From contig JAFQVJ010000022.1 of NCBI GenBank assembly GCA_017408025.1, positions 1 to 50,921 on the forward strand: a DNA stretch of 50,921 nucleotides. The letters are read 5' to 3'. The notes below the pieces were generated by a model. That model was not told the origin of the DNA, made no database searches, and was given only the letters and a program-made list of their open reading frames with translations. The translations under genes were made by a program, and so were the position numbers. How positions within the stretch are numbered: position 1 is the first letter of the stretch; each line of letters begins with the position of its first letter. This DNA is from Lachnospiraceae bacterium. Lineage in GTDB: Bacteria > Bacillota > Clostridia > Lachnospirales > Lachnospiraceae. Of this stretch, positions 1 to 50,921 are shown in pieces.

Positions 1-705
1 CATGAAACCTGCAACGAAGAGGTTTGTTGGGTAGTTGTATAAGTTGATTGGTGAATCACACTGCTGGATAACACCATCCTTCATAACTACGATTCTTGTA
101 CCAAGTGTCATAGCCTCTGTCTGGTCATGTGTAACGTAGATAATTGTTGTCTCAAGTCTCTGATGTATCTTAGAAATCTCAACACGCATCTGTACTCTTA
201 ACTTAGCATCAAGGTTTGATAAAGGCTCATCCATAAGGAATACCTTAGGATTACGAACGATAGCACGACCCATAGCAACTCTCTGTCTCTGACCACCTGA
301 TAAAGCCTTAGGCTTTCTGTCAAGTAAATGTTCAAGATCAAGAATCTTTGCTGCCTCGTGAACTAACTTTTCAATCTGATCCTTTGGAACCTTTCTTAAC
401 TTAAGACCGAATGCCATATTGTCAAATACTGTCATATGTGGATAAAGAGCGTAGTTCTGGAATACCATGGCGATATCTCTGTCCTTTGGCTCTACGTCGT
501 TTACTAACTTATCTTCGATATATAACTCACCTGAGCTGATATCCTCAAGACCTGCAATCATACGAAGTGTTGTAGACTTACCACAACCAGAAGGTCCTAC
601 GAAGATAACGAATTCCTTATCCGCAATCTCAAGGTTAAAATCTTTAACAGCTGCAAAACCGTTAGGATAAACTTTACAAATGTTTCTTAATGATAAACTA
701 GCCAT
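1..705 (-). CDS. Sugar ABC transporter ATP-binding protein, MsmK/UgpC type (partial)
   Basis: Cytoplasmic ATPase that powers uptake of oligosaccharides or related solutes; members of this family often serve several sugar importers. The visible 235 residues carry Walker A (GPSGCGKST, near residue 38), a Q-loop (FQNYALYP), the signature [10 protein letters not shown], Walker B ([16 protein letters not shown]) and the H-loop (YVTHDQTEA). The LDAKLR continuation and the TLGTRIVVM stretch after the H-loop are typical of the MsmK/UgpC/MalK group. The C-terminal regulatory (OB/TOBE) domain lies outside the window. The start at 705 is preceded by a good SD (GGAGG) about ten bases upstream. No permease is in view, which fits a stand-alone shared ATPase. 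Confidence 0.93.
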
Positions 706-748
706 TTTTTGTTTTTTCCTCCAATTCTCATTGTCTATTTTTCTAATC

Positions 749-766
749 TGATGTAATAATACATCA
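749..766. promoter_or_regulatory. 18-bp inverted repeat upstream of the sugar ABC ATPase
   Basis: Perfect inverted repeat TGATGTA-ATAA-TACATCA lying 44 bases upstream of the ATPase start. Its size and position suit a dimeric repressor operator for sugar-controlled expression, but a cognate regulator is not in the window. It could also be a short leader hairpin. No convincing -35/-10 pair was placed around it. Confidence 0.4.
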
Positions 767-796
767 TAAGCGATAGTAGTATTTTATCTTATAAAA

Positions 797-845
797 ACAA
801 AAAAAGCCATATGCCAAATACACAAAATAAGTTTTACTTATTTGG
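797..845 (-). terminator. Possible terminator after the small secreted protein gene
   Basis: Read on the minus strand, CCAAATA and TATTTGG flank an inner AATAAGT/ACTTATT hairpin, and a run of seven T follows GGCATATGGC. It lies 75 bases past the stop of the gene ending at 920. The stems are AT-rich, so termination strength is uncertain. Confidence 0.35.
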
Positions 846-919
846 TAAATTCGTCTATGACTTTCTTTTTTACACCAACTTGCACAATTTTGCTATGGTG
901 TTTTTGTATATTTTTAAAT

Positions 920-1372
920 CTAATTGGTACTGTATCCACCCCTTACAAAAACTACTACATCTGACATAGCTGTTATACCAGAGTCAGCATCAGGACATAA
1001 ATATTTACAATATTTACCCAGACTCATACCATCATTTACCGCCTCACCAATAGTGACATTTACTAATTTTCCACTCTTTGCGTAGGCATTGGCACTGCCC
1101 GAGTATAACAATATTTCAGTTCCTTCCTGACCTACCATGGTTTTTCCTTTTGTAAGAGTAACTTTGTTATAGCCTGACTGTGCATCGCCTGATATTCCAA
1201 GATTACTCATATATGAATCAAGATAGGACTTTGTTATAAGAGGATCATTTACCGACCCTGGTTCCGCATTTCCTGCTGCTCCCACTGTCATTCCAGCTTT
1301 AAAAAGGCCAGCTCCACAGATAAGTAGAATTACCGCTACTATGCATATTTTCTTCATTCGTCCTTTATTCAT
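920..1372 (-). CDS. Small secreted hypothetical protein
   Basis: A 150-residue protein with a short basic N-terminus and one hydrophobic segment (about residues 8-31) that ends in an AAG-type site, so it is probably exported and cleaved. The mature part is small and beta-rich looking: a KVTLTKGKTMVGQEGTEI stretch, a YSGSANAY stretch and a C-terminal VVVFVRGGYS motif. This pattern resembles a family of short exported Firmicutes proteins I cannot name. An AGGAG lies 11 bases before the start and overlaps the end of the upstream YjfB-like gene, so the two are likely co-transcribed. Function unknown; surface location is inferred. Confidence 0.6.
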   Translation of the reverse strand: MNKGRMKKICIVAVILLICGAGLFKAGMTVGAAGNAEPGSVNDPLITKSYLDSYMSNLGISGDAQSGYNKVTLTKGKTMVGQEGTEILLYSGSANAYAKSGKLVNVTIGEAVNDGMSLGKYCKYLCPDADSGITAMSDVVVFVRGGYSTN

Positions 1373-1386
1373 ATTACTTTCTTCTC

Positions 1387-1563
1387 CTAAACAGACATAT
1401 CAAAATTTCCGCCAAGATGGGGATTCACAGAGGTTTCAAGAATTTTTTTCATACCATCTCCCATAACCTCCATATTCTCAAGTGACTTATCGAGCATAGC
1501 TATTCCAAAATCTGTTTGAATATTTGCTAAACTCATGGATGTAGACAATGCTGCAATATCCAT
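1387..1563 (-). CDS. YjfB-like putative motility protein
   Basis: A 58-residue protein beginning MDIAALSTSMSLANIQ and ending in NPHLGGNFDMSV. The N-terminal M-D-I-A-x-L-S pattern, the run of small helical residues and the NPxLG near the C-terminus match the short YjfB family, annotated as putative motility proteins in Bacillus and Clostridia with no established biochemical role. A GGAAGGGAG stretch ends 11 bases before the ATG. It sits 14 bases upstream of the small secreted protein gene. No flagellar genes are in view, so its link to motility here rests only on family naming. Confidence 0.7.
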   Translation of the reverse strand: MDIAALSTSMSLANIQTDFGIAMLDKSLENMEVMGDGMKKILETSVNPHLGGNFDMSV

Positions 1564-1606
1564 TATGCATCCGCTCCCTTCCTTGAATGATATATTTATA
1601 ATTACT

Positions 1607-2545
1607 TTAAATCATAAACTCATAATAAACAATATATAACACACAGATACCTATACCTAGCAATAAAAATCCGTCGAAAAACCTGCCCTGTGTCTCATCA
1701 TACGAATTTCTCATAGGCTTCTTAAGTATCATTTTAAAGCTCTCAAAGCCACGGTTTTTTCTACATATGCCATAGAAAAGAAGTACTGCCAATGCCAAGC
1801 CTGCCAGGGCCATAACAGCCATCATAAGAAATAGTGCCACACGGATTGCATTTTCATCTACAATCATCTCTGTTGCCTGATTAACTGCCACATCTGTCTT
1901 CTGCAACTTCACAAGCAAATGTGATAGCACAACACTTGTTCCATTTACAATAAAATGTGCAATAATAGAAGGAATAACACTTCCAGTCACATATGTCAGC
2001 AAGGCAAATAGTATACCTATAACAAACGCATAGGAAAACTGATTAATATTCATATGAATAAGTCCAAAAAGGAACGCACTTAAAAGTGCTGCCTTAAATG
2101 GATTTCTTTTCTTATATCCATTAAATATAAGACCTCTAAAAATAATCTCCTCCACAACAGCTGGAAGGAGTGCTATCACTAGCAAATTTACAATAAGTGA
2201 ATTACTCTCTACCGTACGTGTCAATGTCTCACTTACACCATTTTCCACAAACAGCGATGATATCATATTTATGAAAGATACCAGAGGAATAATACAGAAT
2301 GCAAATAAAACCGTAAAAAAGGTTGTCAACGGTGATATCTTTGCCACACCACAATCACTTACCGTATCATCCCGCATAAATGCCATATATAAAATAGATG
2401 GCAATAAAAGAATTATCTCCGGCATTATCAACAGGAAATTCATAGAAAATGTCCCTGCCGGAATAAGTCTTATAGTATACACCAATATCAGATAAACAAG
2501 CACTGTCGCTGTGAAAAGTACATTGGCTTTTGTAACATTCTTCAT
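1607..2545 (-). CDS. CPBP family intramembrane glutamic endopeptidase
   Basis: A 312-residue polytopic membrane protein of the CPBP (CAAX protease and bacteriocin-processing, Abi) family. The family motifs are present in order: EEIIFRG (the EExxxR motif, near residue 133), FGLIHM (FxxxH, near 160) and AHFIVN (HxxxN, near 196). Roughly eight hydrophobic segments are visible, two at each end outside the catalytic core. Family members cleave prenylated or other membrane substrates or process peptides; the substrate here is unknown. It follows ridA by 15 bases and is probably the last gene of a cvfB-ridA-CPBP operon. Confidence 0.88.
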   Translation of the reverse strand: MKNVTKANVLFTATVLVYLILVYTIRLIPAGTFSMNFLLIMPEIILLLPSILYMAFMRDDTVSDCGVAKISPLTTFFTVLFAFCIIPLVSFINMISSLFVENGVSETLTRTVESNSLIVNLLVIALLPAVVEEIIFRGLIFNGYKKRNPFKAALLSAFLFGLIHMNINQFSYAFVIGILFALLTYVTGSVIPSIIAHFIVNGTSVVLSHLLVKLQKTDVAVNQATEMIVDENAIRVALFLMMAVMALAGLALAVLLFYGICRKNRGFESFKMILKKPMRNSYDETQGRFFDGFLLLGIGICVLYIVYYEFMI

Positions 2546-2560
2546 ATTATCGCCTTTCGA

Positions 2561-2938
2561 TTAATTCTTTAAGCCGATTGCCTCAATCTCAATAAGAACA
2601 TCCTTTGGAAGTCTTGCAACTTCCACACATGAACGTGCAGGGCAATCCTTTGTGAAAAATTCTGAGTAAATAGCATTTATCTTTGCAAAATCATCCATGT
2701 TCTTGATAAATACTGTTGTCTTTATAACATTCTCAGGTGCAACACCAGCTTCTCCAAGAAGCGCTACAAGATTGCCTATAGCCTGCTTTGCCTGTGCCTC
2801 TATTCCCTCTGGAATCTCACCAGTTGCAGGAACTACTGGAATAACTCCTGATGTAAATACCATGTTTCCAACCTCAATCGCCTGTGAGTATGGTCCGATT
2901 GCTGCTGGTGCCTTGTCTGTACTGATAATTTTCTTCAT
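2561..2938 (-). CDS. ridA: RidA family reactive intermediate/imine deaminase
   Basis: A 125-residue cytosolic enzyme of the YjgF/YER057c/UK114 family, which hydrolyses enamine and imine intermediates released by PLP enzymes such as threonine dehydratase. Diagnostic stretches are the N-terminal APAAIGPYSQA, the central FTSGVIPVVP and the C-terminal PARSCVEVARLPKDVLIEIEAIG, which includes the active-site arginine. Length and motif order are full and canonical for a trimeric RidA. The gene starts 19 bases after the upstream S1-domain gene ends, which points to one transcript. Confidence 0.95.
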   Translation of the reverse strand: MKKIISTDKAPAAIGPYSQAIEVGNMVFTSGVIPVVPATGEIPEGIEAQAKQAIGNLVALLGEAGVAPENVIKTTVFIKNMDDFAKINAIYSEFFTKDCPARSCVEVARLPKDVLIEIEAIGLKN

Positions 2939-2956
2939 TTTTATTTCCTCCTAATA

Positions 2957-3790
2957 TTATATAAGTTTAATTGATTTTTCTCCTATCTCTATGAGACGTT
3001 CCTTGTATAGTTTTCCAACAGCTCTCTTAAATGCTGCCTTACTCATACCAAATTCTCTCTCGATAACCTGAGGTGACGCCTTATCGTTAAACGGGAGAAC
3101 ACCGTCAAATTCCCTTATGACCTTGAGAATTTTCTCTGCATCATCTTCCATGCGAAGGTATGACTTTTTGTTAAGGCTTAAATTGACCTTGCCATCCTCT
3201 CTTACCGATGTAACTCTGGCACTGACTTCATCGCCTATGGCGATTTCCGAATGGAGTTCCTTCTGAGGTATAAGTCCCTGATACTTGTCATCTATAGCCA
3301 CGAATGCGCCAAATTTGTCGCTTATCTCGTAAACCGTTCCTCTGACCTCCTGATCCTTCTCATAACCTTCACCAACTGGAAGATATTTATATACCTTCAT
3401 GGTAGCCGCCAAACGGTTACTCTTATCCACATAGAGTGCAAACATATACGAATGTCCCTGTTTGACTCTGGTGGTCTGTTCCTTAAAGGATAAAAAAAGA
3501 TCCTTCTCCAGTCCCCAGTCAAGAAAAGCTCCTATAGAAGTCACATCATTGACCTTAAGCCTAGCCGCCTGTCCCAATGTAAGAAGCGGCTTATTCACTG
3601 TAGATATAAGCCTATCCTTTGAATCTCTGTAAACAAATACCTCTATCTGACTACCTATATCTGCGCCTTGTGGCACCTGTTTCATAGGCAGCAGCACTCT
3701 GTCATCATTGTTTACACCATCTGAAAGATACGCTCCAAAATCTGTAAATTTAACCAGCTTTAGAGTCTGTATTTTTCCTAGTTCTATCAT
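2957..3790 (-). CDS. cvfB: S1 RNA-binding domain protein, CvfB/YitL family
   Basis: A 277-residue protein with the CvfB layout: an N-terminal S1-like half (GKIQTLKLVKFTDFGAYLSD), a second S1-like copy (LTLGQAARLKVNDVTSIGAFLDWGLEKDLF), a clear third S1 domain (VRGTVYEISDKFGAFVAIDDKYQGLIP, about residues 148-210) and a C-terminal winged-helix-like tail (ASPQVIEREFGMSKAAFKRAVGKLYK). In Staphylococcus and Bacillus the family binds RNA and affects virulence or translation-related expression; a precise role is not established. It is the first gene of the probable cvfB-ridA-CPBP operon. The start follows a purine-rich SD region (AGGAGAGGA). Confidence 0.9.
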   Translation of the reverse strand: MIELGKIQTLKLVKFTDFGAYLSDGVNNDDRVLLPMKQVPQGADIGSQIEVFVYRDSKDRLISTVNKPLLTLGQAARLKVNDVTSIGAFLDWGLEKDLFLSFKEQTTRVKQGHSYMFALYVDKSNRLAATMKVYKYLPVGEGYEKDQEVRGTVYEISDKFGAFVAIDDKYQGLIPQKELHSEIAIGDEVSARVTSVREDGKVNLSLNKKSYLRMEDDAEKILKVIREFDGVLPFNDKASPQVIEREFGMSKAAFKRAVGKLYKERLIEIGEKSIKLI

Positions 3791-3859
3791 GTCTTTCCGT
3801 CCTCTCCTTAATCTATCGTAGCCAACAAACAGCTATAATCTACCTTAAATATAACAAAT

Positions 3860-4591
3860 CTACTTGTAAATGTCAAACTGCACCATGGCATACGTCTTGT
3901 CACCTTCATCATTTAAGGCTACCCATATATGTGTCTTACCATTTTCATCGTCCTGTCGGTAAACTACGGGATAAAATGTATCTCCGTACTTTGCCGCACG
4001 CTTATATTCTGCGCGGATACGTTCAACCTTAAACCCATCTGGAATATATTCCTCTGCACATGCTATGTACTTGCCATTATTAACATGGCCGTTTGAATCT
4101 ATGAAATATTTTCTCACAGGAACCTGCTCCTTTGGAATTCCCTGAACCCCTTCAGGCACCTTCACTTTTCTATCCATATAATTCATATCAAGTTTTTCTT
4201 CCAAGGTGTAGAATTTTGCAATATTATCCGGCAGCTTTACTGGCCTTCCAGTAATCATATCTGTAAATACCCACAAAGTATTAGCCTGTACTATGTCACA
4301 GCCCGCACTATCCCTGATAATAAAGTTTCTATGACCGTATGCTCCTGTAAAATCATAAGGCCATGTGCATACCGTAATTTCCTCGCCGGCGTTCATCTGT
4401 CTCTTTATCTCTATCTGCCACGAATTTAAAACCCATACCTTCTTTTCATTTTTATAAAAGTCCACATCTGCACCTAACGAATCCGAATGAAACGTTGTGC
4501 AATCCTGCAAATAATTCACTATGGCTTCCGGGCGCACAATGCGCTCTTCGTTAAGCTCACTATATCTGACTTTGGACTCAAAACTATACAT
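3860..4591 (-). CDS. Acyl-ACP thioesterase (FatA/FatB-like, bacterial)
   Basis: A 243-residue cytosolic enzyme that releases free fatty acids from acyl-ACP. Two hot-dog domains are visible: the N-terminal one begins FESKVRYSELNEERIVRPEAIVNYLQD with an FHSDSLG helix end, and the C-terminal one contains VRKYFIDSNGHVNNGKYI, matching the D-x-N-x-HVNN-x-x-Y signature of the acyl-ACP thioesterase family. An NSWQIEIKRQM stretch in the first domain is also characteristic. Such enzymes are common in gut Clostridia and help set membrane or exported fatty-acid pools. It lies downstream of tRNA-Gln but a terminator separates them. SD: GGAGG just upstream. Confidence 0.9.
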   Translation of the reverse strand: MYSFESKVRYSELNEERIVRPEAIVNYLQDCTTFHSDSLGADVDFYKNEKKVWVLNSWQIEIKRQMNAGEEITVCTWPYDFTGAYGHRNFIIRDSAGCDIVQANTLWVFTDMITGRPVKLPDNIAKFYTLEEKLDMNYMDRKVKVPEGVQGIPKEQVPVRKYFIDSNGHVNNGKYIACAEEYIPDGFKVERIRAEYKRAAKYGDTFYPVVYRQDDENGKTHIWVALNDEGDKTYAMVQFDIYK

Positions 4592-4621
4592 ACACCTACC
4601 TCCTTTTACGATTTTTGTTTA

Positions 4622-4648
4622 ATAGGAAAGTTTCAAGAACTTTCCTAT
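4622..4648. repeat. Short dispersed hairpin element, copy 1
   Basis: ATAGGAAAGTT and AACTTTCCTAT form a perfect 11-bp stem around a five-base loop (TCAAG). A near copy lies at 9253-9287. Both copies sit within about ten bases of an intrinsic terminator hairpin. It may be a small REP-like repeat or a second, T-poor terminator stem. Confidence 0.6.
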
Positions 4649-4653
4649 ACAAG

Positions 4654-4682
4654 AAAAAAGCTTCCGAAAACTTCGGAAGCTT
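4654..4682 (-). terminator. Intrinsic terminator of tRNA-Gln
   Basis: On the minus strand an 11-bp perfect stem (AAGCTTCCGAA/TTCGGAAGCTT, three-base loop) begins five bases after the tRNA 3' end and is followed by a T run. Position and shape are those of a rho-independent terminator for the tRNA transcript. Confidence 0.85.
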
Positions 4683-4686
4683 GAAA

Positions 4687-4759
4687 CTGGCCCACAAGGA
4701 TTCGAACCTTGAGAATGCTGGAGTCAGAGTCCAGTGCCTTACCATTTGGCGATGGGCCA
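4687..4759 (-). tRNA. tRNA-Gln (anticodon CTG)
   Basis: A 73-base cloverleaf. The acceptor arms TGGCCCA and TGGGCCA pair perfectly with a G discriminator. The anticodon stem CTGGA/TCCAG holds the loop CTCTGAC with anticodon CTG, which reads CAG (Gln). The T-arm contains GGTTCGAATCC. No CCA is encoded after the discriminator. It has its own near-consensus promoter and terminator, so it is a single-gene transcription unit. Confidence 0.95.
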
Positions 4760-4778
4760 ATGTCTGACGACAAGTGAC

Positions 4779-4807
4779 ATTATACAATACGTTCTTTTAA
4801 ATTGCAA
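4779..4807 (-). promoter_or_regulatory. tRNA-Gln promoter
   Basis: Read on the minus strand: -35 TTGCAA, exactly 17 bases, -10 TATAAT preceded by TG (extended -10). The tRNA 5' end lies 19 bases past the -10 box. This is the best sigma-A-type promoter in the window. Confidence 0.85.
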
Positions 4808-4834
4808 GCACTTTTTTATAAATTTTATATTTTT

Positions 4835-5668
4835 TTATAAAATTTGATTTTTATCAGCAATCTCAATCAAACCGTACAAAAGTAAATCAGGCTCATAAAC
4901 ATATTTGCTTTCTATACAACTACTTATAAGCTCTGTATTTCCACCTGTTATAACAACCGTACACTCAGTCCCAAGTTCTGCGTTTATCTTCCTTATCATA
5001 CCATCAACCATCAATGCATGCCCATATACAATACCGCTGTTTATACAACATTGTGATGAGCTTCCTATAATCGATTCCGGTTTTTCTACTATATAAGATT
5101 TAAGCTTTGACGCATTTTTAATAAGAGATTCTGCTGCCGTCATAAGACCGGGAGCTATAATTCCACCTAAAAAACGCCCATCCTTATCTATTACATTACA
5201 TGTTGTTGCTGTGCCGAGGTCAAAAACTATAATAGGTAGCTTACTGCCATACTTCATAATAGCTGCCACCGTGTCAGCCATACGATCTGCCCCCAGCGTC
5301 TCCGCTGTATATAATGATAAATCGAGACCGCTGTTTTCCTTATCTACCATAATTACTTTTTCAGTAAGCTTTCCTGCAAGCCACTCCAACACCTGCTCAT
5401 CCTCTGACACAACACAAGAGATTACTGCTTTATCAAACAATTTCTCTCCATGGACATAATCCCTGTCACAGAGCTCATTTGCCACAACATTACACCATGC
5501 ATCCAAAAGAATTTCCCTAACACCCTTTGGCCTGTTGTTAAGCATCTTAAACGCATCTGCCTGAAGCTTCTCTTCGTCAGTCTTAAAACGCTTTACTATC
5601 TGTTTAGTTTTCATATCAACTGCGGCAAATGTTATAGTTGTATTGCCTGCGTCCACGATTAATACCAT
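4835..5668 (-). CDS. coaX: Type III pantothenate kinase
   Basis: A 277-residue cytosolic kinase that phosphorylates pantothenate, the first step of coenzyme A synthesis. The ASKHA fold is shown by the N-terminal phosphate loop (VDAGNTTITFA), the GADRMADTVAA stretch, the second phosphate motif (VFDLGTATTCNVID) followed by GGIIAPGL, and the C-terminal VVITGGNTE. CoaX enzymes resist CoA feedback. A longer frame opens 12 bases upstream, but that ATGGAG contains the GGAG that is well spaced (six bases) for the ATG at 5668, so the shorter start is preferred. It lies just downstream of coaBC; the pair likely acts in one pathway. Confidence 0.94.
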   Translation of the reverse strand: MVLIVDAGNTTITFAAVDMKTKQIVKRFKTDEEKLQADAFKMLNNRPKGVREILLDAWCNVVANELCDRDYVHGEKLFDKAVISCVVSEDEQVLEWLAGKLTEKVIMVDKENSGLDLSLYTAETLGADRMADTVAAIMKYGSKLPIIVFDLGTATTCNVIDKDGRFLGGIIAPGLMTAAESLIKNASKLKSYIVEKPESIIGSSSQCCINSGIVYGHALMVDGMIRKINAELGTECTVVITGGNTELISSCIESKYVYEPDLLLYGLIEIADKNQIL

Positions 5669-5760
5669 ATATTTCTCCATTTAATATTATTATCATAACT
5701 CTTAAAGCATAATTGGCAAAATTGTCTCTTTCGTACTTTACCTTTACTCATGTATAGCTC

Positions 5761-6948
5761 TTAAGAGTTACATATGTCAAGAATCTCATCTGCCACCTCT
5801 GCCTTTGTCATAACAGGAAGCTCCTTAACATCATCTCTTGTAATGATAGTAACTACGTTCGTATCTACTCCGAAACCAGCGCCCTCAACCTTTAGGTTGT
5901 TTGCAACTATCATATCCACATTTTTCTTAATAAGCTTTGCCTTAGAATTCTCTATAAGATTTTCCGTCTCCATAGAAAAACCACAAACTATCTGTCCAGG
6001 TTTCTTGTGCTCGCCTATATACTTAAGTATATCTTCTGTTCGCTTAAGCTTTATGCTCATCTCTCCATCAGACTTTTTTATCTTATTATCAGCTACTGCT
6101 TCTGGTGTATAGTCTGCAACTGCTGCCGCCTTGATTATAATATCCTGTTTTTCCATTCTGTTCTTCACTTCTTCAAACATCTGGGCTGCACTTGTAACAT
6201 TTACAACATTTACAGCCGCATCCGCTTTGACATGTACCGGACCTGATACCAATGTAACCTCTGCTCCTCTTACAGCTGCAGCGTTTGCTATGGCATAGCC
6301 CATCTTACCTGTAGAGTGGTTTGAGATAAATCTGACCGGGTCAATAGCTTCAACTGTAGGTCCTGCTGTCACAAGCACCTTCTTGCCCACCATATCCTGC
6401 TCAGGCAGCAATATCTTTTCAATATGCTCTACAAGAATATCCTCTGAAGGAAGCTTACCTGCTCCCACATCGCCACAAGCCAGTCGTCCTGTTCCAGGCT
6501 CTATTATCTTATATCCATAAGCCTCAAGACGCTTCATATTATCTTGGAATATCTCATTGTTGTACATGTTTGTATTCATAGCTGGTGATACAAGTATAGG
6601 GCATGTACAAGCCATAATAGTAGTCGTCAACATATCATCTGCTATACCACATGCAATTTTTCCAATAACATTTGCTGTAGCAGGTGCTATAAGTACTACA
6701 TCTGCCGTCTTTGCTATAGACACATGTTCCACATTATACTGAAAATTTCTGTCAAATGTATCCACAAGACATTTATGGTTTGTCAGCGTCTCAAATGTTA
6801 TTGGATTTATAAAATTTGTGGCATTCCTAGTCATGATTACATGAACATCTGCTCCTTTTTTCACAAGAGTGCTTGCCACATTTGCCATCTTATAAGCAGC
6901 TATGGAACCTGTCACACCAAGCAAAACTGTTTTTCCTTTAAGGTTCAT
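5761..6948 (-). CDS. coaBC: Bifunctional phosphopantothenoylcysteine decarboxylase/phosphopantothenate-cysteine ligase
   Basis: A 395-residue fusion catalysing steps two and three of CoA synthesis: ligation of cysteine to phosphopantothenate, then FMN-dependent decarboxylation. The CoaC half (about 1-185) has VLLGVTGSIAAYK, the catalytic His in YNVEHVSIA, the PAMNTNMY motif and the reductive Cys in LACGDVGAGKL. The CoaB half (about 189-395) has VLVTAGPTVEAIDPVRFISN, STGKMG and the KLKRTEDIL motif. Full length and intact. It precedes coaX by about 90 bases on the same strand, so the window encodes three consecutive CoA steps. A GGTGAG lies just before the ATG. Confidence 0.96.
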   Translation of the reverse strand: MNLKGKTVLLGVTGSIAAYKMANVASTLVKKGADVHVIMTRNATNFINPITFETLTNHKCLVDTFDRNFQYNVEHVSIAKTADVVLIAPATANVIGKIACGIADDMLTTTIMACTCPILVSPAMNTNMYNNEIFQDNMKRLEAYGYKIIEPGTGRLACGDVGAGKLPSEDILVEHIEKILLPEQDMVGKKVLVTAGPTVEAIDPVRFISNHSTGKMGYAIANAAAVRGAEVTLVSGPVHVKADAAVNVVNVTSAAQMFEEVKNRMEKQDIIIKAAAVADYTPEAVADNKIKKSDGEMSIKLKRTEDILKYIGEHKKPGQIVCGFSMETENLIENSKAKLIKKNVDMIVANNLKVEGAGFGVDTNVVTIITRDDVKELPVMTKAEVADEILDICNS

Positions 6949-7068
6949 AATCTCACCGACATCCCTTTCTTTTTATTCTTATTGAATTTCCGTTTCCCCA
7001 ATTCCCATTTCACAAAATCCCTGTTTTCTTCATCAGGGTAATAGCAAGTTTTTCTATATAAGCGTATA

Positions 7069-7719
7069 CTACTGGATATATTTTGAAAAACCATCTCTTT
7101 GGTCTAAATAACCTTCAATAGTTCCCACATATAAGATCTTCTTGTCTTCCATCTCGTAAAAATCTCTTGGAGTCATAATTGACCAATGCTTGTCAAATTT
7201 TCTTATACCATAATCCTCCAAGGTTCTCGCTACAAACTGTGAACAGGCATATCTTCTCTTCTGATGAAAAGGCCTATTAAACAGCATCCAAGGCAACCCG
7301 AGAATCGTGTAATGGTATCTCTTTGCATTTGCCTCATAATATCTAATTCTGCCCCAGACCTGCTCCTTCTGCTCCTTAGTACATTTTATCTCTGTCACCA
7401 TACAGAGTGCCTTAGGAAACTTCTCTATAACCTTATCCATCTCTTCTTTCTCAAATCCTGAAAAAATAGGTATCTTTGGATTTCTTCGGCCAAAGCTATA
7501 ACAATTTTTTAAATCCTCATCCATCCCCAGAACTATATGAATATATTTAATTCTTGTTACCATCTTTATGATAGTGGCAAATATTCCCGGTGTACCTATA
7601 AGAACGAGATATAATTTTTCTGTGTTTTCCCCATCAGAAGCTATATTCTCGTCCGCCATATCTGTAATTACACTACTGTCTTTCTTTATTTCTTCTTTTA
7701 TAATATCTTTATCAATCAT
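7069..7719 (-). CDS. Hypothetical protein with possible permuted papain-like (YiiX/NlpC-type) fold
   Basis: About 216 residues, no signal peptide. An HIVLGMD segment supplies a His after a beta strand (YLVLIGTPG ... IKYIHIVLGM), and the later RRYACSQFVARTLEDYG supplies a Cys at a helix start. This His-before-Cys order with a YxCSxFV context is what circularly permuted NlpC/P60 (YiiX-like) amidases or acyltransferases show, so a cysteine hydrolase role is possible but unproven. The longest frame starts at 7746 without an SD; the ATG at 7719 is preceded by AAAAGGATTGGGAAG and is preferred. Flanked by coaBC and a divergent transporter gene; no functional link is apparent. Confidence 0.6.
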   Translation of the reverse strand: MIDKDIIKEEIKKDSSVITDMADENIASDGENTEKLYLVLIGTPGIFATIIKMVTRIKYIHIVLGMDEDLKNCYSFGRRNPKIPIFSGFEKEEMDKVIEKFPKALCMVTEIKCTKEQKEQVWGRIRYYEANAKRYHYTILGLPWMLFNRPFHQKRRYACSQFVARTLEDYGIRKFDKHWSIMTPRDFYEMEDKKILYVGTIEGYLDQRDGFSKYIQ

Positions 7720-7801
7720 CTTCCCAATCCTTTTTCCCTTATACATTGCAGGTTCATTTTAATACAATTTCCCACTTTATTCAAGCAGATATGTTTTTTC
7801 A

Positions 7802-7830
7802 TTGTGTCCACTTATAAAATGTGATATTCT
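7802..7830 (+). promoter_or_regulatory. Promoter of the AI-2E family transporter gene
   Basis: -35 TTGTGT, 17-base spacer, -10 TATTCT preceded by TGA (extended -10). It leaves a leader of roughly 70 bases before the ATG at 7910, which has its own AGGAGG. The -10 context (AAAATGTGATAT) is shared with the promoter at 12083. Confidence 0.6.
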
Positions 7831-7909
7831 AAAAAAGTATATAAAACATAAATATTATAGTCATTAACTAAAGTTTTATTTACATTTTTAATTCCATAGG
7901 AGGCTTATT

Positions 7910-9235
7910 ATGAAATTTAATTTTGACAAACGTTATTTGAAATTATGCAAATATATCGGCGTCACTACTGTTATCATATATCTTGCATTCAGGCTCATAG
8001 ACAGCATACCTTTTCTGTATGACAATATTATGTCACTTTTTGGCAGCATATGGGACATGTCATTCCCTATAATACTAGGCTTTATCATAGCATTTCTGAT
8101 GTTAGGACCTGTTAACGCCATCGAAAAGCTCTTAAAAAAGAGTAAGTTTTTTTCTAAACACGGTGGTGCATGTCGTGCTATAGGAATCGTAACTTCATAC
8201 CTAGTTGTTTTAGGATTCCTCATCTCACTTTTAATTGGCATTTACTTCATGATAGGTGGCCAGATATCGCAGAACAGCACACTTAGCAATATCCTGGTAT
8301 CTATTACAGAATATTTTGAATCCAGCAGCTTCTCCACGGAGAGCCTTACAAATCTTATCAGCAATTTGAAGCTTCCATTTGGAGATGTTATATCTTCACA
8401 GATGGGCAATATTGCTTCATTTTTGCAGAGCTTAATCACAGGTTTATTCAGTGGTGTTGCTGATTTCGTTATCAGCTTGGGCAGCAATATTTTTACTCTT
8501 GTTATTGCCCTTACATGTAGCATTTATGTCATCGCAAGCCGTGAGTTTTTCTCTGATATATGGGATAAATTCTTCTTTATAATATTTAGAAAGAGAAAAA
8601 GTGGCGTTGTTATAAGACGTGCTCTGGGCATTATAAAAACAACATTTTCCAAGTACATACACGGACAGCTTATTGAGGCTTCCATTGTAGCAGTTATGTC
8701 AACCATCATACTTTACATTATTGGTGTTGACTACGCCATTGTGTTAGGCCTTGTATGTGGTATATTTAATCTTATTCCTTATATCGGACCATTTATCGGA
8801 ACTGCCATTGCCGCTGTATTTACATTATTCTCAGGAGATATATGGATGGTAGTTGCTGTCATTGTCTGCCTGGTCATTGTACAGCAGATTGACTGTAATA
8901 TATTATGTCCAAAGATTGTTGGTGATATAGTTGGACTTCATCCTGCTCTTGTACTTATAGCCGTAACCATCGGTGGTAATATGAACGGTCTGCTGGGTAT
9001 GATTATAGCTGTACCTATTGCAGCTTCACTGAAAACTCTTATCGCTGATTGGTTTGCAACCTATATGAAAGCTGACTATGACAAACACAAAAAGGAAGCT
9101 AATGATATAGTGTCAGATGACGATCCAATCTTTGAAACGCTGAAAAGAAAAAACTCTAAAGCGCAGAAAACAGTGGTTGTTAACGAAGATAACGAAGCTG
9201 TGGCTACTGTGGAGGATAATACAGATAATAAATAA
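7910..9235 (+). CDS. AI-2E family transporter
   Basis: A 441-residue inner-membrane protein of the AI-2E/PerM (YdiK) family. Three hydrophobic segments lie in the first 120 residues, then a polar domain of about 60 residues, and a C-terminal block of five or so segments carrying the family hallmarks HGQLIEASIVA, a GVDYAIVLGLVCGIFNLIPYIGPFIG stretch and a GNMNGLLGMIIAVPIAA end. The last 60 residues are a charged cytoplasmic tail. Members export autoinducer-2, ions or are uncharacterised; luxS is not visible here, so the substrate is open. SD AGGAGG eight bases upstream. It converges on nfnB with a shared terminator between. Confidence 0.9.
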   Translation: MKFNFDKRYLKLCKYIGVTTVIIYLAFRLIDSIPFLYDNIMSLFGSIWDMSFPIILGFIIAFLMLGPVNAIEKLLKKSKFFSKHGGACRAIGIVTSYLVVLGFLISLLIGIYFMIGGQISQNSTLSNILVSITEYFESSSFSTESLTNLISNLKLPFGDVISSQMGNIASFLQSLITGLFSGVADFVISLGSNIFTLVIALTCSIYVIASREFFSDIWDKFFFIIFRKRKSGVVIRRALGIIKTTFSKYIHGQLIEASIVAVMSTIILYIIGVDYAIVLGLVCGIFNLIPYIGPFIGTAIAAVFTLFSGDIWMVVAVIVCLVIVQQIDCNILCPKIVGDIVGLHPALVLIAVTIGGNMNGLLGMIIAVPIAASLKTLIADWFATYMKADYDKHKKEANDIVSDDDPIFETLKRKNSKAQKTVVVNEDNEAVATVEDNTDNK

Positions 9236-9252
9236 ACTGAAGCTTATTTTTA

Positions 9253-9287
9253 TTGTATAGGAAAGTTTCGAGAGCTTTTCTATACAA
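9253..9287. repeat. Short dispersed hairpin element, copy 2
   Basis: TTGTATAGGAAAGTT and AGCTTTTCTATACAA enclose the five-base loop TCGAG. Compared with the copy at 4622-4648, the stem bases that differ still allow G-U pairing in RNA, so the fold is kept while the sequence varies. Five bases further on is an intrinsic terminator, as at copy 1. Confidence 0.6.
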
Positions 9288-9292
9288 CATGA

Positions 9293-9318
9293 AAGCCCAC
9301 TGGACATCCAGTGGGCTT
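9293..9318. terminator. Bidirectional terminator between the AI-2E transporter and nfnB
   Basis: A 12-bp perfect stem AAGCCCACTGGA/TCCAGTGGGCTT with a two-base loop (CA), AT-rich on both sides. It lies 57 bases past the plus-strand stop and 69 bases past the minus-strand stop, so it can serve both converging genes. Confidence 0.75.
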
Positions 9319-9387
9319 ATTTATACACTCAAATGCTACTTCCAAAAAGTAATTTTATAGTCTATAGCAATTTATTGTACCGATTAT

Positions 9388-10779
9388 TTACTTGTTTGAA
9401 AGATACTCATCGATTGATGTGGCTGCTGTCTTACCTGCACCCATAGCAAGTATAACTGTAGCGGCACCTGTTACAGCATCACCACCAGCGTATACACCTT
9501 CTCTTGATGTAAGACCAGTCTCTTCATTTACGATGATTCCGCCCCACTTCTGTGTCTCAAGACCCTTTGTAGTAGACTTGATAAGTGGGTTTGGAGATGT
9601 ACCTATTGACATGATTACACAGTCAACTGGAATATCAAACTCTGAACCAGCCTTCTCCACAGGTCTTCTTCTGCCTGAAGCATCTGGCTCGCCTAATTCC
9701 ATCTCTAAGCATCTGATTCCGCCAACGAACTTCTCATCATTTGCAAGAATCTCAACTGGATTTGTGAGGAGCTTGAAGATGATTCCCTCTTCCTTAGCAT
9801 GCTCAACCTCTTCCTTTCTTGCAGGAAGCTCGTCCTCAGAACGACGATATACTATGTATACTTCCTCTGCTCCAAGTCTCTTAGCACTTCTTGCAGCGTC
9901 CATGGCAACGTTACCACCACCTACTACGGCTACTCTCTTAGCCTTCATGATAGGTGTGCAAGAATCCTCCTTGTAAGCCTTCATAAGATTTACTCTTGTA
10001 AGGAATTCATTTGCAGAGTATACACCCTTTAAGTTTTCACCAGGGATATTCATAAATCTTGGAAGTCCTGCTCCTGAGCCGATAAATACAGCTTCAAATC
10101 CGTACTCCTCAATAAGCTCATCGATAGAGAGAACCTTACCTATAACCATATTTGTCTCAACCTTTACGCCAAGGTCCTTAAGTCCGTCGATTTCCTTCTG
10201 AACGATAGCCTTTGGAAGACGGAACTCTGGAATACCGTATACAAGAACACCACCTGCAAGGTGAAGTGCCTCGAAAATAGTTACATCATATCCCTTCTTT
10301 GCAAGGTCACCAGCACATGTAAGTCCTGAAGGACCCGAACCGATAATAGCAACCTTATGTCCATTGCTCTCAGGCTTAACAGGCTTCTCTGTACAGTTAG
10401 CATTGTGATAATCAGCTACAAATCTCTCAAGACGACCGATAGCTACTGGCTCGCCCTTGATACCTCTTACACACTTGCCTTCACACTGTGACTCCTGTGG
10501 ACAAACACGACCACATACGGCTGGAAGTGCACTTGACTTTGAGATTACCTCATAAGCTGCCTCAAAATCTCCTGCTGCTACGTGCTGAATAAATGTTGGT
10601 ATATCAATCTGTACAGGACATCCTGTAACACAAGACTTATTCTTACAATTTAAACATCTGGCAGCCTCATCTATAGCCTGCTCTTTTGTATATCCTAATG
10701 CAACTTCCTTGAAGTTCTTATTTCTTACGTTTGGCTCCTGAGAAGGCATCTCATTTTTCTTTAATGACATATTAGGCAT
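9388..10779 (-). CDS. gltA: NfnB-like / NADPH-dependent glutamate synthase small subunit-type flavoprotein
   Basis: A 463-residue iron-sulfur flavoprotein. The N-terminus has two cysteine clusters (CLNCKNKSCVTGC and CGRVCPQESQCEGKC) for [4Fe-4S] centres, then an FAD motif (GSGPSGLTCAGDLAKKGY, about 145) and an NADP(H) motif (VVGGGNVAMDAARSAKRLGA, about 285). Databases call this family gltA, but pairing with the adjacent ferredoxin-NADP reductase-like subunit indicates NfnB of the electron-bifurcating NADH-dependent ferredoxin:NADP oxidoreductase. The start at 10779 has GGAGG seven bases or so upstream and lies one base past the stop of the upstream gene, so translation is likely coupled; a longer frame to 10875 has no support. 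No large glutamate synthase subunit is in view. Confidence 0.93.
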   Translation of the reverse strand: MPNMSLKKNEMPSQEPNVRNKNFKEVALGYTKEQAIDEAARCLNCKNKSCVTGCPVQIDIPTFIQHVAAGDFEAAYEVISKSSALPAVCGRVCPQESQCEGKCVRGIKGEPVAIGRLERFVADYHNANCTEKPVKPESNGHKVAIIGSGPSGLTCAGDLAKKGYDVTIFEALHLAGGVLVYGIPEFRLPKAIVQKEIDGLKDLGVKVETNMVIGKVLSIDELIEEYGFEAVFIGSGAGLPRFMNIPGENLKGVYSANEFLTRVNLMKAYKEDSCTPIMKAKRVAVVGGGNVAMDAARSAKRLGAEEVYIVYRRSEDELPARKEEVEHAKEEGIIFKLLTNPVEILANDEKFVGGIRCLEMELGEPDASGRRRPVEKAGSEFDIPVDCVIMSIGTSPNPLIKSTTKGLETQKWGGIIVNEETGLTSREGVYAGGDAVTGAATVILAMGAGKTAATSIDEYLSNK

Positions 10780-10780
10780 A

Positions 10781-11623
10781 TTACTGTACCTCCTTCTTGA
10801 ATAGATTACATGCTTCTTCGTGTGCACGTCTCTCAAATGGCTTATACATGCTTCCACGCTCAAGCGCTTCATCAAAATCTACAAGATGTCCGTCAAAATC
10901 AGGACCATCTACACAAGCGAACTTTGTCTCACCACCAACAGTAAGACGACATCCACCACACATACCAGTTCCATCTATCATAATAGGATTCATGCTTACA
11001 GTTGTCTTAATGCCATACTCCTTAGTAAGAGCACATACGAACTTCATCATAATAAGTGGACCGATAACGATAACTTCGTCATACTTCTCACCTGCATCGA
11101 TAAGCTCCTTCAAAGCATTAGTAACAAGACCCTTCGTTCCATGACTTCCGTCATCTGTCATCATCATAAGCTTGTCACTTACAGCTGCAAAATCATCTTC
11201 AAGAATAACAAGATCCTTATTTCTGAAGCCTACAACTGAATGAACTTCTGCGCCCATGTTATGTAACTTCTTAGCGATTGGATATGCGATAGCACAACCA
11301 ACACCACCACCTACTACAGCTACTTTCTTAAGACCTTCCACATGTGTAGGTACACCAAGTGGTCCCACGAAATCATGAATAAATTCACCCTCGCTCTTTG
11401 CATTGAGTTTCTCTGTTGTTCCACCAACAATCTGGAAAATAATTCTAACCCAGCCAGCCTCTCTATCAAAGTCTGCTATAGTCAATGGAATTCTCTCTCC
11501 CTCATCATCTACACGCAAAATAATGAACTGTCCAGGTTCAGCCTTTTTTGCAATTAAAGGTGCTTCAATATCCAGCAATGTAACAGTTGGATTCAATGCT
11601 TCTCTTCTAAGAATCTTATACAT
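10781..11623 (-). CDS. NfnA-like sulfide/dihydroorotate dehydrogenase-type FAD/NAD-binding subunit
   Basis: A 280-residue cytosolic ferredoxin-NADP reductase-fold protein. It has an N-terminal FAD barrel (residues 1-100, with GERIPLTIADFD), an NAD-binding domain (VAVVGGGVGCAIAYPIAKKL) and a C-terminal [2Fe-2S] motif MCGGCRLTVGGETKFACVDGPDFDG, where the short loop with three Cys and an Asp is typical of NfnA. With NfnB it would move electrons between NADH, NADPH and ferredoxin, central to redox balance in fermenting anaerobes. It is first in the two-gene operon; a promoter with a palindromic spacer lies about 80 bases upstream. It could also be named gltB-like or pyrK-like in automated annotation. 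Confidence 0.92.
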   Translation of the reverse strand: MYKILRREALNPTVTLLDIEAPLIAKKAEPGQFIILRVDDEGERIPLTIADFDREAGWVRIIFQIVGGTTEKLNAKSEGEFIHDFVGPLGVPTHVEGLKKVAVVGGGVGCAIAYPIAKKLHNMGAEVHSVVGFRNKDLVILEDDFAAVSDKLMMMTDDGSHGTKGLVTNALKELIDAGEKYDEVIVIGPLIMMKFVCALTKEYGIKTTVSMNPIMIDGTGMCGGCRLTVGGETKFACVDGPDFDGHLVDFDEALERGSMYKPFERRAHEEACNLFKKEVQ

Positions 11624-11701
11624 CTTTCACATTTCCTTTCGTATCTTTGTCCCTTTTACATAGCATTTAACAATTTACTATGCTAAATGCCTAGCCTTTT
11701 A

Positions 11702-11730
11702 ATGATACAATATTATCGATAATATGTAAA
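11702..11730 (-). promoter_or_regulatory. nfnAB promoter with palindrome in the spacer
   Basis: Minus-strand -35 TTTACA, 17-base spacer, -10 TATCAT. A perfect 16-bp palindrome (ATATTATCGATAATAT, 11710-11725) nearly fills the spacer, where a bound repressor would block polymerase. It is not a Rex consensus site. The rest of the 11624-12143 region holds the candidate sRNA, a second hairpin and the promoter of the next gene. Confidence 0.55.
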
Positions 11731-11814
11731 GTTTTTTCTTTTAATCGACAAACTTGCTTCCAGTTGTTAATATTTCATTCATTTTTTATTGCTTTTTTCT
11801 TTACACAAAAAACA

Positions 11815-11842
11815 TTGTTTCTTCATGTTTAAAAAATATAAT
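11815..11842 (+). promoter_or_regulatory. Orphan plus-strand promoter for a candidate sRNA
   Basis: -35 TTGTTT, 16-base spacer, perfect -10 TATAAT. No ORF begins within 300 bases downstream, but a terminator-like hairpin with a T run ends 78 bases after the -10 box. This makes it the likely promoter of a short non-coding transcript. Confidence 0.5.
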
Positions 11843-11848
11843 ACAATC

Positions 11849-11920
11849 AACAAAAGAAAATCTTTTGTAATTTTTTTCATAATAAAGTTTGAGCAATAGC
11901 TCAAACTTCCTCCCTTTTTT
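11849..11920 (+). ncRNA. Candidate small RNA (about 72 nt) with CCUCCC motif
   Basis: Predicted start seven bases past the TATAAT box. Two hairpins follow: ACAAAAGA-AAA-TCTTTTGT and the stronger AAGTTTGAGC-AATA-GCTCAAACTT (11885-11908). The second is followed by CCTCCC and then six T. CCUCCC is complementary to Shine-Dalgarno sequences, as in several Firmicutes regulatory RNAs, so an antisense translational regulator is a reasonable guess. No family was recognised. The T run starts five bases after the stem, further than in a classic terminator, which lowers confidence. Confidence 0.4.
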
Positions 11921-11948
11921 ATTATACAAACCAACCAAATAACCTATT

Positions 11949-11980
11949 TAGAAAAAGATGTGGGGACACATCTTTTTCTA
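11949..11980. terminator. Strong symmetrical hairpin, possible bidirectional terminator
   Basis: A perfect 14-bp stem (TAGAAAAAGATGTG/CACATCTTTTTCTA) with a GGGA loop. A-rich on one side and T-rich on the other in both directions, so it can terminate either strand. It lies between two divergent genes, where no known transcript should end, except the candidate sRNA just upstream. Confidence 0.6.
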
Positions 11981-12082
11981 TTATTAATGTAATAGTATAG
12001 ATTTTATGTTCATAGAGTTCAGGATGCCAAAAGCCCCTAATCTCATATATAAACAGATGCCTGAAGCGCTAATGGGTTACAC

Positions 12083-12111
12083 TTGATTATGGGTAGAAAA
12101 TGTGATATATT
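12083..12111 (+). promoter_or_regulatory. Promoter of the small membrane protein gene
   Basis: -35 TTGATT, 17-base spacer, -10 TATATT preceded by TGA. The leader is about 27 bases and contains the GGGAGG SD of the gene at 12144. Confidence 0.6.
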
Positions 12112-12143
12112 CTATGAAAATTGACTTTGTGGGAGGATAAATT

Positions 12144-12548
12144 ATGGAGTTTATAATAGATTTTTTATTTGAAGTTATTGTTGAGGGTGCAACAGAGCTT
12201 TGCAAGAGCAAGAGGGTTCCTATGCCCATTAGAATATTGGCAATGTTAGTCTGTTTTTGCATTTTCGGTATTATTGCTGGCGTGGTATACACTAGCGGTT
12301 ACACCTTTTTGTCAGAAGGCAATAACGCCGCAGCCATCACATTCTTCGTTATCGGTTCATTCCTTGTCATCGCTTTCTTCTATATAATATATAAGCAATT
12401 CAAGGAGCGTGATGAGAAGAAAACTCAAACAATCACTGAGCAGATATGTGAAGCAAAATCCAACAACCTAAAGAAAATCAAAGTAGTGTGTCTGGTGCTG
12501 ACTATTTTGATTATATCAGGTGTTGGACTTACATACTTGTATTTATAA
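12144..12548 (+). CDS. Small two-to-three-helix membrane protein, function unknown
   Basis: A 134-residue protein. An amphipathic N-terminus (EFIIDFLFEVIVEGATELCKSKR) is followed by a hydrophobic segment (MLVCFCIFGIIAGVVY), a second (AITFFVIGSFLVIAFFYIIY), a charged cytoplasmic linker with KERDEKK and a C-terminal segment (VVCLVLTILIISGVGLTYLYL). No family was recognised. It has its own promoter and a clear SD (GGGAGG). It is monocistronic and converges on the GNAT gene with only about 40 bases between. Confidence 0.6.
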   Translation: MEFIIDFLFEVIVEGATELCKSKRVPMPIRILAMLVCFCIFGIIAGVVYTSGYTFLSEGNNAAAITFFVIGSFLVIAFFYIIYKQFKERDEKKTQTITEQICEAKSNNLKKIKVVCLVLTILIISGVGLTYLYL

Positions 12549-12590
12549 AGCTATGCGTGCAACATATACAAAAGATGCACATTTCTATTT

Positions 12591-13088
12591 CTATTCCACA
12601 AATTTTATATTTCCCGTTATATATTCTGTGGTCTGTCCACTGGCAAATTCTGTGCCAAGCTTCTTTGCAAGCTCTATTGACGGTACATTATCACGATGAA
12701 CGCTGACCTTAATATTATTGGCCTCAAAATGTTCTCTTACATATATAATAATGGCACTTAGTCCCTCATATGCATAGCCCTGTCGTTGCTTATCCCTTCT
12801 TATGATATATCCAAGCTCAAGACCTTCTGTACCATCATCATAGACCTTATGCTCCACTCCACCACGACCAATAATTTGCCCTGTGGCTTTCTCTTCAAAG
12901 AGCCATATACCAAAATCATAAAAATTATAGATATACTTCTGATAATCCTTTATATATTCCCGTTCTTTATCTTTATCCTCATAGAGCCCCTCCATGTAGG
13001 ATAAGTCATTTCCTTCGTATACAGAGTAGATATCATCCACATCATCAGGACACATCTCCCTTATGACGAGACGCTCTGTTTCAAGCAC
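12591..13088 (-). CDS. GNAT family N-acetyltransferase (RimJ/RimL-like)
   Basis: A 165-residue cytosolic acetyltransferase. The start MLETERLVIREMCPDDVDDIYSVY is the usual beta1-alpha1 opening of RimJ/RimL-type GNATs; the acetyl-CoA site lies at YIIRRDKQRQGYAYEGLSAII (about 93-113) and the HRDNVPSIELAKKLG helix near the end completes the fold. The initiation codon is GTG at 13088. It begins three bases after the HAD gene stops, so it is probably translated as the second gene of that unit. Substrate unknown; candidates are protein N-termini, amino sugars or small amines. Confidence 0.85.
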   Translation of the reverse strand: MLETERLVIREMCPDDVDDIYSVYEGNDLSYMEGLYEDKDKEREYIKDYQKYIYNFYDFGIWLFEEKATGQIIGRGGVEHKVYDDGTEGLELGYIIRRDKQRQGYAYEGLSAIIIYVREHFEANNIKVSVHRDNVPSIELAKKLGTEFASGQTTEYITGNIKFVE

Positions 13089-13091
13089 TCT

Positions 13092-13769
13092 TCATGGCTC
13101 TGCAAAATGATGACTATAGACCATCTCCATAAACCCGTCATCAATATTGTCGAATGCCTCGAATAGATAATCTGCTGCCGATAAATCCTGCTCTCCTGAC
13201 CCCTGATTGATAAAGCCGATGCAAGCCATACCTGCCGCCTTTGCAGCTCTTGTACCATTGCAAGAATCCTCTACAACGATACATTCCTCTGGTTTAACAC
13301 CTAATTGCTCTGCCGCTTTCAAAAAAATATCTGGTGCTGGCTTTGGATTTTTCACTGAAAGCCCAGTTACCAGTGCATCAAAATCTTCTGCTATGCCAAG
13401 CTTAGCCACATTTTTTTCTATATTTACAAGTGCAGATGACGAAGCCACCGCAAGCTTATACTTAGAAGAAATAGATTTTACAAAGGCAACAACTCCTGGT
13501 ACTTCTGGATATCCCTTCTCGTCTACAAGCCTTTCCTTAACTTCCTCTGATAAATCAAACAGCTCCTTTGCTGTATATCCTTCCATAGAGAAATCCTTTA
13601 TAATCTTGTTCCACATGGCCATGACGGTACTACCGATATATTGTTTATAATACTGGTAATCTAAATCTTTGCCCAACTCTTCCTGCATTGTTATTCTGTT
13701 CACTTCATAGTGAAGGGGTTCACTATCAACGAGAACCCCATCCATGTCAAATATTACTGCCTTAAGCAT
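13092..13769 (-). CDS. HAD family hydrolase, beta-phosphoglucomutase-like
   Basis: A 225-residue HAD subfamily IA phosphatase or mutase. Motif I is FDMDGVLVDSEPLHYEV (residues 7-23), motif II is the Ser in VASSSALVNI, motif III the Lys near NPKPAPDIFLKA, and motif IV VVEDSCNGTRAAKAAGM. The helical cap between motifs I and II is present. DxDGVLVDSEPxH is shared by beta-phosphoglucomutase and various sugar-phosphate phosphatases, so the substrate cannot be fixed. The gene lies directly upstream of the GNAT gene with almost no gap; the two may form a small operon. Confidence 0.88.
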   Translation of the reverse strand: MLKAVIFDMDGVLVDSEPLHYEVNRITMQEELGKDLDYQYYKQYIGSTVMAMWNKIIKDFSMEGYTAKELFDLSEEVKERLVDEKGYPEVPGVVAFVKSISSKYKLAVASSSALVNIEKNVAKLGIAEDFDALVTGLSVKNPKPAPDIFLKAAEQLGVKPEECIVVEDSCNGTRAAKAAGMACIGFINQGSGEQDLSAADYLFEAFDNIDDGFMEMVYSHHFAEP

Positions 13770-13835
13770 TGTACACCAAGCCTTTCAACATTCACTATCC
13801 AGATTGCAACTCTGGCAATTACTTATAGCGACTTC

Positions 13836-14354
13836 TTACATTGTCTCTGGTTCTGGATAATCCACACCCATAGTATCAACTGTCACTGTCTTCATTCTCT
13901 GTGTCTCAAGAGGTCTGTCGCTGTAATCTGTATCACATTCTGCAATCTTATTTACAATGTCCATACCCTCTGTAATCTTGCCGAATGCTGCATACTGTCC
14001 GTCAAGATGTGGTGAATTCTTGTGCATGATGAAGAACTGTGAACCTGCTGAATCCGGATGCATAGCTCTAGCCATTGAGAGAACACCCTCTGTATGCTTT
14101 AAATCATTTGTAAAACCATTGAATGAAAACTCACCCTTGATATCGTAACCAGGGCCACCCATACCTGTTCCATCCGGGCATCCACCCTGAATCATAAATC
14201 CATTGATGACTCTGTGGAAAATGAGTCCATCATAGTAACCTTTCTTTATAAGGCTGATGAAATTGTTTACTGTATTTGGAGCTATCTCTGGATAAAGCTC
14301 AGCCTTCATCACATCTCCGTTTTCCATTGTAATTGTAACTATAGGATTTGCCAT
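13836..14354 (-). CDS. Cyclophilin-type peptidylprolyl isomerase
   Basis: A 172-residue cytosolic prolyl isomerase with no signal peptide. The cyclophilin core is complete: FHRVINGFMIQGGCPDGTGMGGPGYDI (about 48-74, with the catalytic Arg of the FHR motif), LSMARAMHPDSAGSQFFIM (92-110) and HLDGQYAAFGKITEGMDIV (116-134). In the single-domain bacterial type the tryptophan of the cyclosporin site is absent, as here. It assists protein folding generally. A GGAGG lies close upstream of the ATG. Confidence 0.95.
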   Translation of the reverse strand: MANPIVTITMENGDVMKAELYPEIAPNTVNNFISLIKKGYYDGLIFHRVINGFMIQGGCPDGTGMGGPGYDIKGEFSFNGFTNDLKHTEGVLSMARAMHPDSAGSQFFIMHKNSPHLDGQYAAFGKITEGMDIVNKIAECDTDYSDRPLETQRMKTVTVDTMGVDYPEPETM

Positions 14355-14427
14355 TTTCTAATTCCTCCGTGTTTTGCGTATATTTGAATAAGGTCTGTTA
14401 CATATATTCACTTTTGGGCTTATGTGA

Positions 14428-15342
14428 CTATCTGCGTCTGCCACCACCACCGTGACTTCTTCCGCTACTGCTTCTATGACTAGATGAATGTCCACGGCTT
14501 CCACCACTGCCTGATGATGTATTTACCTTACGCGTTGTAGTTGTAGTATGTGTAAATCTGTCAAATCTATGAAGTATATTAAAGCTTCCACTTCTCATAT
14601 ATGTCTTACTTCCAGCTGTCATCTTTGTGCCTGATGAAATGCACATTACAAGTACTGCTATTAAAGCAATAATGGCACCTACACCCATGCACATAAAGAT
14701 ATTTTTGAAAGGTGTGAAGAAGCTTTCTTCGTAAGCTTCATAAATCTCATCTGAATATTTTGCCTTAAAGTCTTCATAATCATCATATTCGCCTTCATAC
14801 CAAAGCTCTTCCAGCTCTTTGAAGTCACTATCTGACTTACGTTCAGCCACAATGTCGTCCACTGTATCTACGAAATCTTCAGCGCTTTCCATATAGTCAT
14901 ATTTTTCAAAGCCTACCCACAAAGCATCGATGATAGTTTCTACATCATAATCATCTATGTATACCATAGCCAGTCCTGATGTTGATACCCATACTCCATC
15001 ATGGTCCAAATCTATAAGATACAATATACCAGACTCACTATAACCACCATAGTCATAGAAATCATCAGCATAATTCATCTCATTCATTCCACCAAGATCT
15101 GTAGCTGACACAATGACTATGTCCAGACCAAGCTCTTTTCCTGTGCTTTCACAAAGCTTTTGTAACTCAAGCTCCTCATCACTGCTAAATACATCCCCAT
15201 AGTCATATACAAACTGTGTATCGTCTATATCCCAATCATCTGGATTGCCAGTACCCTCCACAGGTGTATATCCGCTGACAAACATTGAAGTCATAACAAA
15301 TGTAGACAGGAGTGCCAATTTCTTAAATATATTCTTTCTCAT
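14428..15342 (-). CDS. TPM domain membrane protein (YgcG family)
   Basis: A 304-residue envelope protein. A signal peptide (residues 1-24, LALLSTFVMTSMFVSG) leads to an extracytoplasmic TPM domain (about 42-150) with FVYDYGDVFSSDEELELQKL, IVIVSATDLGG, DDFYDYGGYSESGILYLIDLDHDGVWVSTSG and YIDDYDVETII. A second membrane span (MCMGVGAIIALIAVLVMCIS, near 217) is followed by a cytoplasmic tail ending in a Ser-, Gly-, His- and Arg-rich low-complexity run. TPM proteins are known as putative phosphatases or photosystem repair factors; the role in Clostridia is unknown. The start overlaps the stop of the upstream zinc-ribbon gene by four bases (ATGA), implying coupled translation and possibly a shared complex. 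Confidence 0.86.
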   Translation of the reverse strand: MRKNIFKKLALLSTFVMTSMFVSGYTPVEGTGNPDDWDIDDTQFVYDYGDVFSSDEELELQKLCESTGKELGLDIVIVSATDLGGMNEMNYADDFYDYGGYSESGILYLIDLDHDGVWVSTSGLAMVYIDDYDVETIIDALWVGFEKYDYMESAEDFVDTVDDIVAERKSDSDFKELEELWYEGEYDDYEDFKAKYSDEIYEAYEESFFTPFKNIFMCMGVGAIIALIAVLVMCISSGTKMTAGSKTYMRSGSFNILHRFDRFTHTTTTTRKVNTSSGSGGSRGHSSSHRSSSGRSHGGGGRRR

Positions 15343-16385
15343 CCAAACAGCCCTCCTAACAAAAATAATATGGCTGACACACTTGCAAATATGCCACCGA
15401 ACCAGGCTACAATCTTGCCAAATGACTTAGGAAGCTTTCCAACTACCTTTCCAGTCTGTCCATTCATAGCAAATGTATGCATCTTTCCCTTGTAGTTATA
15501 ATTTAATATCCATACTGGCATAAGAGTGTATGCTGCATTACGTCTATTTAGCTTAACGTTAGCTGACACGATATTGACTGATGAATATCCGTTTATAGTT
15601 CCTCTAGCCTCATCTATTATGTACTGACGCACTCTTTGCTCTGCTCTAGGTGCAAGCTGTGTTGCATCATATGTAAACTTCTCTGACTGATAACCTGACA
15701 AATATGGCATTTGGAAATCAGTCAATTCGCTATAGTTATATGGCTCCAACAAATCCATGGTTCTATCATCCATCTTTTCTGATGCATCAGCTGGAATCTT
15801 ATCGAAATCTGCCTTTACGTGGCGACCTACATTGAAATGGTCAGTATGCTCATAGATTGTATCTCCTCTTCTGTCAGTTCTACGCTTTTTAGCATGGGCA
15901 CTGACATGAGCATCTGCACCGTAATCATAAAGCCAGAAAGGAACATATATACCTGTTATCTTCTCTATAGTACTTTCTTTTCTAAAGCCTGAAGGTGTTA
16001 CAAGACCCTTTCCTGCCCATTTCTTATAAGCAGTAACTGCCGCATCCCTCTGTATCTTAAAAGGTATAACCTTCTGTGGCTTTAATGCACCACTAAGTCT
16101 TCCCTTAATCATAGCCGGGCTACCACAAAAGCTACAGAATGTAGCTGATGTATGTTCATCCGTAACAATTTCTGCACCACAGCTTTCACATTTATACCCG
16201 TCAAAGCTGCAATACTCTTTCTCTACAGGTGTTTCATCAATAACACTATCACTGTACATGTCATTGATTTTGTCCATTGCTGACACATCAATCTGCGTTT
16301 CGCAATACTCACATGCCATCTTGCCGGAAGTCCCATCAAATGTTATAGGAGCACCACAGCCAGGGCATTTATAAGTTTCTGCCAT
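15339..16385 (-). CDS. TFIIB-type zinc-ribbon protein with C-terminal membrane segment
   Basis: A 348-residue protein with four CxxC pairs: CPGC (residues 6-9), CEYC (26-29), CESC and CSFC (about 66-85), forming two zinc ribbons. A middle domain follows (LKPQKVIPFKIQRDAAVTAYKKW; GIYVPFWLYDYGADAHVSAHAKKRR; LMPVWILNYNYKGKMHTFAMNGQTGKVVGKLP) and the last 20 residues are one membrane span. The YVPFW and MPVW repeats are typical of this DNA-directed-RNA-polymerase-like zinc-finger family, whose function is unknown. It is upstream of and overlaps the TPM gene, and the pair is predicted to act together at the membrane. SD GGAG is present. Confidence 0.82.
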   Translation of the reverse strand: MAETYKCPGCGAPITFDGTSGKMACEYCETQIDVSAMDKINDMYSDSVIDETPVEKEYCSFDGYKCESCGAEIVTDEHTSATFCSFCGSPAMIKGRLSGALKPQKVIPFKIQRDAAVTAYKKWAGKGLVTPSGFRKESTIEKITGIYVPFWLYDYGADAHVSAHAKKRRTDRRGDTIYEHTDHFNVGRHVKADFDKIPADASEKMDDRTMDLLEPYNYSELTDFQMPYLSGYQSEKFTYDATQLAPRAEQRVRQYIIDEARGTINGYSSVNIVSANVKLNRRNAAYTLMPVWILNYNYKGKMHTFAMNGQTGKVVGKLPKSFGKIVAWFGGIFASVSAILFLLGGLFG

Positions 16386-16421
16386 TTTCCATTCTCCTTT
16401 TATCTTTTTGCTTTTATTTAA

Positions 16422-16450
16422 GAGCCGTAACCTGTAATAGGCTACGACTC
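16422..16450 (-). terminator. Terminator of glnN
   Basis: On the minus strand GAGTCGTAGCCT and AGGTTACGGCTC pair as a 12-bp stem with two G-U pairs and a five-base loop. It begins ten bases past the glnN stop. The following sequence is only moderately T-rich. Confidence 0.6.
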
Positions 16451-16459
16451 AAAATAACT

Positions 16460-18571
16460 TTATACCTCAAATATAAGGTCTCCATACGAAGGCATTGGCC
16501 ACATCTCTTTATCCACTATCATTTCAAGCTTGTCAACTGGCTTTCTTAGTGCCTCCATAGCAGTTACAACATTTCTTCTATACTCAAAGGCCTGCTCTTT
16601 ACCTGCCGGCATCGCTTTTGCCTTTGCCTGCGCATGGATAAGTACATTAAGAGTTGCCTTTGTCTCCTTAAGATATGCTGATACCTCTGTCAATGTATCT
16701 GACTGAACGCTTGAATCTGCACCAGCTTCTCTTACTGCTATAACAGTATCAGCAAGGAACTTTGTGTATTTAACTACAGCTGGAATAATATGCTTAGATG
16801 CCATATCAATCATAGTAAGTGCCTCGATATTTGTAGTCTTTGCATATGTCTCATAAAGTATCTCTGCACGAGACTGAAGCTCTGCCTCTGTAAATATGTG
16901 GAACTTGCCGAAGAGATTAATTGCCTTTGGTGTAACAAGTGTCTCAACAGCCTCGACCATAGACTTAATATTTGGAAGTCCTCTTCTCTCTGCTTCTTCA
17001 ACCCACTCATCAGAATATCCGTCACCATTGAAGATAACTCTGTGATGATCTGTCATATATTTTTTGATAAGGTCGTGACATTCCATATCGAAATCTTCTG
17101 CCTTCTCAAGAATATCTGCAGCTTCGCAAAAGCTTTCTGCAACTATTGTATTTAATGTAATATTGGCACTTGCAATAGAATCTGATGAACCAACCATACG
17201 GAACTCAAACTTATTGCCTGTGAATGCAAATGGTGATGTTCTGTTTCTATCTGTAGCATCCTTGTCAAGGTCAGGAAGAGTACTTACACCAGTTACAAGC
17301 TTTCCGCCCTCAAGACAGCTTGTTGCCTCACCTGTCTCTACTAACTGCTCTACCACATCTTCAAGCTGCTCACCAAGGAATACCGATATAATAGCTGGTG
17401 GTGCTTCATGAGCTCCAAGTCTCAAATCATTACCAACATTTGATGCTGACTGTCTAAGTAAATCAGCGTGTGTGTCAACTGCCTTGAGCACACATGCAAG
17501 CACAAGTAGGAACTGAATATTCTGGTTTGGTGTCTGACCTGGATCTAGAAGATTTACTCCATTGTCTGTAACAAGGGACCAGTTATCATGCTTTCCTGAA
17601 CCATTTATACCTGCAAATGGTTTTTCATGTAAAAGGCAATGAAGACCATGACGACTTGCCACTTTTTTCATCGTCTCCATAATAAGCTGATTGTGGTCAA
17701 CCTCTATATTAGCTGTAGCGAAGATAGGTGCAAGTTCATGCTGTGCTGGAGCCACCTCATTGTGCTGTGTTTTTGCAGACACACCGAGCTTCCACAATTC
17801 AACATTCAAATCCTTCATGTATGCACCAATACGCTCTCTGATAGTACCAAAGTAATGGTCATCCATCTCCTGTCCCTTTGGTGCAGGTGCTCCAAAAAGT
17901 GTACGACCTGCATATATAAGGTCCTTTCTCTGGAGATATTTTTCTCTGTCTACAAGGAAATATTCCTGCTCTGCTCCTACTGATGGAGTTACTTTTGTAG
18001 CCTCGGTATTGCCAAATAATCTAACGATTCTTAACGCCTGTTGGCTAACTGCTTCCATAGAGCGAAGAAGAGGTGTTTTCTGATCAAGTGATTCACCCGT
18101 ATAAGCACAGAAAACTGTAGGTATACAAAGAATAGCCCCTACTGCATCCTCCTTGATAAATGCTGGTGATGTAATATCCCACGCTGTATATCCTCTCGCC
18201 TCAAATGTAGAACGCAGACCACCTGATGGAAATGATGATGCATCAGGTTCGCCTTTTATAAGCTCCTTGCCAGAGAACTCCATAAGCATATGTCCATTCT
18301 CGTCAGGGTTTGTAACAAAAGCATCATGCTTTTCTGCTGTGATACCTGTAAGTGGCTGGAACCAGTGGGTGTAATGGGTTGCACCCTTCTCTACAGCCCA
18401 ATCCTTCATAGCCTTAGCTACTACATCGGCTGTCTCAAGGGAAAGCTCCCCACCTTCGTCAATTATCTTCGTAACCTCTGCGAATACTTTCTTTGGCAAT
18501 CTCTCTCTCATCTTTCCAAGAGAAAATACATTTTCACCAAAAATCTCTTCTACATTTAACATATTGCTCAT
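16460..18571 (-). CDS. glnN: Type III glutamine synthetase
   Basis: A 703-residue cytosolic ATP-dependent ammonia-assimilating enzyme of the GSIII class, much longer than GSI (about 450). Motifs in order: VFSLGKMRERLPKKVF at the N-terminus, AVEKGATHYTHWFQPLTG, SVGAEQEYFLVD, NEVAPAQHELAPIF, NGSGKHDNWSL and DRNRTSPFAFTGNKFEFR. All are intact. GSIII is frequent in Bacteroides and Clostridia and usually nitrogen-regulated; no PII or sensor gene lies nearby. A frame to 18589 exists, but its first codons contain the AAAGGA that serves as SD for the ATG at 18571, so the shorter form is chosen. A terminator follows. Confidence 0.96.
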   Translation of the reverse strand: MSNMLNVEEIFGENVFSLGKMRERLPKKVFAEVTKIIDEGGELSLETADVVAKAMKDWAVEKGATHYTHWFQPLTGITAEKHDAFVTNPDENGHMLMEFSGKELIKGEPDASSFPSGGLRSTFEARGYTAWDITSPAFIKEDAVGAILCIPTVFCAYTGESLDQKTPLLRSMEAVSQQALRIVRLFGNTEATKVTPSVGAEQEYFLVDREKYLQRKDLIYAGRTLFGAPAPKGQEMDDHYFGTIRERIGAYMKDLNVELWKLGVSAKTQHNEVAPAQHELAPIFATANIEVDHNQLIMETMKKVASRHGLHCLLHEKPFAGINGSGKHDNWSLVTDNGVNLLDPGQTPNQNIQFLLVLACVLKAVDTHADLLRQSASNVGNDLRLGAHEAPPAIISVFLGEQLEDVVEQLVETGEATSCLEGGKLVTGVSTLPDLDKDATDRNRTSPFAFTGNKFEFRMVGSSDSIASANITLNTIVAESFCEAADILEKAEDFDMECHDLIKKYMTDHHRVIFNGDGYSDEWVEEAERRGLPNIKSMVEAVETLVTPKAINLFGKFHIFTEAELQSRAEILYETYAKTTNIEALTMIDMASKHIIPAVVKYTKFLADTVIAVREAGADSSVQSDTLTEVSAYLKETKATLNVLIHAQAKAKAMPAGKEQAFEYRRNVVTAMEALRKPVDKLEMIVDKEMWPMPSYGDLIFEV

Positions 18572-18660
18572 TTTTTGTTCCTTTCTCAATAGCGAAAACT
18601 TTCATACTGTTTTTGTCTATTTATCTTATTCTTTCTATTATCCTACTATTCTGCTGTTGT

Positions 18661-19677
18661 TCATTCAGCAGACTCTTTGCCTGTATTAACAGGGTTTCCA
18701 TATATATCCAATTCTTCTCCTCTTACAAGCTGTACAATCATACGCTTATCATCAGAGCTGGTACATGTGGACAAGGTCGCTATATAGCTGTCTTTTGTAA
18801 TCTCAGGTGCTTCCTTAAATGTATACTTTGAATTCTTCTTGCACATAGCAACATAATTCATAAATTCTTCATCAGAAGAAAATGCATATTGATACACCGG
18901 ACTGCCTACAGCATCTGTCTTGTATATAGCAAATACATAATATCTGTAATGAGTATCTTCTATCCATATATCAAATGTTGGATGTTCCTTGTAATATCCT
19001 GTCTGGTTCCAATACCAGTTAAGGCTTCCAAACATAATCTTTCCTGCTCTCTGACCAATGTTATGACCGTATATTATACAATTCTTCGCATTGAGTCCCT
19101 CTTCAATGCTCGAATCAATAAATATAGAACCTATAGTACTCTTTCTATGATCCACAAGATGTGACAGATAATAGTCATTGTCATCAGGATGCTGCAATAT
19201 AGGATTATCTATGTATTCGCCATCATCCTGTCGAATATATCCTTTGGCATGAGAATTATATGACAACATCTTCTCATAGTCAAATACAAATATTTGCCCA
19301 TCGTTTTGGTTTTCCAGTGAAATCATAGTTTCACCTTCTTCATTGGTTGGTATCTCATTATTTTGAACCAAATCATCAATGTCCACACGAAACATATCTG
19401 ACATCTCATCCTTGAGTTCCTCTGCCTCTGTACTCTCCACATATATAAGAGTCAGCTCATACGCAGCATATCCAAATATAAACAATGCAACTGCCATGAT
19501 AGCGTATCTCACTATATTATATATTATCACTGACTTTTTAGACTTCTTTTTCTTTTCTTTTTCACTGACTTCATCTATTTCATCATCGTTATTGACATAA
19601 TTTGTTTCGTTTGTGTCTTCCGACACACCATTAATTTCGTCTTCAATCATTTTGTTGATTTCATCTTCATTATTCAT
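18661..19677 (-). CDS. Class B sortase
   Basis: A 338-residue membrane-anchored transpeptidase. An acidic and Lys-rich cytoplasmic N-terminus (about 50 residues) precedes one transmembrane segment (YAIMAVALFIFGYAAYELTLIYV). The extracellular catalytic domain has the SrtB features: ILQHPDDNDYYLSH, the catalytic His in CIIYGHNIG, the Cys in ATLSTCTSSDD and the Arg in IVQLVRGEE about ten residues later. SrtB enzymes anchor one or a few surface proteins; a candidate substrate with PVQTG lies at 22306-26985. The ATG at 19677 is preceded by GGAGGAGGGAG; the longer frame to 19695 would bury this SD inside the gene. Confidence 0.88.
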   Translation of the reverse strand: MNNEDEINKMIEDEINGVSEDTNETNYVNNDDEIDEVSEKEKKKKSKKSVIIYNIVRYAIMAVALFIFGYAAYELTLIYVESTEAEELKDEMSDMFRVDIDDLVQNNEIPTNEEGETMISLENQNDGQIFVFDYEKMLSYNSHAKGYIRQDDGEYIDNPILQHPDDNDYYLSHLVDHRKSTIGSIFIDSSIEEGLNAKNCIIYGHNIGQRAGKIMFGSLNWYWNQTGYYKEHPTFDIWIEDTHYRYYVFAIYKTDAVGSPVYQYAFSSDEEFMNYVAMCKKNSKYTFKEAPEITKDSYIATLSTCTSSDDKRMIVQLVRGEELDIYGNPVNTGKESAE

Positions 19678-19752
19678 AAGCTCCCTCCTCCGCATAATCT
19701 ATTAATATTAATGTGTAGAAACCTCAAATTAACTCCCTATATAACTAATAGA

Positions 19753-19780
19753 GGGTACTACATTTTAAAACATAGTACCC
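19753..19780. terminator. Hairpin between fba and the sortase gene
   Basis: GGGTACTA and TAGTACCC form an 8-bp stem that can extend through the AT-rich interior. It lies 55 bases downstream of the fba stop on the minus strand. The T run (CCCTTTTATT) is on the plus side, so minus-strand termination depends on the stem and may be incomplete. Confidence 0.45.
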
Positions 19781-19834
19781 TTTTATTATACACTATTATC
19801 TAATTTCTTTCAATGTCCTTTAATAGACAGTTAC

Positions 19835-20698
19835 TTAAGCCTTATTAACAGAACCGAAGAGTTCCATCTTCTCTTTTACAGTAGCCTTGATTGCTTCGAA
19901 ACCTGGTGCTAAAAGCTTTCTAGGATCAAATCCCTTACCCTGTAAATCCTTGCCCTCTTCAACGTAAGTACGTGTAGCTGCAGCAAATGCAAGCTGGCAC
20001 TCTGTATTTACGTTAATCTTAGCAACACCAAGGCTGATAGCCTTCTTAATCATATCCTCTGGGATACCTGTACCACCGTGAAGAACAAGTGGCATCTCAC
20101 CTGTAAGCTGCTGAACAGCATCAAGTGTCTCAAAGCTTAAACCTTCCCAGTTTTCTGGATACTTACCATGAATATTACCGATACCTGCTGCAAGCATTGT
20201 TACGCCGAGATCAGCGATTGCCTTACATTCATTAGGATCTGCACATTCACCCTTACCGATAACGCCGTCTTCCTCGCCACCGATTGAACCAACCTCTGCC
20301 TCAAGAGACATACCGTGGTCTGCTGCAAGCTTAACAAGCTCCTTTGTCTTTGCAACGTTCTCATCGATTGGGTAGTGTGAACCATCGAACATGATTGATG
20401 AGAATCCTGCCTCGATGCACTTTAAACATCCGTCATAGCTACCGTGATCAAGATGTAATGCAACAGGAACTGTAATCTTAAGCTCCTCTAACATACCATT
20501 AACCATGCCAACTACTGTCTTGTAGCCTGCCATATATTTTCCGGCACCCTCAGAAACACCTAAGATAACTGGTGAGTTTAATTCCTGAGCTGTTAATAAA
20601 ATTGCCTTTGTCCACTCAAGGTTGTTGATATTGAACTGACCTACAGCATACTTTCCAGCCTTAGCCTTATTCAACATATCTTTTGCTGAAACTAACAT
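19835..20698 (-). CDS. fba: Class II fructose-bisphosphate aldolase
   Basis: A 287-residue zinc-dependent glycolytic enzyme that splits fructose 1,6-bisphosphate into dihydroxyacetone phosphate and glyceraldehyde 3-phosphate. Recognised by AVGQFNINNLEW (N-terminus), the zinc site HLDHGS near residue 82, the YPIDENVAKTKELVKLAADHG helix, EAEVGSIGGEEDG, the second zinc His in IGNIHGKYP and LVLHGGTGI. Full length for the family. The ATG at 20698 has a GGAGG eight bases upstream, so the longer frame to 20713 is rejected. A clear promoter sits upstream; transcription is monocistronic. Confidence 0.95.
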   Translation of the reverse strand: MLVSAKDMLNKAKAGKYAVGQFNINNLEWTKAILLTAQELNSPVILGVSEGAGKYMAGYKTVVGMVNGMLEELKITVPVALHLDHGSYDGCLKCIEAGFSSIMFDGSHYPIDENVAKTKELVKLAADHGMSLEAEVGSIGGEEDGVIGKGECADPNECKAIADLGVTMLAAGIGNIHGKYPENWEGLSFETLDAVQQLTGEMPLVLHGGTGIPEDMIKKAISLGVAKINVNTECQLAFAAATRTYVEEGKDLQGKGFDPRKLLAPGFEAIKATVKEKMELFGSVNKA

Positions 20699-20743
20699 TA
20701 TGAATACCTCCATTGTATTTTTTTGAGTTTTACTCCTTGCCCT

Positions 20744-20772
20744 ATAATACCATGATAATTTGAGAAATACAA
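20744..20772 (-). promoter_or_regulatory. fba promoter
   Basis: Minus-strand -35 TTGTAT, 17-base spacer, -10 TATTAT preceded by TGG (extended -10). It lies in the 98-base gap between cotJC and fba, showing that fba is transcribed apart from the spore-coat operon. Confidence 0.75.
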
Positions 20773-20796
20773 GTGTTTGAAGTTATTACTTCAGCA

Positions 20797-21396
20797 TTAC
20801 TTCATATCAAATGAAGGATTAAATGCATAGAAATTTCTACTATCAAGGTCATCCTGAACCATTCTCAGTCCCTCACCAAATCTCTGGAAGTGTACGATTT
20901 CTCGCTGGCGCAGGAATTTGATAACATCACATACATCAGGATCCTTAACCATGCGAAGAATATTGTCATAGGTTGATCTCGCTTTCTGTTCCGCAGCCAG
21001 ATCCTCAAATAAATCTGTTATTGGATCACCTTTGCTCTGGAACTGACACGCATTCTGAAAGATGCCTCCTGCTGCCTGTGGCCAAATACCAAGAGTATGA
21101 TCAACATAATATTTATCAAACCCTGCGGCCTTGATTTCGTCAATAGAAAGACCATCTGTAAGCTGTTGTACAAGAGCACCCACAATCTCCAGATGTGCCA
21201 GTTCTTCTGTACCTATGTCATTTAAAAGTCCTGCCACTCTTTTATTTGACATTGTATACTTTTGGGACAGATATCTCAAAGAAGCATCAATCTCACCATC
21301 CGGTCCACCATATTGCGATATTATTATTTGTGCAATTTTCGGATCTCTTGTCTTTATATCCACAGGATACTGAAGTCGTTTTTCATATGCCCACAT
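20797..21396 (-). CDS. cotJC: Spore coat protein CotJC, manganese catalase family
   Basis: A 199-residue ferritin-like four-helix protein with the Mn-catalase pattern: KIAQIIISQYGGPDGEIDASLRYLSQKY, the metal-ligand helix GTEELAHLEIVGALV, and a second Glu/His helix (FLRQREIVHFQRFGEGL). It begins MWAYEKRLQYPVDI, the usual CotJC opening. In Bacillus subtilis CotJC is an inner-coat component assembled with CotJA. The start at 21396, with GGGAGG eight bases upstream, is one base after the cotJB stop; the longer frame to 21471 runs into cotJB and is rejected. Last gene of the cotJ operon. Confidence 0.94.
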   Translation of the reverse strand: MWAYEKRLQYPVDIKTRDPKIAQIIISQYGGPDGEIDASLRYLSQKYTMSNKRVAGLLNDIGTEELAHLEIVGALVQQLTDGLSIDEIKAAGFDKYYVDHTLGIWPQAAGGIFQNACQFQSKGDPITDLFEDLAAEQKARSTYDNILRMVKDPDVCDVIKFLRQREIVHFQRFGEGLRMVQDDLDSRNFYAFNPSFDMK

Positions 21397-21397
21397 A

Positions 21398-21724
21398 TTA
21401 GCATCCTCCCTTCTTGCTTGAATGCCATGGGAGCGGAGCACTGTTCCAATCCCATGAATCACAGCCATCAATATGATAGCTTACTATCTGACCGAATCTT
21501 TGTGTGTATTCCTTTACTGACTCATGGCGAATGCGGTGCATTTTCTGAAAATATTCCATAGCCTCTGTGCAATCTGGATGAGTATCAAGAAAAAGTCTTG
21601 TGTCATCCATAGCAAAGCTCACCTTTGTGATTATATCCATCAATTCTCGTTCTGTTCTCTCAGTTCTATTCATACGATTATTATTCATATTACGGTTATT
21701 CATATTACGATTTTCCATACTCAT
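21398..21724 (-). CDS. cotJB: Spore coat protein CotJB
   Basis: A 108-residue protein. After an Asn/Met/Arg-rich N-terminus, the conserved core reads MDIITKVSFAMDDTRLFLDTHPDCTEAMEYFQ (D-T-H-P-x-C/D motif), then the YTQRFGQIV helix and the C-terminal WDWNSAPLPWH stretch; all are typical of CotJB. The start at 21724 overlaps the cotJA stop in an ATGA, implying translational coupling. A GTG at 21736 would overlap the SD itself and is less likely. Confidence 0.92.
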   Translation of the reverse strand: MSMENRNMNNRNMNNNRMNRTERTERELMDIITKVSFAMDDTRLFLDTHPDCTEAMEYFQKMHRIRHESVKEYTQRFGQIVSYHIDGCDSWDWNSAPLPWHSSKKGGC

Positions 21725-21918
21725 TTGGATGGCCACCTCCCTGTAAATGGTTTATCAAGACATGGAAATATAGTTCCAGCATGAAGACCATTATTTAAAT
21801 CATATACATCTCCCCAAGTCTGCCAAGGGATATATCCCATACCCAAAGGTGCGTCATAAAGACATATATCATTACGAGTATTCTGACATGCAGAGCAGTT
21901 GTTATTCATATTACCCAT
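21721..21918 (-). CDS. cotJA: Spore coat-associated protein CotJA
   Basis: A 65-residue protein with CSACQN near the N-terminus and the CotJA signature APLGMGYIPWQTWGDVYDLNNGLHAGTIFPCLDKPF (positions 24-59, only partly quoted here as the key residues G-M-x-Y-x-P-W-Q and G-T-x-F-P-x-L-D-K-P-F). It is the first gene of cotJABC. SD AAAGGAG lies six bases or so before the ATG. Presence of the operon implies that the organism or its recent ancestor forms endospores. Confidence 0.9.
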   Translation of the reverse strand: MGNMNNNCSACQNTRNDICLYDAPLGMGYIPWQTWGDVYDLNNGLHAGTIFPCLDKPFTGRWPSK

Positions 21919-21949
21919 AAGCGCTCCTTTCGCACTTTTTTACATTAAT

Positions 21950-21976
21950 ATACTATGCTTAGCATCGTATATTTGA
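21950..21976 (-). promoter_or_regulatory. Possible sigma-E-type promoter of cotJABC
   Basis: Minus-strand CATAGTAT matches the sigma-E -10 (CATANNNT). Upstream TCAAATA resembles the -35 (KMATATT) in five of seven positions but the spacing is 12 bases rather than 13 to 15. It ends 31 bases before the cotJA start. cotJ is sigma-E-controlled in B. subtilis. Confidence 0.4.
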
Positions 21977-22045
21977 CACAAGGAACAAAGGCTGTTTATC
22001 AATTATCAAAACTGGCAGGTATGATTCTTCCTATATTGAAAATTT

Positions 22046-22087
22046 ACCTACTGGTGGCGCTTTTTTACCTACTGGCGGCGCTTTTTT
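22046..22087. repeat. Two 21-bp direct repeats
   Basis: Two adjacent copies starting ACCTACTGG, differing at one base (GGTGGCGC versus GGCGGCGC), each ending in six T. They lie in the 387-bp gap between cotJA and the surface-protein gene, where otherwise only the cotJ promoter and one hairpin were found. Confidence 0.6.
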
Positions 22088-22161
22088 CTCTCTATTTGGT
22101 ATAAAACTCTTACTATGACATTAGCTACAACTCTTGCTACTCATCAACTTTTGTTTCATCA

Positions 22162-22203
22162 AAGAACCCCAAGTCTCTATATACCTTAAGACTTGGGGTT
22201 CTT
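22162..22203 (-). terminator. Hairpin downstream of the surface-protein gene
   Basis: Perfect 15-bp arms (AAGAACCCCAAGTCT/AGACTTGGGGTTCTT) with a 12-base loop, 103 bases past the stop at 22306. The minus-strand tail after the stem is TTGATG with few T, so it may act mainly as an RNA-stabilising 3' hairpin. Confidence 0.6.
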
Positions 22204-22305
22204 GCTGACTCAATATCGTCTGCTGACTCAATATAATCTACTGACTTATTTTTGAAAGATATATCTTCCAACACACATCTTCTGACCTACCTAATCCACA
22301 CCTAT

Positions 22306-25300
22306 CTACTTCTCACTGTGATTAGCTACATCTGTATCTGTTGTTTCTTCATCCTCATCCTTATCTCGTGGTTTCTTGATGATGACAATCAAAAGTATCA
22401 GTACTGCTGCCACGCATATAAGAATAAGTCTTGGTACATTTGTCTGGTCACCTGTCTGAACAGGCTTGTATGTACTACTGTTTATTGTTACATTAGAAGG
22501 TCTTCCTACTATATCAATAGGTTTTTGAATGACACTTCCTGGTGGGTCAATTTCATCAGATGGTGGCTCGATTTCATCAGATATAGGTTCAAACCTTGGT
22601 ATCAGAACTATATCCCCTGTTCTGTCTACAATATTTTCAACCTTATTTCCATCCACATCATACCATCCAACAAATGTATATCCATTCTTCTCAACATCCA
22701 CAAGAGTAATATCGCTCTTGACATTGTATTTGTCTGGATTTGGATTTACCATTTCCTCTGTTATATCCTCATAGATAATGTTATATTCGCGCAGTTTGAA
22801 TGTAGCGTATACAATAACATCACTCTCAGGCATAGTGAAAAGGTATGTTCCCTTCTCAGCATCCACTTCCTGAACAGGGAATGTATCAACCTCTCTTGTC
22901 ATCAGAGTCCTGCCTCTGCTAAGACTATATGCAGCTCTTGAGTTATCTTTCCTGTACACAAGAGATTCTGGTACCAGCTCATAACCTTCCTCTGCCAATA
23001 CAGATAAGAGAATGAGTTGATCTGCCATATAACTTGTTGCATTTGAAGGATGAGCTATAGTCACTTCACCGTATTCCTCACCATCGACGATAATTGTGAT
23101 AGTGTATTCATCCTTTATATAATCGCCCCAGTCTGGTATAAGCACCAGATTCGAAACATAATCTCTGTCTCCAGCGGTTCCATCAGTTACAGGTTTTCCA
23201 CCTAAGCTGACACCAGTGATAACCTCAGTCTTGACATCATCAAAATTTGTATCGTCTGTATCCGGACATACAAGCAACCAGTCGACACCTTCCACGATAG
23301 GTACAAAATCAAATTCGTCATATACTGTGAACTCTGTAGGATTCATACTATTGTCAAATCCATGTAAATCCCAATATATAATTTTGTACTTTCTCACAGA
23401 GTATACAAGATATACATCTATAATTGTACCATCCTCAGATTCATCCTCCACATTGAAGTACGTCAGTGGATCATTGTGAACATTGATATATCCATCCTCA
23501 CCGCGAATACTGTAATACCAGTAGTAAAGCTGCGCAATATCCAACTTCTTTGTAACCGGCTCTCCAACTGGTTCACCATTTTCGTCCATCTCATATACAT
23601 CAATGTGTAATGTCTCTCCAGGGGATGCATATGCTATTTCAAGCTCCTCGCCTGTCTCTGGATCAATCTCAGTCTGGGTATACACTGGCACCTTGTTTTC
23701 ACCTTCTAAGTAATATAAGATACCTGTATATCTCTCTGAATCTTTATCCTCATGTGTTCCATCAGCTAAGAAATTTCTCTCTAGTATGCTTAAATTCAAA
23801 CGAACCTTTCCTGCCTCTCTCCACGATGCAGTAAATGTCAGCGAACCGTAGCCAATATTTTGGTTCTGTTCAAACATATCCTTAAGCGTAAGTCCACTTC
23901 CATATATACCTGAAAGAAGCGGATTCTTCCATCCTTCAAAGGTTGCGTTTTTATCATTTTTGTCGATATTATTTACATACTCCGATATTTCTGGGTCAGA
24001 CATCTGTTCTTTAGATTTGCCTAAGCCCCTTCTTATAATATCACCGATGGTTGTTCTATTATCTATATCTTCCACTGTATACCAGAAACTATTGTTCTCC
24101 CAAAGTGCTTCATTAGGACTCTTTCCATCCATGAAATTCACTTCATATTCGATAGCTTCAAATGTAGCTTCAATAGCCACATATACATCTTCCATGTCCA
24201 TTACAAAGTCTACGTAGTAATCACCAGTATCTATATCCTTCTCTACAGAACCAATGTCTGTACCGCATTTTGTATCGTCAGCTTCTATTGTTATAGTCTT
24301 AATCAGATAACCAGTCTCAGTTGATACCAGAATCATAACCTGATCACCCTTATGCAGCTCAGTTGTGCGGTAATACTTAACTCCGTCTACAACTGTAAGC
24401 TTGCGTGCACCATCACCGTCCAATTCCAATAGCTCCGAACCGTTGGATGCGCTTACACAAATGAAATCTGAGTATTTTGGATCAAGTCCATTTGCATCAA
24501 TATATACTCTAAATCCATCTCTATTAAAATTAGAGCTAATCTTGTGACTTGTAAATGTTGAAAGCTGAACTGGTGCCGTTGACTCCAGCTTTGTACCGTC
24601 ATCAAGAGACCAATGCAAGAACAAATATCCGTTCTTAACTGGTACTTCTGATGGAAGAGTGATGTTTGTAGTATAATTTGTGTCCTTATTACTTCCATAA
24701 GGCAATGTAATAGTATCTGGCACTCTTGTCATAGATGCACCATCATCTAATACATAGGATATTTCTATATTCCATACTGCTTCAAGATGAATTTTTCCGT
24801 CTGACCACATAAGTGATGTGTATGGCATATATACAGCACTTGCATCTGCTCCGCTTGTTTTATCCTTTGTAATATAGTTGATGTCACCTCTTGTTCCATT
24901 CTCTAATACATATTGCCATTTAACAAATATAAGATCCTTTACATTCTTAGCCTTATCTTTAAAAATTGTTTGAATAACAGGAATCTTGAATATACCCTGT
25001 CCCTCTTCGTAACCAGCAATATCTTTTCCTGTTATATTATAATCAGCAGTTGGTGCCACACCAGTTGTATTATGAGATTGGTTGTCATTAGCTGATATAC
25101 CAAGGTCGTATACAATATCAATAATTCCACCATATGCAAATGTTACATCTATTGAGCCTGTGGTAGCTTCGACCTCATACCCTTTTCCCGGCACATACTT
25201 GCCAACCTCATCGTTGCCACCTCTGTTTAAAATTGCTCCTTGAAGTTCCAAATACTTAGGTGGAGTTGCAACGATATAGTATGTCTTGTCTCTTACTAAT

Positions 25301-26985
25301 ATGTAGCTTCTGCTACCCTCACTTGTAGGGTCGTTAGTAATCATCGGTTCAAGTGGTGTTGTACTACCATCGAGATATACAAGGTAGCTGGCATATTCAT
25401 CTCCTGAACCTGGTCCAAACTCATCAGATAAAGTCAGCAACGTTGACTCTGTAGCCGGAAGATAAAAATACAACATATCTTCTCCATGACCCGTACCTTT
25501 ATAGTAATAGTCCTCCAACAATGATATCTTTACATCCACTATATTAACTGTACCAGGTGCAGCAACCAAGCTAGTTGTTACATTTTCAGAGCTTAAATCA
25601 GCGGAGAAGGTTAAACCTGTTTCATATATATACTCAAGTGGCACCTTTGTTCCTGTAGAAAGGCTTGCAAGAGCTGTGATCTTCTCTGTAGCATTCTGTG
25701 CCGTATCTCCTTTAACAAGATATACTTTCTTATCATTATAATTTACAGGATGAACTGAAAAATCAGAACCTGCTGTATTAAGCTTTATAGAACCACCATT
25801 TATCTCTATTCTTGATACTGTACCCGGAGTGCTTTCTGCCTTAAGAGAAACACCCGTACCGATAGTGGTTACTCCACTTCTTGTGGATGTGATCTCTACT
25901 GTTCCTGCATTGATAACAATATCTCTGGCATTAGCCGATGTCCCTGCTGCTTCTGTACCAGCACCACCGCCGATAGCAGCACCATATCCATTTGTAGATA
26001 TGTTGAGGCGAAGAGGCGCTTCACCATTTTCTCCGCCGATTATAATCATACCTGCACCGGTAGCCTGAGATGTGCCAACCCTAAACTGTGGTCTGAACTT
26101 ATTTTTATAACCAGTTTCAGGTACGAATTTATACTGATTGACAACTATATCAAGAATAGCCGTATCATTTATTGTTACAAGCGTCTGCCCCTGAACAGCA
26201 TTGTTCATCTGATTCTTCAATGCTACAAGCTCCTCAGATGTCTGAGTAAGTTCATCCTGAAGTTTTTTTGCCTCACTGGAACCTATAACAGCACCATAGG
26301 CCGCATCATCCAGAACATTGATACTGAGTGTAGACTCTGTATTCTCACCACCAATATTAACAGTTACTTCACGTATAGTATTGTCATGTACAATGAAATC
26401 ATCAATAGTTGCATTAGCTTTACTACTATGCTTTAATTCAAGAAGGTCAAACTGTATATCCTCAACACCCATAACCGGTGTTAAGCTTGCGCCAGACACA
26501 TCAGATGTCATCGTACAATCACCTTTGACTGTCACATTGTACTGTGCCGCACTACTGGTTGTAGCATAGGAAAGCATGGCTGCATCCACTGTTCTCTTCA
26601 TATGTACATTGTCCAATACAACATTGACATTTACAGCCACATTCTCGGAGCCCTCTGCTGCCGAGTACTTAAACTTTATAAAGACATCTGTCAACGGACT
26701 GCCTTCTGTAGTACCACTACCATCAATAATATACGTAGCACCTGCCTGTACTGAAATCTCAGCAATTGCGTTTGATTTACCGGCAAGGTCACTAAGCTTG
26801 TAAGTGTGTGTGCCATCACCGTTATCTGTGCCTGTCCACTCTGTAGTTGTAAGTTCCACCGCCTTGGCACTTGGCATAAAAATTATCACACCAACAACAA
26901 ATACTAGGCATGCAGTTAAAACCCAAACTAAACCTGGAACTCCTTTTTTTCTAATTCTATTGCAAAAATCTATAATTCTATTCAT
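22306..26985 (-). CDS. Large cell-surface protein with InlB-like repeats and a sorting-like C-terminus
   Basis: A 1559-residue exported protein. The signal segment (residues 18-42, ending PSAKA) is followed by a region (about 45-470) with Gly/Ile-rich motifs such as IIIGGENGE and AAIGGGAG, like those in carbohydrate-binding-type surface proteins, interrupted by a short coiled coil (KLQDELTQTSEELVALKNQ). Several Flg_new/InlB B-repeat-like units follow (FVKWQ, FLHWSLDDG, FEGWKN, FVGWYDVDGNKV). The C-terminus has PVQTG, one hydrophobic span and a KKPRDK charged tail, which resembles a sortase signal but with V in place of the usual P. The class B sortase at 18661 is a possible partner. GTG at 26991 overlaps the SD, so ATG 26985 is used. 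Adhesion is inferred. Confidence 0.82.
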   Translation of the reverse strand: MNRIIDFCNRIRKKGVPGLVWVLTACLVFVVGVIIFMPSAKAVELTTTEWTGTDNGDGTHTYKLSDLAGKSNAIAEISVQAGATYIIDGSGTTEGSPLTDVFIKFKYSAAEGSENVAVNVNVVLDNVHMKRTVDAAMLSYATTSSAAQYNVTVKGDCTMTSDVSGASLTPVMGVEDIQFDLLELKHSSKANATIDDFIVHDNTIREVTVNIGGENTESTLSINVLDDAAYGAVIGSSEAKKLQDELTQTSEELVALKNQMNNAVQGQTLVTINDTAILDIVVNQYKFVPETGYKNKFRPQFRVGTSQATGAGMIIIGGENGEAPLRLNISTNGYGAAIGGGAGTEAAGTSANARDIVINAGTVEITSTRSGVTTIGTGVSLKAESTPGTVSRIEINGGSIKLNTAGSDFSVHPVNYNDKKVYLVKGDTAQNATEKITALASLSTGTKVPLEYIYETGLTFSADLSSENVTTSLVAAPGTVNIVDVKISLLEDYYYKGTGHGEDMLYFYLPATESTLLTLSDEFGPGSGDEYASYLVYLDGSTTPLEPMITNDPTSEGSRSYILVRDKTYYIVATPPKYLELQGAILNRGGNDEVGKYVPGKGYEVEATTGSIDVTFAYGGIIDIVYDLGISANDNQSHNTTGVAPTADYNITGKDIAGYEEGQGIFKIPVIQTIFKDKAKNVKDLIFVKWQYVLENGTRGDINYITKDKTSGADASAVYMPYTSLMWSDGKIHLEAVWNIEISYVLDDGASMTRVPDTITLPYGSNKDTNYTTNITLPSEVPVKNGYLFLHWSLDDGTKLESTAPVQLSTFTSHKISSNFNRDGFRVYIDANGLDPKYSDFICVSASNGSELLELDGDGARKLTVVDGVKYYRTTELHKGDQVMILVSTETGYLIKTITIEADDTKCGTDIGSVEKDIDTGDYYVDFVMDMEDVYVAIEATFEAIEYEVNFMDGKSPNEALWENNSFWYTVEDIDNRTTIGDIIRRGLGKSKEQMSDPEISEYVNNIDKNDKNATFEGWKNPLLSGIYGSGLTLKDMFEQNQNIGYGSLTFTASWREAGKVRLNLSILERNFLADGTHEDKDSERYTGILYYLEGENKVPVYTQTEIDPETGEELEIAYASPGETLHIDVYEMDENGEPVGEPVTKKLDIAQLYYWYYSIRGEDGYINVHNDPLTYFNVEDESEDGTIIDVYLVYSVRKYKIIYWDLHGFDNSMNPTEFTVYDEFDFVPIVEGVDWLLVCPDTDDTNFDDVKTEVITGVSLGGKPVTDGTAGDRDYVSNLVLIPDWGDYIKDEYTITIIVDGEEYGEVTIAHPSNATSYMADQLILLSVLAEEGYELVPESLVYRKDNSRAAYSLSRGRTLMTREVDTFPVQEVDAEKGTYLFTMPESDVIVYATFKLREYNIIYEDITEEMVNPNPDKYNVKSDITLVDVEKNGYTFVGWYDVDGNKVENIVDRTGDIVLIPRFEPISDEIEPPSDEIDPPGSVIQKPIDIVGRPSNVTINSSTYKPVQTGDQTNVPRLILICVAAVLILLIVIIKKPRDKDEDEETTDTDVANHSEK

Positions 26986-27061
26986 TGGCACCCTCCCTGG
27001 AAACCCTTGTTATGTATTCACGTCTTATCACTGTACGCATCAATGCGCAATAATTTATATT

Positions 27062-27090
27062 AATATACCATATTTATCCTCAAAATTCAA
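27062..27090 (-). promoter_or_regulatory. Promoter of the large surface-protein gene
   Basis: Minus-strand -35 TTGAAT, 17-base spacer, -10 TATATT preceded by TGG. It leaves a leader of about 70 bases containing a small GCGCAT/ATGCGT hairpin and the GGGAGG SD. Confidence 0.65.
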
Positions 27091-27145
27091 CTTATCATTC
27101 CCTCTTTTCCACAATATTTTCTCCCCATAAGGCTTATCGTAGCAA

Positions 27146-27170
27146 ATTTCACACTAAAATCTTGTGAAAT
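27146..27170. promoter_or_regulatory. Inverted repeat upstream of the ABC operon promoter
   Basis: Arms ATTTCACA and TGTGAAAT, nine bases apart, end 16 bases before the -35 box of the plus-strand ABC operon. It could be an operator or activator site for that operon or, being in the divergent region, for both transcripts. The arm orientation is opposite to Rex sites. Confidence 0.4.
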
Positions 27171-27186
27171 GGTTGTATTTCTTGCC

Positions 27187-27215
27187 TTGTTTTCCTATTT
27201 AATGTATGTTATGAT
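27187..27215 (+). promoter_or_regulatory. Promoter of the ABC-2 operon, predicted leaderless
   Basis: -35 TTGTTT, 17-base spacer, extended -10 (TG-T-TATGAT). Exactly six bases separate the -10 from the ATG at 27222, so standard spacing puts +1 on the A of the start codon. No SD is present upstream of that codon. Confidence 0.65.
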
Positions 27216-27221
27216 ACAGTA

Positions 27222-27905
27222 ATGATGAAAATAGACAACATCCGAAAATCATTTGGAAAAAAGCAGGTTCTTAAAGGTTGCTCATTTACAGCAGCACCTG
27301 GTGAATGTATCGGTATTATCGGCACTAACGGCTCAGGCAAATCCACTCTGCTATCTATCATAGCAGGCATGCGAAAGGCCGATAGCGGTGTAGTAGAGGT
27401 ATTCGGACACGACATACTGAAATCTCCGTCCCAAGCCACAAAATATATTGGCTACATTCCGCAAGAAAACCCCATTTTCCCCGATTTATCGGTCAAGGAC
27501 AACTTAATGCTCTGGTATTGCGATTCAAAGATTTCCTTTGATGAAGCAGCAAGGAATGGCGTTATCGCTATGTTAGGTCTTACCTCTGTGCTTAAGCAGA
27601 AGGCCGGCACATTGTCAGGAGGTATGAAGAAAAGACTTAGCATTGCCATGGCTGTCGCAAATGACCCTCCTGTCATCATACTTGATGAGCCAGGTGCTGC
27701 ACTTGACCTTCCTACAAAGCTTGCTATAAAGGATTATTTGCAAAGCTTTATAGAGGCTAAGGGAACAGTCATACTGACGACACATGATGAGGAGGAGCTG
27801 AGTATATGTAGTCGTCTCTATGTTATGGGCGCTGGAACACTACACACTGTTCCAAGTACACTTAGAGGTCAGGCTCTGCTAAATGCTATTGATTCATATA
27901 ACTAA
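27222..27905 (+). CDS. ABC transporter ATP-binding protein
   Basis: A 227-residue cytosolic ATPase with Walker A (IGTNGSGKST, about 36), Q-loop (IPQENPIF), signature LSGGMKKRLSIA, Walker B (VIILDEPGAALD) and H-loop (TTHDEEE). It belongs to the CcmA/drug-export type that pairs with ABC-2 permeases, two of which follow in the operon. The frame begins ATGATG with no SD, and a promoter is placed so that the mRNA would start at the first ATG, suggesting leaderless initiation. The first gene of a four-gene plus-strand operon; substrate unknown, with export more likely than import. Confidence 0.92.
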   Translation: MMKIDNIRKSFGKKQVLKGCSFTAAPGECIGIIGTNGSGKSTLLSIIAGMRKADSGVVEVFGHDILKSPSQATKYIGYIPQENPIFPDLSVKDNLMLWYCDSKISFDEAARNGVIAMLGLTSVLKQKAGTLSGGMKKRLSIAMAVANDPPVIILDEPGAALDLPTKLAIKDYLQSFIEAKGTVILTTHDEEELSICSRLYVMGAGTLHTVPSTLRGQALLNAIDSYN

Positions 27906-27951
27906 ACAGATAGGAGTATACTATCATCAAACATATTTAGGAGGTTTAACT

Positions 27952-29505
27952 ATGTTAAAAAGCAAATTAATGGCTATTATCGGCGTTTCCACAAGCGTTG
28001 TCGTAGCTGCAACTACTGCTCTTACCCTTGCAATTTCAGGTCCACGTAACGTATTATCACTCAGTGCACTTAGCGATAATGATGCCGTTGCATATGGTGT
28101 ATCAGATCTTTTCAGCTCTGCTGCTAATGGTGTAGACACTGTAACAAATGTTATCAATACTATTTCGGAGAATAAAGCAGAACTTGCTGTAGGACTTACT
28201 ATCAACGAACTTGAGGATTTGGATGAAGCCCTCTACGGTATGGGTGCTGATTTAAAAGTTCAGTTTGATGTTGAAAATCAGCAATATGCTATAAGCGGAA
28301 GCGCATCTTATGGCAGTGTAGAACTTATTAACGCCCTTCTTTACATGGACGAAAAAGAAATGATTGCTTACGTGCCATCTCTTTTTGAAGGTATTGTAAA
28401 GATTGGATACGATAACTTGGCAGAGAATCTCGAAAACTCTTATATAGGTTCAATACTTGAAGAAGAAGGATTTGATTATGAGGCTTATCGCGAAGAGCTT
28501 GAGGCTGTGCTTAATGAAGCTGCAACATCGATGCCCGCTTTCGACTATGACTTTGACTATGAGGATTTCGTAGATGGTCTTAATGACACTATAAACAACG
28601 CTTACCTCGAAGCAACAAAATCAATGGATGTGACAGATAACGGCAAGCAACCACTTAATGGTGGTAAATATCAGTGCTACACAGCCTCTATTTCAGTTGC
28701 TGAATTATCAAACATCTTAAAAGAAGCATTGGTTTATGTATTAGAAAGCGAAGATTTCCTGGATTATCTTGATTATATAGCTGAATATTATCAGAACTAT
28801 GAGAGCTCATTATATGGGGACTACGAAGATTACGAAGACTATTATGGCAGTCTTAGCCTCAGTGAAAGCTTAGCTGGTGTTTCATCTATGATTGATTCAT
28901 ACTGGGGAATGATTACATCAGAGCTTGAGGCTGTTCTCGGCAAAAATATTGAATTCACAATTTACCTTACAGACGCTGTTGAGACAGCTGGATTTGAATT
29001 ATATATTTCACCAAACGCAGATGGTTCTCTCAACTACTCAAAGTCAGCTGCCAACGCTGCAGAGACCGCTATAATCATAAAGGGTGATTTCACAGGTGGT
29101 AAAGAAATCGGTGACTACACATACTTAAAGTTCGCTGGCACAAGCTACGGTACAGATGCAATGGTTGGTGAGTACTCATTCAAAATGGAGGAAAATGGCG
29201 ATTTCACACTTGACATTTCAGCCAGCGAATATGGTGCTTCTCTTGGTCTCTTCCATTTAGACGGTTCATATACAGAAAACGATATGTTCTTCTCGCTTGA
29301 TGTAGATTCATTCAAATTTGTAGATGAATTCGGTAAGACAACATTTGATATAGGCTTCAACCTTTCATTTGAGCCAATTGATGGTGTAGATAAGCCATCT
29401 TCATCAGTTGAGTATGATATCTGGAAGATGGACGAAGCTGATTTTGAAGAGCTTGCCAATGAAATACTGGAAAATATTGAAAAGATCAACGATACAGTTA
29501 ACTAA
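27952..29505 (+). CDS. Secreted protein of an ABC-2 transporter operon, function unknown
   Basis: A 517-residue protein. A signal-like N-terminus (residues 1-30, LMAIIGVSTSVVVAATTALTLAIS) precedes an acidic, Tyr- and Asp-rich extracellular region, with a run of D/Y residues (DYEDYEDYYG) near residue 300. No lipobox cysteine, transmembrane anchor or sorting motif was seen, and no family was recognised. The start at 27952 follows AGGAGG; a longer frame to 27883 is rejected since it overlaps the ATPase end without an SD. The location between the ATPase and its permeases suggests that it is an extracytoplasmic partner or the cargo of the exporter. Confidence 0.65.
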   Translation: MLKSKLMAIIGVSTSVVVAATTALTLAISGPRNVLSLSALSDNDAVAYGVSDLFSSAANGVDTVTNVINTISENKAELAVGLTINELEDLDEALYGMGADLKVQFDVENQQYAISGSASYGSVELINALLYMDEKEMIAYVPSLFEGIVKIGYDNLAENLENSYIGSILEEEGFDYEAYREELEAVLNEAATSMPAFDYDFDYEDFVDGLNDTINNAYLEATKSMDVTDNGKQPLNGGKYQCYTASISVAELSNILKEALVYVLESEDFLDYLDYIAEYYQNYESSLYGDYEDYEDYYGSLSLSESLAGVSSMIDSYWGMITSELEAVLGKNIEFTIYLTDAVETAGFELYISPNADGSLNYSKSAANAAETAIIIKGDFTGGKEIGDYTYLKFAGTSYGTDAMVGEYSFKMEENGDFTLDISASEYGASLGLFHLDGSYTENDMFFSLDVDSFKFVDEFGKTTFDIGFNLSFEPIDGVDKPSSSVEYDIWKMDEADFEELANEILENIEKINDTVN

Positions 29506-29524
29506 TCAAACAGGCAGGGAGAAT

Positions 29525-30760
29525 ATGGAGCGTTTTAAAACCCTTTTAAAATTGAATATAAAAAGAGCTTATAAAGCGCTCTTTCAGCTTGTTTTTGGAG
29601 CAATTGCACTTATCTTCTTAGTAAGTGCAATTGCTTTTTATGGCAATGAATATCTCTATGGTGGTATAACATCATCTGCCCAAAGTGCCGGCTTTAAGCT
29701 GGGTGTAGTTTTAAATGACACTTCCCCTATAGCCGATACCGTGGTTAACACCGTGACGGGTATGTCCCAGGTTTCAGACACTATCAGTTTTGAATTTACT
29801 GATGAGGAAAAAGCCATGGATATGCTTATAGACGGAGAGGTTATGGCTGTTATGGTTATCCCTGAAGATACTGTACATGGTATTATGCATGGCGATAACA
29901 CCCCCATACAGGTCATATTTCCAAAAAACTCAGGCTTCGAGGCAATTATAATAAAGGAGGTGGCTGATGCTGCCGCCACACTTTTAAGCTCTGCCCAGGC
30001 AGGTATTTACAGCATATATGATTTCTATGACGACCACGGTGCCTCTTCCTATAGGAAGGAGGCCATCAATCGAATGAACCTTAAGTATATCAATATGGCC
30101 GCAACTGGCATGAATATGTTTGATGAGACAACAGTTAGCGCCACTGGCTCAACACCTATTATGACCTATTATATAAGTGGTGCTCTTGTATTATTTATAC
30201 TACTTTTAGGTATGAATTGCTATACATTTATAGCGCGCATGTCACCAGATGCAACAAAAAAGCTTTCTCTATCAGGATGTCCCATAATACTACAAGGCTT
30301 GTCAGACTATATAGCCATCGCTTTAGTTATGGTCACAGCCATTGGCATAGTGGCCATTCCTGCAGCACTGATAATGGGCATATTTGACATATCACTTTCA
30401 ACTACTGGTATCGTGGCCTTATTACTTATCATACCTGTATTTATTCTGCTTGCATCAGCTTTGGTATATTTTATATCACAGCTGACCTTACAGAACATGA
30501 ACCGCATCATGATAACATTTTTTATTGCACTGGTTATGTGCTTCATTTCAGGATGTTTTATCCCAAGGGTTATGCTCCCTGATTTTCTGCAGATATTAAG
30601 TAAAATACTGCCATCCCATTATATGATGAATCTGGCTGGAAGCCTGCTTGCCGGTTCTTTTGACGGAATAGCCTTGGCAATGTGCCTTGTATTCACAATT
30701 GTGCTGTTCCTAGCCGGCTGCCTTGCCTCTCACATCAGACTAAGAAAGGAGCTAAGATAA
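29525..30760 (+). CDS. ABC-2 family transporter permease
   Basis: A 411-residue membrane protein with the ABC-2 layout: one N-terminal span (LFQLVFGAIALIFLVSAIAF), an extracytoplasmic domain of about 180 residues, and five to six C-terminal spans (from YYISGALVLFILLLGMNCY to AMCLVFTIVLFLAGCLAS). The motif FISGCFIPRVMLPDFLQILSKILPSHY near the end is characteristic of ABC-2 permeases. Start at 29525 with GGGAG a few bases before it; a longer frame overlaps the preceding gene. It would form half of the exporter with the next gene. Confidence 0.85.
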   Translation: MERFKTLLKLNIKRAYKALFQLVFGAIALIFLVSAIAFYGNEYLYGGITSSAQSAGFKLGVVLNDTSPIADTVVNTVTGMSQVSDTISFEFTDEEKAMDMLIDGEVMAVMVIPEDTVHGIMHGDNTPIQVIFPKNSGFEAIIIKEVADAAATLLSSAQAGIYSIYDFYDDHGASSYRKEAINRMNLKYINMAATGMNMFDETTVSATGSTPIMTYYISGALVLFILLLGMNCYTFIARMSPDATKKLSLSGCPIILQGLSDYIAIALVMVTAIGIVAIPAALIMGIFDISLSTTGIVALLLIIPVFILLASALVYFISQLTLQNMNRIMITFFIALVMCFISGCFIPRVMLPDFLQILSKILPSHYMMNLAGSLLAGSFDGIALAMCLVFTIVLFLAGCLASHIRLRKELR

Positions 30761-30761
30761 T

Positions 30762-31826
30762 ATGAAAAAAGCTTTTACATGGTGTTATATATTTACAAAA
30801 CGCCAGCTAAAACGCGCTTCGACAATTTTCATACTGGTTACAATGCTTCTTTTAACCATAGCTCTCAGCGTTATGTCAACTACTATGACAGCTTCCATGG
30901 ATGTTGGATTTTATATTGATTCAACAGATAATGATGCAATCATGATAGGCATAAAAAATGGGCTTCTAAAACACGACGGTCTGCTGAACTTTGTTGCATA
31001 TGATTCAACAGATACTCTAAATGAAGATGTCACTGCCGGCACAATTCAGTGTGGATACATATTTGATGATAATTTCTCCGAAGCCATAGTAAGTGGCAAT
31101 ACAAAAAACATGGTAGAGCTTGTAGAAACACCTGACAATATAGTTTCCCTTCTGTCCAATGTGGTTATTCTCTCAACGGTAATGGAACAATGTGCGTGTG
31201 ATATGCTTATAGAAGATATACTTACTCAAGATTTTTTTGTAAATGTACCTGATAAAGATTTGGAAGTTCTTCGGGATACCTACAATACATTTGCCACAAA
31301 CGGAAGTACTTTTGCGTTTGACTATGACACACTTTACGAGGACTACAAGGGTAGTTCAAATAGCATAGACATCGCACCTTATCTTGTAACACCAGTAAAA
31401 GGCATCATTGCTATTTTTATATTTATTTCTGCACTGACAGGTGGTATCGGATGGTTTAATGACAGTGACAGCGCAACATACGCAAATATCCCACTGAAAA
31501 AACGCTATCTCTTAAGACTTCTAACTATATCTATTCCAACGTTTTTAGCAAGTCTTATGGGATATATCAGCATTCTTTCAGTGGGAATTGGTACAAATGC
31601 CTTATATGAGCTTTTTGCTATATTTGCTTATGAAATATTATGCATCGCTTTCAGCTATATTCTAAGCTTAATTGTCAAGAAAAATATATACAGCTCACTT
31701 ATACCGGTATTCATTTTAGGTTCCATTGTGTGCTGTCCTATATTCTTCAACCTTGGAAACCTTGTGCCATCCCTTAGGGTGTTGCAAAATATTTTTCTAC
31801 CAACCTATTATTTTATGTTGTTCTAG
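30762..31826 (+). CDS. ABC-2 family transporter permease, second subunit
   Basis: A 354-residue membrane protein starting one base after the preceding permease stops. It has one N-terminal span (STIFILVTMLLLTIALSVMS), an extracytoplasmic domain of about 180 residues and five or six C-terminal spans, with FLPTYYFMLF at the end like the PSHY region of ABC-2 proteins. A GWFNDSDSATYANIPLKKRYLLRL loop resembles the cytoplasmic coupling loop. It pairs with the preceding permease as a heterodimer. Its stop codon TAG overlaps the stop codon of the converging kinase gene in a shared CTAG; no terminator was seen between. Confidence 0.8.
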   Translation: MKKAFTWCYIFTKRQLKRASTIFILVTMLLLTIALSVMSTTMTASMDVGFYIDSTDNDAIMIGIKNGLLKHDGLLNFVAYDSTDTLNEDVTAGTIQCGYIFDDNFSEAIVSGNTKNMVELVETPDNIVSLLSNVVILSTVMEQCACDMLIEDILTQDFFVNVPDKDLEVLRDTYNTFATNGSTFAFDYDTLYEDYKGSSNSIDIAPYLVTPVKGIIAIFIFISALTGGIGWFNDSDSATYANIPLKKRYLLRLLTISIPTFLASLMGYISILSVGIGTNALYELFAIFAYEILCIAFSYILSLIVKKNIYSSLIPVFILGSIVCCPIFFNLGNLVPSLRVLQNIFLPTYYFMLF

Positions 31827-34744
31827 ATACTAAGCATATCCTTTATTGAAAAGATTTCTTTTGCATCTTCTATGTCGACAGCTTTTCTCAGGCTGTCGAT
31901 ATTTTTTTGCACACTCTCAGATAATTGGCAGCTTGCAAGCTCGCTTATAAGTCTATTCACTCCATCATAGTCAAAGCTGTCTATCATTTTACATATAGCC
32001 TTCACAGCTCTATTTTCCGTTTCTTCCGATATGACATACTTTTCTTCCGACTTACTTATCCTGCCACAGCATACCAGTGCATTACCGATTTTCTCCAATG
32101 CACTTCTATATAGGGTTACCAAATGTTCAAAGTCTTCATGGAGAAATTCGTATTTCTCATCCTTACCAGAGAATTCGTGGGTCTTGGCACATTCCGATAC
32201 CTCCATTGCACCAATGCTGGCTGAACTTGATTTTAAGCCGTGGACACCTATTATATAATTCTTGTAATCTTTTTTTGCAAGAAATCCTGCAAACTCTTCA
32301 ATTCTGCCTTCTCCACTTTCATAATATACTTGAAGAATCTCCTCATAGGTCTCTCTGTCTCCACCACAATTAATGATTCCCTGCTCTATATTAAAGCCTT
32401 CTAAACACTGTTCAAAGGTTTCTTTATTTTTAGAGTTTTCTTCAGCACTTTGTTTTGCCTGTGGCCGTTCTATATATTTTTCTGTTTCTTCTGTTAGCCA
32501 TTTTTCACTTTCAGCAACCTTCTCGTCCACATAAACTATCAGCTCTGGTGGCAGATGCTTTAGCAGCATCTTTTCCATATAATTTATATCTATCGGCTTT
32601 GTTATATAACCGTCAAAGCCCTCTGCATCCATCATTTCCTTCACACCACTTATGGCGTTGGCAGTCAATGCTATAATGCAGCTCTTGTATGTGTCATCAT
32701 CAAGTAATGTCCTTATACGCTTCATTGCTTCCACGCCATCCATCTCCGGCATCATATGATCCATGAAGATAATATCATATGGATTTGTGCTGCACAGCTC
32801 TATGGCGCGCATTCCGCTTTCCGCTGTATCAACGCGTATGCCGTATGAGCTAAGCAGACTGGCTGAAACCTTAAGATTGATTGCATTATCATCAGTTACA
32901 AGAATTCTTGCATTTGGTGCTTTGAAATGCTTTCGATGACCTAATTGTCCAATTTCAGACTGTATATGTTCATCCGACAGTTTATCCTTCTCCTCATTTT
33001 CATAGTCTTCTATTCTGGAATGATCACTAATCTTCTGTGTCAGGGTAACTGTAAATGTGCTTCCCATACCATATTCACTGTCAACAGTTATGGTTCCGCC
33101 CATATGCTCTGTGTAGCCTTTTACAATAGTGAGACCAAGTCCCGTTCCCTCTATACCACTATTTTTCTTAGAGTCAAACTTTTCAAATTTATTAAAGAGC
33201 TTTGGTATATCCTCTTTCTTTATACCTATTCCACTATCAGCCACAGAGAACTTTATAACAGCCTCGTCCTCCCGCATTTCATCAAGCGACACAATAACCT
33301 TTACAAATCCTTGATTAGTGTACTTTACAGCATTATTCATAAGATTTATAAGTACATTCCTTATATGCTTGTCGTCACCATATAATTCATATGGAAGCTT
33401 CTTGTCCACATCAAGTATAAACTCAAGACCCTTATGCTTTGCAGCTTCCTTAATATTTATAACACTGTCATTTATAAGCTCGGTCATGTGATATTTGGTA
33501 TTTATCACATCCATCTTACCCGACTCAATCTTAGATAAATCTAAGATATCATTTATAATGGTTAAGAGATTGTTTGATGCCGTCTTGATATCTGATGCAA
33601 AATTCGTTATATCCTTATCAGTAGACTTTTGAAGGATAAGCTCGTTGAAACCAACAATTGCATTCATAGGAGTTCTAATCTCATGGGACATATTGGCAAG
33701 AAATGATGACTTTGACTGATTTGCCGCCTCCGCAGCCTCTTTCAATGCTACAATTTCCTTTGTATAGCTGTTTATAAACGTCAAATCAAACAACCATGCC
33801 AAATACCCCTTTATATATCCATTTTCATAAAGCTCTGATATCTTGGCTTCATAGTATTCATTTTTTGTTTGAACCATATAGTGCTCGTTGTCAAAAATCT
33901 CCTTTATCTTTTGTGCGGAATACTCAGTTTCACCACTGTCAAGATAAGGCATAATCTCTCTTGCCTTGCCATTTGCATACACAAGCTTTTTATCGGCATC
34001 AACTACTATCAGGCCTTCTGTTATCTGCTCTAAAGCGCTCTCTTTCGCCAATTGAATTGTATCCAATATGCCATATTTATATATAGCTATCCCCAAAAAT
34101 ATAAAGCATATTGTCATACCCATAGATACAAAATTATAGCCTGGTATCAGTTCAAAGGAAGTTGCTAAATCTCCAAATGTTGCTGCCACAGTTCCTATAA
34201 AGAGATATACATTTTTTCTTTTATTTTTTTCATTACTTTCTCTATGACTCTTTATAATAAAGCCACAAAGCACCAGTATTATGGCAAAATCAATAAGCCT
34301 CACTAATATATATAGAATTCCGGGCACAACATCAATATACGGATGCTGTACATCACTTACATATATTATCTCTTTGTAAAACAAATAAGAAGTCCTTCCA
34401 GCTAAGCAACCTCCACCGCATACAAAATTAAATCCTACTATACCTACCTTATACATTCTCGGCAATTTAATATTACAATAACCTGCCATAAATATTATAA
34501 ATGATGTAATAACACATATATGACCTATTGCCTGTAGCTGATGAGCCCTTAACAACGCCTCACACTCTGTTGAAAATACACTAAAAAAATTTCCTACGTT
34601 TATAACTAAAGAGGCACTACATATAAGCATCATTCTTTTTTGATGATCCGATGTTTTGTAGGATGCCACAACATACAGGATAATCATTGCGAATATGATA
34701 CCAAAAATACTTATTATCTCAAATATCTGATGTAACATAATCAT
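31823..34744 (-). CDS. Hybrid sensor histidine kinase with 7TM input, REC and HPt domains
   Basis: A 973-residue inner-membrane signalling protein. Domains in order: an N-terminal seven-span sensor region (1-225), a PAS-like domain (about 238-330, EQITEGLIVVDADKKLVYANG), HisKA with the phospho-acceptor His354 in ANMSHEIRTPMN, HATPase (INLMNNAVKYT; SGIGIKK; GTGLGLTIVKGY), a receiver domain with the Asp in DIIFMDHMMPEMDG, and an HPt domain with the His in GVHGLKSSSASIG. All relay residues are present. It starts 11 bases after the double-receiver gene with GGAGG as SD. The missing output suggests that the phosphate goes to a separate regulator, perhaps the neighbour. Confidence 0.93.
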   Translation of the reverse strand: MIMLHQIFEIISIFGIIFAMIILYVVASYKTSDHQKRMMLICSASLVINVGNFFSVFSTECEALLRAHQLQAIGHICVITSFIIFMAGYCNIKLPRMYKVGIVGFNFVCGGGCLAGRTSYLFYKEIIYVSDVQHPYIDVVPGILYILVRLIDFAIILVLCGFIIKSHRESNEKNKRKNVYLFIGTVAATFGDLATSFELIPGYNFVSMGMTICFIFLGIAIYKYGILDTIQLAKESALEQITEGLIVVDADKKLVYANGKAREIMPYLDSGETEYSAQKIKEIFDNEHYMVQTKNEYYEAKISELYENGYIKGYLAWLFDLTFINSYTKEIVALKEAAEAANQSKSSFLANMSHEIRTPMNAIVGFNELILQKSTDKDITNFASDIKTASNNLLTIINDILDLSKIESGKMDVINTKYHMTELINDSVINIKEAAKHKGLEFILDVDKKLPYELYGDDKHIRNVLINLMNNAVKYTNQGFVKVIVSLDEMREDEAVIKFSVADSGIGIKKEDIPKLFNKFEKFDSKKNSGIEGTGLGLTIVKGYTEHMGGTITVDSEYGMGSTFTVTLTQKISDHSRIEDYENEEKDKLSDEHIQSEIGQLGHRKHFKAPNARILVTDDNAINLKVSASLLSSYGIRVDTAESGMRAIELCSTNPYDIIFMDHMMPEMDGVEAMKRIRTLLDDDTYKSCIIALTANAISGVKEMMDAEGFDGYITKPIDINYMEKMLLKHLPPELIVYVDEKVAESEKWLTEETEKYIERPQAKQSAEENSKNKETFEQCLEGFNIEQGIINCGGDRETYEEILQVYYESGEGRIEEFAGFLAKKDYKNYIIGVHGLKSSSASIGAMEVSECAKTHEFSGKDEKYEFLHEDFEHLVTLYRSALEKIGNALVCCGRISKSEEKYVISEETENRAVKAICKMIDSFDYDGVNRLISELASCQLSESVQKNIDSLRKAVDIEDAKEIFSIKDMLSI

Positions 34745-34755
34745 CTAATGCCTCC

Positions 34756-35544
34756 TTATCTTCCGAAATGTGTATATGATTCCTTCAGGAATATTCTCTC
34801 TAATGTCTTTATAAGCATGTCACTCTCAATAGGCTTTATCAAAAATCCCTCTGGATTAAACTTAGCGCATTTACTTATCATCTCAGCATCGGGTGTTTTT
34901 GTCATAAACAGTATAGGAATATCCTCAGTGCATGCCTCCTGTACGCTCTGCTCAAGCATGGATAAATCACATATTATAAGGTTTGGTTTATGATGCTCTA
35001 TGTAACTCTTTGCTATATCACATGAATTGACTATATTAACCTTATATTTGTGCTCAAGACAGCCCTTCATCTCTCTCAACGTTTCAAAATCTTTATCAAT
35101 TATGAGAACATTGTGGCATATTTCCTTTTCTCTTCTCTTCTTCAACTGCTCATATATTACATTGGTTATACCATCTTTTGAAAATGGTTTAGCAATATAG
35201 TCCTTCATTCCAATACTCAAAAAATTCACTATGGATTCCTTGTTTGAAGGCTCCTCCAACACTAGAAATATAGGATTTTCATCCTTGTATTTTTCTACCA
35301 CTTCATTATAGAAGTTCTCCACATCTTCTATATCCAAACCACTGTCAATAACTATAACATCAAACAGCTTACCATTGCATAAACCACTGGCTGCAGCTAT
35401 TGAATTCACACACTGAAGCTCGTACTCCATAGCAAGTATGGACTTATATAAACCATAATTGCCTAAATCCTTATCTATAATCAGAATGCTGGATCTTCGC
35501 CTTACATCTCTTTTATTCTTCATCTCATCTGATAAACTTGCCAT
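34756..35544 (-). CDS. Tandem double-receiver protein without output domain
   Basis: A 262-residue cytosolic protein made of two receiver domains. The first (about 17-135) has LIIDKD, the candidate phospho-Asp in DVIVIDSG and the conserved Lys in DYIAKPFSKD. The second (about 142-260) has LIIDKD, the Asp in NLIICDLS, FMTKT and the Lys in GFLIKPIES. No DNA-binding, enzymatic or HPt part follows. It is transcribed just upstream of the hybrid kinase, so it probably receives or buffers phosphate in that relay. First gene after the T4P terminator; SD AAGGGG. Confidence 0.85.
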   Translation of the reverse strand: MASLSDEMKNKRDVRRRSSILIIDKDLGNYGLYKSILAMEYELQCVNSIAAASGLCNGKLFDVIVIDSGLDIEDVENFYNEVVEKYKDENPIFLVLEEPSNKESIVNFLSIGMKDYIAKPFSKDGITNVIYEQLKKRREKEICHNVLIIDKDFETLREMKGCLEHKYKVNIVNSCDIAKSYIEHHKPNLIICDLSMLEQSVQEACTEDIPILFMTKTPDAEMISKCAKFNPEGFLIKPIESDMLIKTLERIFLKESYTHFGR

Positions 35545-35635
35545 AATATTCCCCTTTCCTTTAATGCAATTTCTGTCATATTTCTTACGGGATTATGAAT
35601 TTTTACACGATAATCATATTTCTTATTATACAAAA

Positions 35636-35658
35636 AAGGATGGAATAATTCCACCCTT
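35636..35658 (-). terminator. Terminator of the type IV pilus operon
   Basis: On the minus strand, AAGGGTGGAA and TTCCATCCTT make a 10-bp stem with one G-U pair and a three-base loop, followed by a run of T. It begins 25 bases past the stop of the last pil gene. An extended -10 (TG-TATAAT) immediately follows the T run and may start the receiver-kinase transcript. Confidence 0.8.
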
Positions 35659-35683
35659 TCTGTATTAATAAATTTTAATTAAC

Positions 35684-38600
35684 TTATTCCAGATTAAACA
35701 GATTTTTCTGTACTATACGAGCATATATCTCATCCTTGGCACCCTTCCAGTCTGAAACTTCAATTCGGAATTGGGCATATCCATTCTCTGTCTCTTCTAC
35801 CAGACTTTCTATCTGAGCTAATTGCTCACTAGAAAGACTTGTATCTCCCAAACGAAGCTCACTGACAATGCCATTCCTCAGAGGATTGCTCTCTGTATAG
35901 CTCTTTATAAGAACCTCTGTGCCGTCTGGCTTTACCCAGTACACATATGCTTCCTTGAATTTTCCTACAAGGTCCAAATTTCCATTTGCAGCCTCATAAG
36001 ATATAAGGTCGGCATCTGTAGCCTTTATATCCAACTGATAATCGCCGCCTGTAATTGTTGAGTCAGTATATACCATGTATATTCCACCCGAGCCCACTGA
36101 ACCATTTGTAATCATAAGCTCTGGTGCACTGTTACCACCTGCGATTGCTTTAACAATAGTATTAACAAACAGTCTAAGCTCTGCCTCCGAATTCATGGTA
36201 CTATGACCAGCTCCTGAATATGTAATATTATTCTTCGAATAGATGTAATAGTTATTTCCTGCATCCTTCTCAGTACACTCGTAGTATCCGGCACCAGCTG
36301 TTCCATCATCAGACAGTGTATACCATACTACAATATCCTCATCCTCCATATCCAGTTCGTAATACTGTGCATGAGTTTCAGCAACCGTCAATTTCTCATC
36401 AATACTATATGGATACATTGTAACAGGCCCCTCATTGAGCTGTATGACTTTTTTAGTAGTCCACAATCCATCGCTATCATTATAGATAAACTCTGTATTT
36501 GTATATGGTACAAGGGTATACAAGCCACTGCCCGCTCTGCCATATTTTTCACTATAATCTATAGTAAATAGACCTCTGTATATATTCCATGTATTGAAGC
36601 CCTGAAGCTCTTCCACATAATACTTGCCATCAGCTGAGGCACTTGTATAATTAGGTGCCGACAAGCTGTTGCTGTATACTGGAGCTTCCTTGCCATCCCT
36701 ATTGTCCTCAGTTAATGTTATACCATACTTATCAAGACCTACTATATTTCTCAAGCCTATAGTCAACTGATATGCAAAGTTTTGGTTGCCGCCAGGTTGC
36801 CAAGCCGCCCCTGCATTTATCTTTCCAGACTCCTGCATCTCTATATGCTTACTTCCGTCAGGCATAGCTGTTACATAGTTTGGAGTTGCTCTCCAGCTCA
36901 AGGTATCATGTGTAAAGAGTACGGATTTTCCAATCTCTATAAAGTCCAGTATATTGTCTAGAGCACCATACTTGTTGTTGATATCTTGAGAATTGTACAT
37001 ATCCGCAAATCCTATAACAACCATATCGTAGGATTTAAGCTTGTCCTTCTCAGTGTTGATATCTACACCCTTCTCATAGCTATTGTCTCCCGACGCATTA
37101 GGCTTAAACAGAGCTTCATATTGAGAAACCTTCATAGTATCTATGATAATGTTGTATCCTACCTGTTCTTCAACCGCCTGAAGCAAATCCTGAAAATCGT
37201 TTGCTTTAGTCGGATCGTTAGTAGCCAAATTTAATGTAACACTATGTGGTGGCAATATCTGCAAAACTCTTATATCCTTTGAAGTTTCATTCTTGATTGC
37301 CGAATAGCCCTTCTCAGATGTAGCAAGTGCAGTTTCATGACCTGCACCGTCTAGCTGTATAACTTCTATCTTCCATGGCAGCATACCTACGAAGTTATCA
37401 GAAAGTCTAGATTTAATAGTATATTCTGTAGCATTGCCACCATTGAGTGTAATTCTCTCTGAGTAATATAACTCATTACTATCATCAGAAATACCTGCCT
37501 CAATACCCTTAAATACACCATCACTATTCTTATCAACATACAGATTAATCTTGTAAGTCTTACCCACCTGTCCCTTGAGTGTGAACCTGTACCTCAAATC
37601 ACGGCTTCCAAAGGTTGATATAACACCATTTACATACTCTGGTGCTGCTGGTGCTTCAAGCATTGTTATCTGTGGTACCTCATTAGACAGATAAGCCACT
37701 GCACCGCTTATATATTTCTGTCTTATAACACTATAAACACGATGTCCACTCTCATCCTTTATGGCAAGAGTCTCTGATAAATCATAAATATCTGATGTAG
37801 GATAAACTGTGGTTTTGTCCATATCATATAACGAATCTGACAATACAATAATTTTTCCTGCCTCTGCGAACTTCAATAGCTTGTCCTTTGTTATATCCGT
37901 TACGTCGTTATCTGCACCTCTGACATTTCCCAGTGAATAGCTGAGATAAAACTCTCCTGTGCTGTCGTTATAGTCATACTTGCCATATGCGCCACCCTTT
38001 CTGTAATACTCGTACATATTCTTGCTGACAAGTACCTTGCCATTAAGTCCAGCTTCCATAAAGCTATTGAATACATAATCTGTCCACAGATAGTCATGAC
38101 TCGCACTTACATCAGAAAAGTACTGTGTACCAACCTTTAATTCTTCGTATTCACTTGGCAATATACCAAGATAGTTTGAACCTACCTTGAATAAATCTCC
38201 ATATGCCAGATATTTATATCCGTTAAGATTTCTATCATTGTATATAGTATTTCCGTCACCATCCTTGGTGAGCAATTCTATATTCTCACCGATGATAATC
38301 ATATCGTACTTTGCGTTCAGATCATCTGTCATACCATTGAGAGCATTTGTGGTCACACAATCTACTTGGAGATAATTCTTGTAATTCTCCTCTGTCCAGC
38401 TGTCTGCTCCTGCCATAAGAAGCCTTTTACCCAACTCTTTAACTTCGTCAAATGTGTCATAATCAAAGGAGTTACATGGCTCCACTTCCAGAACCCTCAT
38501 AGTATAGTCGTATCTCTTTATTTGCGAAGACTTCGCCCCCAAGAGGTACTGAATTATTCCCTCTGCTGTTGTACTTGATCCGGTTCTACCTGTGAATCCC

Positions 38601-39886
38601 GGATTATTACCATAGTCTGATGGACTGGACATATTTGCAGGTATAAGAAGCTGAGTGCCCGGATATACCACAAAATTGTCTGTAAGCCATGTCTGATATT
38701 TGCCTTCAAAGCAATTCGTCACTATAGCATCCTTGTATTTACCACCATCATAAATATCATAAAAAGAGTTGAGTACACTGCCACCAGCATCACCAAAACT
38801 AATCGGTGTTGTCTCATCAAAGGTTCCAGTTGCTGTAATATCTAAAGCAACCGTTACCAGACCATTACTCTCTGATATATACTGTTTTTCTGTTCCATCC
38901 GCAGCTGTATATGTAGTGCTCAAATATTGCTTCAAGACCTCGTACAATTCAGCTGGATTAACATATGAATCATTATCTATATTTTCAACGCCAGCAAGAG
39001 TTCTATATATCATGGCAAACTTAAAAAGGTTAGTATCCTTATTGATTTCATATGTTTGACCGTTATCAAGAACTATAGGTGTCTTCACTGTTACAGTTGT
39101 TCCATCTGAGAGCGTAAGCTCTCTACCATTTATAGTACATTCCAGAAGTTCTTCACACATAGCCCACTCTGCATCACGCGATACATATGTAACATTGCCC
39201 GCTTCGTCTGTAACCTTCTCGTAGGTATTGTAATATTTATCAGAAGAAACATCTCCTGTACTTGTATAAAATACATTGCCAGTAATTCCAGTCCAGCTCT
39301 CATAGCATGACAATGTTCCATTATCGTGATTCTTTGTTGAATATATGATTAAATCAGCTTGTTCTATAAGCTCTGCTGTTAAATCATTTGCCTCAACTGT
39401 ATCCAGATGAATTCTATCTGCCAGTAAACCTGAATAATCTCCCAGTACGTTATTTAAGAAAGCATTTTTACTTCTTATCTCATACAGACCTGTAGCTGAA
39501 TTCTTCCTAATCTCATATCCAAAATTAGAAAATCCCCCATCCTGAAGCGTCTGCCATGCGTTGCCACTCCAATACCAGCCTGAAAGCTTGTCCTGTTGTG
39601 CCTCAAGACTTTCTCTGACCTTAGGTTCATCTAGGTAGTAACGAAACTCTCCGAATCCAGTATATGGCACTATCTCCAATATTTTAAAATCCTCCTGAAG
39701 TCCATTAATTATTCGGTCAACAATATACTCCATATATGCTTTCTCTGAACCTTCAGCTGAAACATTGTCCATGTTATTGTTGCCAAACCATACAAATGAA
39801 CCTGCAAGAATAGTCACAGCCACAAGTATGCTTATAGCTCTTGTCTTAATATTTGTTTTCTTTATAAATCTTTTAATTGCTGCCAT
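35684..39886 (-). CDS. Giant secreted protein of the type IV pilus operon (DUF5057-like)
   Basis: A 1400-residue exported protein with one N-terminal hydrophobic segment (residues 17-34) and a VSAEG end. KILEIVPYTGFGEFRYYL near the start and two Rossmann- or amidotransferase-like blocks (YDMIIIGENIELL near 530; YDMVVIGFADMY to SVLFTHDTLSWR near 960) recall DUF5057 proteins of Clostridia. An EF-hand-like loop DKNSDGVFKGIE lies near 785. No sorting motif, LysM or other anchor was seen. It starts eight bases after a minor pilin gene, the last in the operon. By position it may be a pilus-tip or pilin-associated adhesin, like PilY1 in role but not in recognised sequence; this is inference. Confidence 0.7.
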   Translation of the reverse strand: MAAIKRFIKKTNIKTRAISILVAVTILAGSFVWFGNNNMDNVSAEGSEKAYMEYIVDRIINGLQEDFKILEIVPYTGFGEFRYYLDEPKVRESLEAQQDKLSGWYWSGNAWQTLQDGGFSNFGYEIRKNSATGLYEIRSKNAFLNNVLGDYSGLLADRIHLDTVEANDLTAELIEQADLIIYSTKNHDNGTLSCYESWTGITGNVFYTSTGDVSSDKYYNTYEKVTDEAGNVTYVSRDAEWAMCEELLECTINGRELTLSDGTTVTVKTPIVLDNGQTYEINKDTNLFKFAMIYRTLAGVENIDNDSYVNPAELYEVLKQYLSTTYTAADGTEKQYISESNGLVTVALDITATGTFDETTPISFGDAGGSVLNSFYDIYDGGKYKDAIVTNCFEGKYQTWLTDNFVVYPGTQLLIPANMSSPSDYGNNPGFTGRTGSSTTAEGIIQYLLGAKSSQIKRYDYTMRVLEVEPCNSFDYDTFDEVKELGKRLLMAGADSWTEENYKNYLQVDCVTTNALNGMTDDLNAKYDMIIIGENIELLTKDGDGNTIYNDRNLNGYKYLAYGDLFKVGSNYLGILPSEYEELKVGTQYFSDVSASHDYLWTDYVFNSFMEAGLNGKVLVSKNMYEYYRKGGAYGKYDYNDSTGEFYLSYSLGNVRGADNDVTDITKDKLLKFAEAGKIIVLSDSLYDMDKTTVYPTSDIYDLSETLAIKDESGHRVYSVIRQKYISGAVAYLSNEVPQITMLEAPAAPEYVNGVISTFGSRDLRYRFTLKGQVGKTYKINLYVDKNSDGVFKGIEAGISDDSNELYYSERITLNGGNATEYTIKSRLSDNFVGMLPWKIEVIQLDGAGHETALATSEKGYSAIKNETSKDIRVLQILPPHSVTLNLATNDPTKANDFQDLLQAVEEQVGYNIIIDTMKVSQYEALFKPNASGDNSYEKGVDINTEKDKLKSYDMVVIGFADMYNSQDINNKYGALDNILDFIEIGKSVLFTHDTLSWRATPNYVTAMPDGSKHIEMQESGKINAGAAWQPGGNQNFAYQLTIGLRNIVGLDKYGITLTEDNRDGKEAPVYSNSLSAPNYTSASADGKYYVEELQGFNTWNIYRGLFTIDYSEKYGRAGSGLYTLVPYTNTEFIYNDSDGLWTTKKVIQLNEGPVTMYPYSIDEKLTVAETHAQYYELDMEDEDIVVWYTLSDDGTAGAGYYECTEKDAGNNYYIYSKNNITYSGAGHSTMNSEAELRLFVNTIVKAIAGGNSAPELMITNGSVGSGGIYMVYTDSTITGGDYQLDIKATDADLISYEAANGNLDLVGKFKEAYVYWVKPDGTEVLIKSYTESNPLRNGIVSELRLGDTSLSSEQLAQIESLVEETENGYAQFRIEVSDWKGAKDEIYARIVQKNLFNLE

Positions 39887-39894
39887 ATCCTCAC

Positions 39895-40557
39895 CTACTT
39901 TACTCGGTACAAGCTTTCACTTGTTGCGTTAATCAGTAATGTTTCTCTCCCATCAGTGGTATATAGCACCACCTCGCTTAATATATTTCTAGCTTTCACA
40001 CTTATATCTACATCTGACTCTTCATCGCCATAAGCAAGTGTCATGCTAATGTTTATAGATAACGGATTGACGTAATATTCTTCCTCGTGTTCACCAGCAC
40101 CCGTAACCCTCTTGCACTTCTCATCGATACTTATATCCATATCTGCAACCCACTCTGACAAGAGATTTCCTTCTGCTATTGCGGACCCATACGCACTGGA
40201 AATATACAGCTTTTGCTCCGATTTGTCGTAGGTGATAATACGTTCTGTGGTAACCTCGCTTGTCCCACCTGCTCCAGATGACTCTGCCACAAGACAATTA
40301 TTGTTCCCATCCACTGAGCCAGTATAGATAACTAAGTCCTCACCAGCCCTTACAATCGCTATGGATTTTGCACCCATGATAGCTTCACTTATCTGGTTCC
40401 TGACTATCTGAATCTCATTTTGCATATCTATGTTTTCATTTTCGCCCTTGAAGAGATTTGTTCCCTGCACAAGCATAAATGATATCATCAGAAGCACAAT
40501 ACTCGATACCGCTATGGTAACCAATAATTCAATTAAAGAAAAACCTTTGTTGTTCAT
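39895..40557 (-). CDS. Type IV pilin-like minor pilin (PilW/PulJ-type)
   Basis: A 220-residue prepilin. The leader is only MNNKG, cleaved before FSLIELLVTIAVSSIVLLMISFML, with Glu at mature position 5, as in class III signal peptides processed by PilD. The size and soluble part (with QNEIQIVRNQISEAIMG after the helix) resemble PilW/GspJ-type minor pilins. SD GGAG seven bases before the ATG. It stops eight bases before the giant secreted protein gene, which supports co-assembly with it. Confidence 0.85.
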   Translation of the reverse strand: MNNKGFSLIELLVTIAVSSIVLLMISFMLVQGTNLFKGENENIDMQNEIQIVRNQISEAIMGAKSIAIVRAGEDLVIYTGSVDGNNNCLVAESSGAGGTSEVTTERIITYDKSEQKLYISSAYGSAIAEGNLLSEWVADMDISIDEKCKRVTGAGEHEEEYYVNPLSINISMTLAYGDEESDVDISVKARNILSEVVLYTTDGRETLLINATSESLYRVK

Positions 40558-40615
40558 AATCTACTCCATTTTCTAGAACATACTGTCTTACTGCAAAATC
40601 CATCCAGAATTCTTG

Positions 40616-41191
40616 TTACTCTCGTTCACATTTTCCTGTATTATAAAATATCTTCATAACAATATCGTAGCTTCCATCACTTATCTCTATACGCCCGATA
40701 CCGTTTGCTATACTAGCATTTGTTCCAGCCACTGTTACCTTGCTGGCTTTGCCTGTAGCGGAATCAAAATATATGCATAGCGGCGTGGCTTCGTCTATGA
40801 CCCAACTACTCACACCATCTTTAAATGTGACAGTAACACTGTGGTTGTAATCATTTTCGTCCACTTCTACCGTTTTTAACTCCGTCGTTTCTCCCACTGA
40901 CTCTTCAACGGTTTTACAAAGCTTTGTCACATAGTCACCATCCTCAACGGTCACCATCATATACCACTCTTTGGCACTTACACTCATGCTCTTGGTTCTA
41001 GCCATAGTCACATAGTCCTCTATACCTTGCTCCACCTCTTTTACATTAGAAGTACTCAATATAGATGATGATGCTATTGCAACCGCCACAAATACAGCCA
41101 TGATAGCTATAACTACTATAAGCTCCATCAGTGAAAAGCCTTTGTTGTTAATTCCTCTATTCAGATGTGAAGATACGCTTTTAGTCTTCAT
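40616..41191 (-). CDS. Type IV pilin-like minor pilin (FimT/GspH-type)
   Basis: A 191-residue prepilin. An 18-residue basic leader ending INNKG is followed by FSLMELIVVIAIMAVFVAVAIA with Glu5. Following the helix, VKEVEQGIEDYVTMARTKSMS is typical of FimT/GspH-type pilins. Its start overlaps the end of the PilX-like gene by 11 bases; the SD (GGAG) lies inside that upstream gene. It is thus translated in step with its neighbours and probably belongs to a priming complex with them. Confidence 0.85.
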   Translation of the reverse strand: MKTKSVSSHLNRGINNKGFSLMELIVVIAIMAVFVAVAIASSSILSTSNVKEVEQGIEDYVTMARTKSMSVSAKEWYMMVTVEDGDYVTKLCKTVEESVGETTELKTVEVDENDYNHSVTVTFKDGVSSWVIDEATPLCIYFDSATGKASKVTVAGTNASIANGIGRIEISDGSYDIVMKIFYNTGKCERE

Positions 41192-43616
41192 ATTTTCTCC
41201 AATTGTTAAAGTTAACCAAATCCTTGTAATCTACTGTTTCTACTTTTACTTCCTCACGGCTGTCATCCTCTGTTGCCGCATGCTTATACGCATTGAAGTA
41301 TTCTTTAAATGGTATATCTTCTGTCTCCTCTGTATCTCTAAAGCCATACTCCATTGTGATAAGCTGTTCAACTAGAGCAGCACTTGTTTTTATAGTAGCA
41401 TCGTTTGTTATAACAATGTCTCCACCTGCTATTATAAGTCCCTCAAAGTCACCCTGAACCTGGACATCTCCAGCTGCAACAATCACGCCACCATTGCATT
41501 CTTTCGGCACATTGAAGTTACCATTTTTAGCAATTTTTATATAATTGATACCCTCTGGGTACTGAATATATGTGCCTGTAGGATTATATTCCTTACTTTC
41601 AAGCAATCCCTTATCAATGATGTTATTAAATATATTGCTTGTAGTTAACTCGTTTCCATTTACTAGATAATTCTTGTTCTGCCACAACGCTGAATCCACA
41701 TCATTTACAATATACTTCTTACCAGTGTAAGCATCTGTCCATGGCATGTTTGCAAGAAGATGTGTAAATATCTCATATCTATTCTTAAGATCAAGTGATG
41801 TCAATACAAACTCATCATTTCCAAGAGCTGTATTTGTGTTAGCGCCAACCCAGTTGTCAATCTGTGAAGATGATACACCATCCTTAATACCAATACTTCC
41901 AGAAGATGTTGTGAGAAGCGCGCCCTTTGTAATTATCTGCCCTCCACCACTATTGATTATGGCTTTTCCCGTATCACCAAATAAGCTTGCCGTGTACTGG
42001 ATAAGAAGCTTCTTAAGTGAGCCTGGTGCACCATTTGTACCGTTTGCCACATCCTTTACATACTGCGCTGCAGCATCCTTATTAGTAAAGTTAAGATATA
42101 CATATATACGGTCTCCAACATTCTTTGCAGTGTATGGCATAGTACTGAGATATCCTGCCTCCTCTGCAAAGAAACCATCCATGTCACATACTTTTACCTC
42201 TGAATCCGGAGCTGCCGCTGCTGCATTAAGGTTATTCCATGTCTCCTCTGGCATAGGATTTGAAACAGGTGTACCAAAGTTTATAGCCAAATATTCCGAT
42301 GGCACCAGATAGATTTCCTGATCTCCCTTAAATGCCAACGACTCGCCTGTTGTGTAGTAGTTATCGCCTACTTCTATGTATGCATGACCACCTAAAATCA
42401 TCTTCGAAGTTCCAAGAGTAAGCTTAGCTCTCTTACCATTTATAATTATAGCACTGCTGTTGGCATGAAGTGCATTTACATCATATCCGTCATAGCTGTA
42501 ACCATAATATTTACCGTTTATTTCAATCTCACTGTCCTGCCCTTCTATAGTAAGGTCGTCTTTTACAAATGTGCTACAGAATTCGTCTATATTTACACTG
42601 CATCCTGCCGATTTATCTGTACTACCGATAGTAGTAGGCATGGTCACAAGGTTTGTACACCATATATTTACGCCTGTAGCTGTAAGACTCGCCTTTGTAT
42701 CTGTAGTTCCCATAATTGAAATAGTACCAGCATTACCATCTGTATTTCCACCACATATAATATTTGCCGGCTCGCCGTCCAGTGTACCTACTGTAGACAA
42801 GTTGAGGTGTGCTCCACCCATTGTGTTGGAAACTATATTTATCATACCACCAGCATACATAGACGCCTGTACATTGACAGTTTTTCCATCAATCTTCAAA
42901 TTGTTATCTGCTATCATGGTATAATTGATAAAATCATTAAGTGTATTTGTAGTAGAGAAATTTACTGTCATATTGGGGAACTGAAGCTCCAAATCTGCTG
43001 TGACATCTGAAAAATATGTCTCTCCTTTTTTCTCTTCTTTATAAGAAACTGCCACATCTCTGATAATGAGCATATATGAACGACCTGTTGACGAATTCTT
43101 GTACGCCTCCACATTACCTATAGATGTAATACTTGCCATACCCTCATCATATCCTTTTATAAATCCCTGAAGATATTGCTTTACATACTCTTTCTTTGTC
43201 ACATCTATGCTTAAGAAGTCTTCCTGACCACTTGTAAATGCCATCTGACCGTTCGATATTCTATCAAGCATACTTTCTATAAATATGTTCTTGAACTCTT
43301 CATTTGCCTGGTCGTTGTCAACGATGTACGAGTAACCTGCGGCATCCTCTTTTATAATACTCTTAAGTACAGATTCATATGCCACACCTAACTGGTTCAT
43401 ACTGTCAAGACCCACACCTGCACGAATCTCATCCAAAACGGACTCTGCGGTGTAGAAGGTTGCCTTGGAATTTCTATCGACGCCTTTCATGGCAATATTG
43501 TTGGCCGACGCCGCCAAAATAGCCACCGCAAGGGTAGTTATAAGAGTTATGATGATAAGCGCCATAACAAACGTTGAACCTTGGTTATTTAATTTTGGAA
43601 TTTTTATCTTTTTCAT
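41181..43616 (-). CDS. Very large PilX-like prepilin
   Basis: An 811-residue protein. The N-terminus KIPKLNNQG/STFVMALIIITLITTLAVAIL matches the PilX_N pattern: short leader, Gly cleavage site and hydrophobic helix, but Met instead of Glu at mature position 5. The following YTAESVLDEIRAG agrees with PilX. Usual PilX proteins have about 170-250 residues; here the passenger is some 780 long, with Gly/Thr-rich beta-repeat segments (IICGGNTDGNAGTISIMG) and a C-terminal VIVAAGDVQVQGDFEGLIIAGGDIVI. Lack of Glu5 favours a place at the pilus tip, as for GspK. ATG 43616 has GGAG upstream; the longer frame to 43673 is unsupported. Confidence 0.78.
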   Translation of the reverse strand: MKKIKIPKLNNQGSTFVMALIIITLITTLAVAILAASANNIAMKGVDRNSKATFYTAESVLDEIRAGVGLDSMNQLGVAYESVLKSIIKEDAAGYSYIVDNDQANEEFKNIFIESMLDRISNGQMAFTSGQEDFLSIDVTKKEYVKQYLQGFIKGYDEGMASITSIGNVEAYKNSSTGRSYMLIIRDVAVSYKEEKKGETYFSDVTADLELQFPNMTVNFSTTNTLNDFINYTMIADNNLKIDGKTVNVQASMYAGGMINIVSNTMGGAHLNLSTVGTLDGEPANIICGGNTDGNAGTISIMGTTDTKASLTATGVNIWCTNLVTMPTTIGSTDKSAGCSVNIDEFCSTFVKDDLTIEGQDSEIEINGKYYGYSYDGYDVNALHANSSAIIINGKRAKLTLGTSKMILGGHAYIEVGDNYYTTGESLAFKGDQEIYLVPSEYLAINFGTPVSNPMPEETWNNLNAAAAAPDSEVKVCDMDGFFAEEAGYLSTMPYTAKNVGDRIYVYLNFTNKDAAAQYVKDVANGTNGAPGSLKKLLIQYTASLFGDTGKAIINSGGGQIITKGALLTTSSGSIGIKDGVSSSQIDNWVGANTNTALGNDEFVLTSLDLKNRYEIFTHLLANMPWTDAYTGKKYIVNDVDSALWQNKNYLVNGNELTTSNIFNNIIDKGLLESKEYNPTGTYIQYPEGINYIKIAKNGNFNVPKECNGGVIVAAGDVQVQGDFEGLIIAGGDIVITNDATIKTSAALVEQLITMEYGFRDTEETEDIPFKEYFNAYKHAATEDDSREEVKVETVDYKDLVNFNNWRKYED

Positions 43617-43685
43617 AAATCTTCTCCATCTCTTTGAAAAAATCCTACAGATTCTCTCGGTGTGGAACCACACTTAGTGTTCTCC

Positions 43686-44822
43686 TTATTTGCTAGTGGT
43701 AAATGAAGTTACCACCTTGTCTTCTCCTTCCAGTCTCACATCCACACTCAACTCATAAAGAGCTGTTCCAGTGTTGTAATCTCCATATGTAAGACCATAC
43801 TTATTATCAAATGTTGTATCTCTATCGCCTATATTTGTATATACCTTAAGGCTGTTGCTTTCGTTATTATATTCTGTGTACTGTTTATCATTTATATAAA
43901 CATTTCTAGGATTGATACGCTCCTGTAATGTCTGTCCCGGAAGCATGTTAGTCATCTTCTGCTCTGCTATGTAGAAGTACATGTCATGCTTGAATTCTGG
44001 TGCTCCATTATATGTATAATATATTTTTATGGAATCTGTGTTGTAATAATAGTCCGTAGCCATATCAGCAGTTGAGTATCTGTCAAATATCGGACAAAGC
44101 ATGTAGATATTGTGTATCTCATTCTGGTCATATGACTTTTCCAATGTTTTTACAACATACACTGGCTCTACATCGTCATATGTATATGTAATCTCAACAT
44201 TAATCTTATAGAGATATTTGCCAGTTGTGCTGTTATAATCACACACTATATTTACGACTGTGGATTTCTTAATGTCTTTTCTCACATCTATGTCATTGAT
44301 TCTGGACAATGTATCTGGTTCCAGCTTTCCTGCAAACAACTCCTCCAGCTGCTCATCCGGGCCTGCATACTGTCTGTACAGCATGATGCAATCAGAACCA
44401 TATAATCCCGAAAATACTGGAAGGTTCACATCATTTACCTCCACCTTGCCAGTACCTTCCCCTACTCTGTACTGAGTCGGGTCAAGCTTTACATCTACAA
44501 TAAAATCTTCTCCGTCTGCTCCCTCTGCCTCTATCCCCTCAAAGGTGTATATGCCAGTAGCATCATCAAACGATACAGTAACACCATCTGCCTCGTAGGT
44601 AGACACAAGTGTGTCCAAATCAAATGACTTGAACAGCTCCGCAGTATCCTGTGCTACTGCGGTGCCGTTCTGTATAAGTCTCGCCTTACTGTTTGTCTCC
44701 ATGGCGTTTAAAAAGCTGTTGATAAGAGGCGCTGCAATCAAAGCAATAATAGCCACTGTAACTAACAGTTCCACAAGGGACATACCTTTGTTATTCAGTT
44801 TTCTTGTTGCAAATCGTCTCAT
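43686..44822 (-). CDS. Type IV pilin-like minor pilin (PilV/GspI-type, large)
   Basis: About 378 residues. The leader RRFATRKLNNKG precedes MSLVELLVTVAIIALIAAPLINSFLNAM with Glu5; NNKG-MSLVELLV is like PilV/GspI prepilins. The rest is a long, Tyr- and Asp-rich soluble domain, larger than a normal minor pilin (150-200). The ATG at 44822 is preceded by AAGGA; the longer frame to 44849 is less likely. It sits between pilO and the PilX-like gene, matching the usual cluster of minor pilins that prime T4P assembly. Confidence 0.82.
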   Translation of the reverse strand: MRRFATRKLNNKGMSLVELLVTVAIIALIAAPLINSFLNAMETNSKARLIQNGTAVAQDTAELFKSFDLDTLVSTYEADGVTVSFDDATGIYTFEGIEAEGADGEDFIVDVKLDPTQYRVGEGTGKVEVNDVNLPVFSGLYGSDCIMLYRQYAGPDEQLEELFAGKLEPDTLSRINDIDVRKDIKKSTVVNIVCDYNSTTGKYLYKINVEITYTYDDVEPVYVVKTLEKSYDQNEIHNIYMLCPIFDRYSTADMATDYYYNTDSIKIYYTYNGAPEFKHDMYFYIAEQKMTNMLPGQTLQERINPRNVYINDKQYTEYNNESNSLKVYTNIGDRDTTFDNKYGLTYGDYNTGTALYELSVDVRLEGEDKVVTSFTTSK

Positions 44823-44930
44823 ATCTTTTTTCCTTCTTTTTATTAACATTCTTTTTCAAAACATGTGCCAAATCTTGTTCTTACACCGTTAGGCAAGTTT
44901 ATGATTTGTTTCTTACATTTTTTTATATGA

Positions 44931-46073
44931 CTATTCATTATAGAATATCACGTTGCCCTCTGTCTTTTGTATATTTACTCTTGGGCTCTCCTTATCATCA
45001 TTTATGACAGCTATATTAAGCGGCATATCTGACTCATTGATAATAGTTACGTTGGCAAGTGTTGCATCATTCTTGTCTACTCTTGGCTTACTTATAATAA
45101 GCATATCGAGTGTCTCACCACAAACAAGAGTTGCTCCATCATTGAAGTTTTCTGCTGGATAAACATTGCTTCCAATCTTATAGCTTACCTTATACTCACC
45201 TGCGCTACCTGTCACACGGAGAGTTACATCTGCCACACCATCCGTATCAGTTGAAACTGCTGCCTCATTTGATGGATCGTTTGCCATACCGACTGCCATA
45301 GTCGACATGTCAGAACCAGCCTGATTCATAATCATGTACAGATCATAATCGTTAATGATTTTTTCTCTGTATGAGTTGTCAATTCCAGATGATATAAATG
45401 TATCTGATGCAAATACGTTGTCTGTACCTACTGCAACATCATTGATTATAACATCCTTCACCTCTCTGTCAGAACCGGTGATTGCGTAAAGTGTCATCTG
45501 CATAGTTCCTGTTACTATATCTGTGGACTCACTATATGAAAATGTTATATTGCTGATTGTTGCTTTCCTGCCATTTTCCTCAAGATATGTGAGCACATTC
45601 TTTAAGTCATCATATGTACACTCATAGGCAAGGATCATAGATGTACTTATACCCATGTAATCACTTGAGTACACCTTTTGTCCCAAGGATGATGGATTCG
45701 TAGATGTAATATCACCAAATTTGTATACTGTTGAAACTTCACTAAAGCCAACCTGCTTTAACCATACGCCTGTGTTCTTCTCAACCATTCCAAGAAATAC
45801 AAGAGTCTGCTCCTGACTGAGGCTTGTATTAAAAGAATCAACAGTTGCCTGATATAAGGTCTTTGCCATCTCTGTATCCTCAATCATAATCTGTTTGCGG
45901 GCATTTTTCACAACAAGATCATTGTATTCTTCTTTAAGTTCCTTGTATTCCTGCTCATTCTCTGTCACAGCATCACTAAAGTTAGTAAACAGCTTCACTG
46001 AGCCTGCGATAATACCCACTATAAGAAGCAGGAGCAATAATTTTTTGTCTCTATCAGATAATTTAAATCCCAT
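44931..46073 (-). CDS. pilO: Type IV pilus assembly protein PilO with C-terminal extension
   Basis: A 380-residue bitopic membrane protein. A short cytoplasmic start, one span (LLLLLLIVGIIAGSVKLF), a coiled coil (AVTENEQEYKELKEEYNDLVVK) and a ferredoxin-like domain (about 75-200, TLVFLGMVEKNTGVWLKQVGFSE ... ISNITFSYSESTDIVTGTMQMTLYAI) match PilO, which bridges the inner-membrane PilM/N to the pilus base. Unlike typical PilO (about 200 residues) it has 180 further residues with beta-sandwich-like content (GVADVTLRVTGSAGEYKVSYKIG). It starts one base after the pilMN stop, so the two are coupled. Confidence 0.82.
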   Translation of the reverse strand: MGFKLSDRDKKLLLLLLIVGIIAGSVKLFTNFSDAVTENEQEYKELKEEYNDLVVKNARKQIMIEDTEMAKTLYQATVDSFNTSLSQEQTLVFLGMVEKNTGVWLKQVGFSEVSTVYKFGDITSTNPSSLGQKVYSSDYMGISTSMILAYECTYDDLKNVLTYLEENGRKATISNITFSYSESTDIVTGTMQMTLYAITGSDREVKDVIINDVAVGTDNVFASDTFISSGIDNSYREKIINDYDLYMIMNQAGSDMSTMAVGMANDPSNEAAVSTDTDGVADVTLRVTGSAGEYKVSYKIGSNVYPAENFNDGATLVCGETLDMLIISKPRVDKNDATLANVTIINESDMPLNIAVINDDKESPRVNIQKTEGNVIFYNE

Positions 46074-46074
46074 A

Positions 46075-47700
46075 TTACTGTTCCTCCTCTTCTGCAGTAG
46101 TCTCTGTCTCGCCCTCAGCCGCTACGCTTTCTTCCTGTGGCGCAATAAATGACTCTATCTGTGAATTAAATGTACACACTATACTAAACGAAGACGAGAC
46201 AACACCATAGTCATCCTTTGCCTCTGTGGTGCTGGATACATACACACCAGCCACTCCCGGCATACTCTTAAGCTGTGTTATAAACTTAGCTATGGTCTGC
46301 TTTGTGCTGGTTGTGGCAGATATGGACACCTGACCATTTGCCACAGTCATACTCTTAATAGACACATCACTTGGCTGTGCTTTCTCTAGCGCATACAAAA
46401 AGTCCAACATATAGTCGTTTGGATTAGTCGCTATGTCCAGAAATGTTGTCATATCTTTAAGCTTGTCCGTTGCATTATAATAAGCATCTACTACCACTTC
46501 CACATCCTTGATTTTATCTATCTTTTCCTCCATATCGCTTATGTCAGAGTTGACAGACAGATTCTGAATACCTGGTATAGCTATAAGTATTACACCTGCT
46601 ACAAGCGAAGCAGCAGCACCAATTAGAAGATATGTCACACTCTTATCTTTCTTAGTTACACCTGCCACTGTTTCTGGCTGGAAATTGACCGGCTCCATAA
46701 CAGCACCTGCACATGATATAAAGTGAGATACAGATTTTGGACCAACATGGAGGTAAGGTGCAAATGTGAAGCCCTGAAAACTCATAATAGGCGTTACACT
46801 GAAGTCAAACTCAGTAGCGAAGAGATCCTCAAGTCCTACAAGGCTTACAGACTCACCTGTAAGATACGCCTTCTCTACAGGACTGTCACTATTTCTGGAT
46901 GTATAGAATTCAACAACTCTCACGATACTGTTTACAAGATATCTGAGAGACTCTGTTACTTCATCGCCGTCAAATGAGCTGTGCAATATTCTCTCCTTTG
47001 CAAGAATCTCCTCCGCGGCCTCCTCGTCTACATTTCGCTCCTCCATAAGGGTTTGTATGACAATATTCTTGCCATAAGGAACAGTTCTTTGGAACTCAAG
47101 GACATTTTCCTTAAATATATTAACTACTGTAGAATCATCACGAACCTGTATAACTATAGATGTCTCTGGTCCTATCTGTCTCTTTAAAAGTGCCACTGTG
47201 GCATTACCATAGCTTTCAATATTCTTGACCATGAGACCAAGCTTCTCTGCTAACTGATAATATGACTCTATCATATCCTTCGGAGCCGCAAACACATTTA
47301 CACGGAGCTGTTTTTCACCACTATCCGTCACAACCTTTGATACAATCTTCTCTGTGACAATATAATCATCTATATTAACAGGAAAATAATCAGATGCGTT
47401 TGCTTTTATCATATCGTCAAGCTTGGCTGGCTTAATAGCTGGTGTGTACACCTCTTTCATAACAATCTTCGACGAGTCAAGTACGAATATAATCTCCTTG
47501 GCTGCAATTGATTCCCTTGCCATCTCTGCGGACATATATGCCGCCAATCTTTCCATATCAAGAATCTTTCCATCTTCTACTGTTCCTTCAGGGGTATCTA
47601 CCTTGAAGATTCTCTGAATAACAGTCTCCTTTGAAGAATGGCTTATCTCACATATTTTAATATTCACATTACTTATATGAGCTGTGATTATAGCTGCCAT
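46075..47700 (-). CDS. pilM: PilM-PilN fusion, type IV pilus assembly
   Basis: A 541-residue fusion. Residues 1-330 form the actin-like PilM ATPase fold (ITAHISNVNIKICEI; YFPVNIDDYIV; VIQVRDDSTVVNI; KAYLTGESVSLVGLEDLF). A transmembrane segment near 355-372 (VTYLLIGAAASLVAGVILIAI) leads to a coiled coil (DMEEKIDKIKDVEVVVD) and the PilN domain (DYMLDFLYALEKAQPSDVSIKSMTV ... SMPGVAGVYVSS). In most bacteria PilM and PilN are separate proteins; a fused pilMN is known from Clostridioides difficile. It begins an inner-membrane assembly unit with pilO, one base downstream. SD AGGAGGAGG. Confidence 0.87.
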   Translation of the reverse strand: MAAIITAHISNVNIKICEISHSSKETVIQRIFKVDTPEGTVEDGKILDMERLAAYMSAEMARESIAAKEIIFVLDSSKIVMKEVYTPAIKPAKLDDMIKANASDYFPVNIDDYIVTEKIVSKVVTDSGEKQLRVNVFAAPKDMIESYYQLAEKLGLMVKNIESYGNATVALLKRQIGPETSIVIQVRDDSTVVNIFKENVLEFQRTVPYGKNIVIQTLMEERNVDEEAAEEILAKERILHSSFDGDEVTESLRYLVNSIVRVVEFYTSRNSDSPVEKAYLTGESVSLVGLEDLFATEFDFSVTPIMSFQGFTFAPYLHVGPKSVSHFISCAGAVMEPVNFQPETVAGVTKKDKSVTYLLIGAAASLVAGVILIAIPGIQNLSVNSDISDMEEKIDKIKDVEVVVDAYYNATDKLKDMTTFLDIATNPNDYMLDFLYALEKAQPSDVSIKSMTVANGQVSISATTSTKQTIAKFITQLKSMPGVAGVYVSSTTEAKDDYGVVSSSFSIVCTFNSQIESFIAPQEESVAAEGETETTAEEEEQ

Positions 47701-47820
47701 TTCTTCCTCCTCCTTTTATGTTTTATAATAAAATTCTGCTTGAATTTTTTTTCTTATTTTGTTACCTTTTATTGTGTTCTCTACATATATAAATCAAATT
47801 CTTCATTGTTTAGGTCAGGC

Positions 47821-48591
47821 TTAGGTCAATAAGCCAATATACCAATCCACCAATTGTTCTCCATAGAACATTGCAAAAAAAATGCCCAAAGACAAATATG
47901 GTCCAAATGCCAATGTTCTGTCCTTCTTAAAAAATATCATAAGAATGATATGTATAACCGAGCCAAGTATACAGCCTAAGAAGAATGCTGCCACTATGCC
48001 CTTCCATCCAAGCAACAGCCCAGTTGCTGCCATAAGCTTTATATCGCCACCACCGATTCCTCTGCCTCCTGTAACCAAAAAAACTATAAACAGAAATAGG
48101 CTGATAGCTACCATACCTATAAGGTAGGTTACAATATGTTCAAAATCATATATAACTCTCACTATACCCAATGCGAATATAAATATATTAAACGCCACTG
48201 GAATCTCAAAGGTTCTCCAGTCAATAACACTACGCGCCAGTATTGCTGACATACATAGACAATACAATATGCTGACGAAGTTAAAGCCGTTCACAACGAA
48301 TATCCATACATACCCGACTCCATTGATAAACTCTATCAATGGATACTGTATAGAAATCCTTGTGCCACAATATCTGCATTTACCTTTGAGGAACAGCCAG
48401 CTGAATAGTGGTACAAGATCGTACCACTTCAACTGTGTTCCACACTCCATGCAATGCGAGCGTTCTGTCGCAATATTCTCTTTTTTCGGTATTCTATATA
48501 TACAAACATTTAAAAAACTTCCTATAACTATACCGTAGAGGAATACTATAACATATATAAATGTTGTAAACAGTTTTAACTCACTTAGCAT
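47821..48591 (-). CDS. pilD: Prepilin peptidase (A24 family)
   Basis: A 256-residue inner-membrane aspartic protease that cleaves and N-methylates prepilins. The cytoplasmic loop contains the two zinc CxxC pairs (CMEC and CRYC, residues 48-75). The catalytic Asp are in SVIDWRTFEIP and in the GIGGGDIKLM (GxGD) motif. FLNVCIYRIP near the N-terminus is also diagnostic. It acts on the five prepilins encoded nearby. It lies between pilA and pilMN in the same direction; SD AAGGA. Confidence 0.95.
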   Translation of the reverse strand: MLSELKLFTTFIYVIVFLYGIVIGSFLNVCIYRIPKKENIATERSHCMECGTQLKWYDLVPLFSWLFLKGKCRYCGTRISIQYPLIEFINGVGYVWIFVVNGFNFVSILYCLCMSAILARSVIDWRTFEIPVAFNIFIFALGIVRVIYDFEHIVTYLIGMVAISLFLFIVFLVTGGRGIGGGDIKLMAATGLLLGWKGIVAAFFLGCILGSVIHIILMIFFKKDRTLAFGPYLSLGIFFAMFYGEQLVDWYIGLLT

Positions 48592-48632
48592 ATTTTCATT
48601 CCTTGTTGTAAATCAATTTGTTCTAACAACTA

Positions 48633-49172
48633 TTAATTTTTTACTGCCTCATCTGAACCCTGGTTATATACAGTTCCTACAATGTATGCATCATAGTCAT
48701 CATTTTCTGCATCATTAACTGGTACAACAATTGATACAGCACCATCAGTGATTGTTACAAAAATATCAGCTAATGTTATATCTTCAAATGCAGCTGATGA
48801 AGAATTAAAAGTACCCTGTACAGTTCCTGCTGTAACTGTACCACTACTTGGATCTTCTGACGCATTATTTCCTGTCATAGTAAATACTTCTGCCAAAACG
48901 TTTCTGATTGTACCTGATGTATCCTGATTGATAAGATCCTGCAACGAACTATTTGCTACATCTCCACTATCAACCTCTGTTACATATGTGCTTATTGCTG
49001 ACTTCAAAGAATCAAGTGCCTGTACATCCTTAGAATACTTTGATTTCTCAATGTATCCTAAAATTGTTGAACCAAGTACTGCGATAAGTACTACCATGAT
49101 TGTGATAACAACGATTAACTCTACGAGGGAGAAACCTTTGTTATTCTTCTTCATTTCTCTTAACTTCTTCAT
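48633..49172 (-). CDS. pilA: Major type IV pilin candidate (PilA)
   Basis: A 179-residue prepilin. The leader KKLREMKKNNKG precedes FSLVELIVVITIMVVLIAVLGSTILGYIEKSKYSKDVQ, with Glu5 and a methylatable Phe1, typical of a major T4a pilin. The C-terminal 100 residues are Gly/Ser/Thr-rich with no cysteine, so no D-loop disulfide. The ATG at 49172 has GGAGG eight bases upstream; the longer frame to 49238 is discarded. It follows pilC after a 290-base intergenic zone containing repeats and hairpins that could set its expression. Confidence 0.85.
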   Translation of the reverse strand: MKKLREMKKNNKGFSLVELIVVITIMVVLIAVLGSTILGYIEKSKYSKDVQALDSLKSAISTYVTEVDSGDVANSSLQDLINQDTSGTIRNVLAEVFTMTGNNASEDPSSGTVTAGTVQGTFNSSSAAFEDITLADIFVTITDGAVSIVVPVNDAENDDYDAYIVGTVYNQGSDEAVKN

Positions 49173-49246
49173 GTTAAAATCCTCCATTTGTGTTTTATAG
49201 TGTTTTTTCTGTGAAACACGGTTATCACGTTGTCTCACGTATATAT

Positions 49247-49286
49247 GGGCATATGCCCTAATTCCTGCGTCGGGTTGCAGGAATTA
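49247..49286 (-). promoter_or_regulatory. Two adjacent hairpins before pilA
   Basis: On the transcript, TAATTCCTGC and GCAGGAATTA (10-bp stem, 8-base loop, 49259-49286) are followed directly by the 12-bp palindrome GGGCATATGCCC (49247-49258). No T run follows, so these are more likely RNA-stabilising or processing hairpins at the 5' side of the pilA message than terminators. No convincing promoter was seen between here and the pilA start. Confidence 0.5.
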
Positions 49287-49301
49287 TTAACTTTTTAATG
49301 A

Positions 49302-49466
49302 GCGTTGTTTCCTCTAAACTAACATGTTTGGAGCCTCTGCCATCGCTTTGCGATATTTCCTCCAAACTAGCATGTTTGGAGCCTCTGCCATCGCTTTGCG
49401 ATATTTCCTCCAAACTAGCATGTTTGGAGCCTCTGCCATCGCTTTGCGTTGTTTCCTCCAAACTAA
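49302..49466. repeat. 48-bp tandem repeat array between pilC and pilA
   Basis: Three full 48-bp units (from 49308, 49356 and 49404) and a partial fourth that includes the pilC stop codon. Only a few bases differ between units, mostly at the outer ends. On the mRNA strand each unit boundary forms CTCCAAAC-ATGCTA-GTTTGGAG and each unit interior forms ATCGC-AAA-GCGAT, so hairpins alternate. The period keeps a reading frame (16 codons) but the only frame begins with TTG inside pilC; it is treated as non-coding. Confidence 0.85.
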
Positions 49467-50680
49467 CCCTCTGCAAGTCCGTACATTCCTAAGATTGGCG
49501 CGTAAATTGCCGCTATTATGGCAACAACTACTACCGCCATAACTACAATGATAAGTGGCTCCATCATTGATGTTGCCTGCTTTGTCGTTATCTCAACTTC
49601 CTCATCATAGTACTCTGCCACGTTGTCAAGCATACTTTCAACAGAACCCGATTCCTCACCGATTGTCAGCATATGTATAACCATCGGTGGGAAGAGACCA
49701 CTTGCTTTGAGCGGTGCAGATAGTGGCATACCTATCTTTACCTGCTTTATCGCTTCCTGCAACACATCCTTATATAGTATATTATCAAGGGTCTTACCTG
49801 TTATCTCTATAGCCTCAATAAGAGGCATACCTGCTGACATCAGCGTCGAAAGAGTTCTCGAAAATCTGGCACACTCTGTCTTGGTGGTAAGAGCTCCAAA
49901 CACCGGTATCTTAAGCTTTACCCTAGCCACGGTTCTTGAACCACTCTCAGAACGTGCATACGCCTTATAGCATATAACTATAGCCGCTATGACAATCATC
50001 CATATATACCACGTATCTACCAGAGAATCACTCAAACCCATAACCATCTGTGTATATGCCGGTAACTCCTCTCCCATGCTGGAGAATGTGTCCTCAAATC
50101 CTGGAAGAACCATAACAAGCATAATAACTACAATAACAACGGTTACACACATCAGCACTATAGGATACATCATAGCCTGCTTAACCAGTCCCTTGAGCTT
50201 TGAATCCTTGTCAAAGTGTGTGGACATTCTCTCTAACGCAACTTCAAGGCTACCTGACGCCTCACCTGCTTCCATCATATTTATAAGGATATTAGGAAAT
50301 ACACCGTTTTCTTTTTTCATAGCGCCTGCCAGTGTCTCACCTTTTTGTACATTGTCCTTTACATTTTTAAGTGCTTCCTGAAGTTTTTTATTGTTTGTCT
50401 GAGTACTTAACATATCAAGTGCCTGCACGATACCAATACCTGCATGAAGTATACTCTTAAACTGCTTACAGAAGATACCCAAATCTCTAGACTTTACTTT
50501 TTTTCTACCAAATCCTCCGATGGAAATTTCCTTATTAAGGAGAGATGCCTCCTCAATCTTCAGAACGGTCATTCCCTCTGACTTTATGTGGGCTTTAGCT
50601 CTTTCCATTGAGTCAGCTTCTATATTCCCTTTTTTCGTTTTACCATTTCTGTCTAAAGCCTGGTATATAAACTCTGCCAT
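49463..50680 (-). CDS. pilC: Type IV pilus inner-membrane platform protein PilC (type II secretion F family)
   Basis: A 405-residue inner-membrane protein that couples the assembly ATPase to the growing pilus. The N-terminal cytoplasmic part has EFIYQALDRNGKTKKGNIEADS; two T2SSF repeats follow (FCKQFKSILHAGIGIVQALDML ... GEASGSLEVALERMSTHFD, and FSRTLSTLMSAGMPLIEAIEITG ... GEESGSVESMLDNVAEYYDEEV) with three spans (VVIVVIMLVMVLPGF; WYIWMIVIAAIVICY; PLIIVVMAVVVVAIIAAIY). Complete and canonical. Its ATPases PilB/PilT are not in the window. Both flanks carry repeat arrays. SD AAAGGGAAGAG. Confidence 0.95.
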   Translation of the reverse strand: MAEFIYQALDRNGKTKKGNIEADSMERAKAHIKSEGMTVLKIEEASLLNKEISIGGFGRKKVKSRDLGIFCKQFKSILHAGIGIVQALDMLSTQTNNKKLQEALKNVKDNVQKGETLAGAMKKENGVFPNILINMMEAGEASGSLEVALERMSTHFDKDSKLKGLVKQAMMYPIVLMCVTVVIVVIMLVMVLPGFEDTFSSMGEELPAYTQMVMGLSDSLVDTWYIWMIVIAAIVICYKAYARSESGSRTVARVKLKIPVFGALTTKTECARFSRTLSTLMSAGMPLIEAIEITGKTLDNILYKDVLQEAIKQVKIGMPLSAPLKASGLFPPMVIHMLTIGEESGSVESMLDNVAEYYDEEVEITTKQATSMMEPLIIVVMAVVVVAIIAAIYAPILGMYGLAEG

Positions 50681-50710
50681 ATCTCTTCCCTTTCTTTCGT
50701 TTTTCTATTA

Positions 50711-50782
50711 TGTGACACCTACGCATTACTTGGTGATTTGCACACGTGTGACACCTACGGATTACTTCGCGCTTTGCACTCT
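50711..50782. repeat. 36-bp degenerate tandem repeat upstream of pilC
   Basis: Two units beginning TGTGACACCTACG at 50711 and 50747, alike for the first 21 bases except one and again at TTTGCAC. The second continues into GGATTAC ... GTAATCC (50759-50765 and 50784-50790), an inverted repeat that would form a stem in the pilC leader. Only 30 bases separate it from the pilC start. Confidence 0.65.
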
Positions 50783-50842
50783 CGTAATCCTACGACCATT
50801 CGGAATCCGCCCTGTTCGGGCTACTTCCTCATGTTCGTGTGC

Positions 50843-50898
50843 GGTTTCCAAATACATGAGTGTTCATGCAAGCATGACACTCATGTATTTATGAAACC
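50843..50898. repeat. Long inverted repeat upstream of pilC
   Basis: GGTTTC plus an 18- to 19-base arm (AAATACATGAGTGTTCATG) pair with CATGACACTCATGTATTT plus GAAACC around a four-base loop (CAAG), with a one-base bulge and a small internal mismatch. The pair CGTGTGACACC (50745) and GGTGTCACACG (50901) adds an outer inverted repeat. No gene was found between 50681 and the window end. Confidence 0.75.
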
Positions 50899-50921
50899 TT
50901 GGTGTCACACGTCCATATTTA

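What the first reader, a model, noticed from the sequence alone, without database searches (positions are those of the whole stretch)
35684..43616. Pilus operon encodes unusually large tip-like proteins next to its minor pilins
Seen: an 811-residue PilX-type prepilin lacking Glu5 and a 1400-residue secreted protein lie in one operon with three minor pilins, with gaps of a few bases or overlaps. Known: in other T4P and type II secretion systems PilX/GspK-like proteins without Glu5 cap the fibre, and PilY1 binds the minor pilin complex. Inference: the two form an oversized Clostridial tip complex, with the 1400-residue protein as adhesin.
Basis: partly seen in the sequence, partly recalled or inferred. 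Interest (0 to 1): 0.75.

Follow-up and report, generated by a model that had tools for sequence, protein, structure and literature searches.

The report
Large pilus-tip protein pair in Bacillota
A gut bacterium's grappling-hook pilus operon encodes two unusually large proteins that travel together with the pilus genes in many related bacteria, and that probably form its tip in place of the tip protein known from other bacteria.

Summary
A type IV pilus (T4P) operon (pilC-A-D-MN-O, three Glu5 minor pilins, an 811-residue prepilin "X" with Met5, and a 1400-residue exported protein "G", Pfam DUF5057) lies at 35684-50680. In four other families, 7 of 7 above-cut-off DUF5057 genes lie in T4P clusters with an X-like gene, in f108 on the opposite strand. 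X lacks Glu5 in 56 of 56. Strong X occurs with G or a DUF5057-less "G-lite" in 45 loci, without in 1; weaker X 0 with, 8 without (after kinship only suggestive, p 0.125). G holds three related repeats and ends in a conserved motif (43 of 48). It is not PilY1 (no PF05567). Best reading: G is a PilY1-analogous, non-pilin tip effector docked on an X-capped minor-pilin complex.

The parts
35684..39886 (-). G: 1400-aa exported protein, DUF5057; repeats D1 (res. 58-455), D2 (457-738), beta-type 736-868, D3 (868-1256), C-terminal beta-type domain 1248-1400 ending NLFNLE (domain limits set by eye)
39895..40557 (-). J: minor pilin with Glu5, ComGF-like (below that model's cut-off)
40616..41191 (-). H: minor pilin with Glu5, weakly GspH-like (below cut-off)
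41181..43616 (-). X: 811-aa prepilin without Glu5 (Met5), GspK/PilK-type cap candidate
   Evidence: no Pfam family above cut-off
43686..44849 (-). V: 387-aa minor pilin with Glu5, weakly HpsC/GspI-like (below cut-offs)
44931..46073 (-). PilO-position protein (380 aa), no Pfam family; named by position only
   Evidence: conserved at this place in relatives
46075..47700 (-). PilM-PilN fusion
47821..48591 (-). prepilin peptidase PilD
48633..49172 (-). major pilin candidate (ATG at 49172, 179 aa)
49463..50680 (-). platform protein PilC

Best explanation
The locus encodes a Bacillota type IV pilus whose tip carries a large two-part head. Step 1 (shown by sequence): X is a prepilin lacking Glu5, encoded with three Glu5 minor pilins in the order V(I-like)-X(K-like)-H-J. 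Step 2 (inferred from T4P/T2SS knowledge): these prime and cap the fibre, X outermost. Step 3 (inferred from co-inheritance): G, exported by Sec and carrying no prepilin leader and no recognised wall anchor, is held by the X/J part of the minor-pilin complex, probably through its C-terminal domain and last residues, and exposes its three related repeats outward. Step 4 (inferred): G is the effector that touches the surface, as an adhesin or a binding or processing module. It works like PilC/PilY1 but is unrelated to it.
For: X lies upstream of DUF5057 on the same contig and strand in 41 of 44 DUF5057-positive genomes of a family sample of 200; exceptions G009 and G100 (DUF5057 near contig edges) and G025 (652-aa remnant). 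42 of 44 G-family members follow a J-type minor pilin, gaps -44 to +148 nt, one 559 with a small ORF between. 7 of 7 above-cut-off matches in four other families lie in T4P clusters with an X-like gene; in the three f108 loci G is on the other strand next to X. No Glu5 in 56 of 56 X. Strong X with G or G-lite 45, without 1; weaker X 0 with, 8 without, Fisher p 9e-9 uncorrected for kinship. With general divergence removed, G distances track J (r 0.44) and X (0.40) better than V (0.27), H (0.21), PilO (0.21) in 30 loci. C-terminal motif in 43 of 48 G against 30 of 877 other ORFs, the pattern having been written after looking at the ends. PMC10191384 passages: tip complex capped by a subunit lacking Glu5; PilC/PilY1 caps PilHIJK in diderms.
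Against: No structure, contact or localisation data. On a PilMN tree the X-G link rests on 5 independent pairs, 4 agreeing, 0 opposing, 1 not differing, p 0.125, so kinship alone is not excluded. L091 has strong X and no G downstream. By model coverage rather than score, 4 loci without G have full-length X. The X C-terminal YxNW motif is also in X without G. Distance correlations also link X to V (0.34) and PilO (0.33). Besides DUF5057 (28 of 29 G scanned) each other Pfam family, among them a ricin-type lectin domain, is in 1 of 29, so a binding domain is not the rule. The C-terminal motif is not kept in the other families.
Confidence: 0.66

Rival explanations
1. G is a substrate released by the pilus machine, as in type II secretion, and is not a stable part of the tip.
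For: Sec-type N-terminus and no C-terminal LPXTG in the 48 checked; in T2SS the minor pilins bind secreted effectors (PMC10191384 passage); weak GspH/GspI-like hits.
Against: No outer membrane is expected in this lineage, so a secretion piston is not needed after Sec (inference); two PilB/PilT-type ATPase matches side by side on C53 suggest a retractable pilus (PilT reading inferred); G goes with strong X.
Confidence: 0.13
2. X alone is the tip adhesin (a large prepilin with a grafted domain); G is a co-regulated surface protein that does not touch the pilus.
For: Modular pilins with grafted domains are documented (PMC8179133 passages); X is large; J is sometimes enlarged, to 1396 aa.
Against: G stays beside X in T4P clusters even on the other strand in f108, which co-transcription alone does not explain; G is missing in 8 of 8 weaker-X loci scored.
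Confidence: 0.13
3. G is a pilus-borne or surface enzyme (GATase1/ThuA-like repeats with conserved His/Asp), not primarily an adhesin.
For: D3 matches ThuA weakly but best of the outside families compared (P 15, E 0.0018; vWA P 0.13, E 0.44); conserved H993, D994, H1172, H1228.
Against: The ThuA match is not significant by itself, its alignment held partial rows, and D1 and D2 do not match; no catalytic family is common in Pfam (one of 29 G has a weak glycoside-hydrolase C-terminal-domain hit; none in window fragments).
Confidence: 0.08

Closest known systems
PilC/PilY1 tip protein of diderm T4aP
   Same: Very large non-pilin with Sec-type N-terminus, encoded with the minor pilins; partner for a Glu5-less cap (role inferred).
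   Different: No PF05567 beta-propeller; three related repeats instead; found in Bacillota T4P loci. PMC9934059 (passage) states that PilC/PilY1 is absent in monoderms.
GspK/PilK minor pilin (fibre cap)
   Same: Gly-terminated prepilin leader, no Glu5, encoded with minor pilins weakly like H, I and J.
   Different: 703-1079 aa in the G-bearing family loci, no GspK or PilX_N hit for the window protein. Short 250-350-aa versions (L081, L083, L086) go without a G gene seen, though the L081 contig ends before the slot.
Modular pilins PilB/PilC of Streptococcus sanguinis
   Same: Large, probably tip-exposed effectors on a monoderm T4P.
   Different: There the effector is fused to a pilin (PMC8179133 passages); G has no prepilin leader and no vWA similarity.
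Pfam DUF5057 (PF16480)
   Same: Window G is a member, E 6e-58.
   Different: The Pfam description gives no function and no paper in the library holds the word; the family is here tied to T4P, and a form without the DUF5057 match, G-lite, is described.

Membership tests
PilC/PilY1 | C-terminal beta-propeller PF05567 | tested here: not met
   No hit in the window G or among the families listed for 29 scanned G
PilC/PilY1 | Large exported non-pilin encoded with minor pilins | tested here: met
   SPase-I-like pattern in 48 of 48 (a loose pattern, no signal-peptide predictor run); gene order
PilC/PilY1 | Location at the pilus tip and role in piliation | not testable with these tools
   needs experiments
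GspK/PilK cap | Prepilin leader with Gly at -1 and no Glu at +5 | tested here: met
   56 of 56 X proteins
GspK/PilK cap | Sequence match to a known K or PilX family | tested here: not met
   Window X: none in Pfam above cut-off or in NCBIfam; PilX_N 2 of 41, best E 0.002
GspK/PilK cap | Structure in complex with I and J | not testable with these tools
   structure prediction switched off
Type IV pilus machine | PilC, PilD, PilM, PilN, pilins, extension ATPase PilB | tested here: met
   T2SSE match E 2e-137 on C53
Type IV pilus machine | Retraction ATPase PilT | tested here: inconclusive
   Only a partial 210-aa T2SSE ORF at the edge of C53, taken to be PilT
DUF5057 | PF16480 above cut-off | tested here: met
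   197.5 bits against 27.9
vWA-type tip adhesin | von Willebrand A domain | tested here: not met
   hhalign P 0.13-0.17, E 0.36-0.44 for D1, D2, D3 and two D3 cuts
ThuA/GATase1-like fold | Profile similarity | tested here: inconclusive
   D3 P 15, E 0.0018; D1 and D2 below P 1

The most novel reading that the evidence does not exclude
Bacillota have their own equivalent of PilY1, spread over several families: a DUF5057 tip effector built from a triplicated alpha/beta (possibly GATase1-like) domain, docked to an enlarged Glu5-less cap pilin (X) and J through its C-terminal end, whose middle can be lost (G-lite) or grown (up to about 2850 residues) to retarget the pilus.
Probability: 0.4. Interest if true: 0.78.

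Novelty: new variant of a known kind. Interest (0 to 1): 0.62.

Why it matters
Monoderm T4P are held to lack the non-pilin tip adhesin PilC/PilY1 (PMC9934059 passage). A conserved, unrelated, giant non-pilin tied to the Glu5-less cap pilin in T4P loci of several Bacillota families would fill that gap, give a function to a family of unknown function, and offer a concrete handle on how Lachnospiraceae attach to surfaces.

Tried and rejected
PilY1 homology of G: rejected (no PF05567). A PilY1 survey (own genome; 299 phylum genomes) found none, but no control rang either, so it proves no absence. vWA adhesin: rejected. PDB sequence profiles: no match for G; for X five weak matches, the best to pilin helices, E 0.024. 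ThuA-like fold: kept as a lead only; the ThuA alignment of 21 rows held partial ones (34 to 220 aa). Idea that the X C-terminal YxNW motif is coupled to G: rejected, it is also in X without G. Viral contigs: 111 pattern stretches, no relative of G. A single-protein search for G-lite in 8 genomes found only the query itself, and missed four genomes with G-lite, so it is too insensitive to place a missing G for L091. A first X-G table and a first tree included L081, whose contig ends inside J; both were redone, the tree without L081, L082 and L096, the table without L081. L082 (odd 2475-aa V, 300-aa X outside the X family) and three loci fetched later (L166, L167, L168) are not in that table: L167 has X and G, L168 a 220-aa X and no G seen, L166 a strong X and only a cut slot ORF without a G match. 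The DUF5057 match in G241 (below cut-off) is not in a T4P cluster and was not counted. L093 held no such operon and L094 a different cluster with PilA- and PilC-like genes; neither was used.
Full report
What is there. The window is one whole contig (C59, 50,921 bases) of a 2.35 Mb genome in 71 contigs; the one named relative found is a Lachnospiraceae MAG from goat rectum (L032). On the minus strand from 50680 to 35684 lie pilC, a major pilin candidate, pilD, a pilM-pilN fusion, a pilO-position gene, minor pilin V, X, minor pilins H and J, and G. Two T2SSE-family (PilB/PilT-type) matches sit side by side on C53, the second a partial ORF at the contig edge; I read them as pilB and pilT.

The two large proteins. 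X is 811 residues, with a Gly-ended leader and Met at mature position 5. In 55 relatives plus the window, position 5 is never Glu (56 of 56; L, M, V, I, S, T or F; the script that placed the cleavage site favoured Glu, so this is not built in). X has no Pfam family above cut-off and no NCBIfam hit; among 41 aligned X (window included) PilX_N appears in 2 and bactofilin in 1, all weak. G is 1400 residues with DUF5057 at 660-994. Its N-terminus looks like a Sec signal; an SPase-I-like pattern occurs in 48 of 48, but the pattern is loose. None of the 48 showed LPXTG near the C-terminus; 3 of 48 matched a lipobox-like pattern in the N-terminal stretch.

Is it chance? In a sample of 200 genomes of the family, 44 have DUF5057 and 61 have X. 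Forty-three genomes have both, 18 X alone, 1 DUF5057 alone (G025, a 652-residue remnant), 138 neither (Fisher p 5e-28, not corrected for kinship). X lies upstream on the same contig and strand in 41 of 44; in G009 and G100 the DUF5057 gene is near a contig edge and X on another contig. I fetched 41 loci from 40 of the 43 other positive genomes (G042, G092, G100 not fetched). With L032 and two G-lite loci these give 44 G-family members, of which 42 follow a J-type minor pilin, at -44 to +148 nt, one at 559 with a small ORF between; the others are L072 (the G025 remnant) and L073 (contig edge). The order pilC-A-D-MN-O-V-X-H-J-G is largely constant in these loci.

Outside the family. Samples of 391 class and 299 phylum genomes gave 7 above-cut-off matches in four other families (f43, f65, f29, f108). 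All 7 lie in T4P clusters with an X-like gene (X profile E 9e-52 to 8e-7). In the three f108 loci, from another class, G is on the opposite strand beside X, with pilC, pilD and pilMN relatives on its other side (an ORF there that I take for pilB was not tested), so the association outlives the operon.

Loci with T4P genes but no DUF5057. I fetched 19 loci as such (L077-L094, L096); L093 and L094 proved to be something else and L096 ends inside pilMN. In five (L077, L078, L080, L087, L090) the slot after J holds an 802-1024-residue exported protein that matches the N-terminal part of the G profile (E 2e-35 to 6e-8), in L077 and L087 also its C-terminal part, and that the DUF5057 scan did not list: 'G-lite'. 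A sixth, G083, has a 2847-residue G relative in the slot (E 7e-84) that the Pfam scan missed. Where X is short or divergent, the next genes are housekeeping-like ORFs, a further pilin, or unrelated ORFs, in L083 one with a lipoprotein-like N-terminus; none matches the G profile (L081 cannot be judged). Strong X (E < 1e-100): 45 with G or G-lite, 1 without (L091); weaker X: 0 with, 8 without. By coverage of the model instead, 4 loci without G have full-length X. On a PilMN tree of 54 rows the label changes 5 times; of 5 independent pairs X goes with G in 4, against in 0, and does not differ in 1 (p 0.125), so the statistics after kinship are suggestive only.

Partner choice. In 30 loci, after removing what PilC, PilMN and PilD distances explain, G distances correlate with J 0.44, X 0.40, V 0.27, H 0.21, PilO 0.21. 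X also correlates with V (0.34) and PilO (0.33), so this points to, but does not prove, J and X.

Anatomy of G. D1 and D2 are related (hhalign P 96.3, E 1.5e-9), as are D2 and D3 (P 96.5, E 8e-10), while D1 and D3 match only weakly directly (P 10): a triplicated domain with a beta-type region between D2 and D3 and another at the end (these two match weakly, P 18; 'beta-type' is by eye). D3 is weakly like ThuA (P 15, E 0.0018), the best of all comparisons with outside families; vWA and pilus controls have E of about 0.1 or more. Residues 1151-1250 are the best conserved stretch. The last five residues fit [LFMYVI][FLYMHIQW]x[LMI][DENTY] in 43 of 48 G and G-lite proteins of the family against 30 of 877 other ORFs in the same loci; the pattern was written after viewing the ends, and the other families lack it. 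I read this end as a docking tail (inference). Inserts lengthen G mostly near residues 101-112, 349, 881, 936, 1063 and 1142, which suggests a constant frame with variable exposed parts. One of 29 G has a ricin-type lectin hit (E 2e-4) and one Listeria-Bacteroides repeats.

How it most likely works. From published T4P knowledge (PMC10191384, passages), minor pilins form a tip complex capped by a subunit without Glu5, and in diderms the non-pilin PilC/PilY1 sits on it. PMC9934059 (passage) says PilC/PilY1 is absent in monoderms. Here X has the cap signature and G is the co-inherited non-pilin. The simplest model is a tip of V-X-H-J carrying G. Shown: gene content, co-inheritance, Glu5 loss, domain repeats. 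Inferred: tip position, contact, adhesion.

Literature. The word DUF5057 occurs in no paper of the library. Searches for PilY1 with Gram-positive T4P, Lachnospiraceae T4P, Roseburia T4P, monoderm T4P, clostridial PilK and Paenibacillus T4P gave listings, most of them capped; none of the titles or abstract openings shown describes this gene. I opened passages only of PMC8179133, PMC9934059, PMC10191384, PMC9523054 and PMC6916266. PMC9523054 describes other unannotated clostridial secretion-related operons (CpaF, DUF5411), not this one, in the passages seen.

Verdict.

Noticed in passing
31823-35544: A hybrid 7TM histidine kinase (973 aa) and a double-receiver regulator (262 aa) follow G on the same strand; in L032 two ORFs of similar size (283 and 971 aa) follow G too, not compared. 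They could couple pilus contact to signalling.
   Followed up: partly
49308-49465: A 48-base tandem repeat (3.3 copies, 96% matches) lies between pilC and the major pilin gene.
   Followed up: no
22306-26991: A 1561-aa ORF with a Listeria-Bacteroides (InlB B-type) repeat near its end, possibly another large surface protein.
   Followed up: no
L097:8668-12369: In family f43 (genome G239) a second large protein (1234 aa; NPCBM, SdrD_B and SpaA-type domains) sits between the minor pilin and G, an adhesin-like companion.
   Followed up: partly
L082:5226-12650: A 2475-aa prepilin with a weak GLUG motif hit in the V position, in a locus with a 300-aa X-like prepilin and no G seen: the giant domain may have moved to another pilin.
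   Followed up: partly
L038, L043, L047, L069, L086: The J minor pilin is enlarged to 827-1396 aa in several loci, with and without G; in the four of these five that were scanned no Pfam domain beyond N_methyl was hit.
   Followed up: partly
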